NCBI GenBank assembly: GCA_937891045.1
Contig: CALBEV010000120.1
Location: forward strand, 1-49,433
From: an uncultured Burkholderiales bacterium
GTDB taxonomy: Bacteria > Pseudomonadota > Gammaproteobacteria > Burkholderiales > Burkholderiaceae
Direction: 5' to 3'
Length of the DNA: 49,433 nt
Numbering within the stretch: the first letter of the stretch is position 1; each line of letters begins with the position of its first letter. Positions 1-49,433 of the stretch are shown here, piece after piece. The notes below the pieces were generated by a model. That model was not told the origin of the DNA, did no database searches, and worked only from the letters and a program-made list of their open reading frames with translations. A program made the translations under genes and the position numbers.

Positions 1-1
1 C

Positions 2-760
2 TTGGGCATGCAATTGCTCATGCCCGGTGAATGGGCACCCAGCCACCGCCACACCCCGAACGCGGTGCGCATGATTGTGGAAGGCGAGGGCGCGTACACC
101 ACGGTGGATGGCGAGAAATGCCCCATGAGTCGAGGCGATTTGATTCTCACGCCCACCGGTTTGTGGCACGAGCATGGCCACGATGGCACCGATCCGGTGA
201 TTTGGCTCGATGTGCTCGACCTGCCTTTGGTCTATTACATGGAAGCCTCTTACCATCTGAATGGCGACCGGCAAGAAGTGCATGTGGGCCGTGGCGACAA
301 GCAATACGCGCACGGTGGACTGGTGCCTACGCACGTGTTTGAGCGCAGCCACAAGGCTTACCCGATGCTGCGCTATCCGTGGACCGAGGCCAAGGCGGCC
401 TTGCAAGCACTGGCCACTGACAACCCCGGCTTGGAACAAGTGCAAGTGACCTACACCAACCCCGAAACCGGCACCGACGCTGAAAATATTTTGGGCTTTT
501 ACGCGCTGATGTTGCGCCCCGGCCAAAGCCTGCGCTTGCCTGCACGATCACCCGCACAGGTGCTTCACGTCATTGAAGGCGAGGTGCAGGCCGATATTGT
601 GGGCAACCAATTTCATTTGGTGGAGGCCGACACCTGTTGTGCGCCTGGCTATGAAGCCGTGAGCTTGAAAAACCTGAAAGCTGACCAAGCCAGCTTCGTC
701 TTCATTGCTGATGAATCTCCGTTGCACCGCAAACTCGGTGTCTATGAAAACCGTGGTTGA
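2..760 (+). CDS. Gentisate 1,2-dioxygenase (5' end outside window)
   Basis: Ring-cleaving cupin dioxygenase converting gentisate to maleylpyruvate with Fe(II) and O2. The frame is open from base 2, so about the first 100 residues of the usual roughly 350 are missing and the true start lies upstream. The first cupin motif is visible as PGEWAPSHRHTPNAVR followed by LTPTGLWHEHGHDG, giving the expected His-x-His and later His metal ligands. A second, less conserved cupin half follows (LMLRPGQSLRLPAR, VLHVIEGEVQADIVG). The next gene is a fumarylpyruvate hydrolase-type FAA protein, which fits the gentisate pathway. Other bicupin dioxygenases (salicylate or 1-hydroxy-2-naphthoate) are possible, but the neighbour favours gentisate. 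Confidence 0.85.
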   Translation: MGMQLLMPGEWAPSHRHTPNAVRMIVEGEGAYTTVDGEKCPMSRGDLILTPTGLWHEHGHDGTDPVIWLDVLDLPLVYYMEASYHLNGDRQEVHVGRGDKQYAHGGLVPTHVFERSHKAYPMLRYPWTEAKAALQALATDNPGLEQVQVTYTNPETGTDAENILGFYALMLRPGQSLRLPARSPAQVLHVIEGEVQADIVGNQFHLVEADTCCAPGYEAVSLKNLKADQASFVFIADESPLHRKLGVYENRG

Positions 761-775
761 TCGTGACTGATCAAC
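756..775. other. Perfect hairpin over the dioxygenase stop codon
   Basis: GTTGATC and GATCAAC form a perfect 7-bp inverted repeat with a 6-base loop. It contains the dioxygenase TGA stop and ends 20 bases before the ATG of the next gene. There is no T-run, so it is more likely an mRNA processing or stability element than a terminator. Confidence 0.4.
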
Positions 776-795
776 TTCATTGATTGAAAGCCAAC

Positions 796-1497
796 ATGAC
801 TGCTTATTTGTTCAACCCACCTGCTGTGCAATCTTTGGCCATTCGCGGCCACGCCGAGCGCTTCCCCATCCACCGTTTGTTTTTTGTGGGCCGCAACTAC
901 CATGCGCACGCCATTGAAATGGGCAAGCCGGTGGATAAATCCGTCGAGCGCCCGTTCTACTTCACCAAAGCGCCGCAAACCTTGCTAGCGAGTGGCTCCA
1001 CCATGCCTTACCCGCCTGAGACCAACAACTTCCACTATGAAATGGAAATGGTGGTGGCGATTGGCAAAGCCGGTTTTCGCGTCAGCCATGACCAAGCGCA
1101 TGAACTGATTTACGGCTACGCCGCAGGCTTGGACATGACCCGCCGCGACTTGCAATTGGTGGCGCGTGACAAAGGCCGTCCTTGGGATTTGGGCAAAGAC
1201 ATTGAACACGGTTCGGTGTGCACCGAGATCGTGCCCATGCCTGGTCACATCATCAACAGCGGTGCGATTGCTTTGGAGGTGAATGGCCAAACCAAGCAGT
1301 CATCCAATGTGGACAAGCTGATTTGGAACGTGCGTGAAATCATCGCCGACCTGTCTTTGTTCTACCACCTTCAAGCCGGTGATTTGATTTACACCGGCAC
1401 ACCCGAAGGTGTGGGCGCGGTGGTGTCGGGCGACAAGATCACCGGACGCGTGGAAGGTGTGGCCGAGTTGTCATTGCACATCGGCCCAGCGGTTTGA
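796..1497 (+). CDS. Fumarylacetoacetate hydrolase family protein, probable fumarylpyruvate hydrolase
   Basis: Predicted to hydrolyse fumarylpyruvate to fumarate and pyruvate, a late step of the gentisate pathway. The 233-residue length is typical of short FAH-family enzymes. Diagnostic stretches are FFVGRNYHAHA near the N-terminus, the metal-binding FHYEMEMVVAIG (Glu-x-Glu), the later Asp in AAGLDMTRRDLQ, and the C-terminal LIYTGTPEGVG. I chose ATG 796 (MTAYLF) over an in-frame TTG at 784, because family members normally start just before this point; the ribosome-binding site is weak either way. The gene lies 35 bases after the dioxygenase and is convergent with the EamA gene. A related isomerase or decarboxylase activity of the same fold cannot be excluded. 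Confidence 0.82.
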   Translation: MTAYLFNPPAVQSLAIRGHAERFPIHRLFFVGRNYHAHAIEMGKPVDKSVERPFYFTKAPQTLLASGSTMPYPPETNNFHYEMEMVVAIGKAGFRVSHDQAHELIYGYAAGLDMTRRDLQLVARDKGRPWDLGKDIEHGSVCTEIVPMPGHIINSGAIALEVNGQTKQSSNVDKLIWNVREIIADLSLFYHLQAGDLIYTGTPEGVGAVVSGDKITGRVEGVAELSLHIGPAV

Positions 1498-1503
1498 AAC
1501 CAC

Positions 1504-2379
1504 TCAGGTGGGTGGTCGGCTGATGCGGATCATCATCAGCCCGGCTGCCACCAACAGGCCCATGCCTGTCCAGGCCAAGGCATTGGGCACATCGCCCCAG
1601 ACCACAAAGCCCATCACCACGGCGGTCAGCAAGCCCATGTAGCGAAACGGCGCAATCACCGTCATGTCAGCCATCCGCGTGGCTTTGATCAGCAAGAAAT
1701 AACCTGTACTCAAGAACACCGAGGCCCCGGCCATCTGTGCCCATTGCATAGGGGTGACGCTGTGCCAAGGGTGAAACAAGGCCCAGATACCGGCCATCAC
1801 TGTGGCAGTGAGGGCGGTGCTCAAAGTGATCAAGGGGGAGGGCACATGGTCTGGGATGAAATACACACTCAAGTCGCGCAAGGCGTGGCACAGCGTGCCT
1901 GCCAAGGCCACCCAAGCCCAATGGTTGAAGCCATCGGCTTGCGGTTGCACCACGCACAACACGCCTACAAAGCCCAAGCCAATGATGAGCCAATGCCGCC
2001 AACTGATGTGGTGTTGCAGCAGCAGCGCTGACAGCAAGGCAATCAGCAGCGGCGTGGACATGTTGATGGCCGTGGCATTGGCCAAGGGCATGTTGAACAA
2101 GGCACTCAGGTACACCAAGCTGGCCAAGCCATCCAAAAACGAACGGATGAACACCCACTTGTGGCCGATGTGCCCCACGGTTTCGCGCCAAGGCGGCAGT
2201 TGGCGCAAGACCACTGACAACACGAACAAGCCCAAGGTGGCCAGCAGGCTGCGCAAAAAAATAAGTTGGGAGGCGGGCAAAGATTCGCTGACGTGCTTGA
2301 CCAGCGAGTCGTTCATCAAGAAACAAACCATGCCCACCGACATGGCAGCGATGCCACGTCGGTTGTTCAAAGCGATCAC
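1504..2379 (-). CDS. EamA/DMT-family transporter
   Basis: A 291-residue inner-membrane protein with about ten hydrophobic segments and the two-repeat plan of EamA (drug/metabolite) transporters. The early [21 protein letters not shown] resembles the first-helix signature of the family. Substrate unknown. The annotated start is GTG 2379, which overlaps the rpoD stop codon by four bases (GTGA), so translation is probably coupled to rpoD. An internal ATG at codon 13 (MSVGMVC) would also give a plausible first helix. The position directly behind a sigma factor looks accidental rather than functional. Confidence 0.8.
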
Positions 2380-4688
2380 ACGGTGTCGATGAAACTGCGC
2401 AGTTTGTCGGAGCGGCTGGGGTGCTTGAGTTTGCGCAAGGCTTTGGCTTCGATTTGACGGATGCGTTCGCGTGTCACGTCAAATTGTTTGCCTACCTCTT
2501 CCAAGGTGTGGTCGTTGTCCATCTCAATGCCAAAACGCATGCGCAGCACTTTGGCTTCACGGGGCGTCAGGCCATCCAAGATTTCTTTCACCACATCGCG
2601 CAAACCAGCTTGCATGGCGGCTTCGATCGGGGCCGTGTTGGCACCGTCTTCGATGAAGTCACCCAAGTGGGAGTCGTCATCGTCGCCAATCGGCGTTTCC
2701 ATGGAGATCGGCTCTTTGGCGATCTTCATGATCTTGCGGATCTTGTCTTCGGGCATCTCCATTTTTTCAGCCAAGACTGAGGCATCGGGCTCGAAACCAA
2801 ACTCTTGCAAGTGTTGGCGGCTGATGCGGTTCATCTTGTTGATGGTCTCGATCATGTGCACCGGAATGCGGATGGTGCGGGCTTGATCGGCGATGGAGCG
2901 GGTGATGGCCTGGCGAATCCACCAGGTGGCGTAAGTGGAGAACTTGTAGCCACGGCGGTATTCGAATTTGTCCACGGCCTTCATCAAACCGATGTTGCCT
3001 TCTTGGATCAAGTCGAGGAATTGCAAACCACGGTTGGTGTATTTTTTGGCGATGGAAATGACCAAGCGCAAGTTGGCTTCGATCATTTCTTTTTTGGCAT
3101 AACGTGATGCACGTTCGCCTTCGTTCATGCGCTTGTTGATGTCTTTCAACTCGGCGAGCGGCACCACCACACGGGTTTGGATGTCCAACAGTTTCTTTTG
3201 CAACTCTTGAATGGCGGGAATGTTGCGGGTCATGGTGACCGACCAAGCTTTGCCTGACGCAGATTGCTTTTCCACCCATTTCAGGTTGAGCAAGTTGGCG
3301 GGGAATTCTTTGATGAACATCTCTTGCGGCATGCCGCAGCGGTCGACGATGATGCGGCGCAATTCGCGCTCTTTCTTGCGCACATCATCCACCTGGGTGC
3401 GTACCAAGTCGCACAGTTTTTCAATGGTGCGGGCAGTGAAGCGGATGGTCATCATCTCTTCGCTGATGGCCTTTTGGGTCTTCAGGTACGCAGGCGTGCC
3501 GTAGCCTTCTTTGTCGAAAGTTTTGTGCAGCTTTTCAAACAAAGTTTGCATGCGGTCAAGGCGGGTCAGCGCTTCGGCCTTCAACTCTTCCAGTTTTTTC
3601 GTCAAGGCTTTGGAGCCGCCTTTGCCGTCGTCGTCGTCACTGTCGTCGAATTCATCGAAGTCTTCTTCGGCCACATAGTCATCGGCTTCGTTGGCGTTGC
3701 TGAAGCCGTCGACAACGGTAGAGATAACCACCTTGCCTTGACGAATGTCACCGGCCATGCGCAAAATTTCTGCGATGGTGGCGGGCGACGCACTGATGGC
3801 CTCCATCATGGCCATCAAACCGCCTTCAATGCGTTTGGCGATTTCAATTTCGCCTTCGCGGGTCAGCAGTTCGACTGTGCCCATTTCACGCATGTACATG
3901 CGCACCGGATCGGTGGTGCGGCCAAACTCGCTGTCCACGGTGGACAAAGCGGCTTCGGCTTCTTCTTCGGCTTCTTCTTCACTGGCCACGGTAGGGCCAG
4001 TGTTGGTGATGAGCAAGGTTTCGGCGTCGGGGGTTTGTTCGTAAACCTGCACGCCCATGTCGTTCAACATGGTGTTGACGACTTCCAAAGTTTCAGCGTC
4101 CACCAATTTGTCGGGCAAGTGGTCGGAGATTTCGCCGTGGGTCAGGTAGCCGCGTGTTTTGCCCAACTTGATCAGGGTCTTCAAACGCGAACGGCGCTTG
4201 GCCAAATCTTCTTCGGACAACACGGCTTCGTCCAAACCAAACTCTTTCATCAAGGCGCGTTCTTTGGCCTTGCTGATCTTCATGCGCAGTGGTTTGACCT
4301 TTTCGGTGCTGACCGCAGTTTCATCCGCGAACTCAGCCTCGAGGTCGACGATGTCGTCGTCTTCCGGCAAGGCTTTTTTACCGGCTTTGCCTTTGGCAGC
4401 GGCTTTGGTGGTTTTCTTAGGCGGCGCGGCTTTTTCCGCGCTGGGTTTGGCGGGTGCTTTGGCAGGTGTTTTGGCGGCTGGCTTGGCAGCGGCTTTCACG
4501 GGGGCTTTGACGGCTGCTTTAACTGGCGCTTTGGGGGCTGGTTTGGCAGCAGGCTTGGCGGCTGCTTTGATGGGAGCTTTGGCAGCAGGCTTGGCAGCTG
4601 GTTTGGCAACAGGCTTGGCGGCTGCTTTGCTGGCAGGTTTGGCTGCAGCTTTGACAGGTGTTTTGGCGGCGGGTTTTTTGGCAGGCAT
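2376..4688 (-). CDS. rpoD: RNA polymerase primary sigma factor RpoD (sigma-70) with Lys/Ala/Pro-rich N-terminal extension
   Basis: Housekeeping sigma factor. From ATG 4688 it is 770 residues, longer than the roughly 610-residue E. coli protein. Residues 1 to about 110 are a low-complexity run of AAKP/APVKAA repeats resembling histone H1 tails, followed by an acidic patch ([16 protein letters not shown]). Region 1.1 follows ([18 protein letters not shown]), then region 1.2 ([20 protein letters not shown]), an acidic non-conserved region, region 2 ([37 protein letters not shown]), region 3, and region 4 with the HTH ([20 protein letters not shown]). The start is fixed by a GAGGA Shine-Dalgarno five bases before ATG 4688; a TTG four codons upstream has none. 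The gene follows dnaG as in the classical macromolecular-synthesis operon, with a 190-base gap. Confidence 0.97.
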
Positions 4689-4878
4689 GTCAATCCTCAA
4701 GCAAGAAAAATAAAAACACGCATCAGAAGACGCGATGTTTGGTCGTCAAAGAGGGTTACGCAAGCTGTAGGGCGAACATTTGGTGTGCAGTCCTTGCGAT
4801 GTTTGGCGGGTCGTGCGCTGGTTGTCACGGTTGGCCGGTTACGGAGGTGCTGCTGTCGCGCTTGTGAAGGGAAACGGA
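4689..4878. other. dnaG-rpoD intergenic region
   Basis: 190 bases between the dnaG stop and the rpoD start, on the minus strand. I see the rpoD Shine-Dalgarno at its low-coordinate end but no tRNA, no intrinsic terminator and no convincing sigma-70 promoter. An internal rpoD promoter is expected from other proteobacteria but I cannot point to one. Confidence 0.4.
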
Positions 4879-6714
4879 TTATACCAGAGGGGCTGTTTTC
4901 AAGACCGCCAATCGTGCATTCAACTGCTTGATCTGTGCATAGGCCGCTGGATCGCTGCCCATGCGTTGGGTTAAATCGTCTATTTGGGCGGCCAGTTGCA
5001 GCTTTTCTAGACCATTCAAAATGCTTTCTAACTCGCCTGCATCATTCTCCATGTCGGGCGGCGCATCATCAATCAAACGCATCAAGGTGGTTTCGTGCGC
5101 ATGCCCTCGCAAGCCTTCGCGCAAAGCTGCCAGGGGCTGCACACCGTGTTCATGCCATTGCTGGTCCAGCCAAGTCAGCAACACACCGTGTGGTGCGGGC
5201 AGGTCCATCAACATCTTGTGTTGATGCTGTGACAAGCCACCCCATTGGCCCATGTCGGCAAACAAAATTTGCAATGCGCGGTCTTGCCGACTGGGTGCCT
5301 TGCGGCGCATAGGCAGGCCACGCGGTGCGGGGGTGCTGCGAGCAAACGGTTGTTTCAAGGTGTTCGCTTCTGCGGTGCTGCGCGGTGTGCGGGCCGCCGA
5401 TTTATTGGCCGCACCCATCCACAGGTTTTGCAATTCCCGGTTGCCAATGCCCACCAAATCGGCAAAGTCAGCCAGTAACTGGGTTTTCAACACACCATCG
5501 GGCATGGACAACCACAGTGGTTTGGCTTGCGAGGCCAACAGAGCGCGGCCTTCGGCGGTGTCGATGTCGCAACCCTCGCGAGCCACCTCCACCACAAAAC
5601 GACTCAGGGGTGTGGCATCACTTACCAAGCGCGCAAAGGCCTCGGCGCCGTGTTCGCGCACAAAGCTGTCGGGGTCGTGTTCGGCGGGCAAAAACAAAAA
5701 CTTCACATTGCGCACATCGCTGGCAAAGGGCAGGGCGCCGTCCAAGGCTTTGCGTGCCGCACGACGGCCCGCTGCGTCGCCATCAAAGCTGAAAACCACG
5801 GCGTCGGTGAAGCGAAACAGTTTTTGCACATGGTCGGTGGTACAGGCCGTGCCCAAGGTGGCCACGGCATTGGGAAAGCCGAGTTGCGCCAAGGCCACCA
5901 CATCCATGTAGCCCTCGGTCACCAGCACATAGCCTGCTTCACGCAGCGCCGTGCGGGCTTCATACAGGCCATACAACTCGCGGCCTTTGCTGAACACTGG
6001 TGTTTCGGGGGAGTTCAAATACTTGGGGCTGCCGTCGCCCATGACGCGGCCCCCAAAGCCAATGCATTCCCCTTTGACATTGCGGATGGGAAACATGACG
6101 CGGTCGCGAAAACGGTCGTAGCGTTTTTCTTCGCCGCCGTCTTCCGCGTTGGAGATGACCAAACCCGACTCGACCAACAAGGGGTCTTGGTAGTCTGCAA
6201 ACACGCTGGCCAAACTGCGCCAACCTTCTGGGGCATAACCCAGGCCAAATTGTTTGGCGACTTCACCACTCAGGCCTCGGCCTTTGAGGTAGGCCACGGC
6301 TTGCGGTGCGGTTTTCAAATGCTTGCGGTAGGCCTCAGCGGCTTTTTCCAACACCTCGGACAAGGTGGCTTGGCGATGCCGTTGTTGTTGGGCGCGTTGT
6401 CGGTCAGCGGGGTCGGTCTCGTCCTCGGGCACTTGCAGGCCGTAGGTTTGCGCCAGGTCTTTCACAGCTTCTACAAAGTTCATGCCGCTGTGATCCATCA
6501 GGAAACCAATGGCATTGCCGTTTTTGCCGCAACCAAAGCAGTGGAAAAACTGCTTGCTGGGACTGACGGTGAAAGACGGCGATTTCTCGCCGTGAAAGGG
6601 GCACAGCCCCATGTAATTCGCGCCGCCTTTTTTCAGCTGAACATACCGGCCGACAACCTCGACAACATCTGTGCGGGCCAGCAGTTCTTGAATAAAGGCT
6701 TGCGGAATCGCCAT
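4879..6714 (-). CDS. dnaG: DNA primase DnaG
   Basis: Synthesises RNA primers at the replication fork. The 611 residues match the family. The N-terminal CHC2 zinc domain is intact (Cys38-Pro-Phe-His41 and Cys59-x-x-Cys62). It is followed by the catalytic core with YDRFRDRVMFPIRN and KYLNSPETPVFSKG, then the TOPRIM metal-binding motifs VTEGYMDV and FSFDGDAAGRRAA. The C-terminal roughly 170 residues are the weakly conserved DnaB-interacting part. Start ATG 6714 gives the canonical MAIPQAFIQELLARTD. The gene lies six bases downstream of a gamma-glutamyltranspeptidase stop rather than behind rpsU, so in this genome dnaG and rpoD may be co-transcribed with metabolic genes. Confidence 0.97.
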   Translation of the reverse strand: MAIPQAFIQELLARTDVVEVVGRYVQLKKGGANYMGLCPFHGEKSPSFTVSPSKQFFHCFGCGKNGNAIGFLMDHSGMNFVEAVKDLAQTYGLQVPEDETDPADRQRAQQQRHRQATLSEVLEKAAEAYRKHLKTAPQAVAYLKGRGLSGEVAKQFGLGYAPEGWRSLASVFADYQDPLLVESGLVISNAEDGGEEKRYDRFRDRVMFPIRNVKGECIGFGGRVMGDGSPKYLNSPETPVFSKGRELYGLYEARTALREAGYVLVTEGYMDVVALAQLGFPNAVATLGTACTTDHVQKLFRFTDAVVFSFDGDAAGRRAARKALDGALPFASDVRNVKFLFLPAEHDPDSFVREHGAEAFARLVSDATPLSRFVVEVAREGCDIDTAEGRALLASQAKPLWLSMPDGVLKTQLLADFADLVGIGNRELQNLWMGAANKSAARTPRSTAEANTLKQPFARSTPAPRGLPMRRKAPSRQDRALQILFADMGQWGGLSQHQHKMLMDLPAPHGVLLTWLDQQWHEHGVQPLAALREGLRGHAHETTLMRLIDDAPPDMENDAGELESILNGLEKLQLAAQIDDLTQRMGSDPAAYAQIKQLNARLAVLKTAPLV

Positions 6715-6720
6715 GCCGGA

Positions 6721-8589
6721 TCAGTCGCCGCTGACCTGACCTTCACGGCGTGGGTCGGCACCGCCGACCCATTGGGTTCCTTGGCGTTGCAAGGCTCCCA
6801 AACCACTGGGCATGTCCACTTCCAACAGCACGTGGTTTTTATCTTGCAAGCCCTTGAGGATGTCGGCACTGAAGCCGCCTTGCTCGAGCAACAAAGGACC
6901 ATTGGCACCTGTCACGCCAGAGTGCGGCATGTTGACCGCTTGCTGCGCGTTTTGGTTCCAGTGCAGCATGGCCCACAGGCTTTGCGCGGTGTAGTGAATG
7001 ATCATGGGGCCACCAGGGCTGCCCAAGCTGGCCATCACCTGACCACGTTCACCGTTGGCGGATTGTTCAAACACCATCAAAGGGTTCATGGACGAGCGCG
7101 GGCGCTTGTTGGCTTGTACGCGGTTGGCCACCAATTGACCGGTCTCGTCGGTGGGCGAGAAGCTGAAGTCTGTCAGTTGGTTGTTCAGCAAAAAACCGCC
7201 ACGTTGACCCATGTTCACCATGACACGTGAGCCAAAAGCGCTCTCGATGCTGGTGGTCATAGAGACCGTGTTGCCCAAGCCATCCACAATGCTGATGTGG
7301 CTGGTACCGTACTCGGTTTGATCGGCCATGGGCGCAAGAGCCATGGGTGCACCACCCGGTTGACCGGCGGTGGCGTTGCCCATGCGCTGGTTTTGCACCA
7401 AGCTGGCACGCTGCTGCAAATAAGCGGGGGCCAGCATCTTGTTCCAATCGCCACCGGGCGCTTTGGTGAAGTCGGGATCGGCCACATACAAGGCGCGATC
7501 GGCGAAGGCCAAACGAGCCGCTTCGTTGTAGTGGTGCAGCCAGTTCAAGCTGGGAACCACGGTGTTGCGGTCAGCCCAAGAAGATGGCGCTTCTTTAGAC
7601 GCGGGGGTGTTGGACAAGATGCCCAAAATTTGCCCGGTGGCGATCAAGCCAGAGCTGGGCGCACCCGCGCCGCAAATTTGCACGGGTCCAGTGCTGGCAG
7701 CATGCGAAAAACACAGGGCTTCACGCTGGATGGGTCGGTAATTGGTCATGTCCCGCATGGTCATCACGCCAGGGTTGTAGGAGTGTTGCTGGACTTTGTT
7801 GATGATGGTTTGTGCCAATGGACCTTGGTGGAATGCATCGGCGCCGTCTTTGGCAATGAGTTTGAGCACTTGCGCCAATCCGGGATTCTTCAGCACATGG
7901 CCAACCGGCAGGGGCTGTCCATTGGGTCTGTAGAAAAAAGCCGATGCGTTCAAGTCTTTGCGCAAGGGACGATCTGCCAGCAGCATGGCATGCAAACGCG
8001 GGCTGATTTTGAAACCGTTTTCTGACAGTTTGATAGCAGGTTGAAACAGCTGCGCCCATGGCAGTTTGCCGTGTTGGCGGTGCGCTTGTTCCAACATGCG
8101 CAAGGTGCCGGGCACGCCCACGGCACGACCACCGACCATGGCTTCTTCGAAGGCCATGAGTTCGCCATGGTTGTAGACAAACAGTTCTTCGTGGCTGAGG
8201 TGCGGGGCAGCTTCGCGGCCATCGAACATCTGTAGTTTTTGACCATCATGGTGCAGCATGAAGGCGCCGCCGCCGATGCCGCTGGATTGCGGCTCTACCA
8301 AGTTCAACACCATTTGAACGGCAATCGCCGCATCAACTGCTGAGCCACCGGCTTTCAAGATCGCATGACCGGCTTCGCTGGCCAAGGGATTGGCCGAGGA
8401 CACGCCCCGGGTTTTCAGGGTTTTGGCGGCTTTGGCTTTGTAGCCGGAGCCAGCCTCTGGTGTGTCTGCGCGTTTTTTGGTGTCGGCCAACACGGCGGTG
8501 CTGGTGATCATTAAGCTGCCCAGCACCAAGGCGGAGCTGCCGATGCGCATGGACTTGGCCATGGCGTTCAAAAGAGGAATGTTTGTCAT
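6721..8589 (-). CDS. ggt: Gamma-glutamyltransferase (glutathione hydrolase), periplasmic
   Basis: N-terminal-nucleophile hydrolase that self-cleaves into two subunits and removes the gamma-glutamyl group of glutathione. It is 622 residues long. A signal peptide covers residues 1-35 (hydrophobic core ALVLGSLMITSTAVLA). The large subunit has the conserved GGSAVDAAIAVQ and PQSSGIGGGAF. The processing site and nucleophile is Thr429 in EYGTSHISIVDG, followed by the substrate-binding GNTVSMTTSIESAFGSRV and LNNQLTDFS. A later SLGSPGGPMII forms the expected Gly-rich loop. The gene sits 15 bases after an SDR gene and six bases before dnaG on the same strand, suggesting one transcript. A weak AAGG ribosome-binding site precedes ATG 8589. 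Confidence 0.93.
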   Translation of the reverse strand: MTNIPLLNAMAKSMRIGSSALVLGSLMITSTAVLADTKKRADTPEAGSGYKAKAAKTLKTRGVSSANPLASEAGHAILKAGGSAVDAAIAVQMVLNLVEPQSSGIGGGAFMLHHDGQKLQMFDGREAAPHLSHEELFVYNHGELMAFEEAMVGGRAVGVPGTLRMLEQAHRQHGKLPWAQLFQPAIKLSENGFKISPRLHAMLLADRPLRKDLNASAFFYRPNGQPLPVGHVLKNPGLAQVLKLIAKDGADAFHQGPLAQTIINKVQQHSYNPGVMTMRDMTNYRPIQREALCFSHAASTGPVQICGAGAPSSGLIATGQILGILSNTPASKEAPSSWADRNTVVPSLNWLHHYNEAARLAFADRALYVADPDFTKAPGGDWNKMLAPAYLQQRASLVQNQRMGNATAGQPGGAPMALAPMADQTEYGTSHISIVDGLGNTVSMTTSIESAFGSRVMVNMGQRGGFLLNNQLTDFSFSPTDETGQLVANRVQANKRPRSSMNPLMVFEQSANGERGQVMASLGSPGGPMIIHYTAQSLWAMLHWNQNAQQAVNMPHSGVTGANGPLLLEQGGFSADILKGLQDKNHVLLEVDMPSGLGALQRQGTQWVGGADPRREGQVSGD

Positions 8590-8604
8590 GAGAGCCTTAT
8601 TGAA

Positions 8605-9363
8605 TTATTTGGGTGGTAAACGGATGGCACCGTCAAGGCGAATCACTTCGCCGTTGAGCATGTCGTTGTCGAGGATGTGCATCACCAATTTGGCGTAATC
8701 GAGGGGTGTGCCCAAGCGTGAAGGGAAGGGGACACCAGCGGCCAAAGCGTCTTGCACGTCTTTGGGCATGGAGAACATCATGGGGGTGCCAAAAATGCCG
8801 GGGGCGATGGTCATGTTGCGGATGCCCAATTTGGACAAGTCACGCGCGATGGGCAAGGTCATGCCAACGATGCCGCCTTTGGAGGCCGAGTAAGCGGCCT
8901 GGCCAATTTGACCGTCGTAGGCCGCCACCGATGCCGTGGAAATGAGCACACCGCGTTCGCCGGTGGCTTCGGGGTCATTGGTGCTCATGGCCTGGGCGCT
9001 CAAGCGGATCATGTTGAAGCTGCCGACCAAGTTGATGTTGATGGTGCGCTGAAAACCTGCCAACAAATGCGGGCCGGTTTTGCCCACGGTGCGCTCGGCG
9101 GTGGCGATGCCTGCGCAATTGACCAAGCCGGACAATTTGCCCAAAGACTGGGCTTTGGCCACCACTGCAGCGGCGTGTTCTTCGTTCGAGACGTCGCAGT
9201 GCATGAACGCACCGCCGATGTCAGCCGCAATGGCCTGGCCTTTGTCGTCTTGCATGTCGGCGATGACGACCTTGCCACCGTGCTGCGCGAGCATGCGGGC
9301 GGTGCCTTCGCCCAAGCCGGACGCGCCGCCGGTGACGATGAATACATTGTTTTTGATTTGCAT
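8605..9363 (-). CDS. SDR-family dehydrogenase, 3-hydroxyacyl-CoA dehydrogenase type II-like
   Basis: Short-chain dehydrogenase of 252 residues resembling human HSD10/type II 3-hydroxyacyl-CoA dehydrogenases, which oxidise (S)-3-hydroxyacyl-CoA with NAD+. Visible are the Rossmann glycine motif TGGASGLGEG (residues 11-20), the Asp of IADMQDDKG that selects NAD(H), NCAGIA, and the catalytic Ser/Tyr/Lys set (ISTASVAAYDGQIGQAAYSASKGG). A GAAAGG Shine-Dalgarno precedes ATG 9363. It is the first gene of the minus-strand run to ggt, dnaG and rpoD, and is divergent from the patatin-like gene. A close paralogue lies at 40099-40878. Confidence 0.85.
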   Translation of the reverse strand: MQIKNNVFIVTGGASGLGEGTARMLAQHGGKVVIADMQDDKGQAIAADIGGAFMHCDVSNEEHAAAVVAKAQSLGKLSGLVNCAGIATAERTVGKTGPHLLAGFQRTININLVGSFNMIRLSAQAMSTNDPEATGERGVLISTASVAAYDGQIGQAAYSASKGGIVGMTLPIARDLSKLGIRNMTIAPGIFGTPMMFSMPKDVQDALAAGVPFPSRLGTPLDYAKLVMHILDNDMLNGEVIRLDGAIRLPPK

Positions 9364-9447
9364 GAGTGCCTTTCAGGTAAGAGTGGGCTTCAAATGGCCA
9401 AGCCCAACCAAACAATTATGGCAGTGACAGACTGCGACAATCTGATC

Positions 9448-10359
9448 ATGATTCATTCCCAAGCACTCCAAACCCATGCGGCCAGATTCGGTCTGGCTGC
9501 GCTGTTGCTACTTTTGGCTGCGTGTGCCACGCCACCCGCACCGGTCAAACCGCCCGAGCCTGTCACCCAAGCGCCAGTGCCGAAAAAAATTCCCAAAGTG
9601 GGCTTGGCATTGGGTGGCGGCGCAGCGCGTGGCTTTGCGCACATCGGTGTGTTGCAAGTGCTGGAAGAAGAGGGCATCAAACCGAGTTTGGTGGTGGGCA
9701 CGTCGGCGGGCAGCTTGGTGGCGGCCTTTTACGCCAGCGGCAAAACCGGTGCTCAACTGTCTTGGCTGGCCGATTCGATGGACGAATCACAACTCACCGA
9801 CTGGACGCTGCCTTTCACCAACCGGGGCGTGTTGCGCGGCGAAGCGCTTGGCAAGTATGTGAACAGCCAACTCAATGGTTTGAAGATTGAAGACATGAAA
9901 GTGCCGCTGGGCATTGTGGCCACCGATTTGCAAACCGGCGACGGTATTTTGTTCAGGCGCGGCGATGTGGCAACAGCCGTGCGGGCTTCGAGTGCCGTGC
10001 CCTCGGTGTTCGAACCGGTGCGCATTGGCGGCAAAGACTATGTGGACGGCGGGTTGGTGTCACCGGTGCCAGTGCGCTACGCCAAACAAATGGGCGCCGA
10101 GTTCATCATCGCGGTGGACATTTCCAGCCGCCCGGAAGACGCCAAAACCAGCGACATCTTCAAGGTGCTGATGCAAACCTTCAGCATCATGGGCAAAAGC
10201 ATCAGCCAGCTCGAGCTGACCCAGGCCGATGTGGTGGTGCGCCCGGTCCTGCCCAATGTCGGCAGCGCCGAGTTTTCGGCCCGCAAGAAAAGCATCGAGG
10301 CCGGACGCGCCGCCATGAAACTGGCCTTGCCGCAAGTGAAGGCGGCGTTGGCGCCCTGA
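9448..10359 (+). CDS. Patatin-like phospholipase, lipoprotein
   Basis: 303-residue predicted lipid acyl hydrolase of the RssA/patatin family. The N-terminus is a lipoprotein signal: hydrophobic LAALLLLLAAC with lipidation at Cys26, so the protein is probably membrane-anchored, facing the periplasm. The oxyanion loop is LALGGGAARGFAHIG (residues 53-67), the nucleophile is Ser86 in GTSAG, and the catalytic Asp is Asp200 in YVDGGLVSPVP. I chose ATG 9448 because it places the lipobox at the expected position. The frame is open further upstream but overlaps the divergent SDR gene. A terminator at 10442-10465 closes the transcript. Confidence 0.88.
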   Translation: MIHSQALQTHAARFGLAALLLLLAACATPPAPVKPPEPVTQAPVPKKIPKVGLALGGGAARGFAHIGVLQVLEEEGIKPSLVVGTSAGSLVAAFYASGKTGAQLSWLADSMDESQLTDWTLPFTNRGVLRGEALGKYVNSQLNGLKIEDMKVPLGIVATDLQTGDGILFRRGDVATAVRASSAVPSVFEPVRIGGKDYVDGGLVSPVPVRYAKQMGAEFIIAVDISSRPEDAKTSDIFKVLMQTFSIMGKSISQLELTQADVVVRPVLPNVGSAEFSARKKSIEAGRAAMKLALPQVKAALAP

Positions 10360-10441
10360 AACCCTGCAACAAGCCGCCTTGCTTTTCAGTGGCGCTCGAA
10401 CAGCCCATGTTGAGCCGCCTGGGCGTGTGAAGCGCCCATGA

Positions 10442-10465
10442 AAAAACCCGCCGAAGCGGGTTTTT
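10442..10465. terminator. Bidirectional intrinsic terminator
   Basis: Perfect 10-bp inverted repeat (AAAAACCCGC / GCGGGTTTTT) with a CGAA loop, giving a GC stem flanked by an A-run and a T-run. It lies between the convergent patatin-like gene and phasin gene and can serve both. Confidence 0.9.
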
Positions 10466-10489
10466 CTTTGTTCAGCCCAAGGGCTTGAA

Positions 10490-11035
10490 TCAACGCTTGC
10501 GAGCAGCAGGCTTGGTGGCCGTGGCGGTCACGTTGCTGGCCATGGCGTGCATGTTGGCTTCAGCAGCTTCAGTGGCTTGTTTCACAGCTTTTTGCACGCT
10601 CTCCATGGCCGTGTGGCTGGCGGCAACGGCGCTTTTGATCATGGCCACGGCGGTTTCGGAACCGGCGGGCGCATTCTTGGCGGCGGAGTCCACCATGCCA
10701 GCAACTGCTTTTTGAGCTTCCGCAGCTTTGGCTTCAACGGCTTTGCTGAATTCGCTGCCGGTGGAGGAAGCGATTTCATACACGTGGCGGTTGAAAGCGG
10801 CGGCTTTTTCTGCCATGGGTTGCAGGTAACCGGCTTGCAGAGCCATCAGCTCTTGCACGTCTTTGACGTTGAAGAAAGCTTGGGTTTGGTGCAGGTTGTC
10901 TTGCAGGGCGGCTTTGGCGGCAGCCATGTTCAGTTCAACCAACTTTTCCATGCCTGCAAAGGCTTTTTCGGTCATGCCGAACAGGCTCTCAACGTTGGCT
11001 TTTTGGGCGGCGATCATTTGTTCTGGAGTCATCAT
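10490..11035 (-). CDS. Phasin family protein (PHA granule-associated)
   Basis: Small amphipathic protein of 181 residues expected to coat polyhydroxyalkanoate granules. The N-terminal half ([40 protein letters not shown]) has the Phasin_2 pattern. The C-terminal half is Ala/Lys-rich and ends in a basic PAARKR tail, as in PhaP/PhaF-like proteins that touch DNA. A GGAA motif lies about nine bases before ATG 11035; the next codon is also ATG. No PHA synthase or depolymerase is present in the window. Transcription ends at the shared terminator. Confidence 0.85.
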
Positions 11036-11182
11036 GGTCAGGGTTCCTATAGGTTTAAGTTTGTTTCACTCTGGAACTGCGCTGAAATCATGTTGCGGCG
11101 CAGCATGGGGTCAAGTATAGGGTTTATCCTAGGGGTGGCAAGCGTTTTTGTTGCGGTGCAGCATGTTTAGAGTCGGCTGCCT

Positions 11183-11270
11183 AATTTCCGGGAAATTGGA
11201 AATTGGGGTCAGATTCCAATTAATTCACGCCTGCTTGCCGACCATGAAAAATTGGAATCTGACCCCAATT
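11183..11270. repeat. REP/REPIN-like palindromic element
   Basis: Two perfect 21-base arms (11201-11221 and 11250-11270) are exact reverse complements around a 28-base spacer; their shared core is GGGGTCAGATTCC. Immediately upstream a second palindrome, AATTTCC-G-GGAAATT, covers 11183-11197. The GGGGTCAGA core resembles palindromes often found near REP-associated tyrosine transposases (RAYTs). That is from memory, and no transposase is present here, so this would be a solo, non-autonomous copy. It lies between the phasin promoter region and the deacetylase start. Confidence 0.65.
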
Positions 11271-11305
11271 AACGGAGCCACAAGGCCAAGCCCGACAATC
11301 CGGGG

Positions 11306-12235
11306 GTGCACATCTACTACGCCGCCACCCACATCCAGAAACTGCCGGACGGTCACCGCTTCCCTATGGGCAAGTACGAGCTGTTGCGCGAACGCTTGGC
11401 GAGTGAGTTGCCAAATCTGACGCTGAATTTGGCAGAACCCGCCACGGACGGCGAGCTGGCCCTGGCCCACAGCCCCGCTTATATAGACGCCGTCACTCAG
11501 GGCAGGCTCAGCCCGGCGCAGCAGCGCGAAATCGGCTTCCCCTGGTCCGAGGGCATGGTCGAGCGGGCGCGGCGCTCCGTGGGCGCGACCATCAGCGCAG
11601 CCCGCAGGGCGCTGGCGCAAGGCGTGGCGGCGAATTTGGCGGGCGGCACACACCACGCCTACGCCGACAAGGGCGGCGGTTTTTGCGTTTTCAACGATGT
11701 GGCGGTGGCAGCGCGGCTCATGCAAGCAGAGTGGGCCCGACAACATCCGCGCCCGCTTCAAGTGGCGGTGATTGATCTGGATGTGCACCAAGGCAACGGC
11801 ACGGCCGACATCTTCGCCAAAGACGACAGCGTTTTCACTTTCTCGATGCACGGCGAAAAAAATTTCCCCTTTCGCAAAGCCGCCAGCGACCTGGACGTGG
11901 AACTGCCCGACGGTTGCACCGATGCGCCGTATTTGGACGCCTTGCACCAAGCTTTGCAAACACTGGAGAGCCGGTTCGCCCCCGATCTGGTGTTCTACCT
12001 CGCAGGTGCCGACCCGCACGAGAACGACCGCTTGGGCCGCTTGAAGCTGAGCTTTGCTGGTTTGCAAGCGCGGGATCAAACCGTGTTGCGCTGGGCGCGT
12101 GACAAACGCTTGCCACTGGCGATGGCAATGGCCGGTGGTTATGGCCGCGACCTGGCCGACACGGTGCAGGTGCAAATCACCTCCTTCGCGCTGGCGCAAG
12201 CGTCTTGGCAAGACTGGCAAAATGACCCGCCATGA
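11306..12235 (+). CDS. Histone deacetylase-like family protein (class II type)
   Basis: 309-residue zinc amidohydrolase of the HDAC/acetoin-utilisation/acetylpolyamine amidohydrolase superfamily. All key residues are present: the His116-His117 pair (GGTHHAYADKGGGFCVFND), zinc ligands Asp159 and His161 (DLDVHQGNGT) and Asp236 (YLAGADPHENDRLG), and Tyr279 (MAGGYGRD). The natural substrate in bacteria is usually unknown. The only reasonable start is GTG 11306, with no Shine-Dalgarno. The frame stays open back to a TAA inside the palindromic element, 35 bases upstream, so the original 5' end may have been altered by it. First gene of a seven-gene operon; its stop overlaps the next ATG. Confidence 0.85.
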   Translation: MHIYYAATHIQKLPDGHRFPMGKYELLRERLASELPNLTLNLAEPATDGELALAHSPAYIDAVTQGRLSPAQQREIGFPWSEGMVERARRSVGATISAARRALAQGVAANLAGGTHHAYADKGGGFCVFNDVAVAARLMQAEWARQHPRPLQVAVIDLDVHQGNGTADIFAKDDSVFTFSMHGEKNFPFRKAASDLDVELPDGCTDAPYLDALHQALQTLESRFAPDLVFYLAGADPHENDRLGRLKLSFAGLQARDQTVLRWARDKRLPLAMAMAGGYGRDLADTVQVQITSFALAQASWQDWQNDPP

Positions 12236-12678
12236 CTTCCGCTTCCCCCCGCGCCCAAGCGCTGCCGCGTTCCCACTTCCGCGTCTTTCGCCCGATCACC
12301 ACCCGCTGGGCGGACAACGACGCCTATGGCCATGTGAACAATGTCGTTTACTACCAGTGGTTTGACACCGCGGTGAACGCACATCTGATTGAGCACGGCG
12401 TGTTGGACATCCACCAAGGCGAGACGATTGGCTTGGTGGTGGAAACCCGCTGCCACTATTTCTCATCGCTGGCGTTTCCGCAAAACGTGGACGCTGGTCT
12501 GCGCGTGGCGCACATGGGCAACAGCAGCGTGCGCTACGAAGTGGGTTTGTTTGCGCAAGGCGCGGACCTGAGCGCCGCGCACGGCCACTTTGTGCATGTG
12601 TACGTGAACCGCGACAGCCGCCGCCCAGTCAATGCCTTACCCAACCCTTTGAAAATAGTTTTAGAAAGTTTGACATGA
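12232..12678 (+). CDS. Hotdog-fold acyl-CoA thioesterase (4HBT/YbgC-like)
   Basis: 148-residue thioesterase predicted to hydrolyse acyl-CoA. The family motif RWADNDAYGHVNNVVYYQWF (about residues 25-44) includes the catalytic Asp and the HVNN turn. The first 18 residues are a non-conserved extension. It overlaps the deacetylase stop and the nitroreductase start by ATGA at both ends, so translation is coupled across the three genes. Substrate cannot be read from the sequence. Confidence 0.85.
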   Translation: MTSASPRAQALPRSHFRVFRPITTRWADNDAYGHVNNVVYYQWFDTAVNAHLIEHGVLDIHQGETIGLVVETRCHYFSSLAFPQNVDAGLRVAHMGNSSVRYEVGLFAQGADLSAAHGHFVHVYVNRDSRRPVNALPNPLKIVLESLT

Positions 12679-13373
12679 GCACCTCGGTGACGATTCAACA
12701 AGCCATGGACAGCCGCATGTCGGCGCGAGCCTTCACGCAGCAGGCCGTGACCCAAGAGGTGATCACCGACATCTTGCACATGGCGTCACGTGCACCATCG
12801 GGCACCAACACGCAACCGTGGAAGGTGTATGTGTTGCAAGGCGAGAGCCGCAACAGCTTGGTGACCAAAGTGTGTGCCGCGCACGATGAGATTCGCGCTC
12901 ACCCTGAAAAAGCCGCCGACTACCGCGAGGCCTACGACTACTACCCGGAAAAATGGGTCAGCCCCTACATCGACCGCCGCCGTGAAAACGGTTGGAGCTT
13001 GTATGGTTTGCTGGGCATTGGCAAGGCCGACAAAGACAAGATGCATTTGCAACACCAACGCAATTACAAATTCTTCGATGCGCCCGTGGGCCTGATGTTC
13101 ACCCTGGACAAAGTGATGGGCCGTGGCTCCTTGGTGGACTACGGCATGTTTTTGCAAAGCGTCATGTTGGCCGCACGTGCCCATAGTTTGCACACCTGTC
13201 CGCAAGCAGCGTGGAATGGCTTTGCCACCATCATCCTGCCGCACATCGGTGCGGGCCCAGATGAAATGTTGGTGTGCGGCATGGCGCTGGGCTACGCGGA
13301 TGACAAAGACATCGTCAACACCTTTCGCACACCGCGCGAAACTGTGGCGTCCTTCACCCACTGGCTGGGCTGA
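12675..13373 (+). CDS. Nitroreductase family oxidoreductase
   Basis: 232-residue FMN-dependent nitroreductase-fold protein. The N-terminal [20 protein letters not shown] is the FMN-phosphate-binding Arg motif, followed by [20 protein letters not shown], which is typical of the family. The C-terminal [14 protein letters not shown] is the second FMN-contacting segment. The central part ([19 protein letters not shown]) matches the subgroup with an inserted helix. Likely an NAD(P)H-dependent reductase of quinones or nitroaromatics; the physiological substrate is unknown. It is coupled to the thioesterase and separated from pncB by two bases. Confidence 0.88.
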
Positions 13374-13375
13374 AC

Positions 13376-14557
13376 ATGATCATCACCAGCTTGCTCGACA
13401 CCGACCTGTACAAATTCACCATGATGCAGGCGGTGTTGCACCAGTTTCCGGGTGCGCAAGTGGCCTACAAGTTCAAGTGCCGAAACCCGGGTGTGCAGCT
13501 CGCACCCTATGTGGATGAAATCAGGGCGGAAATCAAAGCGTTGTGCCAACTGCAATTCAGCGAAGAAGAGTTGGCCTACATGCGAGGCATGCGCTTCATC
13601 AAAAGTGACTTCGTCGACTTTTTAGGCCTGTTCAAGCTGAATGAAAAATACATCACCATCAAGCCTTTGCCCAGTGGTGAGATTGACATTCACATCAAGG
13701 GGCCGTGGCTGCACACCATCCTGTTTGAAATTCCGGTGCTGGCTATCGTCAACGAGGTTTTCTTTCGCAACACCCAGCCCGCACCCGATTTCAAAGAAGG
13801 GCGGCGTCGCTTGGCTACCAAAATCGTGCAGCTCAATGACGCCGGTTTGAAAGATTTGAAGATTGCCGACTACGGCACCCGCCGTCGTTTTTCCAAAGCC
13901 TGGCACCACGAGGTGTTGACCACCTTGCTGCAGGGCTTGGGCACCCTGCCGCAAGGGCGTTTCACCGGCACCAGCAACGTGTTGTTTGCCAGCAGTTTGG
14001 GTGTCACGCCCTTGGGCACCATGGCGCACGAGTACTTGCAAGCCTGCCAAGCCCTGGGGCCGCGTTTGCGCGACAGCCAGGTGTATGGCTTTGAAACCTG
14101 GGCGCGTGAATACCGTGGCGACTTGGGTATCGCTTTGAGTGATGTGTATGGCATCGAGCCGTTTTTGCGCGACTTCGACATGTATTTTTGCAAGCTGTTT
14201 GATGGCGCCCGACACGACAGCGGCGACCCGTTCACGTGGGGCGAGCGCATGATTGAGCATTACAAAAACAACCGCGTGGACCCGCTCACCAAAACCCTGA
14301 TTTTCAGCGACGGCCTGACCGTACCCAGCACCATCGAGCTTTACCAACGCTTTACCGGGCGCTGCCAACTCGCGTTTGGCATTGGCACCAACCTGACCAA
14401 CGACCTGGGTTACGAGCCGCTGCAAATCGTCATCAAGATGGTTGAATGCAATGGTCAACCGGTGGCCAAACTCTCGGACACGCCCTCGAAAAACATGTGT
14501 GAAGACATCAATTACCTTGCTTACCTCAGGCAAGTGTTTGAAATTGCCCAACCCTGA
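13376..14557 (+). CDS. pncB: Nicotinate phosphoribosyltransferase
   Basis: NAD salvage enzyme joining nicotinate and PRPP to nicotinate mononucleotide. The 393 residues match the PncB family. Characteristic stretches are the N-terminal [15 protein letters not shown], the catalytic-loop [36 protein letters not shown], the phosphate-binding [14 protein letters not shown] and the C-terminal [11 protein letters not shown]. Start ATG 13376 lies two bases after the nitroreductase stop, so the gene is internal to the operon. NAD salvage fits a neighbourhood with NAD(P)H-dependent enzymes, though that link is only contextual. Confidence 0.95.
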
Positions 14558-14567
14558 AGGAATTGAA

Positions 14568-15845
14568 ATGGAAATGGTGTATGTGCTGGTTTTTGTCATG
14601 GCCTATATGGCCATTTCCCTCGAACATCAGTTGAATATCAACAAATCTGCGCCAGCCTTGTTGGGCGCCGGTGTGCTGTGGACGCTTTATGCATTTCAAC
14701 TGGGTGACAGTCGGTTGCTGGTTGAACACCTGAATGAATCGCTCATCACCACGGCACAAATTGTGTTTTTCTTGATGGGGGCCATGACGATTGTGGAAGT
14801 GGTCGACGCCCACCATGGGTTTGACGTCATCACCCGTCGCATTCGCACACAAAAACTGTCAACGCTGATGTGGTTGGTGGGCGTTGTGACTTTTTTCTTG
14901 AGTGCGATTTTGGACAATCTGACCACCGCCATCGTGATGGTCTCACTGATGAAAAAGCTTTTGCGCGATCGTGAAGACCGCTTGTTTTTTGCCGGCATGA
15001 TCGTCATTGCGGCCAATGCGGGCGGCGCGTGGTCACCGCTGGGAGACGTCACCACCACCATGCTTTGGATTGGCGGTCAAATCACGGCTCTTGAGATCAT
15101 GAAAACCCTGATCATCCCGTCGCTGTTGGCAGCGCTGATTCCATTGGCGATCACCGCATGGATGTTGCGTGGACGCGCTGTTCAAGCCCCAGACGCCGAA
15201 TCCAATGACACCCTTGAAAACTCAAGCGATGGTTCATTCATGTTTTGGTTGGGCTTGGGTATTTTGATTGCCGTGCCCGTGTTCAAAACCCTCACTGGCT
15301 TGCCCCCGTTCATGGGCATGCTGTTGGGCTTGGGATTGTTGTGGTTGATCAGCGATGTGATGCATCACAGCAAAGCCGATGAAGACCAGGCACATTTGAC
15401 CTTGGTGAACTCTTTATCGCGAATTGAAATGGGCTCTCTCACGTTTTTCATGGGTATTTTGTTGGCCGTGGCAGTACTTGAGCATGCACATTTGTTGGGT
15501 AATTTGGCGCATTGGTTGAACGACACGGTTGGTCGCATGGACGTCATTGTGTTGATGATTGGTTTGGCCAGTGCGGTGGTGGACAACGTGCCCTTGGTCG
15601 CTGCCAGCATGGCCATGTACAACCTGACTGATCATCCACCTGACAGTTTCTTGTGGGAGTTCATTGCCTTTTGCGCTGGCACAGGTGGCTCGGTACTGAT
15701 CATTGGCTCGGCAGCGGGCGTGGCTGCCATGGGCTTGAAAAAAATCAATTTCTTTTGGTATGTGAAGCGCATCAGCGGACTGGCCTTGGCGGGGTATTTT
15801 GCTGGCGCCTTGGCTTTCATCATCCAATTTAATTTGACACATTGA
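14568..15845 (+). CDS. nhaD: Na+/H+ antiporter, NhaD family
   Basis: 425-residue inner-membrane ion transporter (IT superfamily) with about 11-12 hydrophobic segments. NhaD signatures include SAILDNLTTAIVMVSLMKKL, NAGGAWSPLGDVTTTMLWIG and SAVVDNVPLVAASMAMY, where the Asp/Thr/Ser residues would handle Na+ and H+. ATG 14568 is preceded by GAAGGA at a good distance. The frame is open further upstream but only within pncB. The gene starts ten bases after pncB, and its stop lies five bases before the next ATG. Confidence 0.9.
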   Translation: MEMVYVLVFVMAYMAISLEHQLNINKSAPALLGAGVLWTLYAFQLGDSRLLVEHLNESLITTAQIVFFLMGAMTIVEVVDAHHGFDVITRRIRTQKLSTLMWLVGVVTFFLSAILDNLTTAIVMVSLMKKLLRDREDRLFFAGMIVIAANAGGAWSPLGDVTTTMLWIGGQITALEIMKTLIIPSLLAALIPLAITAWMLRGRAVQAPDAESNDTLENSSDGSFMFWLGLGILIAVPVFKTLTGLPPFMGMLLGLGLLWLISDVMHHSKADEDQAHLTLVNSLSRIEMGSLTFFMGILLAVAVLEHAHLLGNLAHWLNDTVGRMDVIVLMIGLASAVVDNVPLVAASMAMYNLTDHPPDSFLWEFIAFCAGTGGSVLIIGSAAGVAAMGLKKINFFWYVKRISGLALAGYFAGALAFIIQFNLTH

Positions 15846-15850
15846 TCAGC

Positions 15851-16831
15851 ATGTCCAAACCCCGCATCATCGTCACCCGCCATATCTACCCCGAAGCACT
15901 GGACCACTTGGTCCCGCACTTCAACATCACCCACAACAAAGAAGACAAGCATTACGCCTTGGACGAGTGGATCGCGCTGCTGAGCCAACAAGACGGTGCG
16001 CTCACCATGGGGATCGAGCCTGTGAACGAGCAGGTGCTGAGTGCCTGCCCCAAACTGCGTATTTGCGCCAACCTGAGCGTGGGCTACAACAACTTTGATG
16101 TACCTGCCATGACGCGTTACAAAGTGGTGGCCACCAATACGCCCGATGTATTGACTGAAACCACAGCCGACTTTGGTTTTGCGCTGATGATGGCCACCGC
16201 GCGGCGCATCACCGAAGGCGAAAACTACATTCGCCGAGGCGATTGGCACAACTGGAAACTCGACTTTTTTTGCGGCGCTGAAGTGCACGGCAGCACGCTG
16301 GGCATCATCGGCATGGGGCGCATTGGCCAAGCCATTGCACGCCGCGCAGCGCATGGCTTTGGCATGAAAGTGATCTATCACAACCGCAGTCGTTTGGCAC
16401 CTGAAAAAGAAGCAGGCTGCAAAGCGCAGTACGTCAGCAAAGCAGAACTGTTGCAAACCGCCGACCATGTGGTGTTGGTGGTGCCGTATTCCAAAGAAGC
16501 GCACCACACCATCGGTGCCGCTGAATTGGCTTTGATGAAACCCACCGCCACCTTGGTGAACATCGCGCGGGGCGGCATCGTCGATGATGCGGCTTTGGCG
16601 CAGGCTTTGCAGTCTGGCCAAATTGCCGCAGCCGGTTTGGATGTGTTTGAAGGCGAGCCCAAAGTGCACCCCGAATTGCTGACATGCCACAACCTGGTGT
16701 TGACACCGCACATCGCCAGTTCCACCAAGAGCACGCGTTTGGGCATGGCCATGTTGGCGGCCAACAATCTCATCACCTTCTTCAATGAAGGCAAAGCACT
16801 CACCCCCTTGAATCCAGAGGTGTTGTCATGA
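15851..16831 (+). CDS. D-2-hydroxyacid dehydrogenase (glyoxylate/hydroxypyruvate reductase type)
   Basis: 326-residue NAD(P)-dependent reductase of the GhrB/2-ketogluconate reductase group. Substrate domain: ICANLSVGYNNFDVPAM and NTPDVLTETTADFGFALM. Nucleotide fold: GIIGMGRIGQAIARR. The catalytic triad appears as Arg in NIARGGIVDD, Glu in DVFEGEP and His in LTPHIASST. The HNRSR after the second strand suggests NADPH preference. I chose ATG 15851; a TTG at 15842 would overlap the antiporter stop but adds only three residues. The stop overlaps the rmuC start by ATGA. Confidence 0.9.
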   Translation: MSKPRIIVTRHIYPEALDHLVPHFNITHNKEDKHYALDEWIALLSQQDGALTMGIEPVNEQVLSACPKLRICANLSVGYNNFDVPAMTRYKVVATNTPDVLTETTADFGFALMMATARRITEGENYIRRGDWHNWKLDFFCGAEVHGSTLGIIGMGRIGQAIARRAAHGFGMKVIYHNRSRLAPEKEAGCKAQYVSKAELLQTADHVVLVVPYSKEAHHTIGAAELALMKPTATLVNIARGGIVDDAALAQALQSGQIAAAGLDVFEGEPKVHPELLTCHNLVLTPHIASSTKSTRLGMAMLAANNLITFFNEGKALTPLNPEVLS

Positions 16832-18126
16832 GCATGGACAGCAACTGGCTTGTGGTTCTCAGCATGGCCGTGCTGTTTGCTGTGGCCATGTTCCTGATGC
16901 GCCGCATGTCGACCAAGCCTCAAGTGCCAAATGAGTTTGTCCTGTTGGAAGAAAAAATGGACCGCCTGGGCAAAGAGCTGCGCTACGACATCATGGAAGC
17001 CTCGCGCAATGACCGTCAAGAGTTGTCCCAAAGCTTGGCGCAGTTTCAACAAACCCTCACAGAACAACTGGCCTTGATGCAAGCCAACATGAACAGCCAG
17101 TTGTTGGCGCTGGGCGAGGGCAACACGCGCCGCATGGCCGAGGTGCGCGAAACCTTGGACCAGCAGCTGCAACACATGCAACAAACGAACGTGGCCAAGC
17201 TCGATGAGATGCGCCAAACCGTGGATGAAAAACTGCAATCCACCTTGGAAGCACGCTTGAGCGAGAGCTTCAAACAAGTGGCTGAACGCCTCGAGCAAGT
17301 GCACAACGGTTTGGGTGAAATGAAAAACCTCGCGCAAGGCGTGGGCGATTTGCAGCGGGTCTTGAACAACGTCAAAACCCGTGGCATTTTTGGCGAGGTG
17401 CAACTCGAAGCCTTGCTGGAACAGGTGCTCACCATCGAGCAGTACAGCAAGCAAGTGGAAACCAAACCACGCAGCAACCAGCGCGTGGACTTCGCCATCA
17501 AGTTGCCCGGTCGCAGTGACGACGGCGTGAGTGTGTGGTTGCCTATTGACGCGAAGTTTCCGCGTGAAGACTACGAGCGTTTGTTGGATGCGCAAGACCG
17601 CGCCGATGTGGCCGGTGCCGAGGCCGCCGCCAAAGCCATGGAAGTGCGGATTCGCCAAGAGGCCAAGAGCATTGCCGAGAGTTATTTGGCGCCACCCCAC
17701 ACCACCGACTTTGCCATTCTGTTTTTGCCGGTGGAAGGTTTGTATGCCGAGGTGCTGCGCCGTCCCGGTCTCATGGACTTGCTGCAACGCGACTACCGCG
17801 TGACCTTGGCCGGGCCCACCACCTTGCTGGCCATTTTGAACAGCTTGCACATGGGCTTTCGCACCCTGGCCTTGGAGAAACAAGCCTCGGAAGTGTGGAA
17901 GGTGTTGGGCGCGGTGAAAACCGAGTTTGACCGCTACGGCGAATGGGTGGCCAAGGTGCGCGAGCAAGTGCAAAAAGCCGCCGACACCCTGGACCGCGCC
18001 GACACCCGCAGCAAGCAAATGCGCCGTGTGTTGAAAGGCGTGGAGGCCTTGCCCGAGGCCGAGGCTTTGGCCAGGTTGCCGCTAGAGGCGCTGGACCAGC
18101 CCGATGCTGGGGACGCAGAGTCTTGA
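16828..18126 (+). CDS. rmuC: DNA recombination protein RmuC
   Basis: 432-residue membrane-anchored protein that limits DNA inversions at repeats; its nuclease-like role is proposed, not proven. One N-terminal transmembrane helix (residues about 5-24, WLVVLSMAVLFAVAMFLM) is followed by a long Gln/Glu-rich coiled coil (about 35-170) and the RmuC domain (RGIFGEVQLEALLEQVL, VDFAIKLPGR, PIDAKFPREDYERL, TDFAILFLPVEGLYAEVLRR, LAGPTTLLAILNSLHMGFR). It ends the seven-gene operon that starts at 11306. No terminator is visible downstream. Confidence 0.93.
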   Translation: MSMDSNWLVVLSMAVLFAVAMFLMRRMSTKPQVPNEFVLLEEKMDRLGKELRYDIMEASRNDRQELSQSLAQFQQTLTEQLALMQANMNSQLLALGEGNTRRMAEVRETLDQQLQHMQQTNVAKLDEMRQTVDEKLQSTLEARLSESFKQVAERLEQVHNGLGEMKNLAQGVGDLQRVLNNVKTRGIFGEVQLEALLEQVLTIEQYSKQVETKPRSNQRVDFAIKLPGRSDDGVSVWLPIDAKFPREDYERLLDAQDRADVAGAEAAAKAMEVRIRQEAKSIAESYLAPPHTTDFAILFLPVEGLYAEVLRRPGLMDLLQRDYRVTLAGPTTLLAILNSLHMGFRTLALEKQASEVWKVLGAVKTEFDRYGEWVAKVREQVQKAADTLDRADTRSKQMRRVLKGVEALPEAEALARLPLEALDQPDAGDAES

Positions 18127-18137
18127 TCAGCCTTTAG

Positions 18138-18305
18138 AAGTACGCGCCAGGCGGCTGGCCGTTATGCATGGCGGTGTTGCAGCGCATCTTGGCGCAGCGT
18201 GAGGCCTTGCAAGACCAAGGCCGCTTGGCGCATTTGATGCACGGCCGAGCGCGGCGGCTGTGGCGCAAGCTGGGTTATCTATGGCAAGGGTTTTGGCGCA
18301 GTTAG
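18138..18305 (+). pseudogene. Fragment resembling the C-terminal tail of a capsule-export KpsC-type protein
   Basis: An open stretch of 55 codons bounded by TAG on both sides, beginning YAPGGWPLCMAVLQRIL and ending RRLWRKLGYLWQGFWRS. The basic, Trp-rich ending is like the tails of KpsC/KpsS-type polysaccharide export proteins; this comparison is from memory. An ATG at 18168 could start a 45-residue peptide, but no Shine-Dalgarno is seen. In an intact KpsC this tail would follow the domain encoded at 18463-19209, yet here it precedes it on the same strand. I read it as a leftover of a second copy or of a rearrangement. Confidence 0.45.
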
Positions 18306-18462
18306 TGCTCAATCCTGAGAATTTCCAATGAAATCAAGCACTTGCTAATGAAATGGGAATTTTTTGCCTCTATTTAATATGATTTTGTGTCTTTAATGCA
18401 TTAAAAATAACTCATAAGTTTGTTATTGTGTAGTCCTAAAAGCTTACATTGAGGCTGCTGCC
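18306..18462 (+). promoter_or_regulatory. AT-rich upstream region of the KpsC-like gene
   Basis: About 150 bases that are much more AT-rich than the rest of the window, including TATTTAATATGATTTTG and TTAAAAATAAC. Several -10-like hexamers occur but I cannot single out a promoter. A GAGG motif eight bases before ATG 18463 is a good ribosome-binding site, so the downstream fragment may still be expressed. Confidence 0.45.
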
Positions 18463-19209
18463 ATGACGTTCACCCTTGAGAACCTGCAAACCCCCTTGCT
18501 CGAACCCTCGCTGTTCCGTTCGGACTTGGAAGGCTTGTTGCACGACACCCATTTCCCCACCGACATGCTGTTGCGTGCGGCCACTTTCCGGCGCGGCTTG
18601 GTCATGGCCGGGCTCACGCGCTGCACCAGCAGCGAAACGCTGTGGCGCAGACCGGTCAACCACGACAGGGTCATCTTGGTGGTGGGCCAGGCCGAAAGCG
18701 ACGCCTCTTTGAGGTTGGGCGGCGACAGCCTGCGCTGCAACCTGGTGTTGCTCAAAGCCGTATGCCAAGCCCACGCCGACGCCTACATCGTTTACAAACC
18801 CCACCCCGAGGTCTGGGCCCGCATGCAAGCCCAAGGCCATGGTGCCAACAACCTGCTGCTCTGGTGCGATGAATGTACGGGCGATGTCCCCATGTCGCAA
18901 TTGCTGCCCAAGGTCAACGAGGTGCACGTCATGAACTCCTTGGCCGGTTTTGAGGCGCTGATGCGCGGCAAAAAAGTCAGTTGTTATGCCCAGTCCTTCT
19001 ATTCAGGTTGGGGCCTGACCACCGACCTGGTGCCCATGGCCCAGCGCTCCCGCCAAATCAGCATGGACGAGTTGGTGGCCGGGGCCATGTTCAGCTACCC
19101 GCGCTACATGAGCCGCTTGGCTGGGCGCATGGGCCACGACAACCTGGCCCTGACCGACATGGGCACGATTCGACATGAACTCTCTTTGCTGTCGGCCACC
19201 CTTACCTGA
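18463..19209 (+). CDS. Capsule polysaccharide export/KpsC-like glycosyltransferase domain protein (half-length)
   Basis: 248 residues matching only the C-terminal half of KpsC (full length about 670 residues), which adds Kdo linkers to capsule lipid. Visible are VILVVGQAESDASLRLGG, the nucleotide-sugar motif AYIVYKPHPEVW, VPMSQLLPKVNEVHVMNSLAGFEALMRGKK and CYAQSFYSGWGLTTD. The first Kdo-transferase domain is missing and no other kps gene is nearby. It has its own Shine-Dalgarno and an AT-rich leader, so it is either a decayed capsule gene that gained a start or a free-standing single-domain enzyme. The KpsC tail fragment just upstream favours decay. A terminator follows at 19284-19320. Confidence 0.72.
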   Translation: MTFTLENLQTPLLEPSLFRSDLEGLLHDTHFPTDMLLRAATFRRGLVMAGLTRCTSSETLWRRPVNHDRVILVVGQAESDASLRLGGDSLRCNLVLLKAVCQAHADAYIVYKPHPEVWARMQAQGHGANNLLLWCDECTGDVPMSQLLPKVNEVHVMNSLAGFEALMRGKKVSCYAQSFYSGWGLTTDLVPMAQRSRQISMDELVAGAMFSYPRYMSRLAGRMGHDNLALTDMGTIRHELSLLSATLT

Positions 19210-19283
19210 GCTTGTGGTTCAAATGCGTGGCGACGGCGTCCATCTCAGAGCGATCAAGCCCGGTTGGGGGCCAAAGTGTCACA

Positions 19284-19320
19284 AAAAAACCGCCTCACCC
19301 TCACGGGCAGGCGGCTTTTT
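19284..19320. terminator. Bidirectional intrinsic terminator
   Basis: A-run, CCGCCT stem (19290-19295), 13-base loop, AGGCGG (19309-19314), then CTTTTT. It lies between the plus-strand KpsC-like gene and the minus-strand efp and can end both. Confidence 0.85.
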
Positions 19321-19335
19321 GTGGGCGGTTGAAAC

Positions 19336-19890
19336 TCAGACGCGCTTGCGGTATTCAGCGGTGCGGGTGTCAATCTCCACCTTGTCGCCTTGCGCCACGA
19401 AGATGGGCACGTTGATGTCAAAGCCGGTGGAGATTTTGGCGGGCTTGAGCACTTTGCCCGAGGTGTCGCCTTTGACGGCGGGCTCGGTCCAGGTGATTTC
19501 ACGCACCACGCTGGTGGGCAGTTCCACCGAGATGGCTTTGCCGTCGTAGAACACCACTTCAGCGGACATGCCGTCTTCGAGGTAATTCAGTGAATCACCC
19601 ATGTTTTCGTTTTCCACTTCGTACTGGTTGAACTCGGTGTCCATCCACACATACATGGGGTCGGCAAAGTAAGAGTAGGTGCACTCTTTCTTGTCCAGCA
19701 CGATTTGGTCCATCTTGTCGTCGGCCTTGAACACCACCTCGGTGTTGAAGTTGGCGATCAAGCTTTTGAGCTTCATGCGCACGGTGGCGGAGTTGCGGCC
19801 ACCACGGCTGTATTCGGTTTTGAGCACGACCATCGGGTCTTTGCCGTGCATGATGACGTTACCGGCGCGAATTTCTTGAGCGATTTTCAT
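19336..19890 (-). CDS. efp: Elongation factor P (Arg32 type, rhamnosylated by EarP)
   Basis: Translation factor that relieves ribosome stalling at polyproline. 184 residues, three beta-barrel domains. The modification loop reads [12 protein letters not shown] with Arg at position 32, whereas E. coli EF-P has Lys34. Arg32 is the form glycosylated with rhamnose by EarP, and earP is directly upstream on the same strand (31-base gap). Conserved [13 protein letters not shown] and the C-terminal [22 protein letters not shown] are present. The ribosome-binding site before ATG 19890 is weak. Confidence 0.97.
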
Positions 19891-19921
19891 AAAAGGTGTG
19901 GGGCTTGGAAAACCGGTTATT

Positions 19922-21058
19922 TTAGCCGTGCGCCGCCACGAAGCCTTCCAAGCGGGTCAGCAGGTCGGTTTCGGCTTGCAAACGAGCACGCAAACCTTGG
20001 GCCCAGGCGGTCCATGGCGCCATGTGTTCAGGCGTCAATGCGGGCAGCGGTGTGGGCTGCTCGGCGTTCCAAGCCAGGTGCGCTTGCACCACCAACGGCG
20101 GCGCTTGCGTGGTTTGCAAAAACGCTTTCAGCTTGGGCCAATGGGCACCATCGTCTTGCGGGTAGATTTGCCATAAGAAGGCTTTGCCCGCCCAAATTGC
20201 CCGCACCACAGAGTCTTCGCCGCGCACCAAGTTCAGGTCGTGCGCCGCCAGCATCTCGTCAAACGCGGGGTGCGGCAGGTAGGGCAGTTCGGTCACTTCA
20301 AAGCCGGGCGTTTCAGGCCAAGCTTGCAAGGCATGTTGCACGGCTTTCGTGGCCCGACCTGCGGTCACGGTCAACTGCACAGCGGGTGCTTGTTCGTTCA
20401 GTTGCTCAAGCCACAGACCCAAGCTGGCGGGCTCGTAACAAAACAAGCTGATGCGCAGTGGTTTGGTTGGCAAAGAAAGCTTGTCGTGTTGCAAAGACAT
20501 TGGTTCATGAGCATGGTGGACATTGGTGTGTGATGCATGCTGTGAACCTGAGGATGTTTGCTGGCCGTTGACAACACGACCATCGATGCCAGGCCCCAAC
20601 ACGCCGCCACTGTGCGGGCTCAAGCCAGGATAGAAAAACGATTTCGTCAAACCTTTGGCGGGGCCGTGCATGACGGGCGAGGGCAGGCCGTGGTTGCGCA
20701 GCGCAGACGGCTCGGCGCTGAAATATTCCAGGTTCACCCACACGGGAGGCTGGGGTGCCAAGCCCATCGCCGCTTGGTAGCCCAGTGGCAGTTCGCAGCC
20801 AAAGGCTTCAATCACCACCTGCGGCAATTCCTTGGCGACAAATACCGCTGCATCATCGGGCCAAGGCAACACACTGACGCCCTCGCAAGCTGTTGGGGCC
20901 ATCCATTGCAAAGCAGAGGCATCGTCCACATACAGATGCACCGTGTGGCCCCGCGCGGCCAACTGTGTACTCAGTCGCCAACACACGCCCAAGTCGCCGT
21001 GGTTGTCCACCACGCGACAGAAAACTGCCCAATCAAGGCGCTGTGTGGTCAATTGCAA
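19922..21058 (-). CDS. earP: EF-P arginine rhamnosyltransferase EarP
   Basis: GT-B glycosyltransferase that transfers rhamnose from dTDP-rhamnose to Arg32 of EF-P. 378 residues. The catalytic N-terminal loop [17 protein letters not shown] holds Asp18 and Asp22. [19 protein letters not shown] and LTKSFFYPG are diagnostic, as is [19 protein letters not shown], whose Glu281-Asp282 contact the nucleotide sugar. Residues about 161-200 form a low-complexity Ser/His-rich insertion between the two domains that I do not recall in other EarPs. The start is probably TTG 21058, preceded by AAGAAAG; no in-frame ATG is near. Adjacent to efp, its substrate. Confidence 0.93.
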
Positions 21059-21193
21059 TCGGTGCTTTCTTCAATGCTGTCAAAGGCTTGCAAGCTTAAG
21101 GCATGAAAACGCAGGGCTGTTTGCAGGCCGGTGTGGGTATGTTCAGCGTCTACACTTCGGCCATTCGAAAAACGCACACGGAAAGATGCAAGC

Positions 21194-22396
21194 ATGACCC
21201 AACTCAGTCAACGCGCCCAAAACCTGGGCACTGAAAACGCGTTTGTGGTGTTGGCCGAGGTCAACAAACTCATTCGCGAAGGCCACGACATCATTTCGTT
21301 TTGCATTGGCCAGCCCGACTTTCACACGCCGAAGAACATCCAAGACGCGGGTATCCAAGCCATTCAAACTGGCAAGCATGGCTACACGCCGTCAGCAGGC
21401 ATTCCAGAATTGCGCCAAGCAGCAGCCGACTATTTCACCCGCACCCGTGGCGTGAAAGTGGACGCCGATGATGTGGTGGTGGGCGCCGGTGCCAAGCCCT
21501 TCATTGGTTACACCATCCAATCGGTGACCGACTTTGGCGCTGGCGATGAAGTGATTTACCCGGTGCCGGGTTTCCCGATTTATGAATCACAAATCAAGGC
21601 CAATGGCGCTGTGGGTGTGCCCATCTACCTGCGCGAAGAACGCAACTTCAGCTTCGACCCGCAAGAGCTGGCCGAGAAAATCACGCCGCGCACCAAGCTG
21701 TTGATTTTGAATTCACCGCAAAACCCCACGGGCGGCATCTTGACCGCACAAGACCTGGAAGCCATCGCCGACATCTTGCGCAAGCACCCGCAAGTGTGGG
21801 TGTTTGCCGACGAGATTTATGGGCAACTGGTGTATGACGGCGAATTTAAATCCATCGCTGCCTTGCCCGGCATGCAAGAGCGCACCATCCTCTCCGATGG
21901 GTGTTCGAAAACCTGGGCCATGACCGGCTGGCGTTTGGGCTTTTCAGCCAACAAAAAACTAGCGCCTTATTTCACCAACTGGATCACCAACACCGAGTCG
22001 TGTGCCTCGCACATCACGCAATGGGCTGGTGTGGAAGCTTTGAACGGTCCGCAAGATGATGCACGACACATGCGCGATGTGTTTTTAAGCCGTCGCAATT
22101 TGATTGTGGGCTTGTTGAACCAAGTGCCCGGTGTCAGTTGCAAAACACCGGGTGGTGCTTTCTACGCGTGGCCGAACGTGACCGAGGCTTGCCGCATCAC
22201 CGGTTGCGCCGACTCCGAGGTGTTGCGCAAACGCTTGTTGCTCGAAGCTGGCGTGGCCGTTTTGGCCGACATCCACTTTGGAGCTCGCGTGCCCGGCGAT
22301 GGTCAGCACATCCGCTTCAGCTATGCCGCGTCTGATGAAGCTATCAAGGCGGGTATTGCACGCATGGCGGACTTCATCCGGAAAAACACGCTTTAA
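21194..22396 (+). CDS. Class I/II pyridoxal-phosphate aminotransferase
   Basis: 400-residue fold-type I aminotransferase of the AspC/alanine-transaminase group. Features: ISFCIGQPDFHTPKNIQDAG, YTPSAGIPELRQA, VVVGAGAKPFIGYTIQ, NSPQNPTGGILTAQDLE, FADEIYGQLVYDG and the PLP-lysine motif SDGCSKTWAMTGWRLGF; the C-terminal Arg (HIRFSYAAS) binds the substrate carboxylate. Likely substrates are aspartate, alanine or an aromatic amino acid, which I cannot separate. ATG 21194 follows GGAAAG. It is convergent with the DUF1501 gene, and their stop codons overlap by three bases (gene ends overlap by four). Confidence 0.9.
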   Translation: MTQLSQRAQNLGTENAFVVLAEVNKLIREGHDIISFCIGQPDFHTPKNIQDAGIQAIQTGKHGYTPSAGIPELRQAAADYFTRTRGVKVDADDVVVGAGAKPFIGYTIQSVTDFGAGDEVIYPVPGFPIYESQIKANGAVGVPIYLREERNFSFDPQELAEKITPRTKLLILNSPQNPTGGILTAQDLEAIADILRKHPQVWVFADEIYGQLVYDGEFKSIAALPGMQERTILSDGCSKTWAMTGWRLGFSANKKLAPYFTNWITNTESCASHITQWAGVEALNGPQDDARHMRDVFLSRRNLIVGLLNQVPGVSCKTPGGAFYAWPNVTEACRITGCADSEVLRKRLLLEAGVAVLADIHFGARVPGDGQHIRFSYAASDEAIKAGIARMADFIRKNTL

Positions 22397-23571
22397 ACAA
22401 ACACCGGCAAGGTGTCGAAATTGCCATTCAACAAGGCTTGGCTGTTGGCACCCATCCACTGCGCCATGACCGTGGCATAGACCCGGCGGAAGTCGGTGGT
22501 GTGCAGCACATTGCCTTCGGCGTTCAAGTTGGTGAGGCTGGGTTCTTGGCCATAGTGGCCACCTTTCACAGGCTGGCCAATCAGGTACACATGGTTGGCC
22601 GTGCCGTGGTCGGTGCCCAGGCTCGTGTTCTCGGCGGCGCGGCGTCCAAACTCGGAATAGACCATCACGGTCACGTCTTTGTCGCGGCCAATGCGCTTCA
22701 TGTCTTGCATGAAACCACTCACGCCATCTGACACATATGTGAGCAGCCGTTGGTGTTGCTCGGCTTGGTGCACATGGGTGTCAAACGCGTTGTGTCGGTA
22801 AGCAGTGTGGTAGATGCGCGTGGGCAGTTTGGCGTGAATCAGCGACGCCACCTTGGGCAAGTCCATCGGCAAGATGCCGTAGTCCACCGGTGTTTTGTAG
22901 TTTTGCCAAGCCGCCCGCACTTGGGCCGAGGCCAAACGAGCGCTTTGCGCCACATCCTCTAAAAATTGGTGCGAGGTGTTCAACACCACTTGGCCTTCAA
23001 TGGGTTTGTCGATGAGTGGGCGGCTTTGGAACAAACCTTTGCGGCCAAAGCGCTCGGGGTCGTCAAACACCACCGGCACATGCTTGGCAGCACGCACCGC
23101 CAAAGATTGGCGCTCGTCAATGTTGACCAAAAAATTGGGCGTCAGTTGCGGGTCGATGGCATCGGCCAAGCGACCCAACCAACCATAGGGCTCGCCACCG
23201 TTGGGCACACCGGTGTGCCAGTAAGCGGCCGAGGTGAAGTGTGAATACGAGGGGTTGTCATAGCCGCAGCCATGCACCACCGCCATCTGCCCGTCCTTGA
23301 ACAAGCGTTCAAAACCGGCCATACCCGGGTTGAAGCCGTGGCGGTCGTCAATCTTGCGCAGCTTGTTGGCGCGGATGCCCAGCTTGGGGCGCAAACGGTA
23401 ATACGCGTCATCTGCATAAGGCACCAGCGTGTTGAAACCGTCGTTGGCACCAGTGAGTTCCACCACCACCAGGATGCGGTTCGGGTCGGCGGCCAAGGCC
23501 TGAACCGAGGGCAGGGCAGCGCCCAAACCGATGCCAGCCAAGCCTTGTAGAAATTGTCGTCTGTGTGTCAT
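22393..23571 (-). CDS. DUF1501 family exported protein
   Basis: 392 residues. The N-terminus THRRQFLQGLAGIGLGAALP is a Tat-type signal peptide with the twin Arg. The body has the DUF1501 pattern (sulfatase/alkaline-phosphatase-like fold): VVELTGANDGFNTLVP, VHGCGYDNPSYSHFTSAAYW and the late EFGRRAAENTSLGTDHGTANHVYLIG. Function unknown; the fold suggests a metal-dependent hydrolase. It starts three bases after the DUF1800 stop. These two families are very often encoded as a pair, implying a shared process. Confidence 0.85.
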   Translation of the reverse strand: MTHRRQFLQGLAGIGLGAALPSVQALAADPNRILVVVELTGANDGFNTLVPYADDAYYRLRPKLGIRANKLRKIDDRHGFNPGMAGFERLFKDGQMAVVHGCGYDNPSYSHFTSAAYWHTGVPNGGEPYGWLGRLADAIDPQLTPNFLVNIDERQSLAVRAAKHVPVVFDDPERFGRKGLFQSRPLIDKPIEGQVVLNTSHQFLEDVAQSARLASAQVRAAWQNYKTPVDYGILPMDLPKVASLIHAKLPTRIYHTAYRHNAFDTHVHQAEQHQRLLTYVSDGVSGFMQDMKRIGRDKDVTVMVYSEFGRRAAENTSLGTDHGTANHVYLIGQPVKGGHYGQEPSLTNLNAEGNVLHTTDFRRVYATVMAQWMGANSQALLNGNFDTLPVFV

Positions 23572-23574
23572 GGG

Positions 23575-25395
23575 TCAGCCCAATTGGTAAACAGGCAGCG
23601 ACAAGATCACATGCAGCGCGTTGCGCAACGCGTCTTCCATGTAGCTGTCGGCCTCAGAAAGTTGTCGGGTGCCCAGGTCTTGGGCCAGCATGTGAGCGAT
23701 GCGTTGTTGCACATCGGCGCTCAGCTTCACCGACAAAAAACGTTGCGCCAAATGCGCCACCGCATCGTCGGTGGTTTGGCATTTGGCGGCACGCAGCATG
23801 GCCGACACGTTCAGTTGCGCGGTGGCACGTTCGATGGGTTTGACTTTTTCAATCGCTTTGCGCCAAGCGTGGTAGCTGGCCAAGCGGGTGTTGAAGTCTT
23901 CGTCGCGGTCGCCTTGGTTGGACATGGACATCTCGCCCGCGTCTTTGCCCACCGGTTTGGTGGCCGTGGTGATGTCCTGGCCTTGTGCCAGCTTGTCCGC
24001 CACCGGGTTGATTTGGTACAGGCCATTGGGCACACGGTCAGCCGCCACAAAATCGATGGGCGGAAACACCGTGTCGTAAATCACATTGCCCCGCGCCAAC
24101 AACAGGCCTGGCGTGATCCAACTTCTGCCGTGGGCCCAACCTGCCACATTGGGCGGGTAAAACAATTTTTGGCCCAGCAACTCGGTTTGTTCGTTGAAGT
24201 CGGGGATGCCTGGCACGGCTTGCAAGCCCATTTTTTTGTAGGTGGAGATCACCAATTCCACCGGTGATTTGATGCGCGTGGCCACGCTGTCATCGCTGTA
24301 AAAATCTTTCGACAACAACACGGTTTCCATGAAGGCAGCGGTGTCGTAGCGGCTGTCGCGCAGCAGCTTGCCGAGTTGTTGTTGATGGCTGACTGACAAG
24401 TCTTCGCGCACAAAGTAGCGGTAGAGCTTGCCCGCGATGAACTCTGCAGTGACGGGTTGCGCCAACACGATGTCAATCACTTGTTCGCCATTGAAGCGCC
24501 CACTTTGGTTCAACACGGTTTTCACACCGTCGTCGTGTTGGCTGGGGTTGATGACGAACTTCAAGCCTTGGTAGTTCCAACCGGTGAAAGCACGTGCCGC
24601 TTCCTTGATGTCTTGCTCGGTGTAGTTGCCCACGCCCATGGTGAACAACTCCATGATCTCGCGGGCAAAGTTTTCATTCGGTGCGCCCTTGAGGTTCACA
24701 CCCGCATCCAAAAAGGCCAGCATGGCCGGGTCTTTGGCCACCGCCACCAGCAGGTCGCGAAACTTGCCCGTGGCATGTTGACGCAGCAATTCGTTTTGAA
24801 TTTGCAGCTTGCGGTAGTCGCGCACTTTCTCTTCGGTGGTGGCGAAGTGGCCGTGCCAAAACAGCGTCATCTTTTCTTGGAAAGGACGCGGCGTGGTCAG
24901 CATGCGGTTGGCCCACCAATAGCCCAAGCGATGTGTTTCCAAGCGCGAAGCTCGCAGCCAGTACAAATACCGGTCGGCCACTTGTTGTGCTTTGCGGTTG
25001 CCCTCGGGCTTGACCTTCACGCCCAAAGATTCGCCCGTGGCTTTGGCCAAATCGGTGGCCGCAGGGCGCGACACGGCAAAGGGCTCCAGGCCAGCATCGT
25101 GCGAGCCCGAGTCTTGGAAGGGCGTGAACTTATCAGGGGTGTGTTGGTAGCGCACCAGGCTTTTCACCGCTTGCGCAGGCGTCATGCGGGCCAAGCGTTC
25201 CACCTCTTGGGGTGTGCCGCCAAAGCCCGCGCGTTCCAGCAAATGCTTGGCCCGGTCGGGGTTCCACTCAGAGGCGGGCAGGGGAGAGAGGTCGTTGGAC
25301 CACAGCTTGGTGTTGTTGTCTGCGGCTTGGGTTGTGCCCAGCATGAACATCAGACACCATGAAACAATGCATGAATTAAATTTGTCTTTCTTCAT
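23575..25395 (-). CDS. DUF1800 family exported protein
   Basis: 606 residues with a Sec signal peptide (SCIVSWCLMFMLGTTQA, cut near residue 24). DUF1800 features include RAKHLLERAGFGGTPQEVERL near the N-terminus, RRPFQEK-like RPFQEKMTLFWHGHFATT, NENFAREIMELFTMGVGNYTEQDIKEAARAFTGW and PPNVAGWAHGRSWITPGLLLARGN. No enzymatic role is established. It is the first gene of a two-gene unit with DUF1501; only 36 bases separate it from the divergent DUF423 gene. No clear Shine-Dalgarno is seen at ATG 25395. Confidence 0.85.
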   Translation of the reverse strand: MKKDKFNSCIVSWCLMFMLGTTQAADNNTKLWSNDLSPLPASEWNPDRAKHLLERAGFGGTPQEVERLARMTPAQAVKSLVRYQHTPDKFTPFQDSGSHDAGLEPFAVSRPAATDLAKATGESLGVKVKPEGNRKAQQVADRYLYWLRASRLETHRLGYWWANRMLTTPRPFQEKMTLFWHGHFATTEEKVRDYRKLQIQNELLRQHATGKFRDLLVAVAKDPAMLAFLDAGVNLKGAPNENFAREIMELFTMGVGNYTEQDIKEAARAFTGWNYQGLKFVINPSQHDDGVKTVLNQSGRFNGEQVIDIVLAQPVTAEFIAGKLYRYFVREDLSVSHQQQLGKLLRDSRYDTAAFMETVLLSKDFYSDDSVATRIKSPVELVISTYKKMGLQAVPGIPDFNEQTELLGQKLFYPPNVAGWAHGRSWITPGLLLARGNVIYDTVFPPIDFVAADRVPNGLYQINPVADKLAQGQDITTATKPVGKDAGEMSMSNQGDRDEDFNTRLASYHAWRKAIEKVKPIERATAQLNVSAMLRAAKCQTTDDAVAHLAQRFLSVKLSADVQQRIAHMLAQDLGTRQLSEADSYMEDALRNALHVILSLPVYQLG

Positions 25396-25431
25396 TCAAA
25401 AATCATAACCAGCTGCCAAGGTCTACTTCTC

Positions 25432-25812
25432 ATGAAAATCGCTAACCAAGCCCTGTTTGCTGTCGCCTGTGTGATGGCTGCTGCCAGCGTGTTGTTGGCC
25501 GCGTATGTGGCGCATCTGGGGGCCGACTTGTCCGCCCCTGCTTTGCGCTCGTTGCAGTCGGCGCTGCAAATGCAGCAGTTCCACAGTTTGGCCTTGTTGT
25601 TGGTGGCTTGGATGGGCATGGGACCACGTGCGCACCCACTGCATCTGTGGTCGGGTGTTTTGTTTTTGCTGGGCTTGTTGATGTTCAGTGTGAACATCTT
25701 GTTGATTCATTTGGCAGGCGTGGATGCCTTTAGAGTCGTCACGCCTTACGGCGGCGTGGCGTTTGTGGCCGGATGGTTGTTGCTGATTGGAGCGCTTCGC
25801 GCTAAAAGTTGA
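25432..25812 (+). CDS. DUF423 (YgdD-like) small membrane protein
   Basis: 126 residues with four hydrophobic helices. The family hallmarks are visible: an N-terminal helix followed by AAYVAHLGADLS, the LQSALQMQQFHSLALLLV segment, and the final TPYGGVAFVAGWLLLIGAL. Function unknown. The 3' end overlaps the convergent DUF4010 gene by 11 bases. Confidence 0.85.
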   Translation: MKIANQALFAVACVMAAASVLLAAYVAHLGADLSAPALRSLQSALQMQQFHSLALLLVAWMGMGPRAHPLHLWSGVLFLLGLLMFSVNILLIHLAGVDAFRVVTPYGGVAFVAGWLLLIGALRAKS

Positions 25813-26761
25813 TGATCAAACCCATGGCGATGGCGCATGCCAACACCATGGCGAACAAGCCAGCGCCCACCAGCATGGCGTATTTTGTGCCACCCGATAC
25901 CCACGCCACACCAAATCGCGCCACTGCGCTTGACGCCAAAATGCCGAACACGCCCCACTGAACAACCTCGGGTTGTGCACGGCCATCAACTGCCAATTGC
26001 GCCACGCTCACGGCAGCCGCATGAATTTCAGCCAAGGCCACAATCCACGCCGTCACCAAGGTGCCTGCATCACCAAACAATTCACGCAGCCAAGCAGAGA
26101 CCAGCAACACCAAACCAATGATGGCGGCAATCAACAGTGCATGTGAAATTTTGAAGGCACTGGTGGTGCTGTCCACATCGGGCGACACGAAGTCTTCCAT
26201 TTGTCGGAAATACCATGCGGCGACAGCACCCAAGGCCAATGCGGCCAACACCAATGGCAGGAGCAGAGCGTTCAGCAGAGATGGGGATGTGGCACCCAAC
26301 ACCATGCCAAACAACATCAACGACGACAAGATGGACAACAAAGCAGCAGCGCTGGCGGCATACAGAAGATGCTGGTTGTCTTTGATGCGGTGCCCCATGC
26401 TGGCGACACAGGCGGTGGAAGACACAAAGCCAGAGAAAAACCCTGCAATCGGAAAACCCCAGCGTGTGCCAGTGGCCCTGAAAGCGATGTGACCGAACAT
26501 GCCGACAGCCATCACCAAGACCACGATGCGCCACAAGGCATAAGGGATGAGGGCGCCCCAAGGGTCAATCGGAGTTTGGGGCAGCAAGGGCAAGATGATC
26601 AGAGCCGAAGCACACAGCCACAACAAATCATTCAATTCGTCTTTTCGAATCAAATCGCGACTCATGCGCAGCAAGGGCTCTCTCGCGTAAAACAAAACCG
26701 CCACCACCAAGCCCGAGCCCAGGGCGGTTAGCCATGCCGTTGAAGATCCCTGCCATTCCAT
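25802..26761 (-). CDS. DUF4010 (MgtC-associated) membrane protein
   Basis: 319-residue polytopic membrane protein. The conserved block ELNDLLWLCASALIILPLLP, AVGMFGHIAFRATGTRWGFP and GFFSGFVSSTACVASMG identifies DUF4010. This domain usually follows an MgtC/SapB domain in one protein of about 420 residues; here the MgtC part is absent, and nothing resembling it remains in the 168 bases upstream. I prefer ATG 26761 (TGAG six bases upstream) over a GTG five codons earlier. Role unknown, perhaps in ion homeostasis. Confidence 0.75.
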   Translation of the reverse strand: MEWQGSSTAWLTALGSGLVVAVLFYAREPLLRMSRDLIRKDELNDLLWLCASALIILPLLPQTPIDPWGALIPYALWRIVVLVMAVGMFGHIAFRATGTRWGFPIAGFFSGFVSSTACVASMGHRIKDNQHLLYAASAAALLSILSSLMLFGMVLGATSPSLLNALLLPLVLAALALGAVAAWYFRQMEDFVSPDVDSTTSAFKISHALLIAAIIGLVLLVSAWLRELFGDAGTLVTAWIVALAEIHAAAVSVAQLAVDGRAQPEVVQWGVFGILASSAVARFGVAWVSGGTKYAMLVGAGLFAMVLACAIAMGLIINF

Positions 26762-26929
26762 CTTGTTCTCAATCACTGCTGTAAAGCACCATGGTAGCGA
26801 TGTAGCTTAAGTACAAGGAATTTCTTCAAGCATAAGACAGCTTTCTGAGACAGGTGAATGAGAAAGTCACATTGTTGGCTTCTGGTTTTCTCTAGTCGTT
26901 GGACGTATGTGGCGTAGTAACCTCTTGGC

Positions 26930-27778
26930 ATGAACAACAGACCACCCGACCAATACATTCAAGTGCAAGGCCACCGCATTCGCTACTGGCAACAGGGCGA
27001 CAGCGGTTCCACCGTGTTGCTTTTGCATGGCATCAGTTGCTCGGTGTTGGAGTGGGAACACAACATCGCGGCCTTGGTCACACAACACCGTGTCATCGCT
27101 CTCGACTTATTGGGTTGTGGCCTGAGCGACAAACCCCTTGATGTGTCTTACGACATGGAATCCCAAGCGCGCTTTGTGTTTGATTTCATGGATGCCATGG
27201 GTTTGTCCAGCGTCAACTTGGTGGGCAACTCCATGGGCGGACGCATCGCCATGGAATGCGCGGCCATGCACCCCGAGCGCGTGAACAGCTTGGTGTTGTC
27301 TGCACCGGCCGGTGTGGGCGTGGACACCTTGTTCAATTTCCGTTTGGCCAGCATTCCTGTTTTGGGCGAGCTGCTCACAAAGCCCAGCATGTTTGGCTTG
27401 GGCATGATTTGGAAATTGGCATTCCACAACAAGTCTTTTGTCACGCGCGACCTGGTGGCCGAAAAACTCATGTTGGCCCAGCAACCCAATGCGCAAACCG
27501 TGTTTCTCACCACTTTGCGCAGCTTGCTGGGCTTTGCTGGTTTTCATGCCGCGCCGCGCCAAGCTTTTCATGCCCGCATCGCCAAGATCCGCTGCCCCAG
27601 TTTGGTCATTTGGGGTCAACAAGACCAGTTTTTACCAGTCAGCCATGTGCCCATCTTGAAGCCCTTGTTGCCACATGCTCGCTATGAATTAGTGGACCAG
27701 TGCGGTCATGTGCCCATGACCGAAATCACCGACCGTTTCAACAGCATGATTCTTGATTTTTTAAAGCAACTCCCATGA
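26930..27778 (+). CDS. Alpha/beta hydrolase
   Basis: 282-residue alpha/beta hydrolase-fold enzyme. The oxyanion HG motif is LLLHGISCSVLEWEHN, the nucleophile is Ser101 in LVGNSMGGRIAME, the acid is Asp in WGQQDQFLPVSH and the base is His in QCGHVPMTE. The layout is like meta-cleavage-product hydrolases (MhpC/BphD) and haloalkane dehalogenase relatives. It overlaps the downstream cupin gene by ATGA, so the two probably act together. No clear ribosome-binding site. Confidence 0.85.
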   Translation: MNNRPPDQYIQVQGHRIRYWQQGDSGSTVLLLHGISCSVLEWEHNIAALVTQHRVIALDLLGCGLSDKPLDVSYDMESQARFVFDFMDAMGLSSVNLVGNSMGGRIAMECAAMHPERVNSLVLSAPAGVGVDTLFNFRLASIPVLGELLTKPSMFGLGMIWKLAFHNKSFVTRDLVAEKLMLAQQPNAQTVFLTTLRSLLGFAGFHAAPRQAFHARIAKIRCPSLVIWGQQDQFLPVSHVPILKPLLPHARYELVDQCGHVPMTEITDRFNSMILDFLKQLP

Positions 27779-28053
27779 CAACAAAAACTTTCGAAGACTT
27801 CAGCGCCGCCGCCCAAACCATTGGCTACCACGAATGCTTGGTGCGCGAATGGGCCCCGTCCTTGGTGATTGACACCCACACCCATCCGTTTGATGTGACT
27901 GCCTTCATGGTGCGTGGTGAATTCACCCTGACCGTGGGCGAGGTGCAAACCACGTACAAAGCCGGACAAGCTTTTTCATTGGCTCGAAATATTCCCCATG
28001 CGGAACACTACGGCGCAGAAGGCGCCACCGTCTGGGTGGCCCGCGCCAACTAG
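27775..28053 (+). CDS. Small cupin-domain protein
   Basis: 92-residue single cupin. Metal-site residues: His in DTHTHPFDVTAFMVRGEF (His-x-His and Glu) and the second-motif His in ARNIPHAEHYG. Translationally coupled to the upstream hydrolase. Single-cupin proteins of this size can be enzymes, binding proteins or sensors, and nothing here decides between these. Its stop is one base from the stop of the convergent PPK2 gene. Confidence 0.8.
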   Translation: MTTKTFEDFSAAAQTIGYHECLVREWAPSLVIDTHTHPFDVTAFMVRGEFTLTVGEVQTTYKAGQAFSLARNIPHAEHYGAEGATVWVARAN

Positions 28054-28054
28054 C

Positions 28055-28858
28055 TCAGTCCAGCTTGGCTTGCGACAGGTTGAAGCTCGATTGGGGCAAT
28101 CGCAAGTCCATTTTTTCAAGCGTGTGCACCAACAACTCTGTCAAAAAATAATCACGGTAGCGTTTGTGGTCTGCAGGCACCACATACCAAGGAGCTTGTG
28201 CGGTGCTGGTGGCTGACAAGGCGTCTTCGTAAGCTTTCATGAAGGACGGCCAGAGTTTGCGGTCTTCAAAGTCGGAGGCTTGCAGCTTCCAGTTTTTGTC
28301 TGGATCGTCAATGCGGGCTTGCAAGCGTTTCTTTTGTTCTTTTTTCGAAATGTGCAAATAGCACTTGAGCACGATGATGCCTTCAGCAACCAACAAGGAC
28401 TCAAAGTGTTTGATGTTCTCAAAGCGGCGTTGCACCGTGTCTTCATTAATCCATTTCATCACGCGGGTGACCAACACATCCTCGTAATGGCTGCGGTTGA
28501 AGATGACCATGTCACCACGGCCAGGTACTTTGCTGTGGATGCGCCAAAGGAAATCGTGGCGTTTTTCTTCGTCGGTTGGCGCACTGAATGCATAGGCATG
28601 CACGCCCAGGGGGCTGACATGTGAGAACACACGGCGAATGGCGCCATCTTTGCCAGCGGTGTCCATGCCTTGCAATACCAGCAAAAAGCCCTTGGTCTTG
28701 GCTGCATAAAGAGTGGATTGCAGCTTACTTAATTTCTCAAACAAGGGCTTTATATCGACTTCGTCCTGATAAGAAGACGCGGGCTCGGTGTCCATGTCCT
28801 CTAGCGACACAGAGGCCCCTGGTTGGATGCGCCATGCGTTGAAATTGGGTTTGCTCAT
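28055..28858 (-). CDS. Polyphosphate kinase 2 family protein (PPK2)
   Basis: 267-residue one-domain PPK2, which uses polyphosphate to phosphorylate nucleoside mono- or diphosphates. Walker A: LQGMDTAGKDGAIRRVF. Walker B/lid region: VIFNRSHYEDVLVTRV with the conserved Arg and Asp. Also present: KVPGRGDM, KCYLHISKKEQKKRLQARI and the C-terminal PWYVVPADHKRYRDY. It resembles the PPK2 class with broad NMP/NDP activity, but class assignment needs alignment. Transcribed alone, divergent from the hydratase gene. Confidence 0.92.
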   Translation of the reverse strand: MSKPNFNAWRIQPGASVSLEDMDTEPASSYQDEVDIKPLFEKLSKLQSTLYAAKTKGFLLVLQGMDTAGKDGAIRRVFSHVSPLGVHAYAFSAPTDEEKRHDFLWRIHSKVPGRGDMVIFNRSHYEDVLVTRVMKWINEDTVQRRFENIKHFESLLVAEGIIVLKCYLHISKKEQKKRLQARIDDPDKNWKLQASDFEDRKLWPSFMKAYEDALSATSTAQAPWYVVPADHKRYRDYFLTELLVHTLEKMDLRLPQSSFNLSQAKLD

Positions 28859-28961
28859 GATGGTCTGCTTGAATGCGATGAAGCAAGTTTAGTCATAATC
28901 GTTTCAGCACAGCGGTTTGCTTTGCAAACGCATCAGGCTTTCCATCACTCTCTGCCAAGCC

Positions 28962-29759
28962 ATGAACCAGACCTTGATTCAATCCGCCGCCAAGCAACTC
29001 TTGCCTGCTTGGTCAAACATCCAAGCTCTTCCCAGCTTGGACGCCAGCCACCGGCCGCAAAACCGCGCTGAAGGCTACAGCGTGCAACAAGCTTTGTTTG
29101 AGGCCACCCAAGACAGCACATATGGTTGGAAGATTGCAGCCACCAGCCTAGCGGGCCAAAAGCACATTGGCGTCAGCGGTCCCTTGGCGGGTCGCTTGCT
29201 GCGCTCTCGACGTTTATTGCCATGCGCACAAGTGAGCTTGCAAGGCAATCTGATGCGCGTGATGGAAGCCGAGTTTGCGTTTCGCATGAAGCGCGATGTG
29301 CTTCGCAGCGGCGCAGCACCCTTGTCCACTGCCGACGCGATGGACGCGGTGGAGGCCCTGCACTTGGCCATCGAAATTCCCAACTCGCGCTACACCGCGT
29401 TTGAGCATGTGGGTGAAGCTTCCTTGATTGCCGACTTCGCCTGCGCGGGCCATGTGGTCATTGGCCCAGAGGTGACAGCATCTTGGCGGGAGCTGGATTT
29501 GGATACACACAAGGTGCAGGTGTTCAAACAGGGCCAATGGGTGGCCGATGGCGTGGGGGCCAATGTCTTGGGCGACCCGCGTTTGGCCCTCACTTGGTTG
29601 GCCAACGAACTGCAAGACCATGGTCTGCACTTGCGGCAAGGTGACACGGTCATCACCGGCACTTGCGTGGTGCCTGTGCCAGTGAATCAAGGCGATCAGA
29701 TGCTGGCCGACTTTGGCGTGCTGGGCCAGTTGGCCGTGGCCTTCACTGAGGATTCCTAG
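28962..29759 (+). CDS. 2-keto-4-pentenoate hydratase-like protein (MhpD/FAH superfamily)
   Basis: 265 residues. Matches hydratases and 4-oxalocrotonate decarboxylases of meta-cleavage pathways: YGWKIAATSLAGQKHIGVSGP (substrate Lys), the metal ligands in VMEAEFAFRMKRD (Glu-x-Glu), ALHLAIEIPNSRY and the final GDTVITGTCVVPVPVNQGD. It is not inside a visible meta-cleavage operon, though the hydrolase and cupin at 26.9-28.1 kb could be related. Start ATG 28962; the frame is open to 28917 but that extension does not look coding. Confidence 0.82.
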   Translation: MNQTLIQSAAKQLLPAWSNIQALPSLDASHRPQNRAEGYSVQQALFEATQDSTYGWKIAATSLAGQKHIGVSGPLAGRLLRSRRLLPCAQVSLQGNLMRVMEAEFAFRMKRDVLRSGAAPLSTADAMDAVEALHLAIEIPNSRYTAFEHVGEASLIADFACAGHVVIGPEVTASWRELDLDTHKVQVFKQGQWVADGVGANVLGDPRLALTWLANELQDHGLHLRQGDTVITGTCVVPVPVNQGDQMLADFGVLGQLAVAFTEDS

Positions 29760-29785
29760 GGTTTCCCCTTGAACTGAAAAGCAGT

Positions 29786-29819
29786 GATAAAGTGAAAACT
29801 CAAGTTTCGATAAAAGTGA
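29786..29819 (+). promoter_or_regulatory. Direct repeat upstream of the liv operon
   Basis: GATAAAGTGA (29786-29795) recurs as GATAAAAGTGA (29809-29819), one base longer, with starts 23 bases apart, in the AT-richer 87-base leader before the permease gene. This spacing is close to two helical turns and could be a regulator site. No regulator is encoded next to it. Confidence 0.3.
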
Positions 29820-29846
29820 TATTCGAAGGAATCTTTTCGCCGCATC

Positions 29847-30722
29847 ATGCAAGAACTTCAAGTGATTTTGAGTGGTGTGGCGCAAGGCTGTATTTACGGC
29901 CTGATTGCCTTAGGCTTTGTGCTGATTTACAAGGCCACCGAAACCGTTAGCTTCACCCAAGGCGAATTGATGATGCTGGGCGCATTTTGCGGTCTTGCCT
30001 TTGTCAGCTATTTGCAATTGCCCTTTGTGTTGGCGGTGGTCGCATCCATGTTGGTCATGGCCTGCATCGGTTGGTTGATTGAGCGCGTGGTCATCAACCC
30101 GGTCTTGGGTGAGCCTGCTTTTGCCATCGTCATGCTGACCATCGGTATTGGCTATGTCCTTCGCGGGGGCATCACCATGATCCCCGACATCGGTACCGAA
30201 ACCCACAGTTTCGAGGTGCCCTACAAAGACCTGACTTTCAATGTTGGTGGTGTGGTTCTTGGTGCGCCGCAGTTGGTGGTGATCGGCAGTACCGCCTTGT
30301 TGTGTGCAGTGCTGTATGTTGTATTCAAGTACTTGCGTGTCGGCATCGCCATGCAAGCCACCTCGCAAAACCAACTCGCTGCTTATTACATGGGCATCCC
30401 AGTCAAGCGCTTGAACAGCATGGTCTGGGCCTTGGCTGCAGCGGTGGCAGCCATTGCGGGTTTGCTTTTGGCCCCCATCACCTTTGTGCATGCCAACATG
30501 GGTTTCATTGGCTTGAAAGCCTTCCCAGCCGCCGTGGTGGGTGGTTTTGGCAGCTTGCCCGGGGCCATCGTCGGCGGCATCATCATTGGCGTGGTCGAAG
30601 CCATGGCCGGTTTTTGGTTGCCCGAAGGTTTCAAGGATGTGGCGGCCTATGTGGTGGTCTTGTTGATGTTGGTCTTCAAGCCGAATGGCTTGTTTGGCGA
30701 CAAACTGCGCAAGAAGGTCTGA
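29847..30722 (+). CDS. Branched-chain amino acid-type ABC transporter permease (LivH-like)
   Basis: 291-residue inner-membrane permease with about eight helices. Family signatures: LSGVAQGCIYGLIALGFVLI at the N-terminus, ETVSFTQGELMMLGAF, LTIGIGYVLRGG, the LRVGIAMQATSQNQLAAYYMGI coupling loop that meets the ATPase, and AFPAAVVGGFGSLPGAIVGG. First gene of the six-gene importer operon. Substrate unknown: such systems import branched-chain amino acids, amides, or aromatic and dicarboxylic acids. Confidence 0.92.
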   Translation: MQELQVILSGVAQGCIYGLIALGFVLIYKATETVSFTQGELMMLGAFCGLAFVSYLQLPFVLAVVASMLVMACIGWLIERVVINPVLGEPAFAIVMLTIGIGYVLRGGITMIPDIGTETHSFEVPYKDLTFNVGGVVLGAPQLVVIGSTALLCAVLYVVFKYLRVGIAMQATSQNQLAAYYMGIPVKRLNSMVWALAAAVAAIAGLLLAPITFVHANMGFIGLKAFPAAVVGGFGSLPGAIVGGIIIGVVEAMAGFWLPEGFKDVAAYVVVLLMLVFKPNGLFGDKLRKKV

Positions 30723-30725
30723 AGC

Positions 30726-31802
30726 ATGCGATTCATCTTCAAGACCCGCTACGACCAAGACATTCAACTGGCCAAACACAGTGGCCATGTCTGGGCCTAC
30801 AGCTTGTTGCTGTTGCTGCTGTGCTTGGCACCGTGGTTGATGGAAGAGTACTGGTTGGCGCAGCTCACCTTTGTCTTGATTTACGGCATCGTGGGTTTGG
30901 GCCTCATGGTCTTGGCTGGGTTCACCGGTTTGTTCTCCATTGGCAACGCAGCCTTCATGGGCGTGGGCGCTTATGTGGCAGCAGTCTTGTCTGGCCATGG
31001 CGTCTCATTTCCTGTCAGTGTGACCATGGCTGCTGGCCTGTCGGCCATCGTGGGCGCGGTGGTGGGCTTGCCTGCGCTGCGTGTCAAAGGCATTTACCTC
31101 GGCATAGCAACCTTGGCCTTTGGCTTCATCGTGGAAGAGGGCTTGGCCCGCTGGGAAAGCGTCACTGGCGGCAATGCAGGCATCCATGTGAAAGCCATTT
31201 CCATTTTGGGCTGGCAAGCCAACAGCGGTGAAAAGTTTTATGCCGTGTGTTTGGTGTTGGCAGTGGTTTGTACCTTGGCGGTGTTGAATGTGCTGCGCAG
31301 CCCGACGGGGCGTGCCTTTGTCGCCATTCGCGATTCTGAAATTTCAGCCCAAAGCATGGGCATTCACTTGGCCTATTACAAAACCTTGTCGTTCATGATG
31401 TCCTCGGCCTTGGCCGGTATTGGTGGTGCTTTGTACGCGCACAAAATGCAGTTCATCAGTCCCGATCAGTTTGGTATTTTGCAATCCGTTGATTTGCTGC
31501 TGATGGTGGTCATCGGCGGTTTAGGCTCGGTGCACGGCGCTTTCTTGGGCGCGATTTTCCTCATCACCATGCCGCAGCTCATCACCTTGGGCAAAGACTT
31601 TTTGCCAGCCGCCATTGGTCAGGCGCCGGGCTTGCAAGCCGTGGTGTATGGCTTGGTGCTGATTGGCTTCGTGATGTTCGAGCCCATGGGTTTGTATGGC
31701 CGCTGGCTGAAAATTCGCACCTGGTTTGAACTCTTTCCCTTCTACCGCAAAGGCATGTTCAAGCGGCAGAAAAGTTTCCAAAAATCGGACCGACTCAAAT
31801 GA
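30726..31802 (+). CDS. Branched-chain amino acid-type ABC transporter permease (LivM-like)
   Basis: 358-residue partner permease. Conserved GLNLVLG-like segment here YGIVGLGLMVLAGFTGLFSI, GNAAFMGVGAYVAA, LRVKGIYLGIATLAFGFIVEE, the coupling helix AFVAIRDSEISAQSMGIHLA and VIGGLGSVHGAFLGAIF. The cytoplasmic C-terminal tail (WLKIRTWFELFPFYRKGMFK) is basic and longer than in LivM. Starts three bases after the LivH-like stop; its stop overlaps the LivG-like ATG. Confidence 0.92.
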   Translation: MRFIFKTRYDQDIQLAKHSGHVWAYSLLLLLLCLAPWLMEEYWLAQLTFVLIYGIVGLGLMVLAGFTGLFSIGNAAFMGVGAYVAAVLSGHGVSFPVSVTMAAGLSAIVGAVVGLPALRVKGIYLGIATLAFGFIVEEGLARWESVTGGNAGIHVKAISILGWQANSGEKFYAVCLVLAVVCTLAVLNVLRSPTGRAFVAIRDSEISAQSMGIHLAYYKTLSFMMSSALAGIGGALYAHKMQFISPDQFGILQSVDLLLMVVIGGLGSVHGAFLGAIFLITMPQLITLGKDFLPAAIGQAPGLQAVVYGLVLIGFVMFEPMGLYGRWLKIRTWFELFPFYRKGMFKRQKSFQKSDRLK

Positions 31803-32596
31803 GCGACATCTTGTTGAGCGCCCACGATTTAACCGTTCGCTTTGGCGGCGTGCTGGCGGTCAATGGCGTGAGCTTCGATGTGCGCCAAGGCGAGGTGTTC
31901 ACACTCATCGGCCCCAATGGCGCAGGCAAAACCACGGTGTTCAACCTGATCAGCCGCATCTACACCCCCACGTCCGGTCATTTGAATTTCCTGGGCCAGC
32001 GCTTGAGTGATGTGCCGCCGCATGCCGTGGCCGCCATGGGCATTGCCCGTACCTTCCAAAACATCGAATTGTTTGAACACGCCACGGTGTTGCAAAACCT
32101 GCTCATCGGTCGGCATGTGCACAACCGCACCGGCTTTTGGAGCCAAATGCTGTTCACATCCACCGTGCGCAATGCCGAACGCGCCACCCGCCAAAAAGTG
32201 GAGGAGGTGATTGATTTCCTCGATTTGCAGCACTACCGAGACACCTTGGTGGCCGGTTTGCCCTATGGTGTGCGCAAGGTGGTGGAGTTGGCGCGTGCGC
32301 TGAGCACCGACCCCAAATTGTTGTTGTTGGATGAACCCTCATCGGGTTTGAATGTGGAAGAAACCGCTGACATGGCGTTTTGGATTCAGGACATTCAACA
32401 CGACCTGGGCATCACGGTCTTGATGGTGGAACACGACATGAGCTTGGTGTCCAAGGTCAGCAACCGGGTCTTGGCCATGAACCAAGGCGAGGTCTTGGCC
32501 ATGGGCGAACCAGCCCAGGTGCAGGCTAATGAGGCGGTCATCGAGGCCTATCTGGGCGGCAGTTTTGACGCCGCCAATTTGCGGCGAAAGGCCTGA
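31799..32596 (+). CDS. ABC transporter ATP-binding protein (LivG-like)
   Basis: 265-residue ATPase. Walker A GPNGAGKTTVFNLIS, Q-loop ARTFQNIELFEHATVLQNLL, Walker B LLLLDEPSSGLN and H-loop VLMVEHDMSLV are intact. The ABC signature is degenerate: LPYGVRKVVELARAL rather than LSYGQQRRLEIARAL, with Pro for Ser and no Gln pair. In an ABC dimer this may make one ATP site weaker; the LivF-like partner has a canonical signature. It overlaps the permease gene upstream by ATGA. Confidence 0.92.
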   Translation: MSDILLSAHDLTVRFGGVLAVNGVSFDVRQGEVFTLIGPNGAGKTTVFNLISRIYTPTSGHLNFLGQRLSDVPPHAVAAMGIARTFQNIELFEHATVLQNLLIGRHVHNRTGFWSQMLFTSTVRNAERATRQKVEEVIDFLDLQHYRDTLVAGLPYGVRKVVELARALSTDPKLLLLDEPSSGLNVEETADMAFWIQDIQHDLGITVLMVEHDMSLVSKVSNRVLAMNQGEVLAMGEPAQVQANEAVIEAYLGGSFDAANLRRKA

Positions 32597-32600
32597 CGCG

Positions 32601-33371
32601 ATGGACGCCTTGCTGCAACTCAACAATGTGGAAAGCGCCTATGGGCCGGTGCGCGCCATCCGCGGCGTCAGCCTGTCGGTGCTGCGCGGTCAAATTGCAG
32701 CGGTGTTGGGCTCGAATGGCGCGGGCAAAACCACCATCTTGAAAACCATTTCGGGCATCATCGATCCGCGCAAAGGCAGCATCCATTTCAAGGGCGACAA
32801 CATCACCGCCATGGACCCGGCATTGATCGTGCAGCGTGGTTTGGTGCATGTGCCCGAAGGCCGCGAGGTGTTTCCACTGTTGTCGGTGAAAGACAACCTG
32901 TTGATGGGGGCTTACACCCGGCAAGACCGCGACGCCATCGCCCGCGACATGGAATTGGTGTTTGGCTACTTCCCCATTCTGAAAGAACGTGCCCAGCAAG
33001 ACGCAGGTTTATTGTCCGGCGGACAGCAGCAAATGTTGGCCATCTCTCGCGCCCTCATGAGCGAGCCCGATTTGATTTTGTTGGACGAGCCCAGCCTTGG
33101 CCTGTCCCCCAAACTTACCCAAGAGATTTTTGAGATCGTGGTGCGCATCAACCGCGAACGCGGCACCACCATTTTGTTGGTGGAGCAAAACGCCAACATG
33201 GCTTTGAACGTGGCCGACCATGGTTTTGTTCTCGAATCGGGGCGCATCGTCATGGAAGACAGCTGCGACCGCTTGCGTGAAAAAGACGACATCAAAGAGT
33301 TTTACCTCGGCCTCAAAGAAGCGGGTGCCCGCGATGAGCGTCGTTGGAAAAAGAAAAAGACCTGGAGATGA
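32601..33371 (+). CDS. ABC transporter ATP-binding protein (LivF-like)
   Basis: 256-residue ATPase. Walker A GSNGAGKTTILKTISG, Q-loop/HVPEGREVFPLLSVKDNLLMG, canonical signature LLSGGQQQMLAISRAL, Walker B LILLDEPSLGLS, H-loop VEQNANMAL. The C-terminus carries an unusually basic tail (GARDERRWKKKKTWR) beyond the usual end near YLG. ATG 32601 lies four bases after the LivG-like stop; an open frame to 32529 lies within that gene and is not used. Confidence 0.92.
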   Translation: MDALLQLNNVESAYGPVRAIRGVSLSVLRGQIAAVLGSNGAGKTTILKTISGIIDPRKGSIHFKGDNITAMDPALIVQRGLVHVPEGREVFPLLSVKDNLLMGAYTRQDRDAIARDMELVFGYFPILKERAQQDAGLLSGGQQQMLAISRALMSEPDLILLDEPSLGLSPKLTQEIFEIVVRINRERGTTILLVEQNANMALNVADHGFVLESGRIVMEDSCDRLREKDDIKEFYLGLKEAGARDERRWKKKKTWR

Positions 33372-33372
33372 C

Positions 33373-35232
33373 ATGAGTCAACTGTGGAACACCGCCCATG
33401 CCCAAGGCAGCACCCACGTTGTGATGCCCGGGGAGACCATGGTCGAGGTGTTTTGGAATGCGGTGGCACAACGCGGTCCGCGTTTGATGATGCGCGAGAA
33501 AAAACTCGGCATCTGGCGTGGTTGGACCTGGCATGAAACCGGCGATGCGGTGCGCCAACTCGCCATGGGTTTGGCAGCGCATGGTTTTGCGCCCGGCGAC
33601 TGCGCCTCCATCTTGGCCAATACGCGCTTGGAATGGGTCTTGGCGGACATGGCCGTTCTGAGCGCCGGTGGTGTGTCCAATGGCATCTACCCCACGGACG
33701 CGTCGCCGCAGGTGCATTTCCAGTGCGAAGACTCTGCCACCACCGTGTTGTTTGTCGAAGATGAAGAACAGCTCGACAAAGCCTTGGTCACGCGTGAACA
33801 GCTGCCCAAGTTGAAACTGATTGTGGTGATGGACATGGAAGGCCTGACCCGTTTCAGTGACCCGATGGTGATCAGCCTGGACCAATTGCGCGAGGAGGGG
33901 GCCGCCTTCGACGCAGCCAACGCCGGTTTGTTCGAGCAGCGTGTGCACAGCCGCCGCCCTGAAGACTTGGCCATCCTGATTTACACCTCGGGCACCACCG
34001 GCAAACCCAAAGGCGCGATGCACAGCCATGCCGCGCTTGTCTACATCGTGCGGGGCTACAACCAGGTGTTGCGCCAAGACGAGACTGATGAACGCATGTT
34101 GTTTCTGCCGCTGTGCCATGTGGCCGAGCGCTTGGGCGGCCAGTATTTCTCCATTTACACCGGCACCGTGTTCAACTTTGTTGAGAACCCCGACACCGTG
34201 CCCGAAAACGTGCGTGAGATCGCGCCCACCACGTTCACCGCCGTGCCACGCGTGTGGGAGAAGTTTTACTCGGCGGTGACGATTGCCATTGCCGAAGCCG
34301 GTCTGCTTCAACAATTTGTTTATCGCCAATGCATGGCCGTGGGTTATGCCGTCAGTGACCGGGTGCTGGCGCAGCAGTCCGTGCCCTTGTGGTTGAAAGC
34401 CGCGTTTCATCTGGCCAATGTCTTGGCCCTCAACAATGTGCGCAGGATGATGGGCATTCAACGCGCTCGCACCTTGGTGACCGGTGCCGCACCCATCTCG
34501 CCCGAGTTGGTGCGTTGGTATTTGGCGCTGGGTTTGCCGATGATGGAGGTCTGGGGACAAACCGAATCTTGTGGCGGCTCGACCGCCATGCCAGCCCACC
34601 GCATCAAGTTGGGCAGCATTGGTACTGCTTGCCCATACAACGAAGTGATGGTCGATCCGAACACCCAAGAGCTGTTGATTCGCGGCCCGAATGTGTTCAT
34701 GGGCTACCTGAACCAACCCGAGAAAACCGCTGAAACGGTGGATGCCCAAGGCTGGTTGCACACCGGTGACGTGGGCAGCGTCGATGCCGACGGTTATTTC
34801 CGCATCACCGACCGCATGAAGGACATCATCATCACTGCGGGTGGCAAAAACATCACGCCCAGCGAGTGGGAAAACGAGTTGAAGTTCTCGCCCTACGTCA
34901 CCGATGCCGTTGTGATTGGTGACCGACGTGCCTACCTCACCGTGATCATCATGATTGACTTGGAAAATGTTGAGAAATTTGCGCAAGACAAGGATGTGCC
35001 GTTCTCCAATTACGCCAGCTTGACCCGAGCTGCCGAAGTGCAAGCGCTGATTCAAGCCGAGATTGAAAAGGTCAACCGCAAGTTCGCGCGGGTCGAGCAA
35101 ATCAAGCATTTCCGTCTGCTGGATACCCAACTCACCGCCGAAGACGATGAACTCACGCCCACCATGAAGCTCAAGCGCAAGTTCGTGGAGCAGAAGTACA
35201 AAGACATGATCGAAGAGATGTACCGTGCTTAA
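33373..35232 (+). CDS. AMP-forming long-chain acyl-CoA synthetase-like enzyme within the importer operon
   Basis: 619-residue ANL-superfamily ligase that adenylates a carboxylic acid and transfers it to CoA. Motifs: P-loop LIYTSGTTGKPKGAMHSHA, GQTESCGGSTA, TGDVGSVDADGYFRITDRMKDIIITAGGKN and the mobile C-terminal domain with the catalytic Lys near TPTMKLKRKFV. It resembles long-chain/FadD15-type enzymes. GGAG five bases before ATG 33373 sets the start, one base after the ATPase stop. Placement between the ATPases and the binding protein suggests that the imported acid is converted to its CoA ester on entry. Confidence 0.9.
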   Translation: MSQLWNTAHAQGSTHVVMPGETMVEVFWNAVAQRGPRLMMREKKLGIWRGWTWHETGDAVRQLAMGLAAHGFAPGDCASILANTRLEWVLADMAVLSAGGVSNGIYPTDASPQVHFQCEDSATTVLFVEDEEQLDKALVTREQLPKLKLIVVMDMEGLTRFSDPMVISLDQLREEGAAFDAANAGLFEQRVHSRRPEDLAILIYTSGTTGKPKGAMHSHAALVYIVRGYNQVLRQDETDERMLFLPLCHVAERLGGQYFSIYTGTVFNFVENPDTVPENVREIAPTTFTAVPRVWEKFYSAVTIAIAEAGLLQQFVYRQCMAVGYAVSDRVLAQQSVPLWLKAAFHLANVLALNNVRRMMGIQRARTLVTGAAPISPELVRWYLALGLPMMEVWGQTESCGGSTAMPAHRIKLGSIGTACPYNEVMVDPNTQELLIRGPNVFMGYLNQPEKTAETVDAQGWLHTGDVGSVDADGYFRITDRMKDIIITAGGKNITPSEWENELKFSPYVTDAVVIGDRRAYLTVIIMIDLENVEKFAQDKDVPFSNYASLTRAAEVQALIQAEIEKVNRKFARVEQIKHFRLLDTQLTAEDDELTPTMKLKRKFVEQKYKDMIEEMYRA

Positions 35233-35253
35233 ACATACCCACAGGAGACTGCA

Positions 35254-36414
35254 ATGAAATTGAAACTCACTTGGCTGCTGCTGGCATTGGCCAGTGCCAG
35301 CGTGTTCGCCCAACAACAAGGCGTGTCTAAAACCGAAATCACGATTGGCACCATTCAGGATTTATCGGGGCCACTGGCCAGTTATGGCAAAGCCGTGCGC
35401 AACGGCATGCAGCTTCGCATTGACGAATTGAATGAGCAGGGTAGCCTGCACGGCCGCAAGCTCAAGCTCATCACCGAGGACTCGGGCTACGACCCCAAAC
35501 GGGCGGTGTTGGCGGCGCAAAAGTTGGTCAGCCAAGACAAAATTTTCATCATGGCTGGTCACATTGGCACGGCACAAAACAACGCCGCCATGCCGGTGCA
35601 GTTTGACAAGAACATCATCAACTTCTTTCCGGTGACGGCTGCACGTGAAATGTACGAACCCTTCAACCGCTTGAAGTACGCTATTTTTGCCACCTACTTC
35701 GACCAAATGCGTGCGGCGGTTCCTGCTTTGGTGAAAGAGAAAAAAATCACCAAGGTGTGTGCCATTTACCAAGACGATGAGTTTGGTTTGGAGGTGTTTC
35801 GCGGTGCAGAGGCCGGTTTGAAAACCATCAACATGGGTTTCACTGAGAAGACCACGTTCAAACGTGGCGCCACCGATTTTTCATCCCAGGTGGCCCGCAT
35901 GAAGTCGGCCGGTTGTGAGATGGTGGTGTTGGGTACCATCATTCGCGAAACCGTGGGTACCATTGCCGAGTCGCGCAAAACCGGCTTCAACCCGCATTTC
36001 ATTGGCTCAAGCGCTGCTTACACCGACTTGATCCACAAGCTCGGTGGCAAGGCCATGGACGGCATGTACGCCACCATGACCGTACCCCATCCTTATTTGG
36101 ATGAGGCCTCCAAGCCCATCAGCTTTTGGGCCAACAAGTACAAAACCAAATTCAATGAAGACCCCACGGTGTTCTCGGTGTATGGCTACTTGATCATTGA
36201 CAACTTCATCAAAGCCGCGCAAAAGGTCGGACCCAACCTCACCACGGATAGTTTTGTCGCAGTCATGGACAACATGACTTTCCCCACCGATTTCTTTGGC
36301 AGTCCAGAGGCCAGTTTCTCTAAGACCAAGCACTTGGGCTCTAACCGCAGCCGCTTGGCCCAAATCCAAGACGGCCGCTGGAAAATCATTTCCGACTATT
36401 ACAAAATCGACTGA
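35254..36414 (+). CDS. Periplasmic substrate-binding protein of the Liv-type ABC importer
   Basis: 386 residues, Peripla_BP_6 fold. Sec signal peptide KLTWLLLALASASVFA, cut before QQQG. Features: ITIGTIQDLSGPLASYGKAVRNGM, LITEDSGYDPKRAVLAAQKLV, TKVCAIYQDDEFGLEVFRGAE and TDFSSQVARMKSAGCEMVV. An AGGAG Shine-Dalgarno precedes ATG 35254. Last gene of the operon; it should decide substrate choice, but ligand residues cannot be read by eye. Relatives in this clade often bind aromatic or aliphatic acids instead of Leu/Ile/Val. Confidence 0.92.
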   Translation: MKLKLTWLLLALASASVFAQQQGVSKTEITIGTIQDLSGPLASYGKAVRNGMQLRIDELNEQGSLHGRKLKLITEDSGYDPKRAVLAAQKLVSQDKIFIMAGHIGTAQNNAAMPVQFDKNIINFFPVTAAREMYEPFNRLKYAIFATYFDQMRAAVPALVKEKKITKVCAIYQDDEFGLEVFRGAEAGLKTINMGFTEKTTFKRGATDFSSQVARMKSAGCEMVVLGTIIRETVGTIAESRKTGFNPHFIGSSAAYTDLIHKLGGKAMDGMYATMTVPHPYLDEASKPISFWANKYKTKFNEDPTVFSVYGYLIIDNFIKAAQKVGPNLTTDSFVAVMDNMTFPTDFFGSPEASFSKTKHLGSNRSRLAQIQDGRWKIISDYYKID

Positions 36415-36462
36415 GATCACTGCTGCCCGGGCCATGGACTTGCGCCGAGCCTGGGCGGCCTG

Positions 36463-36502
36463 ATGACAATACTGTCATAAACCCTGTTAAGGGCTTGTTT
36501 TT
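36463..36502. promoter_or_regulatory. Dyad and possible weak terminator after the importer operon
   Basis: ATGACA-ATAC-TGTCAT (36463-36478) is a perfect 6-bp dyad with the look of an operator. It is followed by CCCT-GTTA-AGGG (36482-36493) and TTGTTTTTC, which could be a weak intrinsic terminator for the importer operon. Both lie upstream of a TATAAT at 36539-36544 before the small secreted-protein gene. Confidence 0.4.
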
Positions 36503-36538
36503 CATGGGTTTTTATGTAGTTTTTGGTGTTTATGCCGA

Positions 36539-36544
36539 TATAAT
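36539..36544 (+). promoter_or_regulatory. Consensus -10 element before the small secreted protein
   Basis: TATAAT lies 25 bases before ATG 36570 in an AT-rich stretch. No convincing -35 hexamer is found at 16-18 bases, so a promoter is likely but incomplete. Confidence 0.45.
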
Positions 36545-36569
36545 TGGCTTCCAACAACTTTGTTAGCCC

Positions 36570-36830
36570 ATGATGAACATCGCCAAGTGGCTCATCTTGT
36601 TTCTTTTCACCAGCCCTGTTTTTGCAGCGGATATCAGTTCTTGCACATTGAAAAAGCAGGAAGATGACAAAAATTACTGCAAAGCCTCGTTCGCGGGCAG
36701 TGCCACCTTTTGCGACTTGATCCGCAATGGCGAACGCAAGCGAGACTGCACCTTCATGGTCATTCGCATCCAGCGTGACAACTCCTACAAAGTCAAACCC
36801 TACGTGAAAGAAGCGGTCGCCACCGAATAA
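36570..36830 (+). CDS. Small secreted four-cysteine protein, unknown function
   Basis: 86 residues. The signal peptide covers residues 1-19 (WLILFLFTSPVFA, then ADIS). The mature part has exactly four cysteines (25, 37, 48, 60), each near a charged segment, suggesting two disulfide bonds in the periplasm, followed by a basic C-terminus. A second ATG directly follows the first. It has a likely promoter of its own and no partner gene: the importer is upstream and the crotonase gene is convergent. I do not recognise a family. Confidence 0.7.
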   Translation: MMNIAKWLILFLFTSPVFAADISSCTLKKQEDDKNYCKASFAGSATFCDLIRNGERKRDCTFMVIRIQRDNSYKVKPYVKEAVATE

Positions 36831-36846
36831 ACCCGATGGTCTCGAC

Positions 36847-37644
36847 TTATTTCCCCTGAAACCGGGCTGGGCGCTTTTCAATGAAGGACTGAACGCCCTC
36901 TGCCGCATCGGCACTGTTGGCCAATCGTTGCTGGGTGATGTCAAAACCAGCCCTGGCTGCCATCGGGCCTTCCTCAATGGCTTGCAGTACCGACAAGCGC
37001 GTGGCCACCACCGCCAAGGGTGCTTGTTCTGCAATCAGTTGGGCCACCCGCATCGCTTCAGCCAACTCGCTGCCCGCAGGCACCACCTTTTGCACAAAAT
37101 GCAGCCGCAAGGCTTCAGCCGCATCAAATTCATCGCCGGTCAGTAAATGCAGCATGGCGTTGCCCATGCCTGCGCGTTCGGCCATGCGCAAGGTGGCACC
37201 GCCTGTGGCCATGATGCCGCGCTTGACTTCGAGTTGCGAAAAAAGACAGTTGTCTGCAGCCACCACGATGTCGGCGGCCAACATCAACTCGATGCCCAAG
37301 GTGTAGGTGATGCCCTTGACGGCCACCACCAAGGGCTTTTGACGCCTGCGAAACCCCTTGGTGCCCAGGTTGACTGGGTCGACATCGCCCAAGGCCGCTG
37401 CATGCTCGCCGCGTTGCATGAGACCCGCGAAGCTGGGCAGGTCCAGACCCGCCGTGAAATGCTCGCCCGCCGCGCACAAGACGCCCACGCGCAAGTCGGG
37501 CGAGTCGTCCAACAAGCTGTAGGCCTTGGCCAATTGGGCGAACATGGCCGGGGTGAAACCATTGCGCTTGGCCGGGCGGTTGATGGTGATCTGCAACACC
37601 GGGCCTTGCACCAGGTGGTCAATGCGCCCGTCGGTGGCGCTCAA
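36847..37644 (-). CDS. Enoyl-CoA hydratase/isomerase family protein (crotonase)
   Basis: 265-residue crotonase. Oxyanion-hole segments are AAGEHFTAGLDLPSFA and the later FSQLEVKRGIMATGGATLRM, whose Glu aligns with the first catalytic Glu; the second catalytic Glu position looks replaced (AERAGMGNAML), so the reaction may be isomerisation or hydrolysis and not hydration. The start is TTG 37644, supported by GAGGTG five bases upstream. It overlaps the pirin stop as TTGA, so the two are translationally coupled. Confidence 0.85.
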   Translation of the reverse strand: MSATDGRIDHLVQGPVLQITINRPAKRNGFTPAMFAQLAKAYSLLDDSPDLRVGVLCAAGEHFTAGLDLPSFAGLMQRGEHAAALGDVDPVNLGTKGFRRRQKPLVVAVKGITYTLGIELMLAADIVVAADNCLFSQLEVKRGIMATGGATLRMAERAGMGNAMLHLLTGDEFDAAEALRLHFVQKVVPAGSELAEAMRVAQLIAEQAPLAVVATRLSVLQAIEEGPMAARAGFDITQQRLANSADAAEGVQSFIEKRPARFQGK

Positions 37645-38681
37645 GTCTTCACCTCGTCGGCGTCGCGCTCCTCCAAACGGCCATCGGCATGGCGGGCAAA
37701 ACGCCCGGTGTCACGCGGATGCACGGGGTCGGAAGCGCCCCAAGGCCAGCCACCAAATTCGGTGCGGCGGTAATCTTCAAAGGCTTGGTGGATTTCGGCC
37801 TGGGTGTTCATCACAAACGGGCCGTACTGCGCCACCGGTTCGCCAATCGGGCGGGCTTGCAACATCAGCAACTCCACCGCATCGCTGCCGGTGTTGTGCA
37901 GATGCAAGTCGTCTTGCGCCACCACCTCGAGCACCGAGCGCTTTGGAATGCTTTGTCCGGCGATGTTCAAAGCTTGACCAGCAAAGTAATACAGCTGCCT
38001 CTTGGTGCCAGCCTGAGCCGTGCGCGGCAAGGTCCATTGCGCACCAGCCTCTAATCGGATGGTGAAGATGGCCAAGTCGGACTGCGCTTGGCTGGCCCAA
38101 GAGTGCGGCGGAGGCGGCAAGCCTTGGGCGTCGTTCAAGCGACCCGCCACCACCAGCACCTCGGTCGCGTGGCCGTTGGCGTCCACATGGCGAACGGTGT
38201 GAATGTGCTCGCGCCAAAACATGGTGAAGTGCGGCTCGCACATCTTGTCCTTGGCAGGCAGGTTCAACCAAAGTTGAAACAGCTCGCAGGTGTTGGCTTG
38301 GTCTTGGTGGCGCAGCGGAAACATCTCGCAATGCACGATGCCTTTGCCAGCGGTGAGCCACTGCACATCGCCATCGCCAAAGCGGGCCGTGGCCCCCAAA
38401 GAGTCCGAGTGGTCAATGCGGCCTTGGCGCACGATGGTGACGGTTTCAAAGCCCCGGTGCGGATGCGATGGAAAGCCCGGAATGGTTTGGCCGTGGTACA
38501 TGCTCCAACCGTCTTTGTTGCCAAAGTCGCTGCCCATTTGCCGCCCTGCCAAGGAGGCGTTCGGCCCCATCTGGGCATTGCCTTCGGGGTAATGGTCCAG
38601 GTGGTGCACACAAAACAAAAACGGGTCCATGGTTTGCCATGGAAACGACAGGGGAGAAATTTTGAGAATGCTGGAAGACAT
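37641..38681 (-). CDS. Pirin family protein (bicupin)
   Basis: About 346 residues. The N-terminal cupin has the pirin metal motif FPSHPHRGFETVTIVRQG (His, His) with a later HCEMFP (His-x-Glu). The second half contains LYYFAGQALNIAGQ and the C-terminal YGPFVMNTQAEIHQAFEDYR, both typical. Bacterial pirins act as quercetinases or as partners of metabolic enzymes. Start is uncertain: ATG 38681 has no ribosome-binding site, while TTG 38696 has GGA eight bases upstream and adds five residues. Between the serine hydrolase and the crotonase on one transcript. Confidence 0.88.
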   Translation of the reverse strand: MSSSILKISPLSFPWQTMDPFLFCVHHLDHYPEGNAQMGPNASLAGRQMGSDFGNKDGWSMYHGQTIPGFPSHPHRGFETVTIVRQGRIDHSDSLGATARFGDGDVQWLTAGKGIVHCEMFPLRHQDQANTCELFQLWLNLPAKDKMCEPHFTMFWREHIHTVRHVDANGHATEVLVVAGRLNDAQGLPPPPHSWASQAQSDLAIFTIRLEAGAQWTLPRTAQAGTKRQLYYFAGQALNIAGQSIPKRSVLEVVAQDDLHLHNTGSDAVELLMLQARPIGEPVAQYGPFVMNTQAEIHQAFEDYRRTEFGGWPWGASDPVHPRDTGRFARHADGRLEERDADEVKT

Positions 38682-38700
38682 GGCTGAGGCTGGCAAAAAG

Positions 38701-39996
38701 TTATTCCAAGGCTTGGTAGACCAATTGTTTGATCATGCGGCGGTAGTACTGGCGAATCGGACCAGGGGTTTGCGCCATCAGCAAACCGATGACTTGTTCT
38801 TCCGGATCAATCCAGAAGAAGGTGCCACCGGCACCGGCCCAAGCGTAGTCACCTTCAGAGCCGGGCACACTGGCCAGTCCCGGGCCTTGGCGCACCATGA
38901 AGCCCAGGCCAAAGGTGTAGCCCTGCACACCCATCAGCAACTCGCCGGGCTGCAAAGGCGTGGCCACTTTGGGGCCCAAGTGGTCCGAGGTCATCAGCGC
39001 CAACGTGGTGCGGCTGATGTAGCGGCGGCCATCCAGAGTGCCGTTGTTCAACAGCATTTGGCAAAAGCGCAGGTAGTCGGCGGCGGTGGTCACAAGTCCG
39101 GCACCACCGGCGTCATTGCCTTGCACCTGGGTCAGGTCCAGCATCGGGGCCATGGGTTTTTGCGTGAGAGGGTCGATGGCCAAGGGCTGGGCGATGCGGT
39201 GCACTTGGTTGGCAGGCACCACAAACGCCGTGTCTTTCATGCCCAAGGGTTTGATCAGGCGCTCATGCAGCAAGACCCCCAAAGGTTTTTTGCCCACCAC
39301 TTCCAGCACCCGACCCAACAAGTCGGTGGACAAGCTGTATTCCCAGGTGCTGCCGGGTTGCCACTGCAAGGGCGCTTTGGCAAACGCCGCCACTTGTTGT
39401 TCGGGTGTCAACGTGATCCACAAAGAGGGCACTTCGTTGGAGAACAAACCCGCGCTGATGTAGGCATTGCGCATGGCCGCAGAGCGGGTGAACTCGGCAT
39501 AGGTCAGGCCCGAGGTGTGGCGCAGCAAATCGTGCACGAGGATGGGCCGCGCAGCAGCCACCGTGGTGCTGGCTGGGTCGGCCGGGTTGGCCAAGACCTG
39601 CATTTGCGCCAGAGCGGGCAAGAACTTGGACACCGGGTCGGCCAGTTGCAACTGGCCTTCTTCCACCATCATCATGGCCAACACCGAGGTCATGGGCTTG
39701 GTCATGGAATAGGCGCGGAAGATGGCGTCTTGCTTCACACCAATCGCGTCTGAATAGACGATGGCCCCTTTGCGGGCCACCACCACCACCGCGCCGGGCA
39801 TGTTTTTGGCATCGATTTCAGCCTGAATGACCGGGCGAATACGGGCCAAGCGCTCGGCTGAAAAACCTTTGGAAGCGGGGGAGGCTGTGGGGATGTCGGC
39901 GGCCAACAGCGGGGCGGCCAAACTCGTCAGCAGCAAGCTGCCCAAAACGGCGTGGAGGCAAGCACGGCGGCCGCTTGAGAAAGGGTTCAGGGGCAT
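38701..39996 (-). CDS. Beta-lactamase-fold serine hydrolase/esterase, exported
   Basis: 431 residues. Signal peptide ACLHAVLGSLLLTSLAAPLLAA. Nucleophile Ser97 in AYSMTKPMTSVLAMM (SxxK). The second motif is WEYSLSTDLLGRVLE, that is Tyr-Ser-Leu in place of Tyr-x-Asn, as in EstB-type family VIII esterases, and a later GGTFFWIDP. So an esterase is more likely than a beta-lactamase. GGAG six bases before ATG 39996 fixes the start; the open frame beyond it is not used. Heads the transcript with the pirin and crotonase genes. Confidence 0.87.
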   Translation of the reverse strand: MPLNPFSSGRRACLHAVLGSLLLTSLAAPLLAADIPTASPASKGFSAERLARIRPVIQAEIDAKNMPGAVVVVARKGAIVYSDAIGVKQDAIFRAYSMTKPMTSVLAMMMVEEGQLQLADPVSKFLPALAQMQVLANPADPASTTVAAARPILVHDLLRHTSGLTYAEFTRSAAMRNAYISAGLFSNEVPSLWITLTPEQQVAAFAKAPLQWQPGSTWEYSLSTDLLGRVLEVVGKKPLGVLLHERLIKPLGMKDTAFVVPANQVHRIAQPLAIDPLTQKPMAPMLDLTQVQGNDAGGAGLVTTAADYLRFCQMLLNNGTLDGRRYISRTTLALMTSDHLGPKVATPLQPGELLMGVQGYTFGLGFMVRQGPGLASVPGSEGDYAWAGAGGTFFWIDPEEQVIGLLMAQTPGPIRQYYRRMIKQLVYQALE

Positions 39997-40098
39997 GAGT
40001 CGCTCCGTAGACAGTTGGTGAAGGTTCAAAGAGGTTAGCAGATGCCGCATCCCTTAAGCTCTCAAGCTGAGCAATGAAAAAACACAATGGAGACCCTG

Positions 40099-40878
40099 AT
40101 GAAACTGAATGCAAACTTGTCGGCCATCGTCACGGGCGGGGCTTCTGGTCTGGGCGCAGCAACCGCCCGCCGTTTGGCTGGGCATGGCGTGAAAGTCGCG
40201 CTGTTTGACCTGAATGCCGAGCTGGGCGAGGCCTTGGCGAAAGAGATTGGTGGCGTGTTTTGCCAAGTGGATGTGACCAGCGAAGAGCAGGTGGACGCAG
40301 GCTTTGCCAAAGCCCGCGCGGCACTCGGGCAAGAACGCATCTTGGTGAACTGCGCCGGTACCGGCAACGCGATCAAAACCGCCAGCCGCGACAAAACCAC
40401 CGGCGAAATTCGCACGTTTCCCACCGCCAATTTCGACCGCATCATCCAAATCAATTTGGTCGGAACGTTTCGCTGTATTGCGAAATCAGCCGCTGGCATG
40501 ATGACCCTGGACATGCTGGAAGGCGAACGCGGCGCCATCGTCAACACGGCGTCCGTGGCCGCCGAAGACGGTCAAATTGGCCAGGCCAGTTACACGGCCA
40601 GCAAGGCAGGCATCGTGGGCATGACCTTGCCCATCGCCCGCGACCTCATGGGCGAGGGCATTCGGGTCAACACCATCTTGCCGGGCATCTTCAACACCCC
40701 CCTGTTGCAAGCCGCCCCCGACAACGTGAAAGAAGCCTTGGCCGCATCCGTGCCGTTTCCAAAACGCTTGGGCCAGCCCGACGAATACGCCCATTTGGCC
40801 GAGTTGCTGTTGACCAACCAGTACATGAATGGAGAGTGCATCCGCATTGACGGTGCCATCCGCATGGCTCCCCGCTGA
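40099..40878 (+). CDS. SDR-family dehydrogenase, 3-hydroxyacyl-CoA dehydrogenase type II-like
   Basis: 259-residue short-chain dehydrogenase, paralogue of the gene at 8605-9363 (shared ASVAA-DGQIGQA-Y-ASK-GIVGMTLPIARDL block). Motifs: TGGASGLGAATARRL, VNCAGTG, NTASVAAEDGQIGQASYTASKAG. GGAG six bases before ATG 40099 makes this the start; an ATG at 40087 overlaps that site. With the following thiolase and acyl-CoA ligase it forms a beta-oxidation unit, where it would oxidise a 3-hydroxyacyl-CoA. Confidence 0.88.
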   Translation: MKLNANLSAIVTGGASGLGAATARRLAGHGVKVALFDLNAELGEALAKEIGGVFCQVDVTSEEQVDAGFAKARAALGQERILVNCAGTGNAIKTASRDKTTGEIRTFPTANFDRIIQINLVGTFRCIAKSAAGMMTLDMLEGERGAIVNTASVAAEDGQIGQASYTASKAGIVGMTLPIARDLMGEGIRVNTILPGIFNTPLLQAAPDNVKEALAASVPFPKRLGQPDEYAHLAELLLTNQYMNGECIRIDGAIRMAPR

Positions 40879-40919
40879 GGGCGGGCACAATCCACCTAAA
40901 CATTGACAAAGGAAACAAG

Positions 40920-42098
40920 ATGTCTGAAGCATTCATCGTGGCCGCCACCCGCACCGCCGGTGGCAAAAGAGGCGGACGATTGTCCGGTTGGCATCCTGTG
41001 GATTTGGCCGCCCAGGTCTTGAACGATTTGCTGGACCGCACCGGTGCCGACCCCGCACTGGTGGAAGACGTGTTCATGGGCTGTGTCAGCCAGGTGGGCG
41101 AGCAGTCTACGAATGTGGCCCGCAATGCGGTGTTGGCCTCGCGCTTGCCCGAGTCGGTGCCCGGCACCTCCATCGATAGGCAATGCGGTTCCTCGCAACA
41201 AGCCATCCACTTCGCAGCGCAGGCCGTCATGTCCGGCAGCATGGATGTGGTGATTGCGGCGGGCGTGGAATCCATGACCCGCGTGCCCATGTTCAGCACC
41301 AGCTACTTGGCGCAAAAAGCCAACATGGGTTTTTACCAAAGCCCGCTGATGAACAAGCGTTACAACGACCAGGTGTTCAGCCAGTTTGTGGGCGCCGAAA
41401 TGATGGCTCAAAAATACGGCCTGAGCAAACTCGAACTCGACAGCTACGCGCTGCTCAGCCATCAACGCGCATTGGCCGCCACGCAAGCAGGTGCCTTCAA
41501 AGATGAAATCTTGCCGGTGGCCGTGCTCAACACCGAAGGCCAAGCCTCGGGCGAGATGCACACCGCCGACGAAGGCATCCGCGCCGAAGCCACGCTTGAA
41601 GGCATTCAAAGTGTGAAGTTGCTGCAAGAAGGCGGCGTCATCACTGCGGCCAATGCCAGCCAAATTTGCGACGGTGCCACCGGCGTCATGGTGGTGAACG
41701 AACGCGGTTTGAAAGCCTTGGGCGTGAAGCCTTTGGCCCGGATTCACCACATGACCATGATCGGCCACGATCCGGTCATCATGCTCGAAGCGCCGATTCC
41801 CGCCACCGAACGCGCCCTGAAAAAAGCCGGTATGAAGGTCGATGACATCGACCTGTATGAAGTGAATGAAGCCTTTGCCTCGGTGCCTTTGGCTTGGCTG
41901 AAAAGCTTGGGGGCCGACCCCGCGCGTTTGAACGTGAACGGCGGCGCGATTGCCCTGGGTCACCCGCTGGGCGCGTCAGGCACCAAGCTCATGACCACGC
42001 TGGTTCATGCCTTGGCGCAACGCGGCAAACGCTATGGCTTGCAAACCATGTGCGAAGGCGGCGGCATGGCCAACGTCACCATCATCGAACGCCTCTGA
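40920..42098 (+). CDS. Acetyl-CoA acyltransferase (thiolase)
   Basis: 392-residue thiolase cleaving 3-ketoacyl-CoA. Nucleophile Cys89 in SIDRQCGSSQQA, His348 in GGAIALGHPLGASG and the second Cys378 in TMCEGGGMAN are all present. The CEGGG form is that of FadA-like degradative thiolases. AAAGGAAAC precedes ATG 40920. It lies between the SDR and acyl-CoA ligase genes (gaps 41 and 28 bases), giving three beta-oxidation steps. Confidence 0.94.
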   Translation: MSEAFIVAATRTAGGKRGGRLSGWHPVDLAAQVLNDLLDRTGADPALVEDVFMGCVSQVGEQSTNVARNAVLASRLPESVPGTSIDRQCGSSQQAIHFAAQAVMSGSMDVVIAAGVESMTRVPMFSTSYLAQKANMGFYQSPLMNKRYNDQVFSQFVGAEMMAQKYGLSKLELDSYALLSHQRALAATQAGAFKDEILPVAVLNTEGQASGEMHTADEGIRAEATLEGIQSVKLLQEGGVITAANASQICDGATGVMVVNERGLKALGVKPLARIHHMTMIGHDPVIMLEAPIPATERALKKAGMKVDDIDLYEVNEAFASVPLAWLKSLGADPARLNVNGGAIALGHPLGASGTKLMTTLVHALAQRGKRYGLQTMCEGGGMANVTIIERL

Positions 42099-42126
42099 TT
42101 TGAGCGTTTAAACAGGAGAAATCACC

Positions 42127-43764
42127 ATGCTCGGATTGATGCAAGACCGCCCGCTGCTGATTTCATCCTTGGTCGAGCACGCTGCCACCTTCCACCCGGC
42201 CACCGAGATCGTTTCGCGCTTGCCCGAGGGCACGGTGCACCGCACCAACTGGCGTGACATGTGTTTCTTGTCACGGCAAGTGGCGCAGGCCATGCAGGTC
42301 TTGGGCGTGCAAGCCGGGGACCGGGTGGGCACACTGGCTTGGAACTCCTACCGGCATTTGTCTTTGTATTACGGCGTCTCGGGCAGCGGGGCGGTTTTGC
42401 ACACGGTCAACCCGCGTTTGTTCCCAGAGCAAATCGACTACATCATCAACCACGCCGAAGACCAGGTGCTGTTTTTCGATGTGGGCTTTGCGCCGCTGGT
42501 GGCGCAACTCGCGCCATCGCTGAAGTCGGTGAAGCACTATGTGGTGATGACCGATCGCGCCCACATGCCCGAGCTGGACTTGCCCAACCTGCATTGCTTT
42601 GACGAGCTGATGGCCGCGCAAAGCACCCGCTTCACCTGGCCCGAATTCGAGGAGCGCAGCGCTTCTTCGCTTTGTTACACCTCGGGCACCACCGGCAACC
42701 CCAAGGGCGTGCTGTATTCCCACCGTTCCACGATGTTGCACACCTTGATGGAACTCGCGCCCGACACCTTTTGCATCAGCTCTGCTGAAACCTTGCTCTT
42801 GATCGTGCCCATGTTCCATGCCAATGCCTGGGGTGCGCCGTATGCCGCCGCCATGGTCGGGGCCAAGCTGGTGTTGCCCGGACCGCACCTGGACGGCGAA
42901 AGTATTTTCAATTTGATGCTGCAAGAGCGGGTTACTTTTTCACAAGGTGTGCCCACGGTGTGGTTGATGTTGTTTCAGTACCTGGATGCGCACCCCGAGC
43001 TTGACCCGAAAAGCTTGGGCGTCAAACGCGTGGGCATTGGCGGCGCGGCGGTGGCCCGCAGCATGCTGGAGCGTTTTGAGAAGCAATTTGGCGCTGAGGT
43101 GGTGCAGGGCTGGGGCATGACCGAGACCAGCCCCATTGGCGTCATCAGCAAACTCTTGCCCAAACATGCGCAGGTGTCCGCTGAAGACTTGGTGAAAACC
43201 AAGCTCAAGCAAGGGCGAGGTGTGTGGGGCGTGGATTTGAAAATCGTTGATGAACACGGCCAAGCCCTGCCTTGGGATGGTGTGGCCTTTGGCCACTTGC
43301 ATGTGCGTGGCCCGTGGGTCACCAGCGGTTATTTCAAAAGCGAAGGCGGCCAGGTGTTGGACGCCGAAGGCTTCTTTCCCACAGGGGACGTGGCCACCAT
43401 CGACCCCGATGGCTATTTGCAACTGGTGGACCGTGCCAAAGATGTGATCAAGTCGGGGGGCGAATGGATCTCATCCATCGATGTCGAGTTGTGCGCGAAT
43501 TCACACCCCGGTGTGGCTGAATCGGCCGTCATTGGTGTGGCCCATCCCAAGTGGCAAGAGCGCCCCTTGATATTGGTGGTGCGCCGGGCAGGACCGCAGG
43601 TGAGTGCCGATGAACTGACCAGCCATTTGTCGGCACGCTTGGCCAAGTGGTGGCTGCCCGATGAGATTTTGTTTGTGGATGAATTGCCGCACACCGCCAC
43701 CGGCAAAATTTTGAAAACCAAGCTGCGCGAGCAGTACAAAAATCACCGCTTGTCTTCGATGTAA
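42127..43764 (+). CDS. AMP-forming acyl-CoA synthetase (medium/long-chain type)
   Basis: 545-residue ANL-family ligase. P-loop LCYTSGTTGNPKGVLYSH, GWGMTETSPIG, FFPTGDVATIDPDGYLQLVDRAKDVIKSGGEW and catalytic Lys in TATGKILKTKLREQ. It resembles the fatty-acyl-CoA synthetases of the AlkK/FadD3 type (early TVNPRLFPEQIDYIINHAED). AGGAG precedes ATG 42127. Supplies acyl-CoA for the thiolase/SDR unit. The 3' end overlaps the convergent membrane-protein gene by 22 bases. Confidence 0.92.
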   Translation: MLGLMQDRPLLISSLVEHAATFHPATEIVSRLPEGTVHRTNWRDMCFLSRQVAQAMQVLGVQAGDRVGTLAWNSYRHLSLYYGVSGSGAVLHTVNPRLFPEQIDYIINHAEDQVLFFDVGFAPLVAQLAPSLKSVKHYVVMTDRAHMPELDLPNLHCFDELMAAQSTRFTWPEFEERSASSLCYTSGTTGNPKGVLYSHRSTMLHTLMELAPDTFCISSAETLLLIVPMFHANAWGAPYAAAMVGAKLVLPGPHLDGESIFNLMLQERVTFSQGVPTVWLMLFQYLDAHPELDPKSLGVKRVGIGGAAVARSMLERFEKQFGAEVVQGWGMTETSPIGVISKLLPKHAQVSAEDLVKTKLKQGRGVWGVDLKIVDEHGQALPWDGVAFGHLHVRGPWVTSGYFKSEGGQVLDAEGFFPTGDVATIDPDGYLQLVDRAKDVIKSGGEWISSIDVELCANSHPGVAESAVIGVAHPKWQERPLILVVRRAGPQVSADELTSHLSARLAKWWLPDEILFVDELPHTATGKILKTKLREQYKNHRLSSM

Positions 43765-44033
43765 GGCTTGATGGGTTCTTCGGGCGGCAGTTCGCGCACC
43801 TCGGCTTCGATCACATCTTCAGCGGGCGTCCGTCGGTGCATCTGCTTGGCGGTTTGTTGTTGCCATTGGCGGTAGGCTTGAAAAATCACGGCGATTTGCG
43901 GTTTTTGACCGGTGAACAACCAGCGCAGCAGGCTGAACGCCAGCCCTGCCAATGACAGCAGCAGCACCAGCAGCAGCATGAAGCCCGCCATCAGCAAGAC
44001 AAAAATTCGCAAAAGCCAGTTCAAGCGGACCAA
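43743..44033 (-). CDS. Small membrane protein, unknown function
   Basis: 96 residues: one or two N-terminal hydrophobic helices (LLRIFVLLMAGFMLLLVLLL, continuing to LLRWLF), then a cytoplasmic Gln/Arg-rich stretch (AYRQWQQQTAKQMHRR) and an acidic tail. The only start in frame is TTG 44033 unless translation begins at Met15 inside the helix; no Shine-Dalgarno. Coding character rests on the clean membrane-plus-charged-tail layout. I do not recognise a family. Confidence 0.55.
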   Translation of the reverse strand: MVRLNWLLRIFVLLMAGFMLLLVLLLSLAGLAFSLLRWLFTGQKPQIAVIFQAYRQWQQQTAKQMHRRTPAEDVIEAEVRELPPEEPIKPYIEDKR

Positions 44034-44078
44034 TCAACACAGTGGTATTCAAAAAAGGCAGAGCCCTCATGAGAAAGC

Positions 44079-45398
44079 TCAGCTTGTGGTTTGGTGATTG
44101 ATCAAGTGCGCAGGCAATCTCAAAATCAACAAGGCTCCGATGATAGCCAAACCGCTGAAGATGATCAGGCTGTTTTGCGCGTTGCCGGTCAAGTCTGCAA
44201 TCCAGCCAACAGCCGCTGTGCTGACAAACCCGGCGATATTGCCGATGGAGTTGATGATGGCCAAGCCTACGGCCGCGGCGGCACCCGTTAGAAACGAGGG
44301 CGGCACACTCCAGAAAGCAGCTTGGGTGGCAGAGGCACCCGCTGCCGCCATGGTCAATGCCAGCATCGTGAACGCCAGACTGTCAAAGTGCATCCAACTC
44401 AAGATCAAACCCGCTGCTGCGACCAAGCCGGGAATGGCGGTGTGGTAGCGACGTTCTCCGCGCCGATCTGAACTCGTGTTGCAAAAGTACATGGCAAAAA
44501 TAGCCACGATGTAGGGTACTGCCGTCAGCAAGCCAATCCGCATCACATCGGTTTCACCATGTTGTTTGATCAGGGTAGGCATCCAAAAAATGGACACATA
44601 AATCGAACTTGCAATGCAGAAATAGGCGGCACTGAGTTGCCAAACCAATGGGCTTTTGAAAGCGCTGCTGGCCGATGAATGCGATTGTTTGGCATTGTTT
44701 TCACGCGCTAAATCCTCGCTGATGATCGCCTTCTCCGCATCGCTGAGCCAATGCGCTTCTTTCGGAGAATTCACCAGAATGCGGGTCACCATCAAACCCA
44801 AAATCACGGAGGGGGTGGTTTCAATCAAAAACAACCACTGCCAGCCGCTCAGACCAGCCGCATCGTCAAATTGAACCATGATGTAGCCAGACAAAGGTCC
44901 GCCCAAAATACTTGACAGGGGCAATGCCGACAAAAGCAAGGCGATGATGCGCCCACGCCAATCTGCGGGGAACCAGCAGGATAAAAAATAGAAAGCGCCA
45001 GGGATGAAACCGGCTTCGGCGACACCCAGCAAAAATCGAAGAATATAGAACTGGGTTGCGTTTTGCACAAAGGCCATCGCCCCGCCTATCAGACCCCATG
45101 TGATCATGATCCGAGCGATCCACATGCTTGCGCCCACCCTGTGCAACAACATGTTGCTGGGGACTTCAAAAATGACATAGCCTAAAAAAAAGATGCCAGC
45201 ACCGATGCCATAGACCGTGTTGCTAAAGGCCAAGTCATCCATCATTTGCAATTTGGCAAAGCCCACATTGACCCGATCGAGGTATGCCGCAACCAAGCAC
45301 AAACATAAAAAGGGCACGATGCGCCACGCGGCTTTTTTGTAGACGGCTGCGCGCTGTGTGTATTGATCGACAGCTTGCGCGTCAGAACTAACAGCCAT
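44079..45398 (-). CDS. MFS transporter, anion:cation symporter (ACS) family
   Basis: 439-residue, 12-helix major facilitator. ACS hallmarks: AAYLDRVNVGFAKLQMMDDL after helix 1, GYVIFEVPSNMLLHRVGA, RFLLGVAEAGFIPGAFYFLS and CWFPADWRGRIIALLL. Relatives carry tartrate, phthalate, 4-hydroxyphenylacetate or other organic anions. AGGAG six bases before ATG 45398 sets the start. It ends the minus-strand cassette with the PQQ dehydrogenase, Rieske protein and CoA ligase, and could import the acid product or substrate. Confidence 0.9.
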   Translation of the reverse strand: MAVSSDAQAVDQYTQRAAVYKKAAWRIVPFLCLCLVAAYLDRVNVGFAKLQMMDDLAFSNTVYGIGAGIFFLGYVIFEVPSNMLLHRVGASMWIARIMITWGLIGGAMAFVQNATQFYILRFLLGVAEAGFIPGAFYFLSCWFPADWRGRIIALLLSALPLSSILGGPLSGYIMVQFDDAAGLSGWQWLFLIETTPSVILGLMVTRILVNSPKEAHWLSDAEKAIISEDLARENNAKQSHSSASSAFKSPLVWQLSAAYFCIASSIYVSIFWMPTLIKQHGETDVMRIGLLTAVPYIVAIFAMYFCNTSSDRRGERRYHTAIPGLVAAAGLILSWMHFDSLAFTMLALTMAAAGASATQAAFWSVPPSFLTGAAAAVGLAIINSIGNIAGFVSTAAVGWIADLTGNAQNSLIIFSGLAIIGALLILRLPAHLINHQTTS

Positions 45399-45438
45399 GA
45401 AGGACTCCTGGTTTATTTGAAATTGGGAATTCATATGA

Positions 45439-45468
45439 ATCGGCCTCGCCAGGATGGACGAGGCCGAT
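45439..45468 (-). other. Perfect stem-loop between the PQQ dehydrogenase and MFS genes
   Basis: ATCGGCCTCG and CGAGGCCGAT form a perfect 10-bp stem with a 10-base loop, 22 bases after the dehydrogenase stop. There is no T-run on the transcribed strand, so partial termination or 3'-end protection of the upstream mRNA is more likely than full termination. Confidence 0.6.
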
Positions 45469-45490
45469 ATCACTCACTCAAGTCAAGACT

Positions 45491-47227
45491 TTATTTGGGG
45501 AGTTTGAACACCATCAAGGTGCCACCCTGAGGCACAACCAACTTGGTGTTGTTCAGTGTGTTGATGCCCGACTGCATACGCTCGGCATCAATACCCCAAC
45601 CCGCTTGCACTGCGATGAATTGCTCGCCATTGATTTCATAGGACGAAGGCACAGCAGTCACGCCAGAGGGCATTTTGTATTTCCAAAGGACCTTGCCATT
45701 GGCCGCATCGAAGGCGCGGAATTCACGGTCGTTGGTACCGCCCGCAAACAGCAGGTTGCCGCCTGTGGTCAAGAGTGGGGCCCAAATGGCGCGGTCGTAT
45801 TTGTAGGACCATGCCAATTTACCTGTCTCCAGGTTCCAGGCCTGCAACTCACCAATACTTTTTGGTTTTTTGCCACCTTCGTAGCGCAAACTGCCCAACA
45901 CGCCATCGATCGGGTAACCAATGTAGAGATCCCCTTTTTTGTATACGGAGGCCTCTGCTGCTGGCAACTCAGAGCACAGGTGGTTGTTGGCAGGGATGTA
46001 GAACAGCTTGGTTTTGGGACTCCATGCTTCTGGCGGCCAGTCTTTGCCACCCCACAAGGAGGGACAGAAGGTGACAGCTTTGCCCATACCAGGCTTTTTG
46101 CTCATGTCATAGGTAGGACGACCCGTTTTTTTGTCGATGCTTTTGAACACATCGTTGTAGACATAAGGAACACCGTTGACATAGTCGATCTTGCCGCTGG
46201 CTTGACGCTCCAGCATCCAAAGGTAGCCATTGCGACCTGCGTGCACGGCACCCTTGACATTGCGACCGTTGATTTTGGTGTCTATCAGCACAGGTGCGCT
46301 GACCTCATCCCAATCCCATGCGTCGTTTTGGTGGTACTGATGATGGCCCTTGATCTTGCCGGTGTCCAGATCCACAGCAATGGTGGAGGTGGTGTAGAGA
46401 TTGTCACCATCACGGCCTTCTGTGGGCCAGGGCGCAGGGTTGCCCGTGCCCCAATAAGCGATATTGGTTGCAGGGTCGTATGTGCCTGTGATCCAGACGC
46501 TGCCACCACCATTTTTGTGGCTGTCGCCGGGCCATGTATGCCCGCCAGGTTCACCGGGGGCCGCTGTGGTGTAGGTGCGCCAGACTTCTTTGCCCGAGTT
46601 GGCATCAAAAGCGGCCACGTAGCCACGCACACCGGTTTCGCCACCGGAGGAACCCACCAGAATTTTGCCTTTGGCGGCCAAGGGTGCAAGGGTGATGTAG
46701 TGCAATGCCTTCACATCGCCAACGGTCGTGTCCCAAACCACTTTGCCAGTTTTGGCGTCCAAGGCAATCAGGTGCGCGTCAACAGTGCCCACATAAACCT
46801 TGTCGCCATACAGTGCGACACCACGGTTGGTGTTGTGCAGCATCAGCAAGTCAGCGGGGATTTCTTTTTTGTAGCGCCAGAGTTCTTCACCCGTGATGGC
46901 ATTCAAAGCAATCACCTGACCATTGGGGGTGGTGATGTACATGTAGCCATTGTTCACAATGGGAGGGGCTTGGTGACCCTCGGTTGTACCTGTTGCAAAG
47001 GACCAGGCCAATTCAAGTTTTTTCACATTGCCTGTGTTGATTTTTTCCAGCGGACTGTAGCCCCAACCTTGGTAGTTGCCTCGGTACATCAGCCAATTCT
47101 TGGCTTCTGGATTGATCAGCCTGGCATCGGTCACGGGTTCGTAGGGGCCAAGCTTGGTGTCGGCATGCGCCATGATGGCACAAGCACCGATCACTGCGAT
47201 GGACAGCTTCTTTATCAAATGACTCAT
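45491..47227 (-). CDS. PQQ-dependent alcohol dehydrogenase, soluble periplasmic, with lanthanide-type active site
   Basis: 578-residue eight-bladed quinoprotein without a haem c domain. Signal peptide 1-22 (ends AHA, then DTK). Tryptophan-docking repeats such as ALNAITGEELWRY and AFDANSGKEVWRTY recur. Metal/PQQ residues by alignment from memory to methanol dehydrogenase: Glu197 (GGETGVRG), Asn263 (GTGNPAPW), catalytic Asp305. Two residues on is Asp307 (AWDWDE), the extra Asp of lanthanide enzymes; calcium enzymes have Ala or Ser. The vicinal Cys pair expected before NRG is Met129-Leu130. AGGAG precedes ATG 47227. Substrate unknown; the neighbours suggest an alcohol whose acid becomes a CoA ester. 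Confidence 0.92.
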   Translation of the reverse strand: MSHLIKKLSIAVIGACAIMAHADTKLGPYEPVTDARLINPEAKNWLMYRGNYQGWGYSPLEKINTGNVKKLELAWSFATGTTEGHQAPPIVNNGYMYITTPNGQVIALNAITGEELWRYKKEIPADLLMLHNTNRGVALYGDKVYVGTVDAHLIALDAKTGKVVWDTTVGDVKALHYITLAPLAAKGKILVGSSGGETGVRGYVAAFDANSGKEVWRTYTTAAPGEPGGHTWPGDSHKNGGGSVWITGTYDPATNIAYWGTGNPAPWPTEGRDGDNLYTTSTIAVDLDTGKIKGHHQYHQNDAWDWDEVSAPVLIDTKINGRNVKGAVHAGRNGYLWMLERQASGKIDYVNGVPYVYNDVFKSIDKKTGRPTYDMSKKPGMGKAVTFCPSLWGGKDWPPEAWSPKTKLFYIPANNHLCSELPAAEASVYKKGDLYIGYPIDGVLGSLRYEGGKKPKSIGELQAWNLETGKLAWSYKYDRAIWAPLLTTGGNLLFAGGTNDREFRAFDAANGKVLWKYKMPSGVTAVPSSYEINGEQFIAVQAGWGIDAERMQSGINTLNNTKLVVPQGGTLMVFKLPK

Positions 47228-47250
47228 GGTTTTTCTCCTGAAAGTGAGTC
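47221..47250 (-). promoter_or_regulatory. Possible hairpin enclosing the PQQ dehydrogenase ribosome-binding site
   Basis: In the transcript GACTCA (47250-47245) can pair with TGAGTC (47226-47221), which overlaps the ATG. The 18-base loop holds the AGGAG. A 6-bp stem is modest, so control of translation is only a possibility. Confidence 0.3.
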
Positions 47251-47258
47251 TTGGAAAT

Positions 47259-47281
47259 AACCAGGCTTAGGAGCCCTGGTT
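47259..47281 (-). other. Hairpin over the Rieske gene stop codon
   Basis: AACCAGG and CCTGGTT pair perfectly (7 bp, 9-base loop) across the Rieske TAA. No T-run; probably a processing or stability element between the Rieske and dehydrogenase cistrons. Confidence 0.4.
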
Positions 47282-47854
47282 GGCGGGGGAACTGGGTGCA
47301 ATCGCAAGAAATTCACCTTCAAGCTTCAAGCTGAAACTGGGCAAAGGCCGAGAGGCGGGCCCATCAACGACTTTGGCGCCATCCAGCAGATCGAACTTGG
47401 AGGCATGGCAAAAGCAGACCAAGACTTTTTCCTTGGAGATCCAGGTTTTGACATCACAGGCCTGATGGGTGCAAAGTGCTGAATAAGCCAAAACACCATC
47501 TACTGAACGGGCCTTGGTGGCCGTGGCCATTTGGTCCTCTGGCAAGCGAATCACCACCAATTTGTTGGCGCGTGATGTATTTTTCGGTTCACCTGTTTTG
47601 GTATCGAATGGATAAACAAGCATGGGTTTGCCAATGGCCAGATCGCTTGGCCGCAAGGGTTTGAAATTCGATTCAGCATCGGCATCGACCAACAGCATGG
47701 GTGCGGTATCGGCAGCCATTGCGGCAGCACCCATGAAAGGCAGCGTGGACAAACCCATCGACACCCATTGGATGGCTTGGCGGCGCTCTGGGTCAAAGGC
47801 TTGGTCGTTGAGCGCACAGCCGCAGCAAGAAGAAGAGGAGCTAACGTTTTTCAT
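47267..47854 (-). CDS. Exported Rieske [2Fe-2S] protein
   Basis: 195 residues. Cluster ligands are complete: Cys128-Thr-His130-Gln-Ala-Cys133 and Cys147-Phe-Cys149-His150, where 128/130/147/150 hold the cluster and 133-149 form the disulfide, as in high-potential bc1-type Rieske domains. The N-terminus has a Ser/Cys cluster (SSSSCCGCALND), then ERRQAIQWVSMGLSTLPF, a Tat-like twin-Arg signal or anchor, as expected for a cofactor-loaded export. Not part of a bc1 operon: it lies 39 bases before the PQQ dehydrogenase, so it may accept that enzyme's electrons. Confidence 0.88.
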   Translation of the reverse strand: MKNVSSSSSCCGCALNDQAFDPERRQAIQWVSMGLSTLPFMGAAAMAADTAPMLLVDADAESNFKPLRPSDLAIGKPMLVYPFDTKTGEPKNTSRANKLVVIRLPEDQMATATKARSVDGVLAYSALCTHQACDVKTWISKEKVLVCFCHASKFDLLDGAKVVDGPASRPLPSFSLKLEGEFLAIAPSSPANQGS

Positions 47855-47900
47855 GTTGATCGTGGTGATGGAGTGGTGTTTTGAGAGAAGTGAAAGGGGA

Positions 47901-49433
47901 TCAGTTGGTGGCGGTTTCAGTCAGACGCGGCGCCAATAAATCCCGCAAGCGGCGGTGCACAATTTTTCCGGTGGCGGTGCGCGGCATGTCTTCGGCACTG
48001 ATGAATTCAATCTGGCGCGGCTGTTTGAAGCCTGCCAAATGCTCTTTGCACCATTGCTTCAAGTTGTCGGCGCTGCAGTCTTGGCCAGGTTTGGTCACCA
48101 CCACGGCCAACACGGTCTCGCCCCATTTCTCATGCGGGACGCCAATCACGGCAGCCTCTTGCACCGCAAGGTGGGCGCACAACACGGCTTCCACTTCGGA
48201 GGGGTAGATGTTTTCACCACCGCTGATGATCATGTTGCTTTTGCGGTCCATCAGCCAGATGAAGCCATCGGCGTCGCGCATGGCCATGTCACCTACCGAG
48301 CACCAAGCATCTGCAAAAGCCTCAGCGGTTTTTTCGGGCGATCCCCAATAGCCTTCAAAGGCATAAGAGGTGCAGGAGTACAACTCGCCCACCTCACCAT
48401 CGGGCACCTCTTGACGCTGCGTATCCAACAATTTGATCGGACCACTGCCGACCCATTCGCGGCCCACCGAACCCAGCTTGCGAAGTTGTTCGTCGGGACG
48501 CAACAAAGTGACCCAACCGGCTTCGGTGGAACCGTACAACTCGTAGAGCTGGCCATTGGGAAACATGTGTTGAATGGCGCGTTTCAAGCTGGCATTGGCA
48601 GGCGCTGAAGAAACCAACAAGCGGCCCACGCTTTGGGTAGCGTATTGTTTTTTCACCTCCTCCGGCAAGGCCAGCATCATGATGTAGTGCGTGGGCACCA
48701 TGGACGTGAACGTGATCTGGTGTTTGGACAACAGCATCAGCAAATGCTCTGGGTCAAAACTGGCGTGGTCGTCGACCACGATGCAGGCACCCAAGTGGAT
48801 GAAGGTGTTGGCAAAGTACAAAGAATTGGCATGGCACAAGGGCATGACCAACAAGGCTTTGTCGTTCACCGTGAAGCCCATGTCCAGTGCCGTGGCATAG
48901 GCCATCAAGGTGCTGGCCTCGTGGCTGCGGATCGCGCCCTTGGGTTTGCCGGTGGTGCCCGAGGTGTACATCAGGGCGCAGGTTCGTTTCGGGTCCACCC
49001 GAGGCCAATGGGTGCGTACCGTGGCGTGTTGAATCAGCGCCTCATAGTCGATCCAGCCTGCTTCGGTGGGGTCGTCCATTTGCACACAAGCTTTCAGCGG
49101 CAAGCTGCCCGTGATGGGCAGCACCTTGTCTTGCAAGGAATGGGCACAAACCAAGGCGTTCACTTGAGCGTCTTTCAGGATGTAGGCCAGTTCGTCGCTG
49201 ACCAAGCGGAAGTTCAGGGGCAGGGCCACCAGACCTGCGCGGGCTAAGGCGACATACAACTCCAGCCACTCAATGCGGTTGTAGGCCAGCACGGCCACCC
49301 GTTCACCTGCTTGCAAACCATGTTCTAGCAGTCCACTGGCCAAAGCGCTGGCCCGCTGGTTCCATGCGCGGTAGCTCAGTTGGCGTTGGCTGTCACACGC
49401 GCCGATGTGGTTGGGCCGCAACCGCGCATGGGT
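47901..49433 (-). CDS. AMP-forming acyl-CoA synthetase (5' end outside window)
   Basis: At least 510 residues; the frame runs open through the window edge and the start is not visible, with about 20 residues expected missing. ANL motifs: ALMYTSGTTGKPKGAIRSH, YELYGSTEAGWVTLL, SVGDMAMRDADGFIWLMDRKSNMIISGGENIYPSE and catalytic Lys in PRTATGKIVHRRLRD. It resembles fatty-acid or aryl-acid CoA ligases; substrate unknown. First visible gene of the cassette with the Rieske protein (46-base gap), PQQ dehydrogenase and MFS transporter. Confidence 0.9.
   Translation of the reverse strand, partial: THARLRPNHIGACDSQRQLSYRAWNQRASALASGLLEHGLQAGERVAVLAYNRIEWLELYVALARAGLVALPLNFRLVSDELAYILKDAQVNALVCAHSLQDKVLPITGSLPLKACVQMDDPTEAGWIDYEALIQHATVRTHWPRVDPKRTCALMYTSGTTGKPKGAIRSHEASTLMAYATALDMGFTVNDKALLVMPLCHANSLYFANTFIHLGACIVVDDHASFDPEHLLMLLSKHQITFTSMVPTHYIMMLALPEEVKKQYATQSVGRLLVSSAPANASLKRAIQHMFPNGQLYELYGSTEAGWVTLLRPDEQLRKLGSVGREWVGSGPIKLLDTQRQEVPDGEVGELYSCTSYAFEGYWGSPEKTAEAFADAWCSVGDMAMRDADGFIWLMDRKSNMIISGGENIYPSEVEAVLCAHLAVQEAAVIGVPHEKWGETVLAVVVTKPGQDCSADNLKQWCKEHLAGFKQPRQIEFISAEDMPRTATGKIVHRRLRDLLAPRLTETATN

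Follow-up and report, generated by a model that had tools for sequence, protein, structure and literature searches.

To our knowledge, soluble quinoprotein alcohol dehydrogenases are coupled to c-type cytochromes. Dedicated partners of this kind are XoxG, PedF and MxaG, and PedH also uses a cytochrome c partner. An exported Rieske protein that relays electrons from a periplasmic oxidoreductase is found in arsenite oxidase, AioAB. Here we describe a locus from an uncultured Burkholderiales bacterium, lying in a window of 49,433 nucleotides (the whole stretch of DNA analysed), that we compare with these systems. Its dehydrogenase is 35-37% identical to PedH of P. putida (6zcv/6zcw), a lanthanide-dependent PQQ alcohol dehydrogenase; unlike PedH, it lacks the vicinal Cys-Cys and has a Rieske gene as its neighbour. 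The locus resembles XoxF-XoxG (methanol dehydrogenase and cytochrome cL) in its two-gene dehydrogenase-carrier plan and apparent lanthanide-type site, but the carrier is a [2Fe-2S] protein. The catalytic partner of AioAB is a molybdenum enzyme, whereas here it is a quinoprotein. The initial annotation knew of no described system of such composition and, in agreement, no description of a Rieske-PQQ dehydrogenase pairing was found in the available portions of the open-licence PMC literature; in the excerpts of PMC11102522, PMC5023235 and PMC10715153, 'Rieske' concerns other proteins.

The genes occupy the right end of the window, all four on the minus strand, with the following features:

47901..49433, minus strand: AMP-forming acyl-CoA ligase (PF00501/PF13193; AMP-binding 258 bits), 5' end past the window edge
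47267..47854, minus strand: exported-type Rieske [2Fe-2S] protein, 195 aa (PF00355, 37.2 bits, cut-off 20.3)
47705..47854, minus strand: N-terminal 50 residues of the Rieske protein, with twin Arg (ERRQAI) and a hydrophobic stretch; predicted Tat-type signal or anchor, by eye
47456..47473, minus strand: Rieske box I, CTHQAC (C128, H130, C133)
47399..47416, minus strand: Rieske box II, CFCHAS (C147, H150, C149)
47228..47266, minus strand: gap of 39 bases between the Rieske and dehydrogenase genes, holding a CAGGAG ribosome-binding site
45491..47227, minus strand: soluble type I PQQ dehydrogenase, 578 aa (TIGR03075, 569 bits, cut-off 480.05)
46820..46849, minus strand: LLMLHNTNRG, where many other PQQ alcohol dehydrogenases have their vicinal Cys-Cys; no Cys here
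46307..46318, minus strand: WDWD, D305 followed two residues on by D307; lanthanide-type
45439..45468, minus strand: hairpin with a 10-bp stem and without a T run, between the dehydrogenase and MFS genes (by eye, no folding program)
44079..45473 with a GTG start or 44079..45398 with the probable ATG, minus strand: MFS transporter (PF07690, 151 bits)

This confirms the four collinear genes of the initial annotation. The ligase and Rieske genes are separated by 46 bases, and the dehydrogenase and MFS genes by 17 bases to the GTG or 92 to the ATG. On inspection the GTG start is doubtful, and the ATG at 45398, which follows a CAGGAG, is likelier. The transporter lies near the galactonate/HpaX anion groups (TIGR00893, 313 bits, below the cut-off of 395).

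We take C128, H130, C147 and H150 to be the cluster ligands of the Rieske protein, and C133 and C149 its disulfide cysteines; the ligands are invariant in our alignment A1. Both boxes, CxHxxC and CxCHx(S/T), with the two extra cysteines were present in 34/34 paired Rieske proteins, the motif of the high-potential (bc1/AioB) type. The twin Arg is R24-R25 (RR at least 90% conserved in alignment A1), which would be consistent with export. In a single-chain model, pLDDT was 86-97 per 10-residue block from residue 61 to 180 and below 50 for residues 1-49. The nearest PDB sequences, 3fou and 1nyk, are both Rieske proteins (E about 2e-25). 1nyk, from Thermus thermophilus (E 2.2e-25), was also the best fold (E 2.3e-15, 36% identity), and AioB (1g8k_B) was among the nearest folds (E 2.9e-7). 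PDB names file 3fou as a quinol-cytochrome c reductase type, whereas the neighbour here is a PQQ dehydrogenase. Assignment to AioB itself (TIGR02694, 35.5 bits, cut-off 95.65) or to the cytochrome bc1 subunit (TIGR01416, 27.4 of 97.4 bits; NF050121, 90.5 of 275) was rejected, all scores being below cut-off. The protein is a predicted electron acceptor or relay.

The dehydrogenase has an N-terminal signal, again judged by eye, and no heme motif. Residues E197, N263 and D305, which we take to be its metal and catalytic residues with D305 the catalytic one, are kept in 34/34 paired dehydrogenases. D307 is presumably the extra Asp of lanthanide-type enzymes: WDWD occurs in 24/34 paired proteins, including that of the window, and WDWA in 10/34. 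By its residues, therefore, the window enzyme is predicted to have a lanthanide-type active site. The dehydrogenase model is likewise a single chain, with weak stretches (pLDDT below 50 at 302-304). Reading the protein as an 'empty' quinoprotein was rejected, with TIGR04528 at 386 bits against a cut-off of 650 and the site residues kept. The gene pqqE scored above cut-off in 22/28 pair genomes; 6/28 showed none above it, which tells against the module proposed below.

Related loci were then compared, with genes in unannotated loci called by our own ORF scoring; flanks were short in L002, L005, L006 and L038. The Rieske and dehydrogenase genes were adjacent and on one strand in 35/36 loci, far beyond chance expectation, and in the remaining one the contig ends. 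Conserved synteny, which the initial annotation had named as a check, therefore holds for the pair, with dehydrogenase identities as low as about 45% and across Alpha-, Beta- and Gammaproteobacteria; among the hosts are Burkholderiales, Azoarcus, Roseomonas, Paracoccus, Methylobacterium and Alteromonas. It does not extend to a four-gene cassette: the ligase and MFS genes differ from locus to locus, with the ligase on the opposite strand in L002, L003 and L005, so that conservation is limited to the two genes of the pair. We also searched beside the pair for a third partner that might be conserved. Small exported proteins follow it in two sets, of 181-211 aa in L002-L005 and about 136-153 aa in L046, L048-L050 and L077, alike within each group and not between groups; a Pfam scan of those from L002, L046 and L048 gave no match.

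Searches of two genome sets gave the same picture. In the order-drawn set the Rieske gene was found in 12/399 genomes, with the dehydrogenase adjacent in 11 and a contig end in 1, and all 10 genomes with a dehydrogenase of at least 50% identity were among those 12. In the phylum-drawn set, the Rieske search returned 12/398 genomes and the dehydrogenase search, at 47% identity or more, the same 12. All 12 of these dehydrogenases adjoin a Rieske gene, and the next 7 relatives (40-44% identity) do not, there being no Rieske match beside any of them. The pair is plasmid-borne in 7 named records. This patchy and partly plasmid-borne distribution would suit a Rieske protein that acts as a redox sensor in regulation, or that is a mere passenger maintained through gene-block transfer. 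We nevertheless regard that as very unlikely, since the pairing persists across three proteobacterial classes, to about 45% identity and with either gene order, although the genes around it differ, and the cluster ligands do not vary.

Among the plasmids, the Rieske query matched 12 records, of which H8, H10 and H12 were left out; in the Meiothermus and Microbacterium records no dehydrogenase adjoins the Rieske gene. The Microbacterium match sits in a respiratory-chain neighbourhood. The nearest characterised relatives of the window protein are bc1-type Rieske proteins, and the protein might by that token be part of a complex like cytochrome bc1 or a variant of it. The six plasmid pairs that are annotated have no cytochrome b gene beside them, however, other loci being only partly annotated, and we consider this reading extremely improbable.

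The pairing follows the phylogeny of the dehydrogenase. In a tree of 50 rows, which excluded 6 others shorter than 500 aa, all 34 paired dehydrogenases of full length formed one clade with support 100/100, which remained single after the 7 unpaired relatives of 40-44% identity were added; both trees flag long branches among unpaired rows. The clade boundary thus coincides with the Rieske partner. Distances between the Rieske proteins correlated with those between the dehydrogenases (r 0.85, 0/2000 permutations as high), a correlation that shared ancestry may explain. The same boundary is marked by the vicinal Cys-Cys, which is common in type I PQQ alcohol dehydrogenases (TIGR03075) and not a strict requirement: it was present in 0/34 paired proteins, where H131 at this site is invariant, against 20/24 unpaired relatives (13/17 plus 7/7). 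The 17 remained after 5/22 unpaired rows not covering the region were dropped, and the controls left out fragments (G005, G006:C68) and weak matches. Since the origin of the pair and the Cys-Cys loss fall on one branch, the 34 sequences are not independent. Cys-Cys is also missing in 4/24 unpaired relatives, which counts against the module proposed below. Neither this loss nor the lanthanide-type site had been noted in the initial annotation.

We then looked for heme c proteins, as judged by the CxxCH motif. None was present in any gene called, by the same ORF scoring, in the 49-kb window, which ends at 49433, so that no dedicated cytochrome c gene is linked to the dehydrogenase within it. Past the ligase, L001 (the nearest relative of the window locus) carries a GntR gene and, divergently oriented, a 2-hydroxyacyl-CoA lyase gene, and no cytochrome; nor does a cytochrome lie upstream of the pair in L001, L003, L004 or L005, as far as these loci reach. 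The earlier statement that no cytochrome c accompanies the dehydrogenase therefore stands for these stretches, but must be qualified downstream: 1.5 kb past the dehydrogenase, a diheme DHOR protein is encoded in L001. DHOR also occurs in L032, and in L048 and L077 a diheme CCP/MauG-type protein fused to FG-GAP is encoded 0.5 kb from the Rieske gene. Of 14 unpaired paralogues, 8 had a cytochrome c ORF on the same strand no more than 100 bases away; of the 7 relatives of 40-44% identity, all with Cys-Cys, 6 had a directly adjoining same-strand CxxCH ORF. These results support the proposal that the Rieske gene occupies the place that a cytochrome gene often takes in relatives. In six genomes another PQQ dehydrogenase gene, xoxF-like and without a Rieske partner, lies about 8 kb away from the pair and adjoins a cytochrome c gene.

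The dehydrogenase could still reduce an ordinary cytochrome c encoded elsewhere, with the Rieske protein serving another step, such as accepting electrons from an aldehyde-oxidising molybdenum enzyme. Molybdenum hydroxylase genes do lie near 10/35 pairs, and 6/14 unpaired PQQ dehydrogenases likewise have no cytochrome gene within 100 bases. We think this unlikely: 25/35 loci, over the length available, showed no such molybdenum hydroxylase although the Rieske gene adjoins the dehydrogenase in them, and the Rieske gene marks a single dehydrogenase clade. Judging from gene content and residues, we instead consider it likely that the two proteins form a periplasmic module, in which a PQQ alcohol dehydrogenase has a high-potential Rieske protein of its own to take up its electrons. 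The strict same-strand pairing, the 39-base gap in the window and the nearness of AioB among the folds would also suit a Rieske protein that is a bound subunit, an internal relay like AioB in arsenite oxidase, not a free carrier. No fusion was found among 120 dehydrogenases listed of 6250 matches and gene order varies (dehydrogenase first in 5 loci), points that tell against a bound subunit but are both compatible with a complex; we give this form of the explanation appreciable weight, short of an even chance.

In the module as we picture it, the PQQ dehydrogenase, lanthanide-type in the window, would oxidise an alcohol, which is probably either primary or a 1,2-diol. Reduced PQQ would hand single electrons to the Rieske protein, which would pass them to a general periplasmic acceptor, for example a pool cytochrome c, and so fill the role of the dedicated cytochrome c in other systems. 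On balance we lean towards the fuller reading that one branch of quinoprotein alcohol dehydrogenases swapped its cytochrome c for a dedicated exported Rieske [2Fe-2S] protein, the direct acceptor from reduced PQQ, and lost the vicinal disulfide, giving an undescribed PQQ-to-iron-sulfur module. If correct, this would be a second solution for electron exit from these enzymes and a so far undescribed route by which electrons of alcohols enter respiration, and lanthanide- or calcium-type dehydrogenases would have a partner free of heme. It would also matter for what the vicinal disulfide does in electron transfer, and names such as 'alcohol dehydrogenase (cytochrome c)', which databases give to some paired proteins, would need correction.

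Finally, the accessory genes suggest where the product may go. The initial annotation envisaged an alcohol to acid to acyl-CoA route; this is retained in outline, but because a 2-hydroxyacyl-CoA lyase occurs in 8/35 loci (L001, L003, L004, L005, L030, L031, L033 and L044), we would rather write it as alcohol or 1,2-diol to 2-hydroxyacid to 2-hydroxyacyl-CoA, followed by lyase cleavage, a route we regard as plausible. The aldehyde would be oxidised by an enzyme that differs between loci; in many relatives it would be a molybdenum hydroxylase or an NAD-dependent aldehyde dehydrogenase. In the window lineage, the 2-hydroxyacid would be imported by the MFS transporter, accessory to the pair, and activated by the ligase, likewise accessory and possibly a 2-hydroxyacid-activating enzyme. 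The 2-hydroxyacyl-CoA would probably be cut by such a lyase to formyl-CoA and a carbonyl compound. No lyase lies inside the window, which ends within the ligase; the ligase relative adjoins one in L001, L003, L004, L005 and L044. A lyase was found in 10 of the 12 order-drawn genomes that have the pair and in 16 of the others, which number at least 288; that of L001 is of the same family as 7pt1 (E 2.1e-177). Pairs may offer a handle on alcohol or diol catabolism via 2-hydroxyacyl-CoA lyases in Burkholderiales. In the excerpted text of PMC7176365, an Actinomycetospora chiangmaiensis cluster runs GntR / 2-hydroxyacyl-CoA lyase / HCL / MpdC / MpdB. Near relatives of the window locus likewise bring together an alcohol dehydrogenase (that of the pair), a CoA ligase, a GntR regulator and a lyase from this family. 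The alcohol step here would fall to the Rieske-PQQ pair, as against MpdB, which that excerpt lists as NAD(P)+-reducing. The window ligase is at least 506 aa long, compared with 465 aa in A. chiangmaiensis (PMC7176365, excerpt).

The Rieske protein encoded in the window is regularly accompanied by the soluble PQQ alcohol dehydrogenase. When species genomes were searched for the Rieske protein, six loci came up, each with the dehydrogenase gene directly downstream (6/6). Among 399 genomes from the order of G001, a MAG titled Burkholderiales that carries L001 (the nearest relative of the window), it was found in 12 at an E-value of 1e-20 or better; the dehydrogenase adjoined it in 11 of these and the contig ended there in one. 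An alignment search of 398 genomes from the same phylum found it in 12, with the dehydrogenase adjacent in 12/12, and one Rieske genome was common to both sets. Of 12 plasmid records matched by the query, nine were opened: seven contained the pair (Azoarcus, Roseomonas, Methylobacterium, Alteromonas and three from Paracoccus) and two lacked it. Taking together the window, the six loci, 11 from the order set, 11 new genomes from the phylum set and the seven plasmids, the pair was present in 35 of 36 loci (35/38 counting the two pairless plasmid records). The initial annotation gave the composition correctly; the unit is the pair and not the four-gene cassette in which it was placed. We found no description of the pair among open-licence papers, which does not disprove that one exists elsewhere.

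The converse search started from the dehydrogenase. At E 1e-120 the dehydrogenase matched 11/399 order-set genomes, ten of them at 50% identity or more, and all ten were Rieske genomes; the enzyme of G090 (46% identity) possessed the vicinal Cys-Cys motif (CC) and had no Rieske match. At E 1e-110, 19 places were matched in 17/398 phylum-set genomes, and the 12 at 47% identity or more were exactly the 12 Rieske neighbours. For the remaining seven (40-44%) no Rieske match turned up at E 0.01, whichever of 16 query rows was used; all seven had CC, and in six a same-strand CxxCH frame lay at most 103 bases off or overlapped the open frame. The 34 paired enzymes made up one side of a branch (support 100/100) when 50 dehydrogenases were placed in a tree, as they did in a quick tree of 57 with these seven places added (SH-aLRT 100), certain outer branches being long in these trees.

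Paired enzymes also differ in sequence. CC was present in 0/34, the site reading (L/P/M/F)-H-x-T-(N/S)-R-G with His (H131) in 34/34. Of 22 unpaired rows, 17 cover this region, with CC in 13 and absent from four (20/24 have it if the seven phylum-set places are counted). In methanol dehydrogenase the disulfide is reportedly required for electron transfer to the cytochrome. All paired enzymes (34/34) kept the metal-site and catalytic residues Glu, Asn and Asp, and the lanthanide-marking Asp occurred in 24/34, including the window, with Ala in 10/34. CC was absent and WDWD present in each of the 120 close homologues listed.

The neighbourhoods were also compared for cytochrome genes. Of 14 unpaired paralogues found in G090 and six pair genomes (G001-G004, G006, G022), eight had a same-strand cytochrome c ORF within 100 bases, and none of these loci had a Rieske match. 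No single-heme cytochrome gene lay closer than 1 kb to the Rieske gene in the 35 pair loci scanned (L040 left out). Diheme peroxidase-type genes lay 0.5 kb from it in L048 and L077 and a diheme (DHOR) gene 1.0 kb from it in L032; in L001 the MFS gene is followed by a DHOR gene. Seven phylum-set genomes had a cytochrome c gene 7-9 kb from the pair, which in six of the seven adjoins a second, unpaired PQQ dehydrogenase (with CC in L085, where the region is covered), so that in a single neighbourhood a cytochrome accompanies one dehydrogenase and a Rieske protein the other. The initial annotation is probably correct in proposing the Rieske protein as electron acceptor or relay.

The second dehydrogenase with its adjoining cytochrome c, about 8 kb from the pair in L079, L080 and L083-L086, forms an xoxF-like locus; in L079 the next gene is, judged by eye, a likely glutathione-dependent formaldehyde dehydrogenase. 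L048 (Alteromonas macleodii) encodes at 7902-11222 a protein of ~1100 aa with a CCP/MauG diheme domain and FG-GAP and UnbV/ASPIC repeats (Pfam), and the counterpart in a relative (L077, 10037-13303) is also beside the pair.

As to cofactor supply, pqqE scored above cut-off in 22/28 pair genomes. Those without it were G002 and G005 (1.6 and 2.1 Mb) and G132, G137, G269 and G399 (3.5-5.5 Mb); its absence might reflect assemblies that are incomplete or an uptake of PQQ.

A 2-hydroxyacyl-CoA lyase gene was found in 8/35 loci, including L001, L003, L004 and L005, the near relatives of the window with sufficient flank; the L001 lyase scored 787 bits against NF058623 (cut-off 600), with 7pt1 as nearest structure. 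Genome-wide, the lyase exceeded the cut-off in 15/17 of the pair genomes that the first search and the order draw had supplied and in 0/11 from the phylum draw; G566 had a split match below cut-off. In a 300-genome order draw it occurred in 25; nine of these were pair genomes, which leaves 16 of at least 288 others, all bearing handles of the 399-genome set (Fisher p 8e-9 to 2e-10, uncorrected for kinship). According to PMC7176365, a GntR-lyase-ligase-MpdC-MpdB cluster converts 2-methylpropane-1,2-diol via 2-hydroxyisobutyrate to acetone and formyl-CoA; by analogy, the pair would perform the alcohol step. In loci without the lyase the pair would then have to serve other routes. Besides the pair, the Azoarcus locus has aldehyde and formate dehydrogenase genes. 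By tblastn an aldehyde dehydrogenase lay near the pair in 8/35 loci (L006, L035, L044, L046, L049, L050, L077, L087), and by annotation in L048 too; molybdenum hydroxylase genes were near it in ten (L003, L045, L079-L086).

A second catabolic block adjoins the cassette in the window, which also holds a common, uncharacterised gene couple:
22393-25395, adjoining DUF1501 and DUF1800 genes
28917-43764, second catabolic block: FAA-hydrolase-type, AMP-ligase, periplasmic-binding-protein, pirin, enoyl-CoA hydratase and SDR genes (Pfam); permease-, ATPase- and thiolase-like genes (by eye)

An exported-looking protein of 181-211 aa with a HECAH motif is encoded downstream of the dehydrogenase in four near relatives, L002 (2606-3151, without a Pfam or NCBIfam match), L003, L004 and L005, and does not follow the dehydrogenase in the window. 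TonB-dependent receptor genes near the pair (L003 2650-5001, L039 3702-6074) possibly serve metal uptake.
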